In this document: positions 1 to 64,000 of the stretch, piece by piece | Position numbering within the stretch: the stretch's first letter is position 1 | Layout: every line of letters starts with the position of its first letter | From: Rhodococcus sp. JCM 9791 | Lineage (GTDB): Bacteria; Actinomycetota; Actinomycetes; Mycobacteriales; Mycobacteriaceae | Direction: 5' to 3' | DNA length: 64,000 nt | Assembly (NCBI GenBank): GCA_001312645.1 | Contig: BBEG01000001.1 | Span: 1-64,000 of the forward strand | Notes under the pieces: model-generated | What the model saw: the letters and a program-made list of their open reading frames with translations, nothing else | Databases searched by the model: none | What the model was told of the DNA's origin: nothing | Position numbers and translations under genes: made by a program

Positions 1-171
1 TGTCGGTCCCGGCGTCGTCGTCCCACGATCCGTTCGCAGCTCCCTCGGGACAACCGACCTTCGGCGCGCCCCCGCCGTTCACCGGAAACCCGGGACCCCG
101 CCTTCGGGGCCCCGACTTCGGGACCACCGCCGGGGCAACCTTTCGACCCGTTCCGGCCGCCGGGTTCCTGA
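1..171 (+). CDS. C-terminal tail of an upstream gene (partial, proline/glycine-rich)
   Basis: Only the last ~55 residues are in the window. They form a low-complexity tail with repeated DPF, FGAP and PPP elements ending in FDPFRPPGS and a TGA at 169-171. The first ~90 bases read this way in one frame and the rest in another, so one indel near base 90 is implied. Such tails are typical of disordered linkers or termini. The gene ends about 40 bases before the tubulin-like start and is probably part of the same operon. The function cannot be told from this fragment. Confidence 0.5.
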   Translation, partial: CRSRRRRPTIRSQLPRDNRPSARPRRSPETRDPAFGAPTSGPPPGQPFDPFRPPGS

Positions 172-213
172 CGGTCACGCAATGACAGTGTTTCTTGATT
201 CGGAAGGACCGTA

Positions 214-3200
214 ATGAGGCGATTTCTCGTAATAGGTTGCGGCGGATCCGGCGCTGTCACCCTCGCGTACATGATGGATCAACTCCGGTCCGACCTTGCC
301 GCCGTGGGTGTCGACAAGATTCCCGGCGGCTGGCAGTTCGTCAGCGTCGACGTGCCGACCGCTCCCGAAGCCGGACCCGACGGACTCGGAAACGTCCGGG
401 ATCAGGGCGGCTACTACTTCGGCAGCGGACCGCAGGGTGATTCGTACGCGGTGCTCGACAATGCGTTGAGCAACCAACTCGGCGCGCGCAACAGCCTCGA
501 CGAGATCGGCACCTGGGCTCCGCGGGATCCGTCTGCCGTGACCGTCCCGATCGGTCGGGCGCCGGCCAGTACCGTGCGCTCGGCCGCATGATCACCTTGA
601 GCAAGGCCGGCGGCATCCGCGACACGTTGCAGCACGCGTGGGACCAGCTGTTCACGGTGCAGACCGCCAGCGAGATGTCGGCTCTGAAGATCCCCGGCAG
701 TGGGAGTTTCGAGCAGGAGGAGTCGCCCGTCGTCCTGGTGGTGTCGTCGATGGCCGGTGGTGCCGGTGCGTCGATGGCCCTGGATGTGTGCCGGATCCTG
801 ACCCTCATCCGAAGCTCGACCCGCGGCTCATGGGTGTGTTCATGGTTGCCCCCGACATCTTCGACGGGCTCGGCCGCAGCGCGACCACAGGTGTGCGCGC
901 CAACGCACTCGCGATGCTCGGGAGATCGTCGCGAGCCAGCTCGGGTCGGCCCGCGAGCACGACGTCGAGACTTTGCGTGCTCTCGGCCAGCAGAGCGGGA
1001 CGGGGGAGAAGGTGCCGTTCGCGCGGGTGTTCCCCGTCGGCCGCCGCGTCGGCGTCGAAGGTGCACCGTTCGGTGACGGCTCCCAGAAGGCGATCTATCG
1101 AGCATGGCCCGCGGTCTCGCCGGCATGATGATGAGCGGCGCCGCGACCCGCCAGTTCGTGCAGTACGACCTGACGAACGGTGCCGGGTTGTCCGGTCAGC
1201 GCGACAACATCGGCTGGGGCGGGCAGTGGGACAACCTGCCGTGGGGAACGTACGGTTTCTCGAGCCTGAGTATGGGACGCGACCGGTATGCCGAGTACTC
1301 GGCGCAGCGTCTGGCCCGGAGCACCGTCGACCGTTTGCTCGACGGCCACCGCAATCCCGCGAACGTGGCGTCGGACGACGATCAGGTCAACGCGATTCTC
1401 GACAGTCAATGGCAGACGTTGCTCCACACCATGGGATTGCCTGTGGTGCATGCGGATCCGCGCGGCGCCCAGGTCGGTGTCGGGCCGTGGCTCACCCAGG
1501 TGGTGTTGCCGTCGGACGACGGGTTGCGCATGTCACGGCAGATCGTGGAGAACGAACTGCGCGGCTACCTTCCTTCGGGCGGCGGGCTCAGTGCGTCGCA
1601 GTGGGTGCCCGAGATCAACCGGGCCCTCGCGTCGCGTCGTCAGGCGCTTGCGACGTCGGCGGAGCAGCACGCGCTCGGGCATGCCTTCCAATGGCATCGG
1701 CAACTCGGTGGTCGAATCGAGCAGGCGGTGTCGAAGGCGATCTCCGATCTGGGCCTGCCGTACGCGACGGCGCTGGTGAACCGGTTGTCCGTCCTCGTCA
1801 AGGATCAGGTCCGGGCCGGCGCCGACGAACTGTCGAAGCAGGGCCCTGCGGACATCACCGCCCAGTCTGCCGAGACCGCCAGATGTTGGGGGCACTGAAA
1901 GGCAATATCGAGAGCGACGCCGACATCCTCGAACGTGTCATCTCGAGCTGCAGCCAGAATGTGTACCGGCAGCTGTATGCGTCGTTGTCCGGCAAGGTCT
2001 CCGAGGTCGCGGCGGCGCTGGTGCCCGAGATCCTCAAGCCGCTGCTCGATGCGCTCAACGAATCGCAGACTGCGCTGCGGAAGGCGCGGGCCAAGCCTGC
2101 GAGCGACGTCGGCCTGGCCCGGTTGTCCACCGACCAGTACGGCGCGTGGCCCGCGGACAAGAGCGACCGCGTCCCGAAGCGGTTCGCGGAGGCCAACAAC
2201 GAGGTGATGCTCACGCCGTCGGCCGACTTCATGGACCAGTACAGGACGGACCTTCCGTTGGCGGTGTCGTCGGACGGTCCGGGGACACCGCCGTTCGAGG
2301 CCGCAGTCCACAGTGCGGTCGCCGATGTGGTGACCGGTGTCTGGTCGACCATCGACGGCAGCAGGCCCCCGGGCGACGAGCATCCCCTGCTCGAGCGCAC
2401 CTCGGCGTGGCGTACCCGTGCGTTCCCGTTCGATCCGGGAACCGCGAGGCGCTCGTCCCGTCCGCCGGACGCTACGACGTCCATGTGCGTCCCCACGAGC
2501 TGCTCGAGCGGGCACGTCAATTCGTGGCCCGCACCGGGGAGTCGTTCGACAGGTTCTGCCGGGTGTCGCTGCGCGAATACATCGAGGACATCACGGTCCC
2601 CGAGTACGCGCTCGACGAGCGCCGTGAGCGTCTGCGGTCGAAGTTCGTCGAGGCCTTGTCGCTGGCGCGTCCCCTGGCCAGCGTGAATCAGCAGGCGCTC
2701 GAAGCCCTGCATCCGGGCCAGCAGATCGAGTACCGCTACAAGTTCACGTCGATCCCGTTCCTCAATCTTCCGGTGGCGGATTCGCTGTCGCAGGTGCTGC
2801 AGAAGAACACGATGATCGACCACGAGACGCGCGCCGAGTTCGCGAGATTGCTGACCGAGGAAGACAAGCTCACCCGCATCGACATCTTCGGCTCGTACCC
2901 GAACTACTCTCCTTTGGCATACGATTCGGTGCTCACTCCGGCAGCGAAGCAGTGGGCGGATTCGACTCCGGCGCAACAGGAAGCGTTCTGGCAGTGGCGC
3001 CGCTCGCGCCCGTTGGCGGCGTCGTTGCCGATGCACGAGAGTGAACGTCGGGCCATGGCGGCCGGGTGGTTCCTCGGTCTGGTGGTGGGCCGTCTGCGTC
3101 TCCCGCCCGAACCGTACGACGAGCCGGTGCGGGTGTGGGATTCCGGAACCTCGACATGGGTGGACTTCCCGAATCCGCTGCTCACCCCGCCGGCCCGCTT

Positions 3201-3782
3201 CCTCGCCAACAACGACTGGTTGCCCGCGGTCCTCGAATCGGTGTTGCTGGCGATGGCGCGGTCGCACGAGTCGCCGGTGATGAGCTCGATGTTGCCGTAT
3301 CGCGCACTGCGTGCGATCTACGACGCTCCGCGGAGAAACCGGCGAGCGGCATCCTCGAGGTGTCGGCGAAGTCGGTGCTCACCGACTGGCTGCGCACCGG
3401 AAACACCGCGACGGGCTGGCAGTCGCAGGTCGCCGAGACCGGTGCGGGGATTCCGATCGACGTGCGAGCGAAGAACGCGATCACCTGGCTGTCCAGTGTC
3501 CGCGATCTGACCGGTCAGCACTATCTGGCGCCGGGCCACGACGGCGCCCCGGGTGGTGGCGTCTTCTCGACCATCACGGTGCGCGAACAAGCGTCCCAGA
3601 CGCCGATCTACCGCGACATCGCCCCCGACGTGCATTGGGCCACAGGGGAACTCATAGAGCTGATCCAGGAGTGCGCAGTGCGCGCGGAGCAACCCGACCG
3701 TCCCGAATTCGACAAGCAGACCTCGAACGCACCGACACCCACAGCACAGACGTTCCAGATCCCGAACATGGGGCAGTTCTGA
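214..3782 (+). CDS. Tubulin-like NTPase of a GAP1/GTPase conflict-type operon (multiple frameshifts)
   Basis: A ~1190-residue protein. The ATG at 214 follows GGAAGGACC and gives FLVIGCGGSGAVT, a glycine-rich nucleotide-binding start. About residue 185 there is SSMAGGAGASM, which fits the tubulin/FtsZ signature loop (GGGTG type). The remaining ~900 residues are a long alpha-helical extension, matching the large tubulin-like proteins of actinobacteria rather than FtsZ (~400 aa). The reading frame switches near 555, 812, 918, 1100, 1885, 2440 and 3335, yet sequence character continues across every switch without nonsense codons, so sequencing error is likelier than decay. Its TGA overlaps the next ATG (TGATG). 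Inference: it forms a nucleotide-dependent polymer or sensor that works with the downstream GTPase and GAP1. Family membership is probable; the role is predicted only. Confidence 0.75.
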
Positions 3783-6508
3783 TGGCAGCGCGCGGCACAC
3801 AGATTCTGACGGTGTTCGTGGCCACGCCGGGTCCCGCCGAGGGGGTCCGGGATGTGCTGCGGGATCTGTCCGCAGCCGAGCTCGTCGGCTCGTACGTGTG
3901 GATCGACGACACCCGGGTCGACGCCCCCGGCACTCGCATACCGGCCGTGGAAACCGATCGGGGTGTCGACCATGTCGTCGCCCTCCAGGATCTTCTCGCC
4001 TCGCGTCACTACGACCTGGTGCGACTGTGTGTGCTGGTGCCCAGCGGCGCGACCGCGGTGCCGGTGCGACTCGAGACGGAGACCATGTTCGCCGACCTGC
4101 TGTCGTCGAACTCCGGTGGTGCACGGAGCGTTCGGATGCGTGTGCTGCTGCGACGCCCAGCGGATGCGCATGCGGTGTCGGCTGTTCCGGCGCTCGCCGG
4201 TTGGCACAACCTGATGGTGGCACCCGAAGATTCGCGGGGACCCGGCATGGGCCACGAGTCGCTGAAGCTGACCACCGATCCGATCGACGTCGGACGCAGG
4301 CCGCGCCCGTCATCGCGGGCATCACCGGCCTGTGGACCGACGACGACCACACCCCGTTCGACGAACTTCCCGTCCTGCCCGGCAGCTCCCTGCGCGTGGT
4401 GCGCTCCTTCTACCGTCGCTCGACACGTCCCACGCCGAACACCGATTGCACTCGGAACTCCTGGATTTCGACGGGCAGCTCCCACTCCCACGCGACGCCG
4501 GGACCGCTGTCCTGTACGTCGACGACGTGCCGACGGCCACCCGGCAGATGGCGCAGGCGCTGTGGACGAAACACGGGCATCTGCTGACCAGCGCCCGAAT
4601 ACCGACGCCCCGGAAGCGGGAACCGCGCCACATCCGGTTCCGCGACGCGCTACGCATGTTCGGCCGGTTCCTCGCCGCCGTCCTCACCAACGCGCCGTCC
4701 CGACTGATCGGCCGCGCGGAGAACCGGGCCTCGGCATCGCTGGCCGCCAAGACGCAACGCGCTCTGTTCGGTGGCTCGCAGAGCGCGTACCGCGTAGTGG
4801 TCGGTGGGGTCGATGCGGACGGTCATCGTGCCGGATGGGGCGAGTACGAATCGGCGTCGCGAGAGATCGGTGCTGTGCTCGACGGCGGCAAGAACGCTCC
4901 GCACGCCGCAGCACCCGACCTGTCCGCGCTGTGGCGCGACTATTCGCGGGCCGCGCTGACCCTGGCGGATGCCAGCGAACGATCAGCGGGACTACCACCT
5001 GTCCAGGTGGGCGCGCACCGCGCTGTGCTGCGCTCGGCGTCGGACATCGTGCCCGGCCCGGGCGAGGATTTCACCGACATCCCGGGCGTGGTGTCCGCAA
5101 CCACGTCGACGCACGTCATCGAAGCACCCGACATCCTCGGGGTCGACGAATTCGGCCGCCGACTGCGGGAACTCGAACAGGATCCGGTGATCGGGTTGGA
5201 CGCGCGCCGCACCGGCGCCGCGATCAAGAGTTGGCGAGAGCGCACCCGGGCGAGCTTCGCGGTCGGCTTCGGTTCGATCCTCACCGACCGGCTCGCGGCC
5301 GACGTGTCCGAGGCCGGCAGACTGCTCGAACGGTTGAAGAGCGCCGAAGCGCTGCGGGATCCGGCAGAGGAGAGCGCCGAAGTGCACAAGCGGATGTTCC
5401 GCAAGGTGCACATCGCAGGTGTGGTTGCGGTGGTGATCGCCGTCATCGCGGGTCTGCTGGCGTGGCAGGAGATCATCTCCTGGTGGGCCGGCGGCACCGT
5501 CATCGCGCTGTGCCTGCTGGGGTGGGCGATCGCGCTGACGGTGATCTGCTGGAGGTCGCAGCAGAACCTCGAGGAGCTACTCGTCGAACGCGAACGGACG
5601 ACCGCCGCCCACGAGGCCGACCGCACCAACCTGCGTCTGACACTGCGTGAGATCGAGGTGCTCACCGGCGCTACCGTCAATACCTGTCGTGGAGCAGAGC
5701 ACTCGGAGCATTCCTGGCGAAGCCGCTCGGTGTGGCAGAGCATGTCCTCACCGCACGCAGACGCATCGAATGGGGTCTGCCGCGACACAGCGCCATCGGT
5801 TCGGGAATCCCCGCCGACGACACCGTGGCACGTGTCGCCGACGAGCTCCGTCAGGATCTGTTCACCGTCGGATGGCTCACCGAACCGTGGGACACCGTCG
5901 CGCGCGGCGCCGGAGCCGCTCTCGGTGGGTCGGCACAGGACATCGACCGCGATCCGAGCCTGCTCGCCGTGAAGGCCGGTGCGGGATCGGGTTCTCCGCT
6001 CGACGAGTGGTCGCTGCTGTTCCACCGAGGTCAGGTGCGGTCGAGCGGCGCGACGATGCTGTGGAATCGGGCAATGGCCGAACTCACCGGCCCACGAACC
6101 GAGCTCGCGCGAGAGCTCGTCGGTGTGGTCGAATACCGGGTCGACGGTGAGGTCCAGCACGCCGGCGTCGACGATTTTCTGGCCGGAGTCGGGATGCCCA
6201 CGGAAGCGGGGTTCTTCGACCGGGCCGCGTTCAGCGACACCGCGACCATGCGAGGCACGTCCGCAGTGGCGGGAGAGGTGCTCTCGCGTACGAGGGTGGG
6301 ATGCGGGCTCGTGGCCGTGACCACCCAGTTCACCGAAGGCATTTCGGGTGAAGACCTGGCACAGCCGCCCGCGAAGCACGCCGCTGCGGTCGAGGTCACG
6401 CACGTGCCGGACATCGAGTTGCGTCCCGCACAGCCCGAGGACACTCGGGTCGGGCGTGCGGGCAACGGTGCGTATGTGGCTCCGGCCATCGACGGCCTCG
6501 AGTTCTGA
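3782..6508 (+). CDS. Membrane protein of the tubulin-like/GAP1 operon, unknown function (frameshifts)
   Basis: I do not recognise a named domain. The ~908-residue product starts at the ATG overlapping the tubulin-like stop. Its N-terminal ~170 residues alternate strands and helices (TVFVATPGPAEGV, then VRLCVLVPSG) and look like a small globular alpha/beta domain. Around residues 540-600 there are two hydrophobic segments, VVAVVIAVIAGLLAW and TVIALCLLGWAIALTVICW, which would make a membrane hairpin. A helical charged stretch follows them. The C-terminal ~270 residues are soluble. Frame changes occur near 4290, 4430 and 5670. It is the only obviously membrane-embedded member of the operon, so it may anchor the complex at the cell membrane. 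This role is inferred from position and topology only. Confidence 0.6.
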
Positions 6509-6522
6509 GAGCGAGGGGTTCA

Positions 6523-8529
6523 GTGTCCGAAGGTGTCTTCGAAGCGTTACAGCGGTGGCGACAGGGCGAGGTCGACGCGTCGCGGTTGCGGCCGGGCCTG
6601 ATCAAAGACACGCACCTGCAGCAGATCATCCGATCGAATCGGCGAACGGTCGACGAGATCGAACCGATGTTGCCGCGGCACGCCAAAGCGCTCGTCGGCG
6701 GTATCGTCGAAGTCCTGGCAGCCACGGAGGAAACTGCTCCGGAGGGCGTCTCCACGTCGAAACACGCGGCGGTCGAGCCGGAGCCGGTCCCCGAGCCGGT
6801 GGAACCGTTACCGGGCAGCGAATTGCTGGTGGATCTGCACACCGAGGATTTCTGCGAGTTCCTGCACGGGGAATCCGAGTACGAAGTCGGTCCGATGGCC
6901 ATCGCCCCGGAACCGCGTGGCGGGCACCGGCTGGAATGGACCGGACTGCCCGAGAGCCCCGGCACGACCGTGCTGTACCGGGTGGTGTCCGGTGAAACCC
7001 ACCGCGCCTACAAGCCCGAGGCAGGCCGGCTTGTCGGCGTCACCCGCGGCACGCTGATCGTCGACACGGCGCCGTCGGCTGCCGCCGTGCGCTACCTGCA
7101 GGTGTGGGCGCACATCGGGAACAACGAACGCGACGCGGCCGAGCGCCAACCGGTCCTGGTGGCCGAAGGGCACCTGCTGAGCGCGGTGGACGGGTTCGTC
7201 GTCATCGAGGACGACGGCACCGTCATCGGCCAGTGGTCGGTGTGGCCCGGAGTGTCGCGAGTGCGGGTACTGCGGATCCCACTCGACGGACGATCACCCG
7301 TCACCAACGACCCCCGGCACCGCATCCTCGCCGACCAGCCGAATTTCGGCGGCTTCGTCGATCGCGACGCCCAACGTGGACACCGTTACCTGTACCGGGC
7401 GATCTGCGAGGTGGAGGTGGACGGCCACACCCGCCTGTCTCCGGCCGCGCAGTCGGAGGTTCTGGTGTCCGCTGTGCTCGAACCGGTGTCGGATCTGCAG
7501 ATCACCACGTACGGGCAGGGCGACGATCTCCACTTCGACCTCGGCTGGACCCCACCGGACATCGGCGCGGTCGTCATGTACCGCACCGAAACCGCACCTC
7601 GCGCCGGTATCGACCGCACCCTCCTGGAAGCAAGTGCGCTCGACGTCTCCGGCGGCCTCCCGGAATCGGCGCGACTCGTTCACCCCGTGGTGGTCGAACA
7701 GGGCGGCCGACACGCCATGACCACCGTGTCGTGGCCGAGAGGGTGGGTGCGCGCGTACTTCACACCGGTGACGATGCTCGACGGTCAGGTTCAGGTGGGG
7801 CGCACCGTCATCGCGACCCGGCCGCTTCCGGCACTGACCGGTGTCCGGATCGTCGAGAGGTGCTCCGAGCAAGTGGTGACCTTCCCGTGGCCGGACGGGG
7901 CGGCGTCCGTGTCCGTGTACGTCAGCGCGCCCCAGGTTCCGGCGGAGCATGCCATCGAACAGCGACCGGTCGCGGAGATCTCACGATCGCAGTACGAGCG
8001 GGACGGTGGCCTGCACCTGACGGACCAACTCGCCGCGCAGGGTTGTGCGGTGCATGTGGTCGCGATCGCCTACACCCGCGGTGAGCGCATCGTGGGCATT
8101 CCGGCGACCGTCGACTATCCGGGCCTACTGCGCATCCAGTACACGGTCACGCCGCGCATCACACTCGGTGGTGGCGTCGTTCTCGCGATACAACTCGCAT
8201 CCGAGATCGAACTGACCACGGCACCGCCCTTCGTCGTCATCCACAACCTCACCCGGTTGCCGCTGAGCGCGAGGGACGGACAACCCTTGGAGGTCCGCGG
8301 AGGAGTCGGCACCCATCCGGGCGCGCGTAACTTCCATCCGAAAGGACTTCGGCGCGAATGGGGACAGCCATGGCTGGTCGACGTCGGCGACACCGACACG
8401 GGATTCGTGCGAGTGTTCCCCGACGTGCGTCCCGAACAGGCATGCACCATCGCGCTGCTCGACCCGCCGATCGAACAGATCGACCTCCGCCTCATCGATC
8501 GGACACCGATCGATGACCCGGTGGAATGA
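6523..8529 (+). CDS. Fibronectin type III-like beta-sandwich protein of the GAP1 operon
   Basis: An intact 668-residue reading frame. The GTG at 6523 is preceded by GAGCGAGGGG, 14 bases after the previous stop. Residues 1-65 are helical (EALQRWRQGEV, then LPRHAKALVGGIVEVL). After an acidic/proline linker come several ~90-residue beta-rich units with FnIII-like features: LEWTGLPESPGTTVLYRVV, then HRYLYRAICEVEVDG, then VSDLQITTYG with LGWTPPDIGAVVMYR. No signal peptide or membrane segment is visible, so it is probably cytoplasmic, which is unusual for FnIII repeats. In such operons it may be a scaffold or recognition module. The TGA lies inside the next gene, a 17-base overlap. The FnIII assignment is by eye and tentative. 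Confidence 0.6.
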   Translation: MSEGVFEALQRWRQGEVDASRLRPGLIKDTHLQQIIRSNRRTVDEIEPMLPRHAKALVGGIVEVLAATEETAPEGVSTSKHAAVEPEPVPEPVEPLPGSELLVDLHTEDFCEFLHGESEYEVGPMAIAPEPRGGHRLEWTGLPESPGTTVLYRVVSGETHRAYKPEAGRLVGVTRGTLIVDTAPSAAAVRYLQVWAHIGNNERDAAERQPVLVAEGHLLSAVDGFVVIEDDGTVIGQWSVWPGVSRVRVLRIPLDGRSPVTNDPRHRILADQPNFGGFVDRDAQRGHRYLYRAICEVEVDGHTRLSPAAQSEVLVSAVLEPVSDLQITTYGQGDDLHFDLGWTPPDIGAVVMYRTETAPRAGIDRTLLEASALDVSGGLPESARLVHPVVVEQGGRHAMTTVSWPRGWVRAYFTPVTMLDGQVQVGRTVIATRPLPALTGVRIVERCSEQVVTFPWPDGAASVSVYVSAPQVPAEHAIEQRPVAEISRSQYERDGGLHLTDQLAAQGCAVHVVAIAYTRGERIVGIPATVDYPGLLRIQYTVTPRITLGGGVVLAIQLASEIELTTAPPFVVIHNLTRLPLSARDGQPLEVRGGVGTHPGARNFHPKGLRREWGQPWLVDVGDTDTGFVRVFPDVRPEQACTIALLDPPIEQIDLRLIDRTPIDDPVE

Positions 8530-11274
8530 CGTGACCGCCGACGACGCCGACCGTCCACGGTTCGGCCAGCTCTCCTACACCTCCTTCGACCGCCCCGGGG
8601 GCGCAGGGGGCGGTGGCTGGCAGGTCAAACAGACAATCGGAGGACTCGACGCGGGCGAGGAAGAACGACTACGGGAAGGGGTCGTGACGCGGTTCGAATC
8701 GGTTCCCCCGATCCCGCGGTTCCCGAACGCCGACGAGGTGCGCCGCCGCCCCCGCCGACTGATGTATGCGCCGGGGACAGGCACGACAGGTTTCTACTGG
8801 CACACGGTCCCGGCCGGCGCCGATGCCTCCGGAAGACCCGGCAACGTCTTCGCCCACGCGCTCCTCGACCGGCGTACCGATTCCGCAGACATCACGCGAC
8901 CGATCGAACGATGGGGCGCGCGCGAATGGCTCACGCCCTACGGCTCGGAAGATGTTGCCACCGCGGAATTCTCGAGATTCGATCCTGCGCCGAGCGGCCG
9001 CACCTCCCGCGACGCCACCTTGGGATTCCTCCTCGACCCGACCACCTGGCGTATCGGCATCTTCAGCGTCCTGCTCGACGCCGTCGCTCGGGCATTGAAC
9101 CGTGGCTCTCCCGTCGTTCTCGGCTGCGCAGACCCGGACAACGCGGCCCACTGGATCGCTGCGGTCTCCCATTTCATGTCGCCGGGAACCAGCCGATGTT
9201 TCGGATGGTCGACCTTCGATCGACTCCACACCGTCGCCGACGCCGTCGCCCGCGGCGCGCACCTGGTCGCGGTGCCACTCGAAGATCTTCCGGGTGACAC
9301 ACCCGGATGCGTCGTATTCGGCGAGAACGAATCGACCGATCTCGGCGAGCTCGACGGGGAACCACACTGCGTCGACAACGGCGATATGGTGCCCGTGACC
9401 CCGTGGTCGCTGATGGCACAGACCGTTCTCGTCGACGAATCGGTTGCCGCACGCACCCTGGGCCTGCAGGACGAGATAGCGACCAAGGTGGGCGACCACC
9501 GACTGTCCCCGATGTGGCCGCTGGCGATGGCGGTGGTGGCGGACAGCACCCTGCACGACTCGCTGGACGAAGCGACGACGGTGCTCCTGGAACAGAGCCC
9601 CGACGCGGTGACCGAATCGGAATTCGCGTCGTTGATCGTCGACGTCGTCGACAGAAACCTCGGCGACACCGTCGACGAAGCCGCCCGTGCGCTGGGCCGA
9701 TGGCACGAGGACGACGGCCTCGCTCCCGTGGTGCGCAGCCTCGCCGGCCGAGTGTTCGCATACCGGGTCTTCCACGATCGCGCATGGTTCCGGAACGCCC
9801 AGCCGTCGCAGCGCGTGTTGCTCGAATACTGCGACCGGACAACCGAGCTCGTCATGGAAGCCGATCGTCTTCTCCGCGAACTGCGCGCACGCGCACATTC
9901 GGCACAGCGGATCGATGACGTTGCGGCCGAAGCGCTCTGCACACTCGATGCGCTCATCCGAGCGGATCTCGTGAGCAGACACGGTGAAGATCAGGTCTTC
10001 GAAATCCTCGAACTCGTCGTCGTGCCGGTGCTGTGCGACCCGACTGCAGGCCGGCAACTCGTCGCTGTGGTCGGAGCGGTGGGGGAGAGCACATGCACCG
10101 ACTACCTGCAGCCGGCCGTGATCACACACCCTGATTTCCTTGCGCGGCCGATCGGTGCGCGACTCGACAACTCCGTGTTCACGTGGCTGGCGAGCAGCCT
10201 CACCGGAGTTCCCACCTTCGACGAGTTCGCAGCGGATCCATCCATGACGACCACACCGCAGAGCGTGATCATCGCCGAAGGAGTGTTCTCCCTCGCCGCA
10301 CAGGGAGAAGCGCGCGAGTGCGCCCCGAGCTGGCCGCCGTCGCGCTGTGGCGCGCGTTCTTCGAACTCGACGAAGGGGCAGGGCCGATCCGCGAGCTGGA
10401 CACCCTCGTCGACTCGCCGCAGTGGTCTGCCGCGCAATGGTGCCGAGTAGTCGAAACCCATCGGCGAGTGGTCGCTCCGCGCTTCCTGCAGGACGCCGTG
10501 GTGGGTGAGCCGTGGAGCTCGGAGGTCGAGATGCTTGCCCGGCACATTCTGCACCTCCTCGACAACGACCGTTCGGTGTCGTGGCCGCAGGATCCGCGTC
10601 ATGACGCACTCGCCGGGGCATGGGCGTCGATTCGGCTGCGGAACAGCTGGAACGGGATCGGAGACCGCGATCTGGACCGCGACCTCGGCCGGTGCGGCCT
10701 ACCGGCCATCGCTGATTACGCCCGACACTACGACGCTGGTCTGCCCGATGATGTCCTTGCAGGACTGGCCGTGTTCATCGTGGCAGCGAAGGCCCGCTCG
10801 ATAGAGATTCCCGCACTACCGCCGAAGCATGTGGACGCACTGGCCGACGCCGTCGACCTCAACGCAGGATTCGTCGTCGACTCGCTTGTCGCCCTCGCGC
10901 AATCCGGTGCAGTAGAAGAACAGTGGGTCATCGCCTACGCCGTGTTGAGTTCACCCGACGCTCCCGACGTGGCTCGGGTGATCGACTCCCTCGGTGTGCT
11001 GGCGCATTTCGTCGTGGGGCGTGGCTCCGAGGCCGGATCCGCGCGGCGCGGGCTTCTCGACGAGGTCGCCACCGAGATCCTGCCGGAGCCGTGGAACCTC
11101 GGCCCCCGGGATCTTCGCGGGGTCCACGCGGCCGTGCGCGCCGAACTCATGGAATTCCGCGACCGCGGTGTCGACAGGGCCCGCGACGCCTATGCCGCGT
11201 TCGTCGAGTGGTGGTACGACCAGCGGCTCTCCGACGCAGAACACGCACTTTCCAGGCCGAGAGGACAGATCTGA
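8513..11274 (+). CDS. GTPase-associated protein 1 (GAP1), first copy
   Basis: A ~920-residue protein with the layout of the GAP1 family: an N-terminal type 2 domain beginning FGQLSYTSFDRPG, a middle domain (WYST-type segment FGWSTFDRLH and VVFGENES), and a helical C-terminal domain. It starts at the ATG at 8513, or possibly the GTG at 8531, inside the end of the FnIII-like gene. One frame change near 10308 joins the two halves; the second copy at 17817 reads through the equivalent site with GEGARVR. The stop overlaps the next ATG (ATGA). Family descriptions link GAP1 to double-GTPase partners in predicted NTP-dependent conflict systems. The exact biochemical role is unknown. The paralogue is about three quarters identical by eye. 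Confidence 0.8.
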
Positions 11275-12301
11275 TGCCCGGTTACGTACTCGATGGTGCC
11301 GGTCGGGTGGAGCTATCGCGACAACCCCTCGCGATCACGGTGACCGCGCTCGACGTGCCGGTGACGGTACGCGCGATCACCGCAGACGGTGCAGACGCCC
11401 CGTCGGTGCTGTACCCGAAACCCGGCTTCGTGGTGCTCCCGCGCGTCGACGCGGAAGTCGTCGTCGTGGCGACACCGGGCCACGATCTGGGCTTCCCCCA
11501 GGGAACCGTGCTCCAGGCCACCGTCGCTGTCGACAGCAGCCACAGCCTCGACCCCGACCGTGCCGAGCTCACCCCACTCGACGTGTCGGGGCTACACCAC
11601 GTCGAACTCGCCACGATCACACCGGTCGGTCAGCGGCTCGCCGTGGCCGCACGGAAGACTGCCGTCGACGTTCCCCTCACCGACCTCGGTGCCCGGGCAC
11701 GATCGCTGCGCGCGGGGCGCTCGGCGTCGACCGGTTGCCCGAACGCCGCCAGGTACGGGTCGAGGTGGACGTCGACACCACGATGTCGATGCTTCCACTC
11801 ATCGAGGACGGCAGCATCCGTGACGTCGTCGACCTGCTCACCGGTGTCGCCGCGGTCATCGGACGTCGAGAAGAACTGCATGTCAACCTCATCGGCCGCG
11901 ACGTGACCGCAGTGCACATCGGTGAACTGCGGGGCGCGGCTGCAGCCGCGCAGAAGGCGCTCGACTCCGCGGGATTGGGTATCGGGTTCCGCTCGGCAAC
12001 AGTGGATCGATCCCGCTACATCGAGCCGACGCTCGTTCTCACCGTCACCGACGGCGTACCGGCAGATCACGCTGCCGCCGTCGCAGGGGTTCGCAGACGT
12101 CCGATCGTCCTTCAGGTCGGTGGGGCGGCGGCCGAGATCGAGCAGATGGGGAGTGTCGAGCGGAGGCGGACTTCGGTGGTCCCGGCAGCTGGCCATGCTC
12201 TCGCGGGTCGTGGTTGGCTGGACGACCCTCAGGAACTGTTCCGGACGGTGAAGTCGCTCGTGTCGGGTCTGCCGACCACGGAGTCGGAAGGTGCCCTGTG
12301 A
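11274..12301 (+). CDS. von Willebrand factor A-like domain protein
   Basis: A ~342-residue protein coupled to GAP1 by an ATGA overlap. The N-terminal ~130 residues are beta-rich without a recognised domain. The second half looks like a vWA fold: VEVDVDTTMSM is a plausible MIDAS strand (a DxTxS variant of DxSxS), followed by helices and LVLTVTDGVP, which matches the typical TDG strand. One indel near 11715, in a G-rich run, separates the halves. vWA domains commonly act as metal-dependent adaptors beside NTPases, and this one sits directly before the GTPase gene. I infer it bridges GTPase and GAP1. The vWA call rests on two motifs. Confidence 0.6.
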
Positions 12302-13462
12302 TGACGAAATGCCCACGGTGTTTCACGGTATTGTCTGCGGACCGGACTGCATGGGTGCCGACCGCGCCGGCAGAAGTGGAGCCCGACCAGGTCGCCACCG
12401 CATATCAGGGCACGCCCGTGCGCTCCGGGAAGGTCGTGCACCTCGACCGTCCGGCCGGTGCCGCCGATGAGTGGGCGCCGGTGCCGATGTGGTCGAGGAG
12501 AAGGCAGGCGGGCCCGCCGCCGAGGTGTGCACGACATGCCACTACCGACTCCCCTCGGGGTTGCGGGGCTCGCAGACCACGTGCATCGCAATGGCCGGTG
12601 CCGTGCAACGGGAAAGACCGTCTATATCGCAGTCCTCGTCAAGACGCTGCAGTTGTTGGGGGAGCGTCTCAATTGCGTGGTGGAGCCGGCGACCGCCGAA
12701 ACCGAGATGGTGTACCGGGAGCTGTACGAAAAGCCGCTGTACGAAGAGCGCGGCATCCTCGAATCCACGCCCGCCGCCCACACGAGCAATCAGTATCAGC
12801 GGGAACCGCTGATCTTCTCGCTCGGCACCTGGAAGGGGCGACGACAGTACCTCGTGCTGCGCGATGTGGCAGGGGAGGACCTGGAGAACCCCAATAACGT
12901 TCACGTGCAGCACATGCGGTTCTTCGCGCAGGCCGACGGAGTGGTGTTCATGTTCGATCCACTCAAGGTCGAATCCGTGCGGCAGCAACTGCACGATCTC
13001 GTTCCGGTTCAGGAGCGAGTGGGTGGTGATCCACGTTCGGTGCTGCGGACGGTGCTGTCGATCATCGGAGATTCCACTCCGAACCTCGCCGTCGTCTTGT
13101 CGAAGTTCGATGCGCTGCAGTCACTTCACCACGTCGAAGGTAGCGGCTGGAGCGAGGTGATGGCGCAGCGAGGAGCAGCCTTCTCCCGCGACCCGAGCCT
13201 CCAGTACGCGCCGTACAACGAGGTCGACGGGCGGCTGCTGCACGAGGAAGTGCGGAGTCTGCTCGACAAACTCGAGGCCAAGTCGATGGTGATGGCGGTG
13301 GATCAGCCGCACACCGGCACCGTGTTGAAAAACAGGTTCTTTGCCGTCTCTGCGCTCGGCGAATCGCCTGTCGGGGATCGGCTTCACCACAACGGGATTT
13401 CACCGTTCCGGTGCCTCGATCCCGTGCGGTGGGTGCTCGCTCAGCGGGGTGTGTGGGTGTAG
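12301..13462 (+). CDS. Zinc-ribbon plus TRAFAC-like GTPase (double-GTPase 2 type)
   Basis: A ~386-residue protein whose ATG overlaps the vWA stop. It begins with CPRC (residues 4-7), and a second pair, CTTC, lies at about residue 80, so an N-terminal zinc ribbon is likely. A P-loop of the GxxxxGKT form (GARATGKT) follows at about residue 105, then LRDVAGED (G3-like) near 186 and VLSKFDA (G4-like, SKFD for NKxD) near 265. This set fits the double-GTPase 2 group found with GAP1. Frame changes near 12480 and 12590 fall in the linker and just before the P-loop. It is the last gene of the operon; a 113-base gap follows. Inference: the nucleotide switch that drives the GAP1 complex. Confidence 0.7.
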
Positions 13463-13512
13463 TCCGATCGAACGACATTTGGGATGTAACACCCGAACAT
13501 GCGTGCCGATGA

Positions 13513-13558
13513 GTGTGTAGACGTACTTGTCGTATCAAATACTCTCTACACGTGTGTT
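13513..13558 (+). promoter_or_regulatory. AT-richer spacer with a 7-bp inverted repeat upstream of the lipoprotein gene
   Basis: GTGTAGA at 13515-13521 is repeated inverted as TCTACAC at 13545-13551, within a locally AT-rich stretch (TCGTATCAAATACTC). It lies between the GTPase stop and the lipoprotein start, where a promoter would be expected. No convincing -35/-10 pair can be assigned. Confidence 0.25.
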
Positions 13559-13575
13559 TTTGAAGGGAATCGAAT

Positions 13576-14124
13576 ATGTCGTGGGTTCTGGGCTCGGGTA
13601 TGTCGCGACGCATCGGTATGACGAGTGGACGACGCACTGTCGCGACAATTCTGACGATCGCGGGGTTGGTGACGGGACTGTCGGCTTGCGGCTCGGACGC
13701 GGAGACGGGTTCCGCCGCAACATCTGAGGCGACGTCGTCGGCGCAGCCGTCTACCTCCTCGGCAACTCGGACTTCGTCAGCATCATCAACGACAGTGCCG
13801 ACGAGCACGACGACGGAATTGCCTGTATCGACAGATGTGGTCAAAGCCGCACCGGCGCCGGTTGTCACCTCCTCGACTGCACCGGTTGTGACTTCGGTCC
13901 CGATGCCGAATGTCGTATGTATGAATCTTCAGGATGCGCAAGATCTGATTCAAGCGCTGGGTGTGTTCTATTCGCGGAGTTCGGATGCGACAGGTAAGGG
14001 ACGGAATCAAGTGCTCGACGCGAACTGGGTTGTAGTCGGCCAGAACCCGGATGCAGGCGTTCCGATCAGTGAAGGTGATGCAGTTCTTTCGGTAGTCAAG
14101 ATCGGCGAAACGAACGCATGCTGA
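13576..14124 (+). CDS. Secreted lipoprotein with a C-terminal PASTA-like domain
   Basis: A 182-residue protein. The ATG at 13576 follows GAAGGGAATCG. The N-terminus is a lipoprotein signal: RRIGMTSGRR, a hydrophobic core, then the lipobox LSAC. An in-frame ATG at 13600 or 13618 is an alternative start giving a more usual signal length. After the lipidation cysteine comes a Ser/Thr/Pro-rich linker of ~80 residues (SSAQPSTSSATRTSSASSTT type), then a ~65-residue module, NLQDAQDLIQALGVF to GDAVLSVVKIG, which resembles a PASTA repeat with its VVxQNPxAGxxIxxGDxV pattern. PASTA domains bind cell-wall fragments or beta-lactams in other proteins. It is a single gene with no clear partner. Confidence 0.65.
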   Translation: MSWVLGSGMSRRIGMTSGRRTVATILTIAGLVTGLSACGSDAETGSAATSEATSSAQPSTSSATRTSSASSTTVPTSTTTELPVSTDVVKAAPAPVVTSSTAPVVTSVPMPNVVCMNLQDAQDLIQALGVFYSRSSDATGKGRNQVLDANWVVVGQNPDAGVPISEGDAVLSVVKIGETNAC

Positions 14125-14206
14125 CACCGTGAATATCCTGGTTCAACGGTCGTCGCCGGGCACTCACCGCATCACCGGGAGGACTGCGCTGTTGGACCGC
14201 CAGAGG

Positions 14207-14512
14207 CTACCTCGACGAATGCGCGCGGATCGGGCACGGCAACGAGGACATCTCGCGCACGATCTCGGCGAGCTGTGCATGCATCGGTTCGGCCGCGACA
14301 GGATCGGCGAGCATTGTGATCATGACGTCCGGAGTGACGTGCATGTAGATGTCCCGGACGGTCCACCCCGGTAACCGGGTCTCGGCAGCCCACTGCTCGT
14401 CGGACAGTTCCGCGGCCCGCTTCGCCCACATCCGCCACAGTCGGATCAACAAATCTCGGTCTTGCTCGAACTCCACCACGACAGCCCCCGCATCTCCATG
14501 TGACAAACTCAC
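14207..14512 (-). CDS. DinB/maleylpyruvate isomerase-like protein, probably truncated
   Basis: About 100 residues, with RDLLIRLWRMWAKRAAELSDEQWAAET-type helices (in part: LPGWTVRDIYMHV) that match the first two helices of mycothiol-dependent DinB-like or maleylpyruvate isomerase N domains. Family members are ~160-200 residues, so the 3' half is missing. GTG starts at 14512 or 14479 are possible. The gene is divergent from the aminopeptidase and begins within a few bases of it. It may be a remnant. Confidence 0.4.
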   Translation of the reverse strand: MSLSHGDAGAVVVEFEQDRDLLIRLWRMWAKRAAELSDEQWAAETRLPGWTVRDIYMHVTPDVMITMLADPVAAEPMHAQLAEIVREMSSLPCPIRAHSSR

Positions 14513-14516
14513 TCGA

Positions 14517-15602
14517 ATGGATCTGTTCCCCGCGATCGAACCATACGAATCGGGCCATCTCGCGGTATCCGACGGCAATTCTGTGTACTGGGAGACCATC
14601 GGCAATCCGGCAGGCCTTCCCGTCGTGTATCTCCATGGCGGTCCAGGGGCGGGTTGCACCGTGGGCATGCGGAGGTTCTTCGACCCGACCGTGTTTCGTG
14701 CCGTGCTGTTCGATCAGCGTGGTTGTGGGCGCAGCACGCCCCGCGCTGACGATTCGGCCACCGACCTCTCCACGAACACAACCGACCACCTCATCGTCGA
14801 CATCGAGAGGCTTCGCGAACATCTCGGAATCGAGAGCTGGGTCGTGGCGGGTGCATCCTGGGGCGTCGCACTCGGATTGGCCTACGCGCAAGCACACCCT
14901 GACCGGGTCATCGGGATGGCGCTGGGCGCGATCACCTCGGGTACACGCAGGGAAGTGGAGTGGATCACCCGCGACATGCGGCGCATCTTTCCACGCGAAT
15001 GGGAGCGGTTCGTCGAACCGGTGCCGGAAGACGAGCGGGACGGCAACCTGGCAGCCGCCTACGCCCGTCTGCTCACCCATCCTGACATCTGTGTTCGAGA
15101 GAACGCTGCGCTGCGGTGGTGCGAGTGGGAGGACACTCACATTTCGTTGATGCCAGGATGGGCGCCCTCCCTCAGATACCAGGACCCGACATTCCGGATG
15201 GTGTTTGCGCGCTTGGTCACCCACTACTGGGGCAATGATCACTTCTTTGTCGAGAATCAACTGCTCGATGGCATGGAGCAACTCACGGGAATCCCCGCGA
15301 TCCTCGTTCACGGCCGATACGACGTGTCCGGTCCGCTCGACACCGCGTGGGAACTCTCCCGCCGGTGGGACGGCAGTCGTCTGGTCGTCATCGACGACGC
15401 CGGCCATGGTGGTGGCAGCTTCACCGGCCACCTCATCGAAGCGATCAACTCATTCGCCGGGAGGGCGGGTCGTGCACGCGACCTCTGTCGTGAGCGTCGG
15501 CGTGCGGCGCGTGCGATCGAGGTGATGAGTCGTCGGTGGAATGCCGGGGATACCGCTGCATTCGACGACCTCGCGGCCCCGCGTCGCACGCAGGATCGGT
15601 AG
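14517..15602 (+). CDS. pip: Prolyl aminopeptidase (proline iminopeptidase), alpha/beta hydrolase
   Basis: A 361-residue alpha/beta hydrolase that removes N-terminal proline from peptides in the cytoplasm. The sequence shows the family signature YLHGGPGAG (oxyanion hole), FDQRGCGRSTP, the nucleophile elbow GASWG, the acid in HGRYD, and a catalytic His in DAGHGG. The start at 14517 (MDLFPAIEPYESGHL) matches the family N-terminus. Family members end soon after the helix following the catalytic His (~315 aa). Here ~45 extra basic residues follow (GRARDLCRERRRAARA), suggesting a frameshift or read-through at the 3' end. It stands alone between the two GAP1 blocks. Confidence 0.85.
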   Translation: MDLFPAIEPYESGHLAVSDGNSVYWETIGNPAGLPVVYLHGGPGAGCTVGMRRFFDPTVFRAVLFDQRGCGRSTPRADDSATDLSTNTTDHLIVDIERLREHLGIESWVVAGASWGVALGLAYAQAHPDRVIGMALGAITSGTRREVEWITRDMRRIFPREWERFVEPVPEDERDGNLAAAYARLLTHPDICVRENAALRWCEWEDTHISLMPGWAPSLRYQDPTFRMVFARLVTHYWGNDHFFVENQLLDGMEQLTGIPAILVHGRYDVSGPLDTAWELSRRWDGSRLVVIDDAGHGGGSFTGHLIEAINSFAGRAGRARDLCRERRRAARAIEVMSRRWNAGDTAAFDDLAAPRRTQDR

Positions 15603-15765
15603 GTGTCGCCGAGCTATGAAAACCCCTGGATATCGCCTGGTCCGGGCGTGGTGTTACACAAGTCGATTCGGCCGTGACCTGCATTCCGCGCTGTCGGTGA
15701 GGTCCGGTAAGAATGTCGGTCATGTCGGTTTTCCATCCCGACGCGGAAGACATCAGGAGGTCGAC

Positions 15766-17585
15766 GTGATCGATACGCGCGGACATGCGAACGGGCCTGC
15801 GACCCTGCCTCGTGGGCACCGCTGGGTGGTCGTCGACGTCGAGACGTCGGGTCTGCGTCCCAATGCGCACCGAGTGCTCAGCGTCGCAGCGTTGTCGCTG
15901 CGTGAAGACGGTTCCGTCGAACGCGAGTTCTCCACCCTCGTCAATGCCGACTGCGACCCCGGCCCGGTGCACATCCACAACCTGACGCGCGAGCGGCTCG
16001 CCGACGCGCCCCGCTTCACGGATATCGCCGGCGACCTCGCCGACATACTCGACGGCGGCGTGCTCGTCGCACACAACGCGTCGTTCGACTACGGATTCCT
16101 CGACGCCGAGTTCCGGCGGGCGGGCAGGTCGATTCCGGCCGGCCAGCGGCTCTGCACTCTGGCGTTGTCGCGGCGTCTGGAACTCGATGTCCCCAACTTT
16201 CAACTGTCGACCCTCGCCCAGCACTGGCAGGTCCAGCAGTTGCAGGCACACGACGCGTACGACGACGCACGCGTGCTCTCCGAGGTGTTCGTGCGCAGCG
16301 CCACCATGGCCGAGAGCCTGCAGCTGCCCTTGCCCGTGGTGAACTGCCGCAGCCGGAAGTCGGTGTACCCCGATTCGGTGCAGCGAGTGCCGTGCCAGTG
16401 GAAGAACCCGGGTCGCCTCACCGAGGCGGGGCTCGTCCAGGGCATGAAGGTGGTGATCAGTGGGTCCACCGACACTCCGCGGCTGACGTTGGCCGGGCGG
16501 CTGACGGAAGCAGGGCTCGACGTACTCAACAGCGCGAGTCGCCAGACCAGCGTCGTCGTCTGCAACGATGTCGCCGTGCAGACCGCCAAGGTGCGCAAGG
16601 CCATGGCCGAGCATTCCCGTCATCACCGAACAGCAGCTCGAAGCGCTGCTGGAACGAGTGGTGGCCGGCGAGCCCAAGGTGGCGACGGTGATCGACGTCG
16701 TCCCGCAGCAGGAAACCCCGGTGACGACGGCGACGCCCACGGCGGAGCCGCAGAGCTGGGCGCTCCAGGGCAAGAAGCCCAAGTTGTGGTCGGGGCGTCG
16801 AGTCCTCCTGCTGGGCGGCACCCACCTCGAAGCGGTCATGATGCGCTCCCGCATCGCGCAGCTCGGCGCCCGACCGTCCATCAACTTCACGGCCGCTGTC
16901 ACCGACGCACTCGTACTCGAGGCGCCGACGCGGACAAGCGGATGACGCGGGTCAACGATCGTCGGCTGCCGGTACTCACCGCGGACGACGTGAATGCGGC
17001 GATCGAGAAGGGCGTCGTCCCCGCGCACATGCGCACCGAATCCCGCCTGGCGGCCCCGGTGCTCTCCCAGGGCGAAGTGATCGACCTTCCGGCGAAGACC
17101 GAGCGGTGGTCGGTCAACATTGCTGGAAGGCCGAAGCTGTCGGAGACGAATTCGACGTCGACATCGTCGCGTTCTTACTCGACAGTAATGAAAGAGTCGA
17201 CACCGACGACGATTTCGTCTTCTACAACAACCCCGCTTACGACGACGGCGTGGTCGAGTTGACCATGGACGGCAGCAGCGAACAGTCCATCCGCGTCGAC
17301 CTCGCCTCGATTCCGGACGACTGCGAGCGCATCGCGATCGCGGCGGCGATCGACGGAGACCGCACCTTCGGCGACCTCGGCGCGGTCTCCATCAGCGTGG
17401 ACAGTGAGGCGGGCACTGCCGCCACCGCGGTACTCGACGCAGGCACCACCGAGCGCACCATGGTGCTCGCCGAGATCTACCGACGGTCCGGGAAGTGGAG
17501 GTTGCGGTCGGTGGGGCAGGGGTACGACGACGACCTCGCCGCGCTCGCAGTGCGATACGGCGTGGACGTGGACGGTATCGACTGA
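15766..17585 (+). CDS. Exonuclease-BRCT-BRCT-TerD fusion protein (frameshifts)
   Basis: A ~606-residue protein. The GTG at 15766 follows a strong CAGGAGG. Residues 20-185 are a DnaQ-like 3'-5' exonuclease with all DEDDh motifs: VVDVETSGL, LVAHNASFDYGF and AHDAYDDARV. Two BRCT-like units follow: GMKVVISGSTDTPRL about residue 230 and GRRVLLLGGTHLEAV about residue 340. The last ~150 residues are a TerD domain: FDVDIVAFLLD, then ERIAIAAAIDG, and WRLRSVGQGYDDDLAALA. Frame changes lie near 16605, 16935 and 17115. TerD proteins belong to calcium-binding, membrane-associated stress networks that often include DNA-processing modules; fusing one to a nuclease places the two activities in one chain. The next complete gene is the second GAP1 copy. 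Confidence 0.75.
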
Positions 17586-17618
17586 CCGGTCTCGCTGTGG
17601 TGGGCATCCGCGCTGGCC

Positions 17619-17755
17619 TAGTATCAGTGGTCATGGATCCCACCGAAACTGCACCCGAGCAGGTCTCGATCGGGCGCGCCTGGAAGCACGCGCTCTCGGC
17701 CCGTCCGATGGTGTCCCAGAATCGGTGCAGGTCATGGTGTCACCGTCCGTCGTGA
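17619..17755 (+). pseudogene. Short truncated reading frame behind a leaderless-type -10
   Basis: TAGTAT at 17619-17624 sits nine bases before an ATG at 17633, the spacing of actinobacterial leaderless promoters. The frame reads MDPTETAPEQVSIGRAWKHA and ends at 17755 after ~40 residues, the last ~14 of which look non-coding. This resembles the intact 5' end of a gene cut off near 17705, perhaps when the GAP1 copy was inserted. I do not recognise the protein. Confidence 0.35.
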
Positions 17756-17756
17756 T

Positions 17757-17773
17757 CCACAAGCCCCTTGTGG
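17757..17773. promoter_or_regulatory. Perfect 7-bp hairpin/palindrome upstream of the second GAP1
   Basis: CCACAAG, spacer CCC, then CTTGTGG, 43 bases before the GTG of the second GAP1 gene. No T-run follows on either strand, so an operator or RNA stem is likelier than a terminator. Confidence 0.35.
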
Positions 17774-17816
17774 TTGACGCTTCGTGCGACTCGGATCGGC
17801 GAGTCGGCAGAGCGTC

Positions 17817-20545
17817 GTGACTCCCGTTGCCGACCACCCGAGGTTCGGTCAGCTCACCTACACCTCGTTCGACCGCCCCGGCACTGCCGGCGGCGGCGGT
17901 TGGCAGATCAAGCAGACCACCGGCGACATCGACGCGGACGAAGCGGAAAGACTGCTCGCCGGCGTCGTGACGCGGTTCGAAGAAGTTCAGCCGATTCCCC
18001 GGTTCCCGACTGCCGAAGAAGTGGAGAACCGACCCCGTCGATTGATGTATGTACCGGGAACAGGCAACTCGGGTCTGTACTGGCACACCGTTCCATCCGG
18101 CGCAGGATCCTCCGGGTGGTTCGGAAACGTGTTCGCCCACGCACTACTCGACCGGCACGCCGATGCGGCAGACACCCCGCGGCCGATCGAACGATGGCGC
18201 TCGCCCGAGTGGCTCACGCCGTACGGACCCCGCGACGTCGCTGCCGCGATCCTCTCGTCTCCCGAACCCCGGCCGAGTGATGTCGCTTCGCGCGCCGCCA
18301 CCGTCGACTTCCTCCTCGAACCGAACGCATCGCGGATCGGTATCTTCAGCGTCCTGCTCGACGCGGTTGCTCAGGCATTCCGCGGGGGCTCACCCGTCGT
18401 CCTCGGGTGCACGGATTCGGACAGTGCAGCCGGATGGATCGCGGCAGTTTCACACTTCATGTCGCCCGGAACCAGCCGACGCTTCGGATGGTCGACCTTC
18501 GACAGGTTGCACACCGTCGACCACACGGTCGCGCGCGGCGCGCACCTCGTCGCGGTTCCGATCGAGGACCTTCCGGGCGACACCCCAGGTTGCGTCGTGT
18601 TCGGTGAGAACGAATCGCCGGCCCTCGGCGTGCTCGATGGGGAACCGCATTGCGTCGACAACGGCGACCTCGTACCTGTGACCCCTTGGTCGCGGCTGGC
18701 GCAGATCGTCCTCGTCGACGAATCGGTTGCCGCCCGCACCCTGGCGCATCAGGACGAGATCGCGAGGAAAACGGGCGACGACGATCTCTCGCCGATGTGG
18801 CCGCTGGCGATGGCGGTGGTCGCAGACAGCGACCTGCACGACTCGTTGGACGAGGCGACGACGGTCCTGTTCGAACAGAGCCCCTCCACGGCGATGGAGT
18901 CGGAGTTCGCGTCCCTGATCGTCGACGTAGTAGACAGCAGCTTCGGCGACACCGCGGCGCACGCCGCCAGAGTATTCGGCGCGTGGCATGCCGGCGACCG
19001 GCTGGCTCCGGTTGTGCGGACCCTCGCCGGACGAGTCTTTGCATTTCGGGCGTTCCAGGATCGCGCGTGGTTCCGGAACATAGATCCATCGGATCGTGCA
19101 CTGCTCGAATACTGCGATCGGACTCCCGAACTGGTGATGGACGCCGACCGCATACTCGGTGCGCTACGAAGCCGCCTGAATCACCCGTACGAGATCGAAG
19201 ATGTGGCGATCTCGGCACTCCAGGTGCTCGATGCGATCATCCGAGCCGATCTCATGAGCGATGTCGGCCACGAGCTGGCCCTCGAGATCCTCGAACTCGT
19301 GGTGGTGCCGGTGTTGTGCGATGACGCCCGAGGTCCGCAGCTCGTCGCGGAGGTCGGCCCGGTCGGTCGCTCGACGTGCACCGACTACCTGCAGCCCGCA
19401 ATGATCGGCCATTTCGACTTCATCGGCAGACCGCTCGGGTCTCGACTCGAACCTTCCGTGTTGGCGTTCGTTGCGAGCAGCGTGGCCGAAGTGCCCACAT
19501 TCGACGAATTCGCGGCGGATCCGTCCCTGGTGAACACCACCCAGAGCATCATCACCGCTGAAGGTGTCTTCGCTCTCGCCGAACGAGGAGAGGGGGCGCG
19601 GGTGAGGAGTGAGCTGGCCGTCGTCGCCCTGTGGCGCGCGTTCTACGAACTCAACGAAGGCTCGGGGGTGATCCCGGGCCTGGACGACGTCGTCGCCGCC
19701 CAGCAGTGGACGGCTGCCGAGTGGCGTCAGATGGTCCAGACGTATCCGAGTGTGGTTGCCCCGCGCTTCCTTCAGGACGCTGTGGTGTGTGAGCAGTGGA
19801 GCACGGACGTCGAATTGCTCGCGCGTCACATCCTGAACCTCCTGGATCATGCAGGAGTCGCGCCGTGGCAGGAGGATGCACATCACGACGCACTTGCCGG
19901 GGCATGGTCGTTGATTCGGCTGAGGAACAGCTGGGACGGGATCTCCGAGCCGGAACTCGATGAGGATCTCGGGCGGTACGGTCTGCCGACGATCACCGAC
20001 TATGCCCGGCACTACGAAGCGGACCTGCCCGATGACGTGCTCGCCGGTCTCGCGGTGTGCATCGTCGCTGCGAAGCTCGTTCCGCGGTGCTTCCCGCGTT
20101 ACCTCCGAAGCATGTTGCTGCACTTGCCGATGCAGTCGAAGTCAATGCCAGGTTCGTCGTCGACTCGATCGTCGACCTCGCACAGGCCGGTGCTCTGGAC
20201 GAGAACTGGTTGATCTCCTACGCGGTGATGAGCTCGCCCGGCTCCCCGGATGTGGTGCTGGTATCCGAAACGGTCGGTGTTCTGGCGCATTTCGTCGTCG
20301 GATCCGAATCCGATCAGCATGGGATTCTCGACGAGGTCGCCACCGCGATCCTTCCGGAGCCGTGGAACCTCGGCCCACGAGACCTTCGAGGGGTGCAGGC
20401 ATCGCTGAGTGCCGAACTCATGGAGTTCCGCGACCGCACCGTCGACCTGGCCCGCGAAGCGTATGCCGCATTCGTCGAGGGATGGTACGAGCAGCGGGTG
20501 GCCGGGGCGGAGCGCGCAATCTCCAGGCTGCGGGGGCCGTTCTGA
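17817..20545 (+). CDS. GTPase-associated protein 1 (GAP1), second copy
   Basis: A ~909-residue paralogue of the protein at 8513, colinear over its whole length: FGQLTYTSFDRPG, IGIFSVLLDAVAQA, FMSPGTSRRFGWSTFDRLH, VVFGENES and the C-terminal EPWNLGPRDLRGV. The GTG at 17817 (VTPVADHPRFGQL) matches the position of the first copy; a GTG at 17784 is possible. One frame change near 20070 lies at VAAK. Unlike the first copy it has no GTPase, vWA or FnIII neighbour; its companion is the exonuclease-TerD gene upstream. Divergence of roughly one residue in four by eye shows an old duplication that has been kept, so it may pair the same GTPase with a different effector. Function inferred. Confidence 0.8.
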
Positions 20546-20621
20546 TTGCGCTCGCGCGAGACCATGTGTCCGACCCGTTGGGGCTGCCCGAGTTGCAGTT
20601 AGCGTCGTGTGGCGTCGATGA

Positions 20622-20800
20622 ATGGTTCGGTCCACGAGATCGAGGTCGACGGTGGCGCGGTAGGGATTCGACAGCCGCGACAGTACGGCGAGGCCGCCGA
20701 CCCTGGCGGGTGGCTGTTCGAGGAGCGCTCGGACTTCGACGATGCCGTGTACGACAGCGGCCATCGCATCCCCGACGAAGGTGACATGGTTACCAGACAC
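20622..20800 (-). pseudogene. Truncated nucleotidyltransferase (AbiEii/MNT-like) fragment
   Basis: A GTG at 20800 opens VSGNHVTFVGDAMAAVVHGI, and the frame continues to RVGGLAVLSRLSNPYR followed by VDLDLVDR. That is the start of a nucleotidyltransferase fold (GG, then the D-x-D motif) of the AbiEii/MNT type. After the DxD motif the similarity stops and the sequence runs into the 3' flank of the GAP1 gene. About 60 of an expected 200-300 residues remain, so the enzyme would be inactive. It overlaps the end of the regulator gene by a few bases, as such antitoxin/toxin pairs do. Confidence 0.5.
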
Positions 20801-21494
20801 GAGTCCACCGTTCGTCGGGGGTCCACATGTCCAGGATCTCGTGTCCCCGTCCCGTGTCCTGGGCCAGATCGAGTGCGACGAACAGTGGATGCGCCAGCGG
20901 CCACTCGAGGTGATTGGCATCCACGTCGACTCGGTGCTGTACGACAGCCGGCACAGGGGCGACTCTCACCGTGGCCAGTGCTTGCCGGTCGGATGCCGCC
21001 GCACCGAGCAGGGTGGTAGCACGCCGGACAATCGAGTGGTCCGGAACGAAGAAGTCGAGTACCTGACCCGAGCGGAATGCCACTGGCGCGCCGTATGCAG
21101 CGGCGGCAGCGGAGTCGGTGAGCGCCCACCCGGGCTCGTTCCCCGTTGAGTCGAGGCCGAGCCGCAGCGGTCGGATCAAGGTCGCGTCGCCAGGTGACGG
21201 CAGTGAGGCCAGATGAACACGTCTGTTCGGCCAGTGCTCGGCGACCTGCCAGAACAAATCGGTCCCCGACACGGCGTTGCGTGCATCGACGACGCCGTCA
21301 CGGCGAAGCGCGGCGAGGATCTCCGAGACCGTGCTGGGGGAGCGGCCCACTTCGCGCGCCAGCTCGCGTACGGCCGCCGCACGCTCGGGTTGCATCAGTA
21401 ATGCGGTCGCGACCTCGAGTCCGGCTTTGCCGGTGAGGGCATGGGACCGAGTAGCGCGTTCGGTGACCGTCTCGACCTGAGCGTCGATCACCAT
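20790..21494 (-). CDS. AbiEi-like winged-helix regulator
   Basis: A 234-residue protein. Residues 25-70 hold a winged helix (AAAVRELAREVGRSPSTVSE, ILAALRRDGVV). The C-terminal half (GWALTDSAAAAAYGAPV, then HPLFVALDLAQDTGRGHEIL) resembles the second domain of type IV antitoxins of the AbiEi class. It is followed by a truncated nucleotidyltransferase, the expected toxin position. The ATG at 21494 has no clear ribosome-binding site; the 30 codons upstream also look coding but contain no start and are closed by a stop. The palindrome at 21583-21610 is a candidate autoregulatory site. Assignment is moderate. Confidence 0.5.
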   Translation of the reverse strand: MVIDAQVETVTERATRSHALTGKAGLEVATALLMQPERAAAVRELAREVGRSPSTVSEILAALRRDGVVDARNAVSGTDLFWQVAEHWPNRRVHLASLPSPGDATLIRPLRLGLDSTGNEPGWALTDSAAAAAYGAPVAFRSGQVLDFFVPDHSIVRRATTLLGAAASDRQALATVRVAPVPAVVQHRVDVDANHLEWPLAHPLFVALDLAQDTGRGHEILDMWTPDERWTRVW

Positions 21495-21582
21495 TCGGTC
21501 GGTGCGCAGCGCCAGCCGCCCCCGAAGGTCGAGGTAACCGGCACGTTGCCGGATGAGTGCCGTGCGTGCCGTTTCCGTCCGC

Positions 21583-21628
21583 TCGGTGTTCGGTCAATAC
21601 CGAACACCGAACACTGAACACTCGGGCT
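21583..21628 (-). promoter_or_regulatory. 12-bp-arm palindrome with tandem GTGTTC repeats
   Basis: TCGGTGTTCGGT, spacer CAAT, ACCGAACACCGA is a perfect inverted repeat (21583-21610). On the minus strand it is preceded by further GTGTTC units at about 7-base spacing (GTGTTCAGTGTTCGGTGTTC). It lies just after the solute-binding protein stop and about 90 bases before the AbiEi-like start. It could be the operator of that regulator or a terminator; no T-run follows. Confidence 0.5.
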
Positions 21629-23200
21629 CTATCCGGTGACCCAGAGTTCTTCGGGCATGATCGAACCGAGCGTGTACACGTCGACTCCTTGCACCTTCTC
21701 ATCCCAGACAAGTGACGGCGTCGCGCGTGAGTACCAGATTCCAGGGTTGAGGTCGAGCAATCTTTGTTGCACCGTGGCGTATGCCGCTTTTCGATCCTCG
21801 AGAGTGGTGCCTATGCGACCGGCATCCAAGGCCGCATCGAGTTCAGGGTCGTTGACGCCGGCAACATTGCCGACCTCTGACGCGGAATGAAATGAGGTCC
21901 ACAACGCGAAATCGGGGTCTTGGGCGACTGCGGACGTGACGGCCATTCCGAAGTCTCGGGTGGTGACCCGCTGCGCAGCTTGGACGAACTCCAGTGCATC
22001 CACTTTCACCTCGACATTGTCGAACGCGCTGAGCTGTGCCTGAATAGCTTCGGCGACGCCTTTGAGCTCGACTGTCGAGTAAGCGAGGATGGTGAACTCC
22101 ACCGGCTTGCCCTCTGTTGCGAGTTCATCGAACAGTTCCTGGGCAGCCTCGGGGTCGGGTTCCGGAAATGGTATGTCTTCGTAGTACGGAGATTCCTCGG
22201 GGAACAGGGTCAAAGGAACCAGACCTTCGCCCTTGTAGACAGCGTTGTTGACCGCTTCGGCGTCCACGGCCAGCGCCACTGCGCGACGAGCCCGCTCGTC
22301 ATCGAACGGAGCTTGCCGGAAGTTCATCCCCATGAACAGGCCACCACCGGTGGACACGATCTCGGTCGATAGCCCAGCTTCGTTCGCCTTCAGGATGTTG
22401 CCTCGATTGGTCTCCGACGAGAGATCGGCGCCTCCGGCCAGCATCGTGTTTGCACGCTGATTGACGTCGGCGACCGTGCGCACCTCAATGGCATCCAGAT
22501 ATGGTTTCGGCGCGTCGTAGTAGTCGGGGTTCTTCTCGAGCTTGATCACATCACCGCGTCTCCACTCGCTGAACGTGAACGGCCCTGCCCCGACCGGATT
22601 GACGTCGAATGCCTCTTGTCCCTTCTCCAGTGCAGTAGGCGAGGCGATCCAGTTCATGCTGCTGGCCATGGCTGCTTCGGGATAGTGGGGGTTGGGCGCC
22701 ACCATGGTGACGTGAAGGGTGGTGGGGCCCACGACTTCGCTCGTAGCAATCTGTGAGGCCTGCCGGATGGCCTCGGAACCGACGGCCGGGTCGAGCAACC
22801 TGTCCCAGTTGTATTTCACTGCCGCGGCGTCCAGCGGGGTGCCGTCTGTGAAGGTGAGGCCGGGTCGGAGTTCCAGGGTGAACGTCGCACCGCCGTCCGC
22901 GGTCGAGAAATCGGCAGCCAGATCGAATGTGGTTTCCAGGGTTTCGGTGTCGTTGGTGATCAACGCCCCGTACAGTCCGTTGCCGACGAGACTCTGATGC
23001 ACCCAGGTGTTGTTCAGCTTCGCTGGATCGAGAGATCGGGGTTCGGTGAGTTGGATTGCCTCGAGTGTGCCTCCCGCGACCGGCTCACCCGACGCATGTG
23101 CCGCGTCGTCGGGGTCTGATGCGCCGCATGCCGCGGTGAACAGTACGACGCTGCAGGCAGCGGCAAGCGCTGCAAGATGGGGGCGTAGTTTTCGGGACAT
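21629..23200 (-). CDS. ABC transporter solute-binding lipoprotein, family 5 (peptide/nickel type)
   Basis: An intact 523-residue extracytoplasmic binding protein. The start at 23200 follows GAGAGGCAACGA. The signal peptide ends in the lipobox TAAC, so the mature protein is membrane-anchored. Family 5 features are clear: SLDPAKLNNTWVHQSLVGNG near the start, LRPGLTFTDGTPLDA, VGAGPFTFSEW and YYDAPKPYLD. Permease and ATPase genes are not in the window, so it may use a transporter encoded elsewhere. It is the last gene of the minus-strand catabolic cluster, 62 bases after the aldehyde dehydrogenase, and probably delivers the pathway substrate. The ligand is unknown. Confidence 0.9.
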   Translation of the reverse strand: MSRKLRPHLAALAAACSVVLFTAACGASDPDDAAHASGEPVAGGTLEAIQLTEPRSLDPAKLNNTWVHQSLVGNGLYGALITNDTETLETTFDLAADFSTADGGATFTLELRPGLTFTDGTPLDAAAVKYNWDRLLDPAVGSEAIRQASQIATSEVVGPTTLHVTMVAPNPHYPEAAMASSMNWIASPTALEKGQEAFDVNPVGAGPFTFSEWRRGDVIKLEKNPDYYDAPKPYLDAIEVRTVADVNQRANTMLAGGADLSSETNRGNILKANEAGLSTEIVSTGGGLFMGMNFRQAPFDDERARRAVALAVDAEAVNNAVYKGEGLVPLTLFPEESPYYEDIPFPEPDPEAAQELFDELATEGKPVEFTILAYSTVELKGVAEAIQAQLSAFDNVEVKVDALEFVQAAQRVTTRDFGMAVTSAVAQDPDFALWTSFHSASEVGNVAGVNDPELDAALDAGRIGTTLEDRKAAYATVQQRLLDLNPGIWYSRATPSLVWDEKVQGVDVYTLGSIMPEELWVTG

Positions 23201-23262
23201 TCGTTGCCTCTCATAGCGAATGCGGCACGTGCGGGCCGACGATGCGTTCGGGTCGTGGAGAG

Positions 23263-24709
23263 TCAGTGCGCGACGACGGAGAGCGACTGGGTTTCGAGGT
23301 ACTCATCGAGACCTTCGGGCCCGAATTCGCGCCCGTAGCCACTCATTTTCACACCGCCGAAGGGTGCGGAGGGATCCATACTGTAGGCCTCGTTCACACC
23401 GAAGGTGCCGGTGCGCACGCTCCGCGCGACACCGATGCCCCGGTCGAGATCGGGTGTCCACACCGACCCGGACAACCCGTACTCGCTGTCGTCGGCGATG
23501 CGGACGGCATCGGTGTCGTCGGTGTAGGGGATGACGGTCAGCACGGGTCCGAAGATCTCTTCCCGCGCTATCCGCATCGAGTTGTCGACATCGGCGAACA
23601 GTGTCGGCCGGATGTACCAACCGCGTTCCATGCCTGTCGGCATGCTGCTCCCGCCTACCACCCGCCGCGCGCCCTCCTTGTCGCCCAACTCGATGTAGTT
23701 GCGGATCCGGTGTTGTTGTCGGCGGCTCACCATCGGGCCGACTTGCGTGGCGGGGGCGAAGGGGTCGCCGACGTGCAGTGCTTGCAGCATGGCCGCGAGA
23801 GCGTCGACGTGGTCGTCGTACCGGGATTCCGGTACCAGAACGCGTGTTTGCGCGACGCATGCCTGGCCGCCGTTCATCAGACCGGCACTGTGATGCCGGC
23901 GGCAACCCGTTCGGGATCGGCATCGTCGAGGACGATCGCGGCCGACTTACCACCCAGTTCCAGACTCACCCGTTTGAGACCCGCCGCACACGCGGTCGCC
24001 ACCTGTTTGCCGGACTCCGTCGACCCGGTGAACGACACTGTGTCGACTCCCGGATGGGCGACGAGATACTCGCCAACTTCCCGCCCGCCGGGAAGGATGC
24101 TGACAACACCGCTGGGTACGCCGGCGTGCTCGAGGAGCTCCGCGAGAAAATACGCATTCAACGGGGTTTCCGGCGACGGTTTGAGCACGACGGAGCAGCC
24201 TGCCAGTAACGGCGGGATCAGTTTGACCACTGTGAGGAACATCGGCATGTTCCACGGGATGATCCCGGCTGCGACACCGACCGGGCGCTTGCGGACGACG
24301 ACCTCGTTCCCGAGAAATCCTTGTCGGGTTTCTTCCCACGTGTGTTTCTCGGCGAGGGCGGCGAAACCGGACATCAACACGCCGGGAAGCCGCGCATGCG
24401 CCGACGCGAGAATGTGATCGGCGCACCCATTTCGGAGGTGACGAGTTCCGCGAGCTCGTCGCGGCGCGGTTCGTACAGCCCCAGTAGTGTCCGGACGACG
24501 TCGACCCGTTCCTCGGGGTCGGTGTGCGGCCACGGCCCTTCGTCGAATGCGCGGCGGGCAGCGTTCACGGCCCGGTCGATGTCGGCTGTCGCGGGGGCCG
24601 CCACGCGTGCGATGGTCTCTTCGCTGTGCGGTGAGACGACGTCGATCACGTCGGTGCTGCTGGGGACGACCCAGTCGCCGCCGATGTAGAGGCGGGTGTG
24701 CTCGTGCAT
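23263..24709 (-). CDS. Aldehyde dehydrogenase (NAD(P)-dependent), two frameshifts
   Basis: A ~480-residue ALDH superfamily enzyme oxidising an aldehyde to its acid. The ATG at 24709 follows CAGGAGATCAC and gives LYIGGDWVVPSS. Motifs are complete across three frames: IIPWNMP, KPSPETP, SFTGSTESGK, the general base in LELGG, the catalytic cysteine in GGQACV, and EEIFGPVL near the end. Frame changes lie near 24420 and 23880; no nonsense codons occur. It is in the middle of the cluster between the EthD-like gene and the binding protein, and would act on an aldehyde made upstream in the pathway. Confidence 0.85.
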
Positions 24710-24756
24710 GTGATCTCCTGCGTCGGTGGGTGGGCCGCCGTTGGTCGCATTGCCGG

Positions 24757-25077
24757 TCAGGGAACGTGCGAGGCGATCTCGCGGTAGTAGAGCGTCGTTG
24801 GTGGAGGCGAGGTTTGAACACCAACCGGAGGAGACATCTCTCCGGATCGGAGACTTTCCGTCAGCCTGCTCCGCACGGCATCGAGATCGTCTGCGTCGAG
24901 TTCGTAGATGGCGATGTACGAGCCGGTGTTGTCGAGCGGTGCGTATCGGCGCGCCGCCACAACCCCGTCGATGGCGGAAATCTCGCTGAGGTGACGCTCG
25001 TTGTACCACTCGTGGTACGCGGCTTCGTCCTCCGGTGACTTCGGTCGTGATTCGACGTACATGATTCCCTTGGGCAT
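24757..25077 (-). CDS. Small EthD/dimeric alpha-beta barrel-like protein
   Basis: A 106-residue protein with a good ribosome-binding site (AGGAGGTGGGCAC before the ATG at 25077). The pattern GIMYVESRPKSPEDE, YHEWYNERHLSEI and SYIAIYELDADDL is that of small ferredoxin-like dimeric alpha-beta barrels such as EthD, which often sit in catabolic operons as accessory or isomerase-like proteins. The reaction is unknown. It lies between the amidohydrolase and the aldehyde dehydrogenase in the same orientation. Confidence 0.6.
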   Translation of the reverse strand: MPKGIMYVESRPKSPEDEAAYHEWYNERHLSEISAIDGVVAARRYAPLDNTGSYIAIYELDADDLDAVRSRLTESLRSGEMSPPVGVQTSPPPTTLYYREIASHVP

Positions 25078-25106
25078 GTGCCCACCTCCTGGTAATGGGT
25101 GAATGT

Positions 25107-26391
25107 TCAGTGCTGCGTGACGGGTTCGAGGTTGTCGAGTTCGGCGACCCGAGTGTTCTTGTGGACGTGCCCGTCCTTCATTACGAACTGCACGTCCTGC
25201 AGTGCCGTGATGTCCTCGGTGGGATCACCTGGCACCGCGATGATGTCTGCGAGCAGGCCGGTCTCGAGCCGTCCTCGGTCTTCGACGCGATGAGATCGGC
25301 GCTAGTGAGTGTGGCGGCCCGGATCGCCTGGAGCGGGGTCATGCCGCGATCGACCAAAGCCCACAATTCCATGGCGTTCCGACCGTGCGGGATGCGGGCG
25401 CATCCGTACCGCACGAGATCCTGACACCGGCGTGGATGGCCTTGGTGAGAGTGCGACGCGCTTGCGGGAAGACTTCGGCAGCCTTCTTCTGCAGTGCGGG
25501 AGCTGCTTTCGACACGTCGAGCCCCTCGGACAGATAGCTCGTGGGGACGAGAAATGTGCCGTGCTCGACCATCATGGAGATGGTGTCGTCGGATGCGAGG
25601 GAACCGTGTTCGATGCAGTCGACTCCCGCGCGGATGCAGGCCCGGATTCCGGCATCGCCGTGGGCGTGCGCGGCGACCTTCACACCCGCCCGATGTGCCT
25701 CGTCGACGATCGCCTCGAGTTCGTCGTCGGAATACTGCTGTGCACCCGCGGCCGTGCTGTGGGACATCACGCCGCCCGACGCCGAGATCTTGATGACTTC
25801 GGCGCCGTACTGGATCTGGTATCGCACGGCCCGGCGGACTTCGGGGACTCCGTTCGCCATGCCCTCGTCGGGCGAGAGCGGCATGATGTGTGGTGCGAGG
25901 CGCTGGAACATCCGCGGATCGAGATGCCCACCCGTGGGAGTGATGGCGTGGCCCGCACCCACGATGCGCGGCCCCTGCACCCAGCCTTGCTCGATGGCCC
26001 TGCCCAGGTCGACGTCCAGGAGATACCCGCCCGTCTTGACCATGAGCCCGAGGTTGCGGACCGTCGTGAACCCGGCCGCGAGCGTGGTTCGGGCGTTCTC
26101 GGTGGCGCGTAGCGTGCGGTAGACGGGATCGTCCTGGACACCGTGCATCGGATTGGGGAGCCCCGTGGGTGTGTCGGGACCGCCGATGAGCAGGTTCACC
26201 TCCATATCCATGAGCCCCGGGAGCAGGGTGACGTCCCCCAGATCGATCACGGTGCCTGCGGCCGGTTCGTCGACCGGGTTCACTGCGGCGATGAGGTTGC
26301 CTTCGACCACCACCGTGGCCCCGTGGTGCATTACCCCGGTAGCCACATCGAGCAGGCGAGCGGCGCGGACGATCGTCGGCAGGCCGGTCAT
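25107..26391 (-). CDS. Amidohydrolase-superfamily protein lacking the HxH motif (frameshifts)
   Basis: A ~427-residue protein like the prolidase/imidazolonepropionase-type amidohydrolases. The start at 26391 overlaps the previous gene (ATGA). Most family signatures are present: IKISASGGV with the carbamylation-type lysine, [17 protein letters not shown], and ISCGTDAP for the catalytic aspartate. The usual strand-1 metal motif DxHxH after LLPGL is replaced by DMEVN, so two metal ligands are missing. Frame changes near 25410 and 25265 fall in the C-terminal part, which ends [15 protein letters not shown]. Overlap with the small partner protein ties it to the Rieske module. It may be a catalytically altered or single-metal enzyme. 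Confidence 0.75.
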
Positions 26392-26723
26392 GGCGCCGGC
26401 TCGATCACGCATTCGAGCATTGCTGCGCCGGAATCGGGCACCCGAGGCTGGCTCCACACCTCCACGGGAAACGACACCATGATCATCGAATACAGCAGGT
26501 AGAGGAGGTTCTGCACGTCCGAGGGCAGTTCGTCGAGCGGGAACTTGTCGCAGTACGCGATCGCGGTCTCTGCGCGCGGCGAGATCGCGTCGTAGAACGC
26601 CTGCATCTCCTCCATGGAACCGGCGAGCCGTGCGGCATAGCGTTCCGGCTCCGAGCCGAGGCACCATGTGCTCGCGTACGGCTCGAGATCGTGGAACTCC
26701 TCGGGCAGCATGGCAGTGGTCAT
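26388..26723 (-). CDS. Small partner protein of a Rieske oxygenase, unknown function (copy 1)
   Basis: A 111-residue soluble, acidic protein: WCLGSEPERYAARL, FYDAISPRAETAIAYCDKF, PLDELPSDVQNLLYLLYSMI. It overlaps the Rieske gene upstream and the amidohydrolase downstream by four bases each. A homologous gene lies at 28975-29313, again directly after a Rieske gene. It is too short and too helical to be the usual ~180-residue beta subunit. Inference: an accessory or non-canonical small subunit of the oxygenase. Confidence 0.65.
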   Translation of the reverse strand: MTTAMLPEEFHDLEPYASTWCLGSEPERYAARLAGSMEEMQAFYDAISPRAETAIAYCDKFPLDELPSDVQNLLYLLYSMIMVSFPVEVWSQPRVPDSGAAMLECVIEPAP

Positions 26724-27999
26724 CGGCTCAGCTCCTCGGCTTTGTCGTTCCGGTAGTCATCCACCCACTGCGCTGCCACATGGTGCAGGTGGCGCAGCAG
26801 GATTTCCTGGTCGTTGAGAGGGAACGCGGAGACGACCCCGGATTCGAGCATCGACTGTGTCGCCTCCAGGGTGTTGCTGTCCTGGAGCGCATATTCCTTG
26901 AAGGTCACCGCGGCCATCTCGTGGGCGACCCGCTCCCTCGCTGTCCGGGCGGGAACGAAGTATGCGTTGCCTTCGAAGATGTGGGTGTTGTGGGACGTCG
27001 GCCAGTATTGGTAGGTGACGTACCAGCCACTCGACCACACCAGGATGGTGAAGTTGGGCCACAACTGGAAGGAGTCGAGGCCCCACGGGTCGCACTTGGC
27101 GGGGTTGAGTCCCGGCGGCATCTCGGCGACACCCAGGTCCGGAACGTCCCACGGACCGAACAGCCCACTGCGCGTGATGTCTTCCATCGGTTTGCGCATC
27201 TCCGAATCGAGCTCCCAGTCACCACACCCGAGGTGCTGACGAGGCGATGTGGTCCGTCCAATTGGTAGTGGGGTGCTTCGAAACCCGCTTGGGCGGCAGC
27301 GGCCGAGAATTTGGCGGGAGACTGCCTGCCGTGCAGGATCGGCGCGTGATAGAACTCTTGGAAGGCGTCCATGTAGAGCTTCCAATTCGCCTTGATTTCA
27401 GCACGATACGAGAATCGTTCGGTGAGGTTGCCGAACGGATAGCCATCGAGTGCGGTCACCATCGGACCGAGGAAATCTGTCAGCGATTGCTCCGGTTGCT
27501 TCGCGAGGTTGACGAAGATGAAGCCGGCCCACACCTCGCAGTGCACGGAAACCAGGCCGTAGGCGTCCTTGTCGAGGTCGAAGAACTCCTCCTCCTGCTG
27601 CACGAAGGCCAGCGCGCCGTCCAGGCCGTAACGCCATCCGTGGTACTTGCAGGTGAACTGGCGGCACGTCCCTGAGGTTTCCTCGTTGGGGAAGTCGTTC
27701 CACACCAGCTTGTTTCCTCGGTGCCGGCAGATGTTGTGAAACGCGCGGACCTCACCGTCGGAACCGCGCACGACGATGATCGAGGTCTTGGCCGCGTTGA
27801 TCTCCTTCGTGAAGTAGCTACCTGTGCGGGGGACTTGCTCGATGCGGCCCACGTTCAGCCACGCGCGCTTGAAGATTGCTTCGCGTTCGAGCTCGTAGAA
27901 CTCGGGACTGGTGGAATCGTCGTACGACATCGGTGCAGTACCGAGCTGTGAATAGTGCTCGGTCCAGCTTCCTTCGGGGGGCTTCGGCCAGCGGGACAT
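26720..27999 (-). CDS. Rieske non-heme iron oxygenase, alpha subunit (copy 1)
   Basis: A ~426-residue aromatic-ring-hydroxylase-type oxygenase. The ATG at 27999 follows AGGAGTACCGC. The Rieske [2Fe-2S] site is CRHRGNK with CKYHGWRYG (CxH-x17-CxxH). The mononuclear iron site shows in NWKLYMDAFQEFYH followed by APILH. Electrons would come from the reductase at 32011. One frame change lies near 27225. The end overlaps the small partner gene. The substrate is not evident. It is clearly related to the second copy at 29310 (shared EQVPRTGSYFT and YQYWPTSHNTH-type stretches). Confidence 0.88.
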
Positions 28000-28060
28000 G
28001 CGGTACTCCTCTGGTGGGCGGTGAGCTGTCGAATCGAGGTGCACTAACGAATTGGGAGGA

Positions 28061-28903
28061 TCATTGGATCGGTTCGTCTCCGAGCACGGTGGTCCTGAGC
28101 ATTTCGCGCTCGGAGTCGGGCTCGTAGGGGGCCGCCCGGTGGATTACACCGCGGTTGTCCCAGATGACGGTGTCGCCGACAGACCAGGTGTGCCGATACA
28201 CCCGGTCGGCGCGGGTGCAGCGTCGGAGCAGGTCGTCGAGCAGTGCGCGACTCTCGTCGGTGTCTTTTCCGACGACGTGGTCGGTGGAGGCGCCGAGGAC
28301 CAGTGAGCGGCGACCCGTTCGGTGGGTCCACACCAGGGGATGCACCTTGGGCGGCCGCGCGCGCCACACCGCCAGCTGTTCGGATGTCGGATCGGGGGTG
28401 ACCAGTCGTTGTGAGGCCTCGAGCGAATGGACGACGCGCAGGCCGAGCAGGTCCGTCTTCTCGTCGTCGCCGAGGGCATCGTATGCGTCGTAGGTGCTGG
28501 CGAATTCCGTCTCCCCGCCGCGCGCGGCGACGGCATGGGCACTGAGGATGGTTGCGTGTTGAGGGTGGATGTCGCCGTCTGCTGTGCAGCCGTCGATGTG
28601 CCAGTCGAAGGTTGCACGCAGATAGCTTGCCGAGGTGTTCTTTGCGGTGTCGAGGCTGACCCTGTAGATGCCTTCGACGGCGTGGTGCCCTGGGGACGTG
28701 TCGATGTCGCCGAGTGTGCGGGCGAAGGCCACCTGGGTCCGCGCGTCCAGATGGAGGTCACGGAAGACCAGGACGCCGTGTTCCTCGAGGAGTTCGAGGA
28801 CGTGGTCGGGGAGCGTCTTGTCGTCAAGGAGTGTGTCTCGGTCGACGCCGATGATTTCTGCGCCGACTCGTTCGCTGAGACGTCGGATGGTGAGGGTGTT
28901 CAT
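28061..28903 (-). CDS. TauD/TfdA-family Fe(II)/2-oxoglutarate dioxygenase
   Basis: An intact 280-residue enzyme that hydroxylates its substrate using 2-oxoglutarate and O2. The iron triad is visible: WHIDG (HxD) near residue 102 and GVIHRA near 258, with the 2-oxoglutarate-binding arginine in REMLRTT. The N-terminus (IRRLSERVGAEIIGVD) is typical of the family. It lies between the two Rieske modules in the same orientation, so it likely takes part in the same pathway; taurine or 2,4-D cannot be concluded as substrate. Confidence 0.88.
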   Translation of the reverse strand: MNTLTIRRLSERVGAEIIGVDRDTLLDDKTLPDHVLELLEEHGVLVFRDLHLDARTQVAFARTLGDIDTSPGHHAVEGIYRVSLDTAKNTSASYLRATFDWHIDGCTADGDIHPQHATILSAHAVAARGGETEFASTYDAYDALGDDEKTDLLGLRVVHSLEASQRLVTPDPTSEQLAVWRARPPKVHPLVWTHRTGRRSLVLGASTDHVVGKDTDESRALLDDLLRRCTRADRVYRHTWSVGDTVIWDNRGVIHRAAPYEPDSEREMLRTTVLGDEPIQ

Positions 28904-28974
28904 GAATACCCGCTTTCGCGAAGCTCGTCATGTGCGCGTGCCGGTGTCGCGCGGTGGCAGGTGTTGCCGGAAGG

Positions 28975-29313
28975 TCACGGGAACGGTTCCTTGACCCGGT
29001 CGATGCGGGCGGCAGCACTGTCCACGACCTTGGGCTGATGGAAGATCTCGACCGACATCGACACGGTGACCAACGAGTACACGAGGTGCAGGAGGTTCAC
29101 CGCGTCGTCGGGCATGTCGTCGAGTGGAAACTTGTCGCAGTAGGCGATGGCCTCTTCGAGTTGCGGGAAGAATGCGTTGTAGAAGGGCAGCATCTCGCTC
29201 ATCGAACTGCTCATCCGCTGGGCATACCGTTCGCGTTCGGTTGCGAGGCACCAAGTGTGGGCGTAGTTCTCGAACTCCGCGAACGCGGGTGGAAGCAACC
29301 TGGGTGCGGTCAT
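28975..29313 (-). CDS. Small partner protein of a Rieske oxygenase, unknown function (copy 2)
   Basis: A 112-residue homologue of the product at 26388: WCLATERERYAQRM, FYNAFFPQLEEAIAYCDKF, PLDDMPDDAVNLLHLVYSLV. It overlaps the second Rieske gene by four bases. Retention of the same pair twice argues that the two proteins function together. Confidence 0.65.
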   Translation of the reverse strand: MTAPRLLPPAFAEFENYAHTWCLATERERYAQRMSSSMSEMLPFYNAFFPQLEEAIAYCDKFPLDDMPDDAVNLLHLVYSLVTVSMSVEIFHQPKVVDSAAARIDRVKEPFP

Positions 29314-30583
29314 GCCGGGACCTCCGTCTTCGCTTGCTGATATGCGCGCACCCAGTCGCCGACGACCTTGTGGAAATGCCGGACGAGGATTTCCTGATCG
29401 TTGACGACGAATTCGTGGAGACCGGCCGAGTAGTACGCAGCTTCGAGCGCGGTCTGGGTGCCGTCGAGCATGCCGGCGTCCTGCAGCGCGAACTCTTTGA
29501 AGACCACCGACGCGACCTCGTGTTCGACACGCTCGCGGGCCGAGGTGGCGGGTTGGAAACAGAGCACGCCTTCGAATCGGTGGGTGTTGTGGGACGTCGG
29601 CCAGTACTGGTAGAGCAGGTACCAGCCTCGGTAGATGAGGATCTCCACGTTCGGGAAGATCTGGAAGTTGTCGATGCCCCACGGGTCGATACCGCCCGGG
29701 TTCAGACCCGGTGGTGTATCGCCGAGGTCGGGCGATTCCCAGGGGCCGACCAGGCCGCTGTGGGTGACGCGTTCGATCGGATACATGAATTCGGGCGGCA
29801 GCGTCCAGCGCCTGGGCCCTCCGGTGCTGGTCATCCGATGCGGGCCGTCGAGTTGGAAGTGCGCGCACTCGAAGCCCTTCTTCGGGTTCCTCACCGCGGT
29901 CGGGACCTGCTGGGAGTGGAGGCCTGGCACGTGGTAGTACTCCTGGAAGGCATCGGCGAAGAGCTTCCAGTTGCTGCCATTGCGTGCCGTGAACTCATAT
30001 CGCTCGGTGATTTTGTCGAAGGGATAGCCGTCGAGGGCCGTGATCATCGGTCCGAGGAACTGTGTCAACGACTGCTCGGGTTGTTCGGCCAGGTTGATGA
30101 AGATGAACCCCGCCCACACATCGCAGTGCACGGGAACCAGTCCGTAGGCATCCTTGTCGAGGTCGAAGAACTCGTCTTCTTGCTGTACGAACGCCAGCGA
30201 GCCGTCGAGGCCGTAGCGCCAGCCGTGGTACTTGCAGGTGAACTGACGGCAGGTGCCGTCGACCTCGTCCTTTGGGAAGTCGTTCCACACCAACTTGTTT
30301 CCCCGGTGGCGGCACACATTGTGGAATGCTCGGACGACTCCTTCACCGTCCCGGACGACGAGGATGGATGTGCCGGCAACCTCGATTTCTCTGGTGAAGT
30401 AGCTGCCAGTGCGAGGGATCTGCTCGACGCGTCCCATGTGCAGCCAGGCGCGTTTGAATATCGCTGCGCGTTCGAGTTCGTAGAACTCGGGTGACACCGA
30501 GTCCTCGAACGAGATGGGGCCGGTGCCAGATCCGGATAGTGCTGCGTCCACGTACCTTCGGGTGGTCTCGGCCACTGTGTCAT
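29310..30583 (-). CDS. Rieske non-heme iron oxygenase, alpha subunit (copy 2)
   Basis: A ~424-residue paralogue of the oxygenase at 26720. Comparison sets the start at the ATG at 30583 (MTQWPRPPEGTW), which has GGAGGACCAG upstream; a frame change near 30530 joins it to the rest. The Rieske ligands are in CRHRGNK and CKYHGWRYG, and the iron ligands in ADAFQEYYH and GLHSQ. The start overlaps the decarboxylase-like gene and the end overlaps the small partner gene. The two oxygenases may attack successive intermediates. Confidence 0.87.
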
Positions 30584-31198
30584 GACTGGTCCTCCAATTC
30601 CGGAAGTTCGGGTATCGCGGTGAGATCGATGCTCGGATCGAGTGGGAGCGCCACGCTGTTGAAGACCATGGCGAGGCACACATACGTGCCGGCGACGAAC
30701 AGTGCTTCGAGAAGTTGCCTGGGCTCGAGCGAGTCTTCGAGCATCGCCCAGGTGCTGTCGTCGACCTGATGGTGGTCGATGAGCTGATCGACAGCGGCGA
30801 GCAGCGACGATTCCAGCGGAGTCCAGACTCCGGCGTCTGCACCGAGGCCGATTCGGGTGATCTCGTCGTCAGTGATGCCGTGTGCTCGTGCTGCCACGAT
30901 ATGCTGGGCCCACTCGTAGGTCGAGCGAGTCCGCCAGGAAATGCGCAGGATCATGATTTCGCGAAGCCGCGGATCGAGCGTGGGATTGTCGAGGAGCACC
31001 CCGTTGTAGGCCAGCCAGGCGCCGCCCAACTCGGGTGGTGGCCCAGGAGTCCCAGTACGTTGGGAAGCGGAGGGCGCTTGGGTGAATCGGACAGGTAGCG
31101 GTCTGCGGCGTTCAGGTGTCCGCGCAAGATCTCCCGGGACCCGGGGGCCAATGAGCCAGCGGGAGCGGCGCCAAGCGCCCGGTGGGTGTTGCCCTCAT
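30580..31198 (-). CDS. Carboxymuconolactone decarboxylase-like (AhpD fold) protein
   Basis: A ~205-residue protein. The ATG at 31198 overlaps the SDR stop (ATGA) and begins RLAPLPLAHWPP, the usual lead-in of this family. The core motif LREIMILRISWRTRSTYEWA followed by QHIVAARAHGIT is diagnostic. The CxxC of AhpD proper is absent. Frame changes near 31135 and 31035 split the N-terminal part. Members act as decarboxylases, hydrolases or accessory proteins in aromatic and terpenoid catabolism; the exact step here is unknown. Confidence 0.75.
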
Positions 31199-31998
31199 AT
31201 GACGGTGCCGCCGTTCACGCCGAGGACCTGGCCGGTGATGAACCCGGCGGCGTCGCTGCACAGAAAGCAGCATGCTGCGGCGATGTCTTCGCCGGTTCCC
31301 ATTCGGCCGATCGGCACCGATTTGGAGAGGGTGTCGTTGTCGGCATAGTGCCCTGCGGCTTGAGAGCTGCGCGACATGGGTGTGTCGATCGCCGACGGCG
31401 GAATGTTGTTGACGGTGATCCCGAACGGCGCGTACTCGCGTGCCAGCCCTTTCGTCATCGCGATGACGCCGCCCTTGGAGGCGGTGTAGTGAATCATTCG
31501 TGGGGATCCGCGTTGCGCGCTCGACGACGAGATCGTGACGATGCGACCCCAGCGCTGCTCGACCATGTCGGGAATCGCCGCCTGAACACAATTGAACGTC
31601 CCCGTCAGATTTACTGCGAGGACCTTGTTCCACGAGTCTTCGGAGATGTCGGTGAAGGTGTCGAATGCGACGACCCCCGCGCTGGTCACCAGGATGTCGA
31701 TCGACCCGAATGCGGCACGGACCTTGCCCAGGGCGTCATCCACCACCGGCCGGTCGGCGACGTCGACGTCGTATCCGCACGCGGTGGCGCCGTCAGCGAC
31801 CAATTCGTCGGCGACGCGGAGTGCGGCCTCGCCGTCGAGATCGAGGACGGCGACCGTGTGTCCCGTGGCGGCGAACTGCCGGCAGATGGACAGGCCCATT
31901 CCGGAAGCGCCGCCGGTGACCACTGCGACGCGTCCGCGTGTATGCGGTGAACGTGTGCTCGATGGCGCGGAGTCGTCGCGCGTGTGCGGGCTGGTCAT
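31195..31998 (-). CDS. Short-chain dehydrogenase/reductase
   Basis: An intact 267-residue classical SDR. It has the Rossmann motif TGGASGMG near residue 29, an aspartate for NAD preference after the second strand (VLDLD), SAG in place of NAG, the catalytic serine in ISSSSA and YTASK. The C-terminal ITGQVLGVNGG is typical. It lies 13 bases after the reductase stop and overlaps the next gene, so it is translated as part of the cluster. It would oxidise an alcohol or cis-diol formed by the oxygenases; the substrate is not identifiable. Confidence 0.88.
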   Translation of the reverse strand: MTSPHTRDDSAPSSTRSPHTRGRVAVVTGGASGMGLSICRQFAATGHTVAVLDLDGEAALRVADELVADGATACGYDVDVADRPVVDDALGKVRAAFGSIDILVTSAGVVAFDTFTDISEDSWNKVLAVNLTGTFNCVQAAIPDMVEQRWGRIVTISSSSAQRGSPRMIHYTASKGGVIAMTKGLAREYAPFGITVNNIPPSAIDTPMSRSSQAAGHYADNDTLSKSVPIGRMGTGEDIAAACCFLCSDAAGFITGQVLGVNGGTVI

Positions 31999-32010
31999 GT
32001 CTTGCTCCCT

Positions 32011-33047
32011 CTATTCGTAGACGACGTGGATGCGCGGGCTGGTTGCGACGGCCTGGCAGGTCAGCACCAACCCCTCTGCGACCTCGTCTTCGGTCAATGC
32101 TTCGTTGTTGCGCATCGCGGCGGAGCCTTCGACGACCTGGGCGATGCACGTGCCGCAGGTGCCGGCTTCGCAGGTGACGGTGGTCTCAGGCCCATAGCGC
32201 GTGCGGCTTGAAGGACCGTCGCATCGTTTCTGATCTCTCGTGTTTCGGTGCGCCGTCCGAGTTCGACGGTCATCGCTACCTGCCGAGGGCCGGCCGGCGC
32301 CGCAAAGTCGTCGTGTTCTGTTCGTGGAGTGAAGCGTTCGATGTGCACCTGGGACGCCGGGATATCGGTGTTACGGAAGGTGCGCTCGACGAGATCCATG
32401 AACGGAGTGGGGCCGCAGATGTAGATCTCGCCGTCGTCGGCTCGTTCTCGAATGCGATGCACGTCGTGTGCGCCGATGATTCCGGATTCGTCATCGCGGT
32501 GATGGACCATGTTCAGACGGGCCGGGTGACGAGCAGCAAGACGGTCGAGATCGGCGGCGAACAAAGCAGATTCGCGTGTGCGATGCGCGTCGAGGAGGTG
32601 GATTCGCCGGTCTGTCGTCGCCAACGCGGTTTTGACGATCGAGATGATCGGCGTGATTCCACTTCCACCGGCGTAGGCGACGATATCCCGACGGGAGTCG
32701 TCGAGGACGAAATCACCTGCGGGCAGTGTCGCGTCCAACTCGTCGCCTGGTCGTAGCGTGTCGTTGATCCAGTTCGAGACCGTGCCACCGTGCACTCGCT
32801 TCACGGTGACGGTCATACGGTGGTCGACCGCAGGTGACGACGACAGCGAGTAGGACCGGACGTGGGTCTCGCCGTCGATGGTGAAACGGAAGGTCAGGAA
32901 TTGCCCGGCGCGGTAGCGGTACTGCGGGGCGATCTCACTCGATGGTTCCAAGACGAAAGATTTGGCATCGCAGGTTTCCTGCACCACGTCGAGAACGCGC
33001 ACGCGGTGGCTGCCACGAGGCGGGCGGGCTGCGTGTGAAGCGGACAT
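32011..33047 (-). CDS. Ferredoxin-type oxidoreductase (FAD/NAD, plant-type [2Fe-2S])
   Basis: A ~345-residue electron-transfer partner for the Rieske oxygenases. In order: an FAD domain with VRSYSLSSSP, an NAD domain with GGSGITPI and ICGPTPFMD, and a C-terminal ferredoxin domain with CEAGTCGTC and a distant fourth cysteine in LTCQAV. A frame change near 32190 lies just before the cluster-binding loop. The start is uncertain: the ATG at 33047 (MSASHAARPPRG) is chosen on alignment with similar proteins, with no strong ribosome-binding site; 33134 is an alternative. First gene of the minus-strand cluster. Confidence 0.85.
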
Positions 33048-33185
33048 GGTCGGTGCGGAGCCGCTCGAGACGTTCGAGGACGCGGTTGCGCGAACTGACA
33101 CCGAAGTCTCCATTCTGCTTCTGACCGTGCACATCGACGACGTGGCGCGGGGGATTCTGCAGCGGAACCGTCAAGCTGAAAGCTC

Positions 33186-33219
33186 TTAATCAAGTGATTA
33201 ACCTTAATCAAGTGATTAA
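33186..33219. promoter_or_regulatory. Two tandem 16-bp palindromes, probable TetR operator
   Basis: TTAATCAAGTGATTAA occurs twice, at 33186-33201 and 33204-33219, centre spacing 18 bases. Each copy is a perfect inverted repeat (TTAATCA/TGATTAA around AG); the second extends to CTTAATCA/TGATTAAG. They lie in the gap between the divergent reductase and TetR genes and are the most AT-rich bases of the area. Confidence 0.75.
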
Positions 33220-33344
33220 GAGATATACCGGGGCTCAGGTGTTGCCGTCAAGGGGAGCGGGAAGGTTGCTTTTGAGCAGGAGCACCGGCCCGCCTTCACG
33301 TGGCTACACTTGGCCCGCGGCAATGCAGGTGAGGTGGAGGACGA

Positions 33345-33983
33345 ATGGTGAAGCCGGATCGTGGCGTCGGCGGGGACAACTCCACCACGCGACAAGCACT
33401 CCTCGACGCTGCGCAACAGCTCATGCTCGACGAGGGCTACGCTGCGGTCAGCACGCGCCGAGTCGCCGGGATGGCCGGGGTGAACTCGGCACTCGTCTCC
33501 TACTACTTCGGGACGATGGAAGGCCTGTTCATCGAGTTGTTCCGGCGCGGAGCCGAACGAAGCTACGAACTGCAGGTGGAGGCCCTCGCCTCCGAACAGC
33601 CGCTGTGGGCTCTCTGGGAAGCTATTCACGACCAGTCGTCGACGGCGCTGACCCTCGAATTCGTCGCACTCGCAAACCATCGAAAGGCAATCCGCGACGA
33701 AATTTCGCGGTCGTCGCAACGGTTCCGTGAACTCCAGCTCGACGCGGTGTCGGCAACCCTCGAGAAGCACGGTGTCGACACCGACGAGTACCCACCTCTC
33801 GCGGTGATCGTCCTCATGTCCGGTGTCTCGCGATTCCTCCGCATGGAGGAGGCCTTCCACACCGACATGGGGCACGCGTCGACCATCGCGCTGGTCGAGC
33901 GGTTCTTGACCAAACTCGAAGGTGAGCGACGAACCCCTGCCGTCAAGGGGGCGAAGAAGCCCCTGGATTCACGCCGATTCTAA
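33345..33983 (+). CDS. TetR-family transcriptional regulator
   Basis: An intact 212-residue regulator. The ATG at 33345 has GAGGTGGAGG upstream. Residues 15-60 form the TetR DNA-binding domain (QALLDAAQQLMLDEGYAAVS, TRRVAGMAGVNSALVSYYFG). The rest is the helical ligand-binding domain. It is transcribed divergently from the catabolic cluster with the double palindrome between, so it is presumably the repressor of that cluster and of itself, released by a pathway compound. Confidence 0.88.
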   Translation: MVKPDRGVGGDNSTTRQALLDAAQQLMLDEGYAAVSTRRVAGMAGVNSALVSYYFGTMEGLFIELFRRGAERSYELQVEALASEQPLWALWEAIHDQSSTALTLEFVALANHRKAIRDEISRSSQRFRELQLDAVSATLEKHGVDTDEYPPLAVIVLMSGVSRFLRMEEAFHTDMGHASTIALVERFLTKLEGERRTPAVKGAKKPLDSRRF

Positions 33984-34023
33984 ATCGTGAACTCATCAGC
34001 TCGGCATGAAAGTTTATACACAT

Positions 34024-34095
34024 GCGGGTGTGGCCGAGGTGGCAAGGCAGCGGTCTGCAAAACCGTCAACGCGGGTTCGACTCCCGCCATCCGCT
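34024..34095 (+). tRNA. tRNA-Cys (anticodon GCA)
   Basis: A full cloverleaf can be drawn. The acceptor stem is GCGGGTG with CATCCGC (one G-T pair), the anticodon stem GCGGT/ACCGT encloses the loop CTGCAAA with anticodon GCA, and the T-arm is GCGGG TTCGACT CCCGC. The discriminator is T at 34095 and CCA is not encoded. It lies just downstream of the TetR gene, at the catabolic side of the defence-like region. Confidence 0.9.
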
Positions 34096-34104
34096 CTGAG
34101 CGGG

Positions 34105-36611
34105 CTACTTCAGGAGGCCCAGTTCCCGCGCTCGGACGAGCGCCTCACTGATGGTGTGCACCCCGAGCTTGCTGTAGATGCTGCGCAGCTGCGTCTTGAT
34201 GGTGTTGTACGAGACGAACAGGGTGTCTGCCAGGTCCTTACGCTCGACGCCACGATCGAGCTGAACGAGCACTCCGAGTTCGCGTGGGGTGAGTGCGATC
34301 TCGACCACCACGTCAGGAAACACCGCGTCGGGTATGCCCTCGGGCACAGCGATGCCGGTGGCAGCGGCCAGTTCGTCTCTCACCTGCGTCGACACGGTGG
34401 TGAACACCCGCCGGTTGCCGAAGGTCTCGGCCAGAGTGACGGTGCGTGCCCACGCGCGCGTCGCGTTGTCCCGGTCGGTGTACAGCGTCGCAGCGGCCTC
34501 GATCAACAACGCCTCGAGGTGTGCCCGTGGCCATCCGCAGCTGGGCCACGTGATCCGGCTGAGCACCGCGCGTGCTTCCTCGAGATGACCGGTGAGAAGT
34601 TCCACGCGGGCCGCTGCCACCACGATCAGCGGGTGACCGGTGGTATCGGACTCGGCCAGCGTCCGAGCTCGATTGCCGTTGCCCAAGGCCAGTTGCAGAT
34701 CGATTTCGGTGGCGGTCAATAGCACGTCGGACAACGCTCCTGGCTGGTGCAGGCTGCGATGACCGTCGATGATGCGATGGAGCCACGCCACTCCCGTGTA
34801 CGCGTCAGACGTGGACAATGCGTGCTGGGTATGGGCATACGCCACGAGCCCCCACAACTCTTCACCTGCAGGCGGGACACCGAGCAGATCCAAGGTGGTC
34901 TTCGCCCGATCGTGGTCGAGCCGGTCGAGGGCGACCAAGGTGCGTGCCACACGACCCCCGACGCGGATCATCTCGTCCCAGTACCCGACGCTGGTGTCGA
35001 CCCGGGATTCGGCGGTGATCCATTCGTCCGCCCGCATCGGATCTCCGAGTATCGCCCAATTCGCTGCGATGCTCCCGGCGGCATTGAGGACCACGAAATC
35101 GAAGCCGGCTTTGAGCGCATCACGGTAGGCGAGTTCGAATTCCGATGTGGCGGTCTGGAGATCGCCCGCCAGTTGCATACCGATGGCCCATTGCAGGCGG
35201 ATGGTGGGCAATTGAGCGGTGACGTTGTGCTGTTGATGGGTCTGCATGGCGTCCACAAGCGGAATCAACGTCGCTGCGCGGTCTCCCGCCTCACGCAGAC
35301 TCCCCGCCATTCGCAATGCGATGGCCTGAACGAGGCCGACGTGCAGTATCTCGGCCGCATCCGGCCCCGCTCCGACCACGGCCAGCTCGTCCGGATCGGT
35401 CGGAATATCGACGTGCAGCATGGGGTGCCCGGCCAATGTGTTCAGGAACAGCGCCCGCCCTGCTGCGATTCCGGGGCGGCGGTCTGCGATCTCGTCGGGA
35501 ATCACTCGCAGCAGATGCACCAGCATCTCGAAATCCTGCGCGACGAGGTCACTCCAGTGCTCGTCGATGAGGTGGACGGCGGTATCCCATTCGCTCCCAT
35601 CGACGGCATAGGCGGCGGCGTCGGCGTAGTTGCCCGCCGCGAGGTTCTCCTCCGCCAGGCGGACGAGAGCGTGGTCGATGCTGTCGGGTCGTTCGCGTCG
35701 TGCGAGGTCGAGGATCCTGTCGCGCACTGCGGCCGGCCACACCCAGCTCCGGTGCACACCGTCGAATCGACCGAACATCAGGCCTACAGAATCGAGGCGT
35801 TCGAGCAGCTCCTCGCACGACTCGAGCCCGGTCGTCTCGGAAGCCTCGACCACCGTGCAGTGACGCAGCACCGCCACCCCGAGCGCGCCCTTTCGTGCTG
35901 CGTCATCGAGGCCGGCGAGGCGCTGTTGGACATAGTCGTCGACCACTCGATCCACCGGCGGAACCAGACGTCTGTCGGCGTCGACGGGCGCGACCGGGGC
36001 GATACGCAGCATCGACACTGCCGTGGCCACCAACGGAGGGACCCACTCAGCGCGTTGCGCAGGTCGGCGCACTTTTCCTCGCCCAGAGACAGGTCTTTTG
36101 CCCGGCACAATTCCACGGTGTCGGCGACGGTGAAACACAACTGCTCCGCACCGATCCAACGGCAGTCGATATCGCGGACCGCTGCCGCGTGCGAGGGTTT
36201 GATCGTGCCGTGCAGCGTCACCACCGCGTTCGCGGACGGGCATCGTTCGAGTATGTCCCGCACGGCTTTGAGCACCATGGCCGCCCACGCCGACGGCACC
36301 CCTGCCACCACCAGCAATCGAGCACCGAGGTCGGAGAGGTTCCGGATCTGCTCGCCGCATCGCTCGGCCGCATCCGCCGCGGAGTGCTCTGCCGCTGCGG
36401 TGGCGTCGACCCAGGTCACGTCGCGACCCGAGGCGCCTCCGCGGTGCAGCCAACTCGCGACGAGCGAGCGCGTACCGAACCCGCGCGGTGCCTGCAGCAC
36501 GGTCAGAGCGGGCTGCTGGTCCAGGAGCGCGAACAGGCGGGTGCGCGGTATGGCGTCGAGTACGGAACGGGAGAGGGGCACACCAGATCGGACACCGTCA
36601 GCAAAGGCCAC
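34105..36611 (-). CDS. LuxR-family regulator, MalT/LAL-like, degenerate P-loop
   Basis: A ~835-residue regulator. The C-terminal 65 residues are a LuxR helix-turn-helix (LTPRELGVLVQLDRGVERKD, NTIKTQLRSIYSKLGV). The long middle is helical and TPR-like, and the N-terminus is a STAND-type ATPase region. Its P-loop position reads APRGFGTRS, so the conserved GK is replaced by TR and nucleotide binding is doubtful. The GTG at 36611 (VAFADGVRSG) is taken as start, with AAGGACTCTGC upstream; an earlier GTG near 36663 is possible. One frame change lies near 36040. It may control genes on either side; no target is evident. Confidence 0.75.
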
Positions 36612-36960
36612 CGGGGCAGAGTCCTTCCCTTGTTGCTCGAGGCGCCCCGTCGCATGAATGATCACAATATGTCCGATACGTAACGAACGAGTGGGACGAA
36701 TGACCGGAGATATGACCAACGCCACCTTCGTGCAGGCAGATCGTTGTTGCCGCCACCACGAACTCTCTGCCCCGAGGAGGGCGTCAGGGTATTCGCTCGG
36801 ACGACCGCTCTGTCCGCAGTCACGTCCTACCGGCACCGGGAAGGAGATGCGGTGATCTGACGGTGGGACCGGCGGTGGACATGTCGGTCACGACTCCTAA
36901 GGTGATCTTGCCCGTCTCTGTCGTCGGGTATGCCGTGGAAGCGAGGTGAGTGGAGTGGTT
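36612..36960. promoter_or_regulatory. Intergenic region with a 52-bp block conserved before both helicase copies
   Basis: No gene is seen here. The block at 36863-36914 (GTGGGACCGG, then GACATGTCGGT, then CTTGCCCG) recurs at the same length at 45699-45750 before the second helicase gene. GACATGTC is itself a palindrome. The block lies ~45 bases before both start codons, a suitable place for a promoter or shared operator. Confidence 0.45.
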
Positions 36961-39900
36961 GTGGAGTCGAGAGAGAACGATCCTGAGCTGAGGGATCGCG
37001 TGCAACGTCTGCTCACATTCTTGTCCGACCTCGTCAAAGCACGCAGCGCGCCCGTCCGGGTTCTCGACCAACACCGTGGCGTGGTGTCTCTCGACGAGGG
37101 AAATCTCGACGTCGGACTCAGTGCCGATGCCGGAGCAGGCGACGTCGTCCTCCGCGCGCGGCGCGTTCACCTCGAAGACCCGCCGCGCCCTCCGGAGCAG
37201 ATGGCGGCGTATGTGCATGGGGCGATCGACGACGCCACCGTCGAACCCACACTCGATCCGCAGGTTCCCGGCGGCGTCGGCGGCTTCGATACCTGGCTCA
37301 CCGAGTGGCGGGCGTGGGCGGCCGTCGACCGTCAGCGACGACCGGCGTCGCAGCTCTACACGTTCCTGCAGCGCGCGGTGCTCGACCTCGAAGCCCAACC
37401 GGAATCGGTCGAGCTCGTCCTCGCGTCGGGGTTGCTGCAGCTCTCCGAGGCTGTGGCAGGCGAGGAGGTGCGCACGCACCTGATCACGCAGTCCACCCTC
37501 GTCGAGCGGCACCTGGAGTCCGGCGACCTACTCGTCCGGTTGAATCCCGATGCCGGCCCGTCACTCGAAGACATCGAGGTCCTCACCGGGCTGGAGGTGT
37601 TCGATTCGTCGAGCACCCGCAACCTGCACGAATCCCTCGTCACCCATGTCGCATCACCCGTCGACCCGGCGGCCGAGTGTTCCTCAAGGAATGGGCCGAC
37701 CGCGCCCTCACCGTGCGCGTCGACGTCGTCGACCGTGCAGAGGATGCACCGTCTCCCGACATGTTCCTGACGCCGTCACCCGCGCTGGTGCTGCGCAAAC
37801 GTGGCGCCTATGCGCTCATCGAGTACTACAACCGCATGATCGAGCCGCGGCCGACGAGTCGAACCCGGTGCCGCTCGGTCTCGCGCAGCTCGTCGAAGCG
37901 ATCGAACCGACCGACCGTGTCGCATGGCTCGACCGCACCGGCACGTCGTCTGCCCTGCTCGCCGACGGCGATCCACTGTTCCCGCTGCCCGCGAACGAGG
38001 AGCAGCGCGACATCATCGACAGGCTCGCCGCCGACAGCGGTGTCGTGGTCGAAGGACCGCCCGGCACCGGCAAGACCCACAGCATCGCCAATCTCGTGTC
38101 GGCGCTGCTCGCGCGCGGCCAGCGCGTACTGGTGACCAGTGAGAAGGCGCAGGCTCTGCGCGTCCTCCGCGACAAACTCCCGCCCGAACTGCAGGATCTG
38201 TGTGTGTCGGTGACCGACGCGGCGCGCGGCGGATCTGCCGAACTCAACCACAGTGTCAGTGAGATCGCCACCCGCAAAGCACAATTCAACCAGCGTCGCA
38301 CGGCGCAGCGCATCCGCGACCTCGCAACACAACGCACCGATGCAACGCGGCGTCGAGCGACTCTGACAGAACAGATCCGGAAGGCCCGCGCGGAAGAGAC
38401 CGTCGTTCACCCCGAGGTCGTCGCCGGCTATCAGGGGACGCTCGCGTCGATCGTCCGGCAGGTCCGCGCACAGGAAACCCGATACGGGTGGCTGCCCGCG
38501 CCCCTTCTCACCGACGCGCCCCCGCTGAACACCGAGGAACTCCACACCCTCCTGTCGCTGCACCAGCGCTCGAGCGCCGAACGCGCGCGGCGCCGCCACC
38601 AGGTGTTCCCGGAACTGTCGCTTCCCGGCCAGGACGATGTGCAGTACGCGTGCAACGCGGTCGCGCAGGCGCCACGTGAAGTGACGGGCAGCGAAATGCC
38701 GGGACTGCTGAGGATCCTCGAGGGCGCGTCACCCGCCGCGCTCGATCACATCCGCGGCCTCTGCGAACATCTTCAGGGGGCTCTGCAAGACGCAGAACAA
38801 CTCGACCCGCGATTCCAACGCGTGGCCGACGACGTCCTGTCGGGGAAGGCCCAGCACCTGTGGGGGAAGACCGCTGAGTTCGCGGGCCTCGTGCAGGCCG
38901 CGCAGGACGCCGACCGTTTCATCGGCGCGGCAACGTGCACACGCCGGTGGTGGGGCGGCACGCGTTCGAGGCGTACGACGCGCTCGCCCACAAGCTGGAC
39001 GCGGGGGATACGTGGCGCAGTGGCCTCTCCCGGTTCCGGAGAAGCGACGAACAACATGCGGTCGAGGCGCTCGGCGAACCCGCGACCGTCGACGGTGTCG
39101 CGGCAACCACCGCCCACACCGTGCGTGTCGTCGCCGAGCACCTCCGTGCCTTCGACGCAGTCCGGGTGGTGGGCATCGTTCTCCACGATCTCGGCGTCGA
39201 CATCGCACCCGACGAGTCGCGCAGCCGTGCCGTCGGAACTCTGACGTTCGTCAACCGGGAGCGTGAGGTCATCGACAGCCTCGTCGCGCGGGTACGCGAC
39301 GTCGAACTGGCGCTGCAGGAGGTCAACCCCGGTGCGCCTCGGATCGCGAACATCGAACAGGCACAGTCGGTCGCGGAGTCGGCGCGAGCCATCGCCGCGG
39401 CAGGCACTGCGGAAGCGAACAAATCCTGCTCGAAACCGTCGCCGTGTATGTGCGGGACGAGATCAGCGCGGGAGTCTCACCCGAAGGGCGCGCGCTGGTG
39501 CAGGCCTTCTACGACGCGGATTTCGATGCCATCAGCGCAGCGCTGGATGCGTGGGGTCATGCGATCGGCGAGCACCGTGAGGAGCTCGAACGTGTATCCC
39601 TGCACGCACGATTGACCGCTGCCGCGCCCGCACTCGCGCAGGCCATCGCCAAGAATCCGACCAGCCCCGAGTGGCCGGCCCGACTCACCCAGGTCGAAAA
39701 CGCGTGGGCGTGGCGCCGCGCCGAGGAATGGGTGCGACGCAACCACGAGCGCCGCGACGACGGGCAGCTCGAACGCGACCTCGATGCCATCGAAGCAGAC
39801 ATCTCGCATCTCACCGCCCAGCTCGCGGCGGAGAAGGCGTGGAACGCGTGCCTCGACCGCACCACCGCAGAGCAGGTCCAAGCCCTCCATTCCTACCGCG

Positions 39901-41777
39901 ACCATGTCGCGAGCATCGGCAAGGGCACCGGCCGGTACGCGGAGCGCTATCGTGCAGCGGCCCGAGGGGCCATGCAGGTCGCGCAGGGTGCAGTACCGGC
40001 GTGGGTGATGCCGCTGCAGCAGGTGTTGGCATCGATTCCGGCCGAACAGAATTCGTTCGACGTCGTCATCGTCGACGAAGCGAGCCAGGCCGACATCAGC
40101 AGCCTGTTCCTGCTGTGGCTTGCGCCGCGGGTGATCGTGGTGGGCGACGACAAACAGTGCGCACCGAGTGAGATGTCGTTGGGTGCGCTCGACGGCGTCT
40201 TCAGTCGCCTCGACTCGTACCTGCCCGACATCCCGAAGTATCTGCGCGACAGCTTCACTCCGCGGTCCAGTGTGTTCTCGTTGCTGCGATCACGGTTCGG
40301 GAGCGTCATCCGGTTGCGGGAGCATTTCCGGTCGATGCCGGAGATCATCGCGTGGTCCAGCGACCAGTTCTATGCGGATGCACCGCTGGTTCCGGTGCGG
40401 CAGTTCGGATCCGACAGGTTGCCGCCGCTGCGCACCACCTACGTCGAGGGTGGTGTCGTCACCGGGCAGAACTCGTCGTTGACGAACTATGTCGAAGCCA
40501 GTGCCCTCGCCGACACTCTCGTGCAATGCCTCGGCGACGACGCCTATGACGGCAAGACGTTCGGTGTGGTGGTTCTGCAGGGGCAATCACAGGTCGACGC
40601 CATCCAGAACGAACTGCTCGACAGGCTCACTCCGGATCAGTGGGAAGAACGCCGGCTCCGCGTGGGCACGCCCCCGGATTTCCAGGGCGACGAGCGGAAC
40701 GTGGTGTTCCTGTCTATGGTCGTCGCGCCCGATCAGAACATCGCGGCGATGACGAGGACCGAATACCAGCGGCGATTCAACGTCGCTGCGTCGCGGGCGC
40801 AGGACCAGCTGTGGTTGTTCCATTCGCGGACGGCCGACACACTGCGGTCGTCGGACCTCCGGCATTCACTTCTCACCTACATGCAGTCGACGTCGCCGAC
40901 ACCTGCCGATCCGATGCCCGACGGCGCCACACGCGACGAGCGGCACGGAGCGTTCGGCAGTCTCTTCGAGCAGCAGGTGTTCCTCGACATCGTTGCTCGC
41001 GGCTATCACGTGAACCCGCAGGTCGAGGTGAACGGTCACTTCATCGACCTGGTGGTGACGGGTGCGGCAGGCAAACTGGCGGTCGCGTGCGACGGCGACC
41101 TTTGGCACACCAGCCCCGACCAGCAGCGAGCCGACCTCGAACGCGAGCGCGAACTGCAGCGGAGCGGATGGAAATTCTGGCGGGTCCGCGAATCCGAGTA
41201 CTACCTCGACCCGACCGCTGCAATGGCCGGCCTGTGGGGCGAGCTCGAACGGCGGGGAATCACACCCGACGTCGCGGATGCTGCAGTCGTGGTCGATGTG
41301 GGTTGGACGCCGGTCGAGTTGGTGGATGACGGCCCGCCGGCCGACGACGTTGTCGACATTGCGGAGCCGCCGGTGGCACCGCCGGTCGCTGCAGAGATCG
41401 TTGAGGCTGTTTCCGTGGAGGTTCCGGAGCCGGACAACGAATCCGCGATCACCGAGATGATTCCCGTGATCACGGTGCCGGTCGCAGAGCCTGCCGGAGC
41501 CGCGGATTCGTCGTCGACTGCGTCGCGCCGCGCGGTGAGCCTCGAGGACATGATCGTGAATGCGCTCGGGAACGGGACATACCCGGTGGTGGAGCTTGCA
41601 GGCCGGCTCGACATGGACTGGAAGGATGTGCTCGCGGCGCTGGAAGAACTCGTCGTCGCGGGGGTGGTCGACGAGATCTCGGTGCTGGGGGAGCGGAGGC
41701 AGTACCGCGTAGCGGGAGCTGTCGATCCGCATGCCGATGATGTTCGAGAGCAGAGCGGGATGCCGAGGCTTCGTTAG
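36961..41777 (+). CDS. SF1 helicase-nuclease with C-terminal Vsr/MTES_1575-like domain (copy 1)
   Basis: A ~1605-residue defence-type protein. The GTG at 36961 (VESRENDPEL) is supported by identity with the second copy. Residues 1-350 are a non-enzymatic N-terminal region. The P-loop GPPGTGKT is at about 365, a long coiled helical insert follows, and Walker B VDEASQADIS lies near 1036 with GDDKQCAPS and the RRFNVAASRAQDQLW motif (Upf1/UvrD-like superfamily 1). Residues ~1330-1415 are a PD-(D/E)XK endonuclease of the Vsr/MTES_1575 type (HFIDLVV, VACDGDLWH, GWKFWRVRESE). The last 60 residues form a winged helix. Frame changes lie near 37675, 37853, 38938 and 39424. It likely unwinds and cuts foreign nucleic acid. 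Confidence 0.8.
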
Positions 41778-41842
41778 TGACAGGTTGCGAAGGTCTCATT
41801 TCTTCAAGACCGGGCAGGGATCTTCTTGACAACGTGTTGTGC

Positions 41843-42262
41843 ATGAACCTTCAGTTGACAGACTCCCGCGTTGCCGTAAACCTGCAGTCCACCCCTTTGC
41901 ATCTCGGTCTCGGATGCCGATCCCGACCGGTCGAGGGGTTCACGTTCGAACCTGCGGCCCTCGATGCTTACGCGGCGGCGGTCGCCGACGACGGCAATGA
42001 GGGCCGGCTCGTCGTCCTCATCGACGAGCAGGGCCGCGGGAACCACTGGGAGCGGCACCCCGCGGGTGACGAGGTGATCGTGTGTGTCAGCGGCACGATC
42101 ACCGTCATACGAGAGATCGGCGACGGGACCGAGCAGGTGACTCTCGGTCCGGGTGAGGCCACGGTCAACCCTGCCGGTGTATGGCATGCGGTCGACGCGG
42201 ACGGCGACGCGCGGATCCTCACGATCACTCCAGGGCTCGGCACCGAGCACCGGATGCGGTAA
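41843..42262 (+). CDS. Cupin-domain protein
   Basis: An intact 139-residue single-domain cupin. Cupin motif 1 appears as NHWERHPAGDEVIVCVSGTI and motif 2 as GEATVNPAGVWHAV, giving a plausible metal site of three histidines and a glutamate. The ATG at 41843 has no strong ribosome-binding site. Such proteins serve as small oxygenases, isomerases or sugar/ligand sensors; the role is unknown. It is convergent with the AraC gene. Confidence 0.75.
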   Translation: MNLQLTDSRVAVNLQSTPLHLGLGCRSRPVEGFTFEPAALDAYAAAVADDGNEGRLVVLIDEQGRGNHWERHPAGDEVIVCVSGTITVIREIGDGTEQVTLGPGEATVNPAGVWHAVDADGDARILTITPGLGTEHRMR

Positions 42263-42274
42263 CCGTTGACGGCG

Positions 42275-43107
42275 CTAGTGAGCGAGCAGTTCGCTGCCGC
42301 GCCAGGCCGTTGGGGTGAGCCCTGTGAAGTCGCGCCAGTCCCGGACGAGGTGCGCTTGGTCGGCGAATCCGGTCGCTGCAGCGATTGTGGACCATGAGGG
42401 TGGGGTTCCTGCCGTGGCGAGGACGTAGGCGTGCTCGAAGCGCAGAACACGTGCAGCTTCTTTGGGCGTCAGGCCGATCTCACTGTGGAACTGCCTGGTC
42501 AGGTGGCGTCGACTCCATCCGAGTTCGGCTGCCAACAATCCGATCTGGGCTGTGCCGCGGGAGCTCAACAGTCGCCGCCATGCCTCGCGGACCTCGGGCC
42601 GAATGGCAGCACGCGCCGCTGGGCTCATGTCGTGCCGGCGGACGGCTGCCAGGAGGACGTCATCGAGGCAGCGAATCGCTCACGCCACGAATGAGCTTCG
42701 CGGCTCCGCTCGCTGAGTTCACGACCGAGTCCGCCGAGAATGTGGCCGACGTCGACCACGTCGTTCGCGAGGGCGGCCGCGGGCATCCCGTAGACGGCCC
42801 GGGCTCCCATCGGAGTCAACGACACCTTGACGCCGTGCTGACGGCCGTCGTGCCTGATCGCGACGGCTTTCGAAGTCAGGCCACCTACAACGGCATCGAA
42901 CCGCCCGTCGCGAACCGTGCAGCCCTCGACCGGAACGACTCGGATCGGCTCGGACAGGGAGACGATCAGCGTGAGGTAGCGCCCCGGTACGCCCCGATGA
43001 ACGCCAGGTGGAAACCCCTGCTGTTCGAAACCGTCGTACGACATGACATACCCGCGCAACGCCGGGGAAGGCTGCGCGGTCACCCGTGTCGCTGAACCCA
43101 CAGTCAC
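42275..43107 (-). CDS. AraC-family transcriptional regulator (frameshift)
   Basis: A ~277-residue regulator. The N-terminal 150 residues (LRGYVMSYDGFEQQ, YLTLIVSLSEPI) form the ligand-binding domain common in this AraC subgroup. The C-terminal 100 residues carry both helix-turn-helix units (IGLLAAELGWSRRHLTRQFH and TIAAATGFADQAHLVRDWRD). A frame change near 42635 separates them. The GTG at 43107 is the likely start. It is divergent from the SGNH hydrolase gene by 50 bases and may regulate it or the cupin gene. Confidence 0.85.
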
Positions 43108-43157
43108 CCCATCAATCTACGCACGAGCGCCACGAGCGCTCACGGGAAGGACCAATC

Positions 43158-43865
43158 ATGATCCGCCTGTCGGCAATTGGCGACAGCCTGACCCGAGCGC
43201 AGCTCAGCGCCGACTATCTCGCCCCGCTCTCCGCGCTGATGCCCGGACGTGTGAGCACGAGCCGATTGGCGGCCAACGGTGACTTCGCGTGGAATCTGCT
43301 GCAGCGGCTCGACGAAGTGGTGTCGACCCCGGCTGACGTGGTCACGGTCATGATCGGGACCAACGACGCAAGAGCGAGCCTGCCCGGATTCGCCCTCGAT
43401 CGCTGGAAGAAGCGCAAGCAGCTGCCGACCGAGCCTTCGGCAGGCTGGTTCGAGGACTGTCTCGGCGCGTGTCGACAGGCTCCGGTCCGAGACCGATGCG
43501 GAGATCGGCCTGGCTCCATTCCTGTGCTCGGACAGGACCTGGAAGCGTCGCCGGCAGAGGCGTCGGCGCGGTACAGCACGATGATCGCCGACCTGGCCGC
43601 CAGCCACGGGGTCGTCTACCTACCCGTCCATGAGCGGCAGGTCGAGGAGCTCGCGGCCGAGAGGCCCGCCGCCGTCCCATACCAGGAAATGACCGTGCCG
43701 GGGTTCCTCGCCATGCTCGCTGAGCGTCGGGTCCTGGGCCGCAGCCTCGACACGATCTCCGATCGGAGAGGGCTCCTCCTCACCGTCGACCACGTCCACC
43801 AGAACAACAAGGGCGCGGCCCTGATCGCCGAGACACTCGAAGCCGGGCTGCTGCGCAGGCATTGA
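43158..43865 (+). CDS. SGNH/GDSL-family hydrolase
   Basis: A ~235-residue esterase/lipase-type hydrolase. The ATG at 43158 follows GGGAAGGACC. The catalytic serine is in AIGDSL (block I), the oxyanion asparagine in MIGTNDA (block III), and the Asp-His pair in DHVHQNNKG (block V). Between ~43466 and ~43517 the natural sequence (DRLRSETDAEIGL) is read in another frame before the frame returns, indicating two compensating indels. The substrate is unknown. No signal peptide is seen. Confidence 0.82.
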   Translation: MIRLSAIGDSLTRAQLSADYLAPLSALMPGRVSTSRLAANGDFAWNLLQRLDEVVSTPADVVTVMIGTNDARASLPGFALDRWKKRKQLPTEPSAGWFEDCLGACRQAPVRDRCGDRPGSIPVLGQDLEASPAEASARYSTMIADLAASHGVVYLPVHERQVEELAAERPAAVPYQEMTVPGFLAMLAERRVLGRSLDTISDRRGLLLTVDHVHQNNKGAALIAETLEAGLLRRH

Positions 43866-43904
43866 CCCTCAGCCGACTCCCTGACGCCTCACAGTTGCCG
43901 AACA

Positions 43905-44030
43905 CTTTCCGTGGATCTTCGTCGAGTTCGAGGGCCTCGAGCGCCTGGTAGACGTTCTCATCGGTGTCATAGGTCGTGAGGATCAGGAGCTGTGCACGCT
44001 CCAGTCCTTCTGTTCGATAACAGAGCCGCT
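43905..44030 (-). pseudogene. Remnant of a response-regulator receiver domain
   Basis: Read on the minus strand, this gap gives LLILTTYDTDENVYQALEA, the alpha4-beta4 part of NarL-type receiver domains (LTTFDTDEYVYEALRAGA). It lacks a start, the phosphorylation site and the DNA-binding domain. The rest of the 43866-44156 gap holds only the repeat at 44096. Confidence 0.45.
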
Positions 44031-44095
44031 GGAGAGCTTGTAGCGTGGAGGCGCCGTTTCACCTTCTGGCGCAGAATCGGTGGAGACGTAGACAC

Positions 44096-44134
44096 TGCGG
44101 ATTGAGTGTGCGTTTCGTAGGGTTGTGGCCTACG
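44096..44134 (+). repeat. 39-bp direct repeat, left copy
   Basis: This stretch (start TGCGGATTGAGTGTGCGTTT) matches 49113-49151 at 38 of 39 positions in the same orientation. The right copy continues into a palindrome; this one does not. The two copies bracket the HNH, GIY-YIG and second helicase genes. Confidence 0.6.
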
Positions 44135-44156
44135 CGGTCGCAGGTGCTCGGTGGAG

Positions 44157-44651
44157 CTAGACCGGTTGTGTTATCCAGCTACATGATTTCCGGTGGCGGG
44201 CAAGAGCATCTGGGTCCGGGTGGTGCATCGGATTCTTGGGTAGTTCGAGCGAGGCCCCATCGTATTCGCCGTACTCGCTGTCTTTCAGCCAAGGCGCCAC
44301 CTTGACGGTCAGTTCGTCACTGACAGTCCACAGCTGGAGGTCGAACAGTGTGTGGAGGTCAGCGCGCAGAAGGAGGCCGTTGGTGACGTGATTGCTGTGA
44401 TCGCCGAAGTATCGGTCGATATGCGCTGCTTCGAGAACGGAGTAGACAGAGGATCCAGTAACCGCGCAGCGGTTTCTGTAGGCGGCGAAGAGCGCTTTGC
44501 GGAACTTCTTCTGGCCTCGGTGCACCGTGATTTCTCGACGCGCACCTGTGCGTAAGTCCTCACCCTTCTCGTAGTTTGTGGGGGCATCGTGTTTCCGTCC
44601 CTCGAAGTTGGAGAGGTCGTCGAATGCAGAGTCGCTTTGAACGGAGAACAA
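44157..44651 (-). CDS. HNH endonuclease
   Basis: At least 164 residues with an HNH core: RCAVTG, then VLEAAHI, then NHVTNGLLLRADLHTLFDL. This is the arrangement seen in restriction-type HNH nucleases. The start at 44651 (MFSVQSDSAFDD) may not be real. Coding-like sequence continues upstream in another frame to about 44830 (LGILCDIGGQFAQRR, VRYQDGELQDLEEW), so one or two indels may hide a ~60-residue longer N-terminus. It is divergent from the GIY-YIG gene. Probably a DNA-cutting element of the island. Confidence 0.7.
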   Translation of the reverse strand: MFSVQSDSAFDDLSNFEGRKHDAPTNYEKGEDLRTGARREITVHRGQKKFRKALFAAYRNRCAVTGSSVYSVLEAAHIDRYFGDHSNHVTNGLLLRADLHTLFDLQLWTVSDELTVKVAPWLKDSEYGEYDGASLELPKNPMHHPDPDALARHRKSCSWITQPV

Positions 44652-44873
44652 CGAACGTCTGGGACGAGACGACCAGTACCAGGTATGGGGCCCTAACTCG
44701 CCTTGCAGCCGCTTTCGATCTCCAAGGACAGGCGAGCAGGCGAGTCGGCACCCATTCCTCCAGGTCCTGGAGCTCGCCGTCTTGGTAGCGGACCCGGCGC
44801 TGAGCGAATTGCCCGCCGATGTCGCAGAGAATGCCTAATGTGCCTACGTGACCAGAGAAGGGGTGATGCGCCG

Positions 44874-45686
44874 ATGTCGCTTACGTTCGGTGCGATCATG
44901 CACAGCGCCGGCATCGATCCGGCTGAAGCTCATGTCCTCCGCCACGCTTACGTGCGCGAGCATATCGACAGCGGTCTGCAGGGCATCCACGCGGATTCCA
45001 CCGACACGGAGATCTTGAAGTACACGAGCCAGCAGTCCGCGAAACCTCGCGTGTTCCCGATCGTTCCGCCGCGGATCTGGCTCATCTTCATCAGGGAAGG
45101 CGGCGACAGGGCCCGGCTGTGGTCGGTGCTGGAGAACAACGGCGAGACGTCGAACGACGGAAAGCTGCGCACCTTCGACGTCGCCCCTTCCGGACAGCTC
45201 GCCGACCTCAGAAACCGATTGGTGATCGGGTGGAGGTCACCGCGCGCTTGGCGGATCAACGCCACAACGGCAGCCGCCTATCCGGTCGTGGAGATCGCCG
45301 ACGCTGAGCCGATTCCGTTCCCCGGATTTGACCAGCTCGTTCTGGACTATGCCCGGCTTCAGGCCGTGATGCGTGAGCATCGCTACGCCTCGTGGCGCAC
45401 CGCGCTGGCATCGGTGGCCGGCGTCTACCTGATCACCGACACCCGCGATGGACGCCAGTACGTGGGCAAGGCCGACGGCGCGGAGAGCATTCGCCAGCGC
45501 TGGAACGTCTACGCGACCAACGGCCACGGCGGCAACGTCGAACTTCGCAACGTCAGCCCAGCGAGCTTCAGATTCTCCTTGCTGCGCGTGTTCGACCCTG
45601 CGACTCCCACCCGCGAGATCGACGCAGCAGAGAGCCACTTCAAGGTCGCCCTCGACACACGCAGGCACGGTCTGAACGGCAATTGA
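44874..45686 (+). CDS. GIY-YIG nuclease domain protein
   Basis: An intact 270-residue protein. The ATG at 44874 follows GAAGGGGTGATGCGCC. The C-terminal ~90 residues carry a GIY-YIG core: GVYLITDTRDGRQYVGKADG, then RQRWNVYATNGHGGN and the metal-binding glutamate in EIDAAESHF. The N-terminal 170 residues are a separate domain rich in alpha/beta elements (IVPPRIWLIFIREGGDRARL). Proteins of this layout occur near restriction and defence genes. It ends 13 bases before the conserved 52-bp block of the second helicase. Confidence 0.8.
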   Translation: MSLTFGAIMHSAGIDPAEAHVLRHAYVREHIDSGLQGIHADSTDTEILKYTSQQSAKPRVFPIVPPRIWLIFIREGGDRARLWSVLENNGETSNDGKLRTFDVAPSGQLADLRNRLVIGWRSPRAWRINATTAAAYPVVEIADAEPIPFPGFDQLVLDYARLQAVMREHRYASWRTALASVAGVYLITDTRDGRQYVGKADGAESIRQRWNVYATNGHGGNVELRNVSPASFRFSLLRVFDPATPTREIDAAESHFKVALDTRRHGLNGN

Positions 45687-45698
45687 TTTGCCCCGCGA

Positions 45699-45750
45699 GT
45701 GGGACCGGACATCGACATGTCGGTGGCGGTTCCTGGAGTGGACTTGCCCG
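45699..45750 (+). promoter_or_regulatory. 52-bp conserved block before helicase copy 2
   Basis: Same-length counterpart of 36863-36914, with GTGGGACCGG, GACATGTCGGT and CTTGCCCG in register. It was duplicated together with the helicase gene and is a candidate promoter/operator. Confidence 0.4.
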
Positions 45751-45795
45751 CTCCGTCGACGAGCGGAAGAGGTGACGGCAGATGAGGGAGCGGGC

Positions 45796-48700
45796 GTGGA
45801 GTCGAGGGAGAACGATCCTGAACTGAGTGATCGCGTGCAACGCCTGCTCACCCTTCTTGTCCGAACTCGTCAAAACCCGCAGCGCACCCGTTCGCGTCCT
45901 CGACAAGCATCGTGCCGTGATGCCCCTGTCCGTGCACAGGAAACCCGACACGAGCGATTGCCCGTGCCGCTCCTCACCGCCACACCCCCGCTGACCGTCG
46001 AGGAACTCCTCACTCTCCATTCGCTTCACCAGCGGTCGAGTGTCGAGCGCGCGCGGCGCCGACACCAGATCTTTCCCGAACTGTCCCTGCCCACCCAGCG
46101 GGAGGTGCAATACGCGTGCAGCGCGGTTGCGCAGGCACCTCCGGAGGCGACGAGCAGTGAGACTCGGGGATTGCTGGCGATACTCGAGGGTGCGTCACTC
46201 GAGACGCTCGCCCGCATCCGCGACCTCTGTGAACAACTGCAGGGTGCCCTGCACGACGCGGAACAACTCGACCCACGATTCCAACGTGCGGCCGACGACG
46301 TTTTGTCGGGGAGAGCGCACCACCTGTGGGGAAAGACCGCTGAGTTCGCCGACCTCGTGCAGGCCGCGCAGGATGCCGACCGCGTCGTCGGTACCAGCGC
46401 AGTGGAGACACCAGTGACAGGGCGGGCCGCGTTCGAGGCGTACGACGCACTGGCCCGCAAGCTGGATGCGGGAGATACCTGGCGCAGCGGCTTCTCCCGG
46501 TTCAGGAGGAGCGACGAGCAATCAGCGGTCGAGGTGCTCGGCGAGCCTGCGACTGTCGACGGTGTCGCGGCCACCACCGCCCCCACGGCGCGCATCGTGG
46601 CCGAGCATCTTCGTGCGCTCGATGCGGTGCGGGTGGTGGGGATCGTCCTCCGCGATCTCGGCATCGACATCACGCTCGACGAGTCGCGCAGCCGTGCAGT
46701 CGGCACCCTGGCGTTCATCAATCGGGACCGCGGCATCGTCGACAGTCTCATTGCACGGGTGCGGGACGTCGAATCGGCGTTACGGGAGGTCAATCCGGGT
46801 GCGCCCGCGATTGCGAATGTCGAACAGGCGCGATCCGTTGCGAGGTCGGCGCAGGTCATCGCCGCGGCAGGCACTGCGGAAGCAAGCAAGACCTGGCTCG
46901 AATCCGTCGGCATGTATGTGCGGGGCGAGATCGCCGGGGGAGCATCACCCGAAGGCGCGCGTTGGCACGGGCTTTCCACGACGCGGACTTCGACAGCATC
47001 AACGCAGCATTGGACGCGTGGGACCGTGCTGCAGGCGAACAGCGTGACGAGTTGGACCTCGTATCCCTGCATGCGCGATTGACCGACGCAGCACCGGCGC
47101 TCGCGCAGGCCATTGCAGAGGATCCGTCGAGACGGGACTGGCCGGCTCGACTCTCCCGCATCGAGAGTGCGTGGGCGTGGCGCCGTGCAGATGAGTGGGT
47201 GCGGCGCTACCACGAGCACCGCAACGACGGGCAGTTCGAACGCGACCTCGACGCCGTCGAGAAGGACATCGCGCGGCTCACCACGCAGCTCGCTGCGGAG
47301 AAGGCGTGGAGCGCATGTCTCGACCGCGCGACCGCCGAGCAGGTCCAGGCCCTCCATTCCTACCGCGACCATGTCGCGAGTATCGGCAAGGGCACCGGCA
47401 GATACGCGGAGCGTTATCGTGCTGCGGCCCGTGAGTCCATGCAAGTCGCGCAGGGTGCAGTGCCGGCGTGGGTGATGCCGCTGCAGCAGGTGTTGGCTTC
47501 GATTCCGCCCGAGCAGAATTCGTTCGACGTCGTCATCATCGACGAGGCGAGCCAGGCAGACATCAGCAGCTTGTTCCTGTTATGGCTGGCTCCGCGGGTG
47601 ATCGTGGTGGGCGACGACAACCAGTGCGCGCCGAGCGCGGTGTCGTTGGGGGCACTCGAAGGAGTGTTCAGCCGCCTCGACTCGTACCTGCCCGACATCC
47701 CGAAGTATATGCGCGACAGTCTTACTCCGAGGTCGAGCCTGTTCTCGTTGCTGCGGTCGCGGTTCGGGAGCGTCATCCGGTTGCGGGAGCATTTCCGGTC
47801 GATGCCCGAAATCATTGCGTGGTCGAGCGACCAGTTCTATGCCGATGCACCGCTGGTTCCGGTGCGGCAGTTCGGATCCGACAGGTTGCCGCCGCTGCGC
47901 ACCACCTTCGTCGAAGGTGGTGCCGTCACCGGACAGAACTCGACGCTGACGAATCACGTCGAGGCTCATGCTCTCGCCGACACTCTCGTCCGGTGTCTCG
48001 ATGACGAGGCGTATGCCGGGAAGACGTTCGGTGTGGTGGTTCTGCAGGGTCAGTCGCAGGTCGACGCCATCCAGAACGAACTACTCGACAGGGTGAGCCC
48101 GGAGCAGTGGGAGGAGCGCAGGCTCCGAGTCGGCACGCCCCCAGATTTCCAGGGCGACGAACGGCACGTGGTGTTCCTGTCGATGGTCGTCGCACCCGAA
48201 CAGAACATCGCGGCGATGACGAGAACCGAATACCAGCGAAGGTTCAACGTTGCCGCGTCGCGGGCGCAGGATCAGCTGTGGTTGTTCCATTCGCGGACTG
48301 TCGACACGTTGCGGCCCACGGACCTGCGGCATTCCCTGCTCACATACATGCAGTCGACGTCGCAAGCGCCGGCCGCGCCCATGCCGGAAGGCGTCACCCG
48401 CAACGAGCGACACGAGGCGTTCGGCAGTCTCTTCACGCAGGAGGTGTTCCTCGACATCGTTGCTCGCGGGTACCACGTGAATCCCCAGGTGAAAGTGAAC
48501 GGCCACGTCATCGACTTGGTGGTGACCGGCGTGGCAGGGAAGTTGACTGTCGCGTGCGATGGCGATCAGTGGTATTCGAGCCCTGATCAGCAGCGCGCCG
48601 ATCTCGAACGCGAGCGTGAGCTGCAACGGAGCGGGTGGAAGTTCTGGCGGGTGCGTGAATCGGAGTTCTACTTCGACCCGGTCGCGGCGATGGCGGAGCT

Positions 48701-49042
48701 GTGGGGTGAGTTGGAGCGGCGTGGCATCACGCCTGATGCTGGTGTCGTGCTCGATGTGGGTTGGACGTCGGTCGAATTGATGGACGACGGTCCGCTGAGT
48801 GAGCCTGCCCGGCTGCCGATTCGTCCGTGGTTACCTCCGCGTTATCGGGGCGCGCGGAAACGATCCTGAGAGCACTCGGGAATGAGGCGCATCCGGTGGT
48901 TGAGCTTGCAAGCCGACTCGACATGGACTGGACGGACTTGCTCCTGGTGCTGGACGAACTTGTCGTCGTGGGGGTTGTTGACGAGATCTCAGCACCTGGA
49001 GAGCGGAGGCAATATCGCGCAGCGGGTGTTGTTGATCCGTAG
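45796..49042 (+). CDS. Helicase-nuclease copy 2, internally deleted (no P-loop)
   Basis: A ~1080-residue paralogue of the protein at 36961. The GTG at 45796 and first ~45 codons match copy 1. Then, at about 45928, the sequence jumps to the part corresponding to copy 1 base ~38463, so ~1.37 kb carrying the N-terminal region and the P-loop is missing. The jump, combined with a one-base difference upstream, keeps an open frame. Walker B (IIDEASQADIS), later helicase motifs, the nuclease domain (HVIDLVV, VACDGDQWY) and the winged helix remain. Frame changes near 46955 and 48800. Without a P-loop it cannot be a normal ATPase; it may be a decaying duplicate or a regulatory partner. Confidence 0.75.
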
Positions 49043-49112
49043 GCCGATGATGTTTGAGAGCAGAGCCGACTGGCGAGACCGCACCTGAGGCGGATGCGAA
49101 GGCTCACTCCAT

Positions 49113-49151
49113 TGCGGATTCAGTGTGCGTTTCGTAGGGTTGTGGCCTACG
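49113..49151 (+). repeat. 39-bp direct repeat, right copy
   Basis: Partner of 44096-44134 (one mismatch). It lies 70 bases after the helicase copy 2 stop and overlaps the palindrome at 49121. Confidence 0.6.
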
Positions 49152-49163
49152 AAACGCACACTG
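49121..49163. promoter_or_regulatory. 18-bp-arm palindrome, probable AbiE operator
   Basis: CAGTGTGCGTTTCGTAGG, spacer GTTGTGG, and the exact reverse complement CCTACGAAACGCACACTG, ending 15 bases before the AbiEi start. AbiEi proteins are known to repress their own operon through inverted repeats at this position. Confidence 0.6.
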
Positions 49164-49178
49164 AAAGGCGGGTGGGCC

Positions 49179-49826
49179 GTGAGTGTGGTGAGAGGAACGC
49201 CCCTGCCGGCGGAGTTGGCGCGATCCGTCATGCGAACGTTCCGTCCTCAGGACGTAGCTCACGTGTACGCGCACCCGCGGCCGGAACTGTCGCGGCTCAC
49301 TGACAGGGGCCTGCTGCACAGGGTCGCGCCGGGCTACTACATCGTTGTCCCGCAAGAGCAGGTGGGACGACGGTGGCTTCCCGACCTCGAGGCTGCGGCC
49401 GCGGGGGTCGCGTCGACGATCTACGGAGCAGACCACGCGGTGCTGATGGGTGTCAGCGCTGCACGGGTTCTCGGCGCGATCCCACGTGCACTGGCCACTG
49501 CCGTCGTCGCCGTTCCCCGTGCGCACCGGCCCATAGAATTGAGCGACCGCGACGCTACGGTCCGGTTCGTGCAGCGTGATACGGACTCGCTCGATGCGGA
49601 ACGTGTGGAGACATCACTCGGGCCTACGCTTGTCACTACTCCCGAACAGACAGTGCTCGATCTCGCCCGTCGCCCGTTTCTCGGTAATGCAGAAGATGAG
49701 GTTCCCGCTGCGACCGTAAATCTCTACAGCCGCAGTGATCCTGAACGGCTCGAACAGCTTGCGGTGCCGCAGCGCCTCGTTTCAGCATTGCGTCGTGCTG
49801 AGTCTTGGGTAGGAATACGTTCATGA
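49179..49826 (+). CDS. abiEi: AbiEi-type antitoxin/regulator (type IV toxin-antitoxin)
   Basis: A 215-residue protein. The GTG at 49179 (VSVVRGTPLPAELA) follows the palindrome, with AAAGGCGGGTGG upstream. Residues 15-65 form the winged helix that reads DVAHVYAHPRPELSRLTDRG and LLHRVAPGYY, the usual AbiEi start. The C-terminal half has the AbiEi_4-like pattern YGADHAVLMGVSAARVLGAI and TTPEQTVLDLARRP. The TGA overlaps the ATG of the toxin gene. It counteracts AbiEii and represses the operon in the known systems. Confidence 0.75.
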   Translation: MSVVRGTPLPAELARSVMRTFRPQDVAHVYAHPRPELSRLTDRGLLHRVAPGYYIVVPQEQVGRRWLPDLEAAAAGVASTIYGADHAVLMGVSAARVLGAIPRALATAVVAVPRAHRPIELSDRDATVRFVQRDTDSLDAERVETSLGPTLVTTPEQTVLDLARRPFLGNAEDEVPAATVNLYSRSDPERLEQLAVPQRLVSALRRAESWVGIRS

Positions 49827-50570
49827 ACCTCGACGAACGTGACGCTGTTGCTGCGCAGTTCGGGGTCTCGGCGGAGCAGGTGGAACGCGACCACCTCATC
49901 TCCCATCTGCTCGCCGCGATTGCAGGACGATTCGTCGACCACCTGCACTTCATCGGCGGAACTGCGCTCGCACGCACTATCTCCCGCATGGCGTCTCAGC
50001 GAAGACATCGACCTCGTAGCTTTAGGTAACCGCACGGAGTTGGCTGCTAAACTCGATGCTGCGCTTGAGCGCGCTGTCGCGCGGACTCACGGTCGATTGG
50101 TTTGGGATCCGGCGCTTTCTGTCGTCAAAGACACCCAGGCAGCGAATCTCCGCACCGCCAGTGGCCTTTCTGTCAAGATCCAGTTGCTGTCCTCGCGAGA
50201 CCGCACTGTGTGGCCTGCGGAATCCCGAGATCTGGAACAGCGCTACAGCGACGCACCCCAGGCGATGTTGATCGTGCCTACGCGGTCTGCCTTTGCGGCG
50301 GCAAAGACCGCGACATGGCACGATCGACGTGCTCCGCGCGACCTGTGGGATCTGTGCGCACTGGCCGAGATCGGAGCGATCGATGCGGAGGCCGCTAGGT
50401 TGTTCCGTAATTACGGTCCGACGAACAGGATGCCAGGAACGCATCTGTTCGAGCAGCCACCCAGCGAAGCGGACTGGCGGTCTCAACTTGCTGGTCAGAC
50501 TCGTCTGACCAGGACTGCATCCGAGACGCTTGTCATTGTCCGTGACGCGTGGGCGCGCGCCGCGCACTGA
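49823..50570 (+). CDS. abiEii: AbiEii-type nucleotidyltransferase toxin (frameshift)
   Basis: A ~249-residue protein coupled to AbiEi by ATGA. The nucleotidyltransferase motif is HFIGGTALAR followed by RLSEDIDLVAL (DxD), joined across one frame change near 49990. Later AbiEii motifs are FAAAKTATWHDRRAPRDLWD with LCAL. Known AbiEii enzymes transfer nucleotides to tRNA and halt growth during phage infection. Its last bases nearly touch the convergent Mrr gene. Confidence 0.8.
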
Positions 50571-50579
50571 TGGTTGCTT

Positions 50580-51605
50580 CTAGTCGGCGGCATCCGCAAC
50601 GACCAGCAGTGAAGTCAGAGGAATTACCGACCGCCAATGATCGGGAAGGGTCTCGTAATGGTCGAGGACAAGGGTGACTACGTCTTCGCCTGAGAGTAGA
50701 CGCAGGCCGGAGCGCTGCCGTTCGATCATCAAAGCATCGCGGCTATATGCGCCCAGCGCGACGAACAAGGCAAGTTCCCCGTCTCCTTGGCTACCGATCA
50801 GTTGCTGAACTTCGGGCGCACCGGTGGTGTTGGTGCGATGTTTGCATTGGACCTTGATCTGAGGCGGTTCGACTCCGAGAGGGTCTTTGTGTGCGATCAC
50901 GTCGACGCCGCCGTCCTGGGAGTAGGCCGTGACTCGAGCTTGGTATCCCATTGCTCTGAGTAAGTCTGCGGTGAATTCCTCGAATTGCCGGTGAGTCAGC
51001 TTGGTGCTCAACGACTCCAGTATGAAATCGGGTGTGCCGTTCGATCCTGGAAGCGCGAGGCTCTTCGGAGGGTTCGTCTTGTGAACGCTGGGCGGCGGCA
51101 TCATCGACGACACGGGTGACGGTGTCGACATCGTCGACTGCAGCATCGGTTTCGAGTGCGGCGAGAAACTCTGCTGTATGTGTCTTGATTCGAAACAGAG
51201 TCAATGCTGATCCGATTTCGTACAACGCAGGCTGAGTGAAGACGGTTCGTGACAATCCGGTCTTCTTCCACTCGACTCGCACACGGTGACGGTGAGTAGG
51301 CGCCGAACTTTCATAGTAGTAACCACTGGTCACTACGCCGATATTTATCGTACTGTCCGGCTTGTACGGCGCCACAATGACATCGCCTGGCTTGATCTCG
51401 TGACCGACCTTGTACAGGATGCCCGCCCAATTGGCTACCGCCCCCGGCTTACTGTCGGGCCGATCGGTGACGAGCCGTTGTTTGAGTTCGTCACGTCCAC
51501 CAGGGATCTGATGAAGGTCCCGATCTCGTCCCAACCGATGCTGACGAAGCCCTCGTTCACAAGCTCTTCGGTCAGCGTGTCGTTGTGGATTCCCCAGACC
51601 GTCAT
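50580..51605 (-). CDS. Mrr-type restriction endonuclease with an N-terminal specificity-like domain
   Basis: A ~341-residue protein. The start at 51605 gives MTVWGIHNDTL and NEGFVSIGWDEIG, followed by GHEIKPGDVIVAPYKPD, a beta-rich N-terminal domain that may read modified DNA. The C-terminal 150 residues are a Mrr-like PD-(D/E)XK nuclease: HRQFEEFTADLLRAMGY, GGVDVIAHKD and IKVQCKH (D, then QxK). Frame changes near 51505 and 51120. Mrr enzymes cut methylated DNA. Confidence 0.78.
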
Positions 51606-52348
51606 TTTGCCTGTTCCCGTCTCAGCGTCGATCCCATGCATGATGTGAACCATATGCGTCCAGACGTGGGCCGTGGCCGGCGGCTGGGTTGGCTGTGAAT
51701 CTTTGCTTCGAGGCTGGGGCGACCGAGCCCGGAACAGCTAGCGTCGATGTCCTTGACCATCGCAGTGTTCGCCCAACGTCATCGTGAATCGACCCGGGTC
51801 TGGTGCACATCAAAGTCTCAACCCGGTCCAGGGCGGTTCACGGACTGGCGCACGGTACTCAGCAAAGATCGATGTTGGTTGGGATGACCGCTTGTGACAA
51901 AGGCATGTCGGGTGGCCTACCAGCGGCATGGGTAGGTGCGGTGAAGAACCTGGCGCGAATCTGAGAGTGAGAGAGTTTATCGCGCCCCGCAGGGTCTCCG
52001 TTACGCGAGACAGCGAAGGCGAGGGTCGAATTCCACCATGTCGGAGCGATTAGGAAGAATGTCCGAAATAATGAACTACCGACGAGAGATGGCAAGGAGG
52101 TCGTCGTGAGCGATTCAACCGCCAGCACGCGCGTGGGCTTGCTGGCATGCGTCAGTCAGCAACTCGGTTAGGAGCATTGGGTGCACGCATTCCGTAGGCG
52201 CCAGGACGGACGGTTGGCGCCTTCGATCGAAGACGGCGCCCCAACACGTTCCAGCTGACGACCGCTTATGGAAGTCCTTCACAAGGCTTCCGTACATACC
52301 TCCGGCAAGCCAAGCGCGGCGTTCGCGTGGCTTCACGAACGATAGAAG
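51606..52348. other. 743-bp region without a supportable gene; one 21-codon frame with a strong ribosome-binding site
   Basis: No conserved coding sequence is seen. At 52106-52171 a GTG preceded by CAAGGAGG opens VSDSTASTRVGLLACVSQQLG and stops; it could be a leader peptide or the cut 5' end of a lost gene. The stretch marks the change to lower-GC sequence. Confidence 0.3.
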
Positions 52349-55300
52349 ATGGCAGTGATGAGTGTGGCAACTTCGAGCGAACCTGTGGACGACGCCGAGC
52401 GCCTGAGCGGTGTGGTCGCCAAATGGCGCACTTCTCTGGTGGACTTGAGCGGTCGAAACCGCCTGTTGAACTTCCGCCACACGCGCGCGGCAACGCTGGA
52501 GATCACACATCCTTCTGCCGTTGCACTCGTCGCGGGCCTTGAACGCGGATGGGATTTCGAGCACCTTCCGGAGGAAGAATCTGAACCAGGCCAGCGGATC
52601 GTCCCCGATACAACAGGTAAGAACCAGCGGGTTGTGACCCAGAAGACGACTGCACCCGCTCTGTTGCGAGCACAAAGCAATCTTCGGAAGAAGTCGACTC
52701 AGGTCTTCAATGACTACGGCATTTGGACACTTCAGTTGGGCGTCGGAATGCTCAACTGGCGAGAAGATGGTGCGGAAGCGGGAAGTGATGCTCCCCTCGT
52801 ACTATTTCCGGCGTCACTCGAGCGCACTGCGAACGGTCGGATCCGGCTCGTTCTCAATGAGGATGCGGAACCGAAGCTCAATCCTGCATTGCCAGTGAAG
52901 CTGGAACAGTTCCATATCGACTGGTCGCCTGTCGGGGAGCTGGATCCGACGGACGTGAACTCGGTGATGGCCGCAGCGAGGTCGTGCGTTGCCGGAAAAG
53001 CAGGTTGGCAGGTGACGGAGCGCGTGGTCCTAGGGCAGTTCGCGTCGCATAAGGAGTCCATGTACCAGGACCTATTGGAGAACGAAAAGGAGGTCATGCG
53101 TAGCGACCTCATCAAGGCTGTTGCACTCGGTCCCGCTGCAAAATTGGCAGCCGACCGTTTTGACTTCGAGGAAGTTCAGCTCGACCGCATCGATGAGCTT
53201 GCACCTCCGGAGGAAAGCCCACTCGTTTTGGACGCTGATTCGTCGCAACGGCAAGCGATCGCTGCGGCGGTGGCGGGCAATTCATTCGTGATGGATGGCC
53301 CTCCGGGCACCGGCAAGAGTCAGACGATCGCCAACATGATTGCAGGGCTGATCCATGCTGGTCGAAGCGTGTTGTTCGTGAGTGAGAAGGCCGCAGCCCT
53401 CGATGTGGTTCTTGACCGTCTTCGCGCGGTTGGACTGGGTTCATATGTCCTGGCATTGCATAGTAATTCTGCGAGTCGAGGTGCGGTCGCCAAGGAACTA
53501 GGCCGTGCGTTGGACGAGGAACCTCGGGCTTCAGGGTTGACGGACGTTGCAAAGATGGAGGTGCGAGAGGCGCGTGAAGCGCTCACCGGGTACGCCGACG
53601 CTATGAACGAGACTCGTGATCGGTTGGGGAGGACCCTTCACGATGTGATCGGCAGGATTGGGGTCCTTTCCGGAACCACGATTGCATACACCGACCCGTC
53701 CACTTCAGACAGCGGCTTCCGAGTGGAGGAACTCGGTAGCCGGGACCTGGACAGCATCATTGCGGCGACCGAGGTGATTTCGAGGGGGTGGGCTGCAATC
53801 GCGGACCCTAAATTCCCATGGAGAGATGTGCGTCGGGACGTTGGGAACGCAAGGCCAGCGCTTACCCAAGCCAAAACCGCGCTCGGGGAACTAGTGAGAA
53901 CGGTCGACAAATTCCGTGAGTCGGCAGGATCCGAACTTCGTATGCGCGACGAACGTGATGTCGAGCGATTGGTCAACATGCTCATCTTGGTGCGTTCGAG
54001 GCTCCCGGTTCCACAGCAGTGGTTAACTACGCACGACTTCTCTGACGTGGTTGAAAACCGCACGGATAAATTCTTGGCAGAACTGGAGACTGCTCAGAGT
54101 GCGCTTCTCGAAGCACAATCGGTCGGTGGCGCGCGCTGGCAGGAATTGCCGCCCCGATTCGCAGCGGGTAGCAGCGCGGCAGAAGACGCCCTATCGGCGA
54201 TGTCGCCCAAGGCGCTGGATCTGCGAGGGTTGGACGAACGCCAGGCCCGAGCGACCGCGGTCAGCTTTCGTGAAGTAGCCGAACAGTTGGAGCGGACGCA
54301 CGGACTCATCATCCAGCTCGCAGACCTGCTTGGGCTCGAGCATCCGCAGGATGCAGAAGGGGCCTACAGGATTTGCGAAGTCATCGAACTCACCGCCACC
54401 GAACATCGGCCGCTTGGTCAGTGGCTCACTCCAAACGGTGCGAGCAAGGCACATCACGCGGCCGTGGAACTGATGGCAGAAAGAATTGATGCATTCATAA
54501 CCAGGCGTGACCTTGCGATTCGAGCAATTGAACGAGCGGTTCAGTCGGCGGGTCCCCAGTGGCATCAGGTTGAAAAGTCACTCACCGCAGTACGGCCAGC
54601 GCCCGAGTTGGCGCTCGTGGAACTACATCCGCCGGGGTTGGGCCTCGAGCCGTTCAGCCGCAAACAGCTCGGTCGTATTCAGGATGTGCTCGCGGGGGCA
54701 GTATCGCTGCTCGAAGAAGGCGAGGTCTTGGCGGGCGCGATGGCTGACCGTTTGGGCTGCCCTGATCCTGATTCGGTCGGGGCGGCTGAAGCGCTCGTTG
54801 AACTTGTCGAGGTTAGTTCGATCCCAGATCGAGCGTTGAAGCAATGGTTCGACGTCGAAGTCCTCGAGCAGGTACGGGAAGCGGTCGCGGATGTGACTGC
54901 GGCGGTCGACCGGTTGTCTGCGGCTGAATCACACGGGAGCGACATATTCCTACCGACCATCGTCGAGGTACCTGATCTCCCGGACGTGATTTCTCGCCTT
55001 GATGAAGGACCTCGTGGCATCGGATCGTTCTTCTCCAAACAGGTTCGGGCAGACAGGAACCTGATCGCAGCGAGTACTGTCCACGGCACCTGGCGAGGGG
55101 ACCACTACGATGCCTTACCCAGTGCATTGGAGTGGTACGCCGCACGCCAGAGCCTTGGCGCTTTATGCGATTTGCATGGCGCTTTGCTTGGGCGATTCGT
55201 GGACCCGCAGTGCGTGAGTGCGGACACCGATTCGCTTATCTCGGCGTTGGCTCACGCGGAAGCGGTCCATCGCCTTGCACCGATTGCTGTCGCGAATCCG

Positions 55301-58300
55301 GTAGGAAGAGAATCTATTGCGGGCGAGTTGCGCGACGGAGGTGCACTCGACCCTGTGTTGCTCGATAACGCGGCTCAGCTGAAGGAGCTGCTGGGCGCGT
55401 GGAGGAAAGCGCTCGAATATCCGGAACTTGCTGAGAAATCCCCTGAACTCTTGGGCGTCTCTCTTGGGCGCGCCGCGTACTGGGCAAGCGCTCACGCTGA
55501 ACCGCTGCATCTCGCCTCTGAACTTATCGAAATGGCGCAGCCGACAATCGGCGCTTCGCACCTGATGCCCAGGAGCATTCGCTTGGTACGGTCAGGGCTG
55601 CCATCGCGTACGCGCATGATGCTCGGGTGAAAGGGGAGAGGTTTCAAGCTGCGGAGTCTCAGGATCGAGAATTGCTCGGACCGTTGTACGACGGGCTCGA
55701 TACTTCACTCGTCTCGCCGGACGGGACGCCAGTTCTTACCTTGGCAGGGCACGGATCTGCTGGCCGCCTCATTAAAGGTGCTCTCGAGAAGCTCGCTCGC
55801 CAGCCCGAATGTCGTGCATCCATCCAAAGGATCGAATTTCTTGATGGCTACGCTCCACAGGGTAATCCAGATGTAGTGCGACTTTCGGAGGCGCTCGAAG
55901 TAGCCGAATCAGCTGCTCGATTGGCGCCGGCTACTCTCTCTGACCCTCAGCAGCGTGTGAAGCTGGTTTCGGCGCTGGCCGGTGGACCTGCAACAGCGGA
56001 ACTGCAGAGGATCGGGCAAGATCTCCTCGGTCGGCTTGCGGTATGGGAGCGAATGGTCTGTCGCCCTGAGCTGGAAAGCGCGGGCGCTGCCTTGCTGGCC
56101 ATGCCAGCCGATGACGCGGCGAAGTGGTTCCGCAATCACTTGGAGCCTTTGTCGGAAGTCGCCGAACTATTGCGCGCGGTGGGAAGAGTAGTCGATGGAG
56201 CCGCGAATCTTACAGTCAAGGAGGCGCGTTCGATAGTTTCCGCAGTATCGAAGGCGCGTGAATCAGAAGAGGCCTTCTTGGCGGGTCATGAGCAGCACAA
56301 AGCTCTTCTTGAGTCTTTGCACGAAGGAATTGTCACCGATCCCGTACGGATCCGCGACGCTGTCGAGTGGGCCCGATCGGTCCGAAGGTCTGCGAACGAC
56401 GGTGTATCGAGGCCTGTAGACGACCCTCTCGCGCTGCTGATGCTCACAACGGATCCGGACGCCTCGTTGCAGAGGCATCTTGAGGACTGGCGGCAGCAGA
56501 GAACGAGCCTCCTCGAGTGTTTCCAGAAGGAGCGTCGTCGGGAGCTTGATGGCGAGCTTTCCAGTACGTTGGTCCATGCGGTGGCGGTGCTTGACCTACT
56601 CGAGAGCGACCCATTTGGGCCGGAAACATGGGTGAGCTGTACCGATGCTCTTGTCGTTCTCAGCAAGTACCACTTGGACGGATTGCCATCGCAGCTTGCT
56701 CGGCGCGGTGTATCAGACCGCGAGTTCCCGTCTGCTGTCGAAAGGGCAGTTCTCGTCGCCTGGGTTGAGCGCCAACTCGCGGTTGACGAGAGACTCAAAC
56801 CTCACAGAGCGAGTGATCGGGACAATCTTGTGACGCAGTTTCAACATCTTGACCTCCGGTTGGTTGAGAGCTCACACGCCGACGTGATTGTCGCCTGTAA
56901 TGCGCGTCGGCCACGAAAGACAAACGTCGGACAGGCAGCGGCACTCCGTCGGGAAGCTGAGAAGCAGCGGCGCCATATGCCGGTCAGAAGACTCCTTGAC
57001 GAGACGCGTGATGTCGTTCGCCTCATCAAGCCATGTTTCATGATGAGCCCGCTCACTGTCAGTCAGTTCTTGTCGGCGGACTATCGATTCGACGTGGTCA
57101 TTTTTGACGAGGCTTCGCAGGTGCTGCCTCAGGATGCGGTGAACTCGATCTATCGCGGCGACGCGCTCGTCGTCGCAGGTGATGCACGCCAGCTACCGCC
57201 GACATCGTTCTTCAGTGCGGCAACTGACAGCGACGACGACGATGGATGGGATGAGGACGATGTCAGTTTTGAGTCGATCTTGGACGGTTGCAAGGCGAGC
57301 GGGGTCCTTCGTTCGCTCCCGCTTCGGTGGCACTACCGGAGTCGACACGAAAATCTGATCGCCTTCAGCAACTTTGAATTCTACGACAACTCCATGGTTA
57401 CGTTCCCAAGCGCACGCGAGAACGGTCATGACATCGGAGTCCAGTTCTTCAAGGTCGACGGCGTATACGACCGTGGCGGACGTCGGGACAACCAGGTCGA
57501 AGCGGCTTACGTGGCCGAACGGGTCCTTCACCACTTTGCGACTCGGCCGAATCTGACCCTCGGTGTGGTCGCCTTGTCGAAGGCGCAGGCCGAAGCGGTC
57601 GAGGAAGCTGTTGAGCAGGCAAGGAAGACGCGACCTGAACTCGCGCAGTTCTTCACTGATGATCGTTTGGGTGGATTCTTCGTTAAGAATCTCGAGACCG
57701 TCCAGGGCGATGAGCGTGACGTCATCATTCTGTCTGTTGGATACGGCCCTGATGTGCAGGGTCGCCTTAGGTCCGAGTTCGGGCCCATCAATAGAGAAGC
57801 AGGTTGGCGACGACTGAACGTTGCTGTCACACGCGCACGTCGGCGAATGGAAGTTGTGTCCTCCTTCAGGGGTAATCAGCTGCCGGACAGTACTAATAGG
57901 AGCGTCCAGCACCTGAAACGATATCTGGAATACGCTGAACGGGGCGCGCACATCCTTGCCACTCAGCCGGCAGATCCTGACGCAGTTCCGGAGAGTCCCT
58001 TTGAGCAAGAGGTTCTCGATGTTCTAAGTGAATGGGGATATGCGGTGCAACCGCAGGTGGGTGTCGCAGGTTTCAGGATTGATATGGCAGTCCGTCACCC
58101 CGAGGCTCCTGGAACGTATGCCTTGGGAATCGAATGCGACGGCGCGATGTATCACTCGTCGCGCGCAGCTCGAGACCGAGACCGGCTTCGCGAATCCGTC
58201 CTCAGGGATCTTGGCTGGAAGCTCCACCGGATTTGGGGTACCGACTGGTACCGAAATCGACCAGCTGCGACGGCGCGTCTCCGAGAGGCAGTTGAAGCTG

Positions 58301-59036
58301 CGTGTGCCCTTGATCCGAACGCCGCGAGCGATCTTCCCGATCCCACCCAGCCAGAGGCCAATGCTCAAGCTGAAACGGGTGTTGCTCTGCAAGGCGCGAC
58401 CCCTAATGGCCCGCGAGTTATCGAGTTCGTTCCTGTGGAGGAAGTTGTTTCCGAATGGGCGCGTGGCTATGAATCTGTCGGGAACGATGAGCTTTGGGAG
58501 ACTCGACACGCAGCAGTCAATGAGTCCGTTGGCCATTGGGTCGATCTGCAAGAAAGTGGATCTGCGAGTGTGATCGCCGCGGTTGTGCTGAAGGTGCTCG
58601 ACCGTGAAGGGCCGATCGAGGAGGATCTCATATTCATACGAGTGCGGACCGCGTGGACACTGTCCAAGTCGGGACAAGTCATTCAGCAACGGATCCGCGC
58701 CGTCCTGAAGGCCTTAGTCAAGAAGGAGCTCATCGTTCGAGTCGGTTCGGCATACAACCTCCCAGATCGGGAGATCGATGCTGCACGCACTCCTACTCCT
58801 CAGTGTCTCCGAAAAGTTGCTCAAGTGCCCGCAATTGAACGGCAGTTTGCTCTGGAGCATGTTGTGCAGATAGTCCAGGGATCTCGCGTAATGAGTTGCT
58901 GCGGGAGGTTGCGCGTTTCTTCGGCTGGGCGAGAACGGGGTCTGATATCAAAGCGGCGTTGACACGGGACCTTGACTGGTTGATGGAACAGGGTGTTGTC
59001 GTGGAATCTGAAAGTGGTTACATATCTTTGGTTTAG
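52349..59036 (+). CDS. Giant DUF4011-type helicase with DUF3320/MTES_1575-like C-terminus
   Basis: A ~2228-residue defence-type protein. The N-terminus (VDLSGRNRLLNFRHTRAATL) is the DUF4011 signature. The P-loop MDGPPGTGKSQT is near residue 317, Walker B FDEASQVLPQD near 1586, then GDARQLPPT and RRLNVAVTRARRRM, all superfamily 1. Between them are ~1200 mostly helical residues. Residues ~1880-1980 form a Vsr/MTES_1575 nuclease (SPFEQEVLDVLSEWGY, FRIDMAV, GIECDGAMYHSS, GWKLHRIW). The C-terminus has helix-turn-helix-like DUF3320 features. Frame changes near 55610 and 58885. Starts at 52349 or 52358 are possible. Codon use is less GC-rich than its neighbours, suggesting recent transfer. Confidence 0.82.
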
Positions 59037-59137
59037 GTCGATGACGAGCGGCAGCATGCAGTGTCGCGCATTGCCTGGGCGGACACTCATTCAGGTTGAG
59101 GTGAATGAATGCTTTGCTCTACAAATCACAAGACCCG

Positions 59138-59796
59138 CTAAGTCAGGTAAATTGAAAGAACGCCTAATGCAGCTATGGTGACCGTCGCTGCGGTGCCAAC
59201 GCCAAACAGCCTGCTGCCTTGGTTTCGATTCTTGCTTCGGGACAATCCTTCTGGGCTTGCAGTTTCGCGCTCCCAGTTGAGCAGGAGCAGTTTGTATTCG
59301 ACGAGTGAGGCCTGATGCTGAGCATCAATTTGTACCTGCTCTGTGGCTCGCTTGGCCTCGGCTGCAGCCTGCAATCTCTGCCACTCCTCGTATGCTGGGT
59401 TCGGCACAGTGGCATACCGAGGGCCGTGGGTTTTGATGCAAGTTGAGCCAACCCGTGCGCGCATGCTTTGTGGGTTCGTCAGTGCACGACCGCAAATCAG
59501 GCAGTGGGTGGCAAGCAGTGGAACTTGCTTCGCTGGTGCCCACGGCAGCTATCGCGCTTCGCCTTCTTGGCACGGGGCTTCTGTGGTTGAGGCGGGTTTC
59601 TGTGTATGTACCACAGCACGGCACCTCGGATCAGCATAGCTATGGAAACCACGATGAGAGGGAGAAGTAAGAACAGGAACACCACGCTCACTGTGATGCT
59701 CGCGAGTGCGGCCAGTAGTCCGAAAGCAATCAACGCTATGGGCGTTCTCATGCGTCCCAGTTGATCGGTGATATCGATTTGAGATGAACTCGGCAC
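59138..59796 (-). CDS. Membrane protein with a zinc-finger-like motif, unknown function
   Basis: A ~219-residue protein when two frames are joined near 59500. The GTG at 59796 has AAGGACC upstream. Two adjacent hydrophobic stretches (IALIAFGLLAALASITVSVV, FLFLLLPLIVVSIAMLI) are followed by a basic segment and a CLICGRALTNPQS-type finger with a second ligand in GSTCIKTHG. A coiled-coil-prone helix (AEAKRATEQVQIDAQH) and a C-terminal membrane segment (FGVGTAATVTIAALGVL) follow. Its position between two defence helicases suggests a membrane accessory or effector; this is inference. Confidence 0.5.
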
Positions 59797-59892
59797 GGTC
59801 CTTGATTCCTAGTGTTCTATTGGTGAGCCAAGGGTGTGAACCCAGTTGGAGCGCGCCGTTGACCCGCAAACCTGTCTTACCGTGTGCATTGT

Positions 59893-62131
59893 CTATCCCA
59901 GCAACTCCGACCGCCTCCCACTCCACGTCACCACCAACGCATCTCGCGCACGGCTGGCCGCGACATACAGCAGAGACCGCTCTCGCAGAAGCGCTTCGGC
60001 CTGTTCTTCCACCGGCACAGACCGGAGCGTTGCGGCGGAGGGGACATGCGCATGGTCTACGCCGGCAAGGATGACGCGTGAGAACTCCATGCCCTTCGCG
60101 CGGTGCATTGTGAGGACCTGCACGTGTCCAGAGGTTGCAGGGTTCTTGTCCAGCGCGCGCGCTTCGATACCACGCTCGCCGAGTGCCCGAACGAACTGGC
60201 TACGATCGTTCTGACCGCGTGTAAGGACAGCGATGGTCGACGGGTCGACCTTGGTCTCCTCGTCGTCGGGTTCGATCCAGCCGCGAATCAAAGCTGCGAC
60301 CTGGTCCAGTTCGTCTGCGGGATCTTTACACTCGACCAACTGCGGATCCGGACCCAACCGAGCAGACCTGTATTCCGTCGTCGATTCTTCGCCCTGTTCG
60401 AGGTCCTTGTACTCCGCCCCGGCGAGAACGCTCACAGCGAAGTGCAGGTTCTGCGCCGTGGTGCGGTAGTTGAGTGTCAATCGCCGGGCGCGCCCCACAA
60501 TCTTGATACCGAGCCGCCCGAGCACGACGGGCTGTCCGTAGATCCGCTGGTGGGAGTCTTCGGCGATGAACAGGTCGTTCGGACCTTCCGCGACCAGACT
60601 GCGAAGTAGAGCCCAGTGCGTTGCGTGCAGGTCTTGAGCTTCGTCGATGAGTACATGGTCAGCGATGAAGTCATTGCCGGCTTCGGCGCGCAGCCGTAGT
60701 TGTTCGGCGGCGAGCGCAAGAATCTCCGGGAAGCTCAGGCTGCCGTCCATGCGGCTCTGCCTTCTGAATGCCTCGACGAGCTTCCAAACAGCGATGCGTT
60801 GTGGGCGGGTCAGGCGCACGCCCCGGCCGGACGTGCGACCTTTGCGTACTGTTCGAGCGTCGTCACCTTGTTGGCGAGAACCACAGCCACATACTCGTTC
60901 TCGAGGAACCCGGGTGTTGCGAGTTTCGGATCGAGCCCACTGCTGACCGACTGCGCGACCTCGCGCCACAGCTTGTCGGTGGAAGTTCTCTGGTGGGTGA
61001 GTTCTGTGCGATATCCGAGTACAGCTTCGGCAGCGTCACCGATGTCGCCGGTCTGGTTGAGCACTGCGTAGCCGAGCGCGTCGATGCCGTCGACGTAGAT
61101 CCCTGGTTCGCCGGGGCGGTCCGCAACGGGAATCTCGGGGTCGAGGGTCTTCAATGCAGCCTTGAGATCAGCAGCAAGGGTCTTGTTGTAGGTGGTGAGC
61201 ACAATCCGCGCGGTCGGGTCTGCCTTCGCCATGCGACGAGCCCGATGGATCGCTACCACGGTCTTGCCGGTGCCGGCGCCACCGGACAGGCGGAAGGCAC
61301 CGTTGAAGTTCTGCTCGACATACTTGCGCTGCTCCGGATGCAAGAACGTCCGCCATGCCGCGAAGTCGCCACCCTCGATGACGCGACGAAGCTCCTCGTT
61401 GTCTTCGACGAACGTGAACTGCATCTTCGACGCAGGCTGTTCGAGCGCCTTCAGAATCTGCTCGTCCTCGTCGAGAGTGTCGTCGACGGGGCTGTCGGTG
61501 AAGCCGTGTTTCTCGCGGATCGAGTCGATGTGCAGGCCAGTGGCAAGGTCGAGTAGAGCACTGCCCTGCCATCCCACTGCATTCGCTGCGATGTCGAGAA
61601 CGGCGTCCTCGTCGGGGGCGGCCAGTGCACGTTCGGCCAAGTCGAGTTTCAGGCCCAGGCGATCGGTGAGGTCCGAAAGACTGAACGTTGCACCGAGGTA
61701 CGACTTCGGCTGTTCCTTCACAGCTCGGTTCAGCTCGCCTCGAGGATCGGGCACGACAGTTCGCTTCTTGCGGTCTTCTTCACCATCGAGTTCACCGACG
61801 ATGCTTCGAGGACGCCGTTGATCGGGTTCACCCGCAAGCGGGAACGTTCCGCCAGCTTGTTGGCCTCGTCATGCGGCCAGGTTCCCATGTAGATGAAGGT
61901 GGGGTCGTCGCCAAGCTTGTCGTCGACCTTGAACAGGATTGCTCGGAAGTGCAAGTCCACGCGGCCGGTGCGGACGCGCGGATCGACGGCGGCGTTGAGA
62001 GGCTCGATGTGGAGGCCAGGTGCGGTGTGGTCGGCGGAGAGCTTTTCGATGAACGCCCATACCTTGTCTTTGGTGCCTTTGTCGAGCTTCTTCATCGCCT
62101 TGGTGTTCGACGCGATGACAAGGTTCGCCAC
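59893..62131 (-). CDS. UvrD-family helicase with N-terminal RelE-like domain (frameshifts)
   Basis: A ~746-residue protein. The GTG at 62131 overlaps the GmrSD-type stop (TAGTG). Residues 1-110 (NLVIASNTKAMKKL, RTGRVDLHFRAILF, YMGTWPHDEANKLA) are RelE/ParE-like, a fusion known for this helicase group. The helicase core has GGAGTGKTVVA near 285, VLIDEAQDLHATHW, LTLNYRTTAQNL, VLTMHRAKGMEF and LLYVAASRARDAL. Frame changes near 61765 and 60815; the first could instead mark two genes. Translation coupled to the nuclease gene argues that they act as one DNA-targeting system. Confidence 0.8.
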
Positions 62132-64000
62132 TAGACCACTCCGTTCTTCATCACTGCTGCGATTTGCGCGGCATCGGGCGGGCACAGCGTCCAACCCGCT
62201 TCGGACATCGCATGTGCGGTGTTGTCGTCGGCGTCGAGAAGCACCCCTATTTGGAGGTCATCCCACGCGAAGTCCACAACCTCGCCGCCGTCGATCTCAT
62301 AGCCGACGGTCGGTATCGGAAGGCCGGTTGCAGCGAGTGCGGTCACCAGCTCCTTCTCATCGTCGGAGACAGTGGCGTCAAAAAGTTCCTGCCACTCCGA
62401 GGCTAGCGGGATCAAGGCTGGGGCGCCGGTGTCATCGCAGCTACCAGTGGTGACACGGTGTCCATCACCGATTTCCAACGGATTTGAAGCCAGTGCGGTC
62501 AGCCACCGCACGACCGTTCCCGAGGTGATCAGGCGGTGGAACTGAGGCATCATGCTCTCGACCTGAAACATCATGCTCAGGGCGGCGAGAATTTCCTCAG
62601 CCGTTGCCTTTTCGATGAAGCCCTCGGTCTCCAAGTCGGGCAGGTTCTTGCCTGGAAGCGCCGCCTGAGGGTTCGCGACGGTGAACTTTGCGAACGCTTT
62701 GGTGAACTCGGCGCGGAGGTCCCGACTGTCCTCGTCAGTGGCTACGGTAGAAGAGAGTTCCACCATGCTGGGAAGGAACTTCGTCAGCTCCGCATACGGA
62801 CCGGGTTCGTCCACGGTCTCCTCGAGATCGGTGGTTTCGGTATTGCGGAGTGTGAACACCAGATCGTCGGTGTCGATCTCGAGGTGGTTGAACAGCTTCC
62901 GCAGGGTCGACAGCTTCGAGCGGGTGGAATTTGCCGTCATCAGTGTCAGTCCCGGTACCACCGCGGATTCCCAGGAAGGTATCTCGTATGAATCATCGAC
63001 TACCGTCAGATCATTCGATTCGGAAGCGTACGCGAAGACCTCTTCGCGGCGTTCATCGACGAGAAGGCGGATCACCTCGACGTACGCAACCTTCCAGCTA
63101 GCGACCGTCTTGCGTGTGTCGCCGAACTCGAACGAGACGATGGTGCGGTTGGTGAAGGACTCGTCGTCGCCCATCGGTACGGTAGGCAGCGGCGGCACGT
63201 AGGGCTCGAAGTCCGTGGATGGCAGCGGCCAGTACTTCAGCGCGATGCCGGTCAGCTCCCGGGTTCGTTCCTCCAGCTGCGTCACCATCCAGACATCCGA
63301 ACTCTTCAGCAGCGCATTGAGACGATACGGTGAGGCGTCGAACCCGTTGTCGCGCTTCTTCTTGTCCGCGAACGCTGAGTTGGAGTAGCTGGAGTTGTAG
63401 CCGGTTACCGTCAGGTTGCCGATGCGATTGCACCAGGTTGCGTGGATTTCCTCGGAATCGGGGCCCAGGTCCTGCCGCCACGCCGTGGTCAGCGTCTGGG
63501 GCATGATGTGCTCGATGCTGATCGATTGGCTCTCGAGCGCTTTGGCGATGTCGTGGGTGTCGTTGGACCAGTTGTTTTCGAGGCACTCGAACAGGTAGCT
63601 GCGGTTCTCGCCCTTTATGTTGTACAAGTTCCGGGTGGCGAAGGAGTCCTTGAACTCATCGTCGGTGGGGAACCGGCCAGAGGCAGTCCGTCGGCGCAGC
63701 GAATACGCCAGGACATCGGAGAACCGGTCGCCCTGGCCGCGGAGGCGATGAATCTCGGAGTACAGGGTCGCGAAGATCTTGTTGAGACCGTGGGTCGGGA
63801 CACCGCTGATGAAGCGTCGGAACAGGTAAGAGTCAAGGATTCCGACTACCTCGGTGAAGTCCTCCTCTGTCACTGTTTCGGCCTTCACCTCGCCGAGCAG
63901 TGGCATGGTCAGCGGCAGTGTCACGTCGTGCTTGACCATATTGAAGCGACGTAGTCGCTTGTCCGCGGCGGCGATTCCGGTCCTGGCGGTGTTGAGTTCG
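62131..64000 (-). CDS. GmrSD-type (DUF262/DUF1524) HNH nuclease, 5' end outside the window
   Basis: At least 620 residues; the frame is open to the window edge, so the DUF262 N-terminus is not seen. The DUF1524 HNH motif is at SISIEHIMPQTL, followed by WCNRIGNLTVTGYNSSYSNS, the usual GmrD/DUF1524 pattern. A ~350-residue C-terminal extension is without a clear domain: it contains SFEFGDTRKTV, VSFEF-type strands and a helical region. GmrSD enzymes cut DNA with sugar-modified hydroxymethylcytosine, using NTP through DUF262. The downstream UvrD helicase is translationally coupled. Confidence 0.8.
   Translation of the reverse strand, partial: ELNTARTGIAAADKRLRRFNMVKHDVTLPLTMPLLGEVKAETVTEEDFTEVVGILDSYLFRRFISGVPTHGLNKIFATLYSEIHRLRGQGDRFSDVLAYSLRRRTASGRFPTDDEFKDSFATRNLYNIKGENRSYLFECLENNWSNDTHDIAKALESQSISIEHIMPQTLTTAWRQDLGPDSEEIHATWCNRIGNLTVTGYNSSYSNSAFADKKKRDNGFDASPYRLNALLKSSDVWMVTQLEERTRELTGIALKYWPLPSTDFEPYVPPLPTVPMGDDESFTNRTIVSFEFGDTRKTVASWKVAYVEVIRLLVDERREEVFAYASESNDLTVVDDSYEIPSWESAVVPGLTLMTANSTRSKLSTLRKLFNHLEIDTDDLVFTLRNTETTDLEETVDEPGPYAELTKFLPSMVELSSTVATDEDSRDLRAEFTKAFAKFTVANPQAALPGKNLPDLETEGFIEKATAEEILAALSMMFQVESMMPQFHRLITSGTVVRWLTALASNPLEIGDGHRVTTGSCDDTGAPALIPLASEWQELFDATVSDDEKELVTALAATGLPIPTVGYEIDGGEVVDFAWDDLQIGVLLDADDNTAHAMSEAGWTLCPPDAAQIAAVMKNGVV

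What the first reader, a model, noticed from the sequence alone, without database searches (positions are those of the whole stretch)
214..13462. Tubulin-like/membrane/FnIII/GAP1/vWA/GTPase operon: a candidate conflict or membrane-polymer system
Six genes run head to tail with overlapping or nearly touching ends and include two different NTP-binding folds: a tubulin-like signature (GGAGASM) and a P-loop GTPase (GARATGKT). Around these are a membrane hairpin protein, a cytoplasmic beta-sandwich protein and a vWA-like adaptor. The combination suggests a nucleotide-driven polymer or scaffold that senses an invader or stress at the membrane. No dedicated toxin is visible, so the effector may be the unseen upstream gene, one of these large proteins, or the exonuclease-TerD protein at 15766.
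Basis: partly seen in the sequence, partly recalled or inferred. Interest (0 to 1): 0.8.

Follow-up and report, generated by a model that had tools for sequence, protein, structure and literature searches.

The report
Bacterial tubulin–GTPase switch operon, with twin
This Rhodococcus stretch carries an already described gene set, predicted to build a tubulin-like assembly at the cell membrane under a GTP switch, and new clues suggest that one unexplained protein in it resembles the parts that turn on membrane-traffic switches in our own cells.

Summary
The window, from a frame-broken Rhodococcus draft, carries Tubulin_2, two-TM, FNIII, GAP1-N2/M, vWA-like and DO-GTPase2 genes; the "unseen upstream gene" is a vWA membrane protein. 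Five core genes keep one order in 48 of 48 named loci that hold all five. This is the actinobacterial tubulin theme of the GAP1-N2/DO-GTPase systems of Kaur et al. 2020, so the operon is a new member of a known kind.

New here: (1) A predicted GAP1 structure (pLDDT 89.9) has DENN-domain proteins, two of them crystallised with their Rab, as its three best PDB matches (Z 8.6–8.9), suggesting GAP1 is the exchange factor of its GTPase. This evidence is modest, and sequence comparison gives no support. (2) A second GAP1, derived from a window-like operon, sits behind a DnaQ-BRCT-TerD gene; two other Rhodococcus genomes keep that pair with no tubulin or DO-GTPase found. (3) TerD genes lie near the operon in 14 of 50 tubulin loci (10 of 11 Gordonia, 0 of 21 mycobacterial).

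Frameshifts look like assembly errors: rpoB and rpoC are broken too. No experiment on the system was found in the papers searched. Mechanism remains inference.

The parts
1..171 (+). C-terminal tail of the vWA/FNIII membrane protein (first gene of the operon), cut by the contig end
   Evidence: R. gordoniae 1058-aa and R. aetherivorans 1009-aa proteins match at 18-168 with their last ~55 residues; vWA E 3.6e-5, just under cut-off; two TM segments
214..3782 (+). Tubulin_2 (FtsZl1-like) protein with a long C-terminal region; at least 5 frame pieces
   Evidence: Pfam Tubulin_2 on pieces; intact relative E 3.4e-48 over residues 5-373 of 1191; pieces mapped; T1-like and GGAGASM motifs conserved
3782..6508 (+). 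Membrane protein: alpha/beta N-terminal domain, two adjacent TM segments, long helix; 4 frame pieces
   Evidence: model of R. gordoniae orthologue pLDDT 83.3; residues 4-197 resemble Rab/Ras-type G domains at Z 6.5-7.2 and reductases at similar Z; no P-loop lysine in the window sequence or alignment consensus
6301..8529 (+). FNIII-repeat protein with HRDC-like N-terminus (open frame from 6352; GTG at 6523)
   Evidence: orthologue of R. gordoniae 745-aa protein, 77.5% identity; HRDC sub-threshold E 0.052; FNIII label from Kaur et al., no Pfam hit here
8513..11274 (+). GAP1 (GAP1-N2, GAP1-M, helical C-terminal part), operon copy; predicted DENN-like N-terminal ~400 residues; 2 frame pieces
   Evidence: Pfam; model of the R. 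gordoniae orthologue and PDB comparison
11184..12301 (+). vWA-like (TerF-type) adaptor; 2 frame pieces
   Evidence: vWA-TerF-like E 3.6e-4, below cut-off; DxTxS-type motif in the R. gordoniae orthologue and in the window
12214..13462 (+). DO-GTPase2 with N-terminal zinc-ribbon-like cysteine pairs; 3 frame pieces
   Evidence: Pfam DO-GTPase2 6.5e-08; up to 88% identity to R. gordoniae; cysteine pairs seen
13576..14124 (+). Small PASTA-domain membrane protein or lipoprotein following the operon
   Evidence: orthologues follow the GTPase in R. gordoniae and R. aetherivorans; PASTA E 1.3e-4 just under cut-off in the R. gordoniae protein
15610..17585 (+). DnaQ-like DEDDh exonuclease-BRCT-TerD protein; 4 frame pieces
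   Evidence: RNase_T 3.3e-25, TerD 1.3e-33, BRCT 0.012 (sub-threshold) on window pieces; BRCT over cut-off in the intact relative; in 17 of 18 genus genomes; relative matches PADLOC candidate PDC-S48, best over the nuclease region
17784..20545 (+). Second GAP1-N2 gene (GAP1b), paralogue of the operon copy; 2 frame pieces
   Evidence: PF20013 2.8e-20; its clade is sister to the window's operon copy, 97/95 support; same pair in R. sp. SMB37 and R. sp. HNM0563; pieces

Best explanation
The operon is a member of the actinobacterial tubulin-type GAP1-N2/DO-GTPase systems (identity: about 0.97). Proposed working: the DO-GTPase is a switch kept off; the FNIII and vWA proteins sense or bind a target at the membrane; GAP1, whose first ~400 residues are predicted to fold like a DENN module, acts as the exchange factor or platform that loads the GTPase with GTP; the switched-on GTPase lets the tubulin-like protein assemble on the two-TM membrane protein, remodelling or sealing membrane around an invader or damage. 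Shown here: gene content, conserved order, conserved NTP-binding motifs in relatives, a DENN-like fold match of a predicted model, a TerD link in some lineages. Inferred: sensing, exchange activity, polymer formation, target. The second GAP1 was copied from a window-like operon and now stands behind a DnaQ-BRCT-TerD nuclease gene, perhaps a stripped form with the nuclease as output.
For: Pfam hits on window pieces and intact relatives. Order conserved in 48 of 48 complete loci. Tubulin and DO-GTPase are found in the same 4 of 18 Rhodococcus genomes. Published match: Kaur et al. section 29. GAP1 model pLDDT 89.9; the top 3 of 940 aligned PDB chains are DENND10, DENND1B and DENND1A, the last two in complex with Rab35; the TM-protein model's 50 listed rows contain no DENN protein. 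34 of 36 invariant GAP1 columns lie in residues 16-332, inside the DENN-like part. Orphan pair. TerD link: 57, 94, 100.
Against: DENN: no sequence signal (Pfam with 38 members, 80; PDB profile search, 79; hhalign, 50 of 150 column shuffles reach the observed score). Z 8.9 is only a little above the tool's stated typical best of 7-8 for models without a clear match, and mostly helical models can reach 14; the Foldseek E-value is 0.021. No other DENN structures are in the 50 rows shown. The paper searches showed no phage, GTPase or polymer assay of this system. TerD is absent from 2 of 12 operon-bearing genomes searched and from all 21 mycobacterial tubulin loci as far as their flanks reach, so it is not a core part. 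GAP1b lives without a DO-GTPase in two genomes, which argues against exchange on that GTPase being its only role.
Confidence: 0.45

Rival explanations
1. Envelope-stress or membrane-remodelling machine rather than an anti-invader system: the tubulin, vWA and GTPase proteins reshape or repair membrane in response to chemical or metal stress, with TerD proteins as partners.
For: Makarova and Koonin 2010 (PMC2875224, parts 1-2 of 5 read) propose membrane remodelling for FtsZl1/vWA/GTPase operons. A 2024 psp paper (PMC11237479, one passage seen) mentions DO-GTPase genes in psp operons, predicted to act in membrane-related stress. TerD-domain genes lie in 14 of 50 tubulin loci; in Gordonia araii the only TerD gene found follows the DO-GTPase. 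The vWA adaptor weakly resembles TerF's vWA.
Against: Patchy, accessory distribution (4 of 18 in the genus) and presence on two megaplasmids fit conflict systems well, as do defence-type genes beside some relatives. Most tubulin loci show no TerD in reach.
Confidence: 0.35
2. GAP1 is a passive scaffold or GTPase effector: the DENN-like fold binds the GTPase but does not exchange nucleotide, or the resemblance is only a common arrangement of an alpha/beta pair plus helices.
For: No sequence signal for DENN; modest Z; the bacterial protein TagF, not known to me as an exchange factor, scores Z 7.0; GAP1b persists in two genomes with no DO-GTPase found.
Against: Three DENN entries lead the list and cover the whole module in order, in a protein defined by its link to a small-GTPase-like partner.
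Confidence: 0.5
3. The operon in the window is a decaying pseudogene cluster.
For: At least 11 frame changes between 214 and 13462 (52).
Against: Essential rpoB and rpoC of the same assembly are also split over different frames (52, identified by Pfam in 101); the assembly has 947 contigs and 76% completeness; protein identity of the pieces to intact relatives is 66-96%; codon-phase GC bias persists through the pieces.
Confidence: 0.04

Closest known systems
Actinobacterial tubulin-type GAP1-N2/DO-GTPase systems (Kaur, Burroughs, Iyer, Aravind 2020, PMC7159879)
   Same: Single tubulin with a long extra C-terminal region, membrane-bound vWA protein, HRDC-like FNIII protein, GAP1-N2, DO-GTPase2 with zinc-ribbon-like cysteines
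   Different: A text search of the paper finds no DENN, longin or roadblock, no BRCT or exonuclease, and one TerD mention, in another system; so no GAP1 paired with a DnaQ-BRCT-TerD gene is described in the main text. Supplements and figures were not readable
FtsZl1 family operons (Makarova and Koonin 2010, PMC2875224)
   Same: Divergent tubulin/FtsZ family member with vWA and P-loop GTPase neighbours
   Different: Their wider set includes OmpA and kinase genes; TerD or tellurite is not mentioned in the text
DENN-module Rab exchange factors (DENND1A, DENND1B) and DENND10
   Same: Predicted N-terminal ~400 residues of GAP1 align along the whole module, Z 8.6-8.9; secondary-structure order of GAP1-N2 fits a longin domain (longin order recalled)
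   Different: No detectable sequence similarity; GAP1 has a further ~500-residue helical part; exchange activity untested
Ter (TerD/TerF) stress systems
   Same: TerD neighbours in several genera, weakly TerF-like vWA adaptor
   Different: Most loci show no TerD; no TerD gene lies between the operon's core genes in the loci examined

Membership tests
Tubulin-type GAP1-N2/DO-GTPase system | GAP1 with GAP1-N2 and GAP1-M domains | tested here: met
   GAP1-N2 3.4e-21, GAP1-M 6.2e-10 on the window piece, over cut-off
Tubulin-type GAP1-N2/DO-GTPase system | Cognate DO-GTPase with zinc ribbons | tested here: met
   DO-GTPase2 6.5e-08, 33 bits against 27; cysteine pairs in window and R. gordoniae by eye
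Tubulin-type GAP1-N2/DO-GTPase system | Single tubulin gene with helical C-terminal domain | tested here: met
   Tubulin_2 in window pieces and residues 5-373 of 1191 in the relative; that the rest is helical was not tested
Tubulin-type GAP1-N2/DO-GTPase system | FNIII proteins, one with HRDC, one membrane-bound with vWA | tested here: inconclusive
   HRDC E 0.052 and vWA E 3.6e-5, both under cut-off; vWA over cut-off in relative L015 (34); TM segments present; no FNIII Pfam hit
Tubulin-type GAP1-N2/DO-GTPase system | Mutually exclusive with VMAP ternary systems in actinobacteria | not tested
   -
FtsZl1 / Tubulin_2 | Profile match and nucleotide-binding loops | tested here: met
   Tubulin_2 3.4e-48 in the relative; GGAGASM in 50 of 50, T1-like GCGGSG in 49 of 50 homologues
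DENN module | Longin + DENN + d-DENN fold in this order | tested here: inconclusive
   Predicted model aligns to three DENN structures, Z 8.6-8.9 (75); prediction only
DENN module | DENN sequence profile | tested here: not met
   No DENN model among the 12 families matched by any of 38 members at E 10 (80); hhalign to DENND1A/1B no better than shuffles
DENN module | GDP-GTP exchange on a small GTPase | not testable with these tools
   -
Anti-phage system held in PADLOC | Profile matches of the GAP1-system proteins | tested here: not met
   0 of 8 GAP1-system proteins of relatives hit (7 operon proteins and GAP1b); the ninth protein scanned, exo-BRCT-TerD, hits candidate PDC-S48 and exonuclease models

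The most novel reading that the evidence does not exclude
GAP1 is a bacterial DENN-type exchange factor: its GAP1-N2 and GAP1-M domains correspond to longin and DENN, and it switches on the DO-GTPase that governs a tubulin-family assembly at the membrane, next to a membrane protein with a G-domain-like head. Bacteria would then hold a Rab/DENN-like switch wired to a tubulin, in a system predicted to fight invaders; the GAP1/DnaQ-BRCT-TerD pair would be a reduced form with a nuclease output.
Probability: 0.33. Interest if true: 0.85.

Novelty: new member of a known kind. Interest (0 to 1): 0.5.

Why it matters
DENN proteins are described as exchange factors of eukaryotic membrane traffic, with the longin part derived from prokaryotic relatives (Zhang et al. 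2012, PMC3521125; passages seen, part of the abstract among them). A bacterial protein family with a DENN-like arrangement, nearly always beside a small-GTPase-like switch and often a tubulin, would give a testable biochemical job to a protein of unknown function that Kaur et al. count in 904 organisms, and would bear on where eukaryotic membrane switches came from. The TerD link would tie these systems to the long-puzzling Ter stress genes.

Tried and rejected
Pseudogene reading: rejected because rpoB/rpoC are split too. TM protein as SLATT-type pore effector: only a sub-threshold DUF4231 hit (E 0.047; that DUF4231 is SLATT-like is recalled); its best Foldseek match was a pore-forming toxin chain at E 0.003, probability 0.66 and TM-score 0.18 or less, with chemoreceptor coils also listed, read as long-helix resemblance only. 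DENN by sequence: negative. Other DENN-type chains were not among the 50 rows listed; this excludes nothing. Phage-borne tubulin copies: no match. PADLOC and NCBIfam gave no hit for the eight GAP1-system proteins tested, seven operon proteins and GAP1b. The fair figure is 14 of 50 tubulin loci, Gordonia 10 of 11, Williamsia 2 of 3, Rhodococcus 2 of 8, mycobacteria 0 of 21, Propionibacteriaceae 0 of 5, Antrihabitans and Corynebacterium 0 of 1 each; flanks of a few kb cannot show everything (R. aetherivorans counts as 0 although its DnaQ-BRCT-TerD gene lies 1.6 kb upstream). Rows dropped: GAP1 alignment A2 used 38 of 70 ORFs found, the TM alignment 41 of 46 (near-duplicates and doubtful starts left out).
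Full report
What is there. The window opens at base 1 of a contig in a 6.3-Mb, 947-contig, 76%-complete draft from Rhodococcus (same-genus genomes G014, G001, G015 and G010 reappear with names). Reading frames are broken throughout. Intact proteins of R. gordoniae (L011/L033), R. aetherivorans (L010/L035) and G005 (L014) map onto it in order: tail of a vWA membrane protein (1-171), Tubulin_2 (214-3782), two-TM protein (3782-6508), FNIII/HRDC-like protein (~6301-8529), GAP1 (8513-11274), vWA-like protein (~11184-12301), DO-GTPase2 (12214-13462), PASTA protein (13576-14124). The breaks look technical: rpoB and rpoC of the same assembly are split over different frames as well (domains identified). 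In R. gordoniae the operon genes touch or overlap (1651-5226, 5228-7957, 7750-9984, 9986-12715, 12622-13731, 13641-14894).

Conservation. A genome-contig scan returned 75 loci with a GAP1 relative. By tblastn, 50 of 75 hold a tubulin homologue, 70 of 75 a DO-GTPase, and 48 hold tubulin, TM, FNIII, GAP1 and GTPase together; all 48 have the same order: Rhodococcus 8, mycobacteria 20, Gordonia 10, Propionibacteriaceae 5, Williamsia 3, Antrihabitans 1, Corynebacterium 1. Of the five loci without a DO-GTPase match, three end close after GAP1 (L045, L102, L050) and two have ample flank, L034 and L037, discussed below. Within Rhodococcus the operon is accessory: tubulin in 4 of 18 genomes, DO-GTPase in the same 4 of 18, GAP1-N2 in 6 of 18. 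Tubulin_2 is in 14 of 298 genomes drawn from the order. Of the twelve regions I fetched from these, L133, L135 and L139 keep the operon order, L136 and L137 hold a rearranged version, L138 shows only the vWA, tubulin and TM genes, and six (L128-L132, L134, all of one family) show no GAP1 or GTPase match. Two Rhodococcus megaplasmids carry the operon; no phage record matches the tubulin.

What it is. Kaur et al. 2020 (PMC7159879; section 29 and part 1 of section 35 read, passages elsewhere) describe this: actinobacterial GAP1-N2 systems with one tubulin fused to a helical domain, an HRDC-FNIII protein, a membrane-bound vWA/FNIII protein and a DO-GTPase. They infer a GTPase switch, sensing by FNIII domains, GAP1 as coordinator, and multimeric tubulin effectors. 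Makarova and Koonin 2010 (PMC2875224, parts 1-2 of 5 read) earlier tied FtsZl1 tubulins, vWA proteins and GTPases to membrane remodelling.

New point 1, GAP1 fold. AlphaFold2 on R. gordoniae GAP1, in an alignment of 38 sequences, gave pLDDT 89.9. Of 940 PDB chains aligned, the three best are DENND10 (8p0v, Z 8.9, 271 residues, rmsd 5.8, model 5-406), DENND1B with Rab35 (3tw8, Z 8.6, 268) and DENND1A with Rab35 (6ekk, Z 8.6, 261); rank 7 is the bacterial protein TagF (9t0n, Z 7.0, 244); most other rows are helical-repeat proteins matching model residues ~350-600. Foldseek alone ranks DENND10 29th (prob 0.96, E 0.021). DENN modules are longin, DENN, d-DENN and serve as Rab exchange factors (PMC3521125, passages). 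GAP1 too is tripartite and is defined by its partner GTPase; 34 of its 36 invariant columns lie in residues 16-332. Against: no DENN family among the Pfam matches of 38 members, no DENN in the PDB sequence search, hhalign to two DENN sequences no better than shuffles (50 of 150 reach it), and Z near 9 is only a little above what models without a clear match reach (7-8; up to 14 for mostly helical ones). I take a shared fold as more likely than not and exchange activity as about one in three.

New point 2, membrane protein. Its model (pLDDT 83.3) has an alpha/beta head (4-197) to which a good number of Rab/Ras-type G domains align at Z 6.5-7.2, alongside reductases at similar Z; no P-loop lysine is seen in its sequence or consensus. 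It may be a nucleotide-free G-domain relative, or simply a common alpha/beta fold. Two TM segments and an 80-residue helix follow.

New point 3, the twin. Downstream lie a DnaQ-BRCT-TerD gene (15610-17585) and a second GAP1 (17784-20545). The DnaQ-BRCT-TerD gene is found nearly whole, in one or several pieces, in 17 of 18 Rhodococcus genomes; G003 shows only partial hits, the best to the TerD part. What follows it varies: GAP1 in 3 (window, SMB37, HNM0563), a NERD/SF1-helicase gene in 3 (all three scanned), a rhodanese gene in 3 (two of three scanned). In SMB37 and HNM0563 (G001, G010) no tubulin and no relative of the operon's DO-GTPase was found in the genome, so that GAP1 stands without its usual partner. 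In a 41-row tree of the first ~640 residues the second GAP1s form one clade whose sister is the window's operon GAP1 (97/95), so they appear to stem from a window-like operon. In the four operon-bearing genomes of the genus set the DnaQ-BRCT-TerD gene lies within about 2 kb (window, R. aetherivorans) or 20-21 kb (R. gordoniae, G005) of the operon; the last two may share this by descent.

New point 4, TerD link. Hits to the TerD part of that protein lie in 14 of 50 tubulin loci: Gordonia 10 of 11, Williamsia 2 of 3, Rhodococcus 2 of 8, mycobacteria 0 of 21, Propionibacteriaceae 0 of 5, others 0 of 2. In Gordonia araii the single TerD gene found in the genome is the next gene called after the DO-GTPase (L095). 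In G. spumicola and G. malaquae TerD genes stand on both sides of the operon on one contig (read). Both plasmid copies have TerD genes about 2 and 4.6 kb downstream. Two of the twelve chosen genomes have the operon but no TerD match at all, so TerD is an optional partner.

Mechanism. Most likely a GTP-gated assembly at the membrane, with GAP1 loading or docking the GTPase, FNIII and vWA proteins binding targets, and the tubulin as structural output. Steps shown: content, order, motifs, fold match of a prediction. Steps inferred: sensing, exchange, polymer, target. Whether it answers invaders or envelope stress is open.

Verdict. A new member of a known kind, worth attention chiefly because GAP1's predicted fold makes its unknown role testable.

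Noticed in passing
L036 15291-18871: In R. tukisamuensis a Z1-domain gene and a DUF4420 (PD-(D/E)XK) gene follow the DO-GTPase, suggesting a defence-type neighbourhood.
   Followed up: no
L041 14571-16650, L077 16458-17567: In two mycobacterial tubulin loci scanned, genes with PknH-type extracellular domains follow the DO-GTPase, where Gordonia has TerD.
   Followed up: partly
L018, L028, L029, L032: Large SF1 helicase proteins of one cluster lie downstream of the DnaQ-BRCT-TerD gene in three loci and upstream of a paralogue in L032; the one scanned whole (L018) carries an MTES_1575 nuclease domain, and L028, cut by the locus end, shows its start.
   Followed up: partly
L014 9874-12247: An IS21-type transposase pair interrupts the operon between FNIII and GAP1 in G005.
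   Followed up: no
L128-L132, L134: Tubulin_2 genes of another family in the order lie in contexts without a GAP1 or DO-GTPase match, an unexamined second kind.
   Followed up: no
L039: MAG contig titled Rhodococcus whose lineage label in the tree says Cyanobacteriota, perhaps a mislabelled bin.
   Followed up: no
L051, L053-L056, L062 and other mycobacterial loci: A second mycobacterial layout has FNIII, GAP1 and DO-GTPase but no tubulin match in the locus.
   Followed up: no
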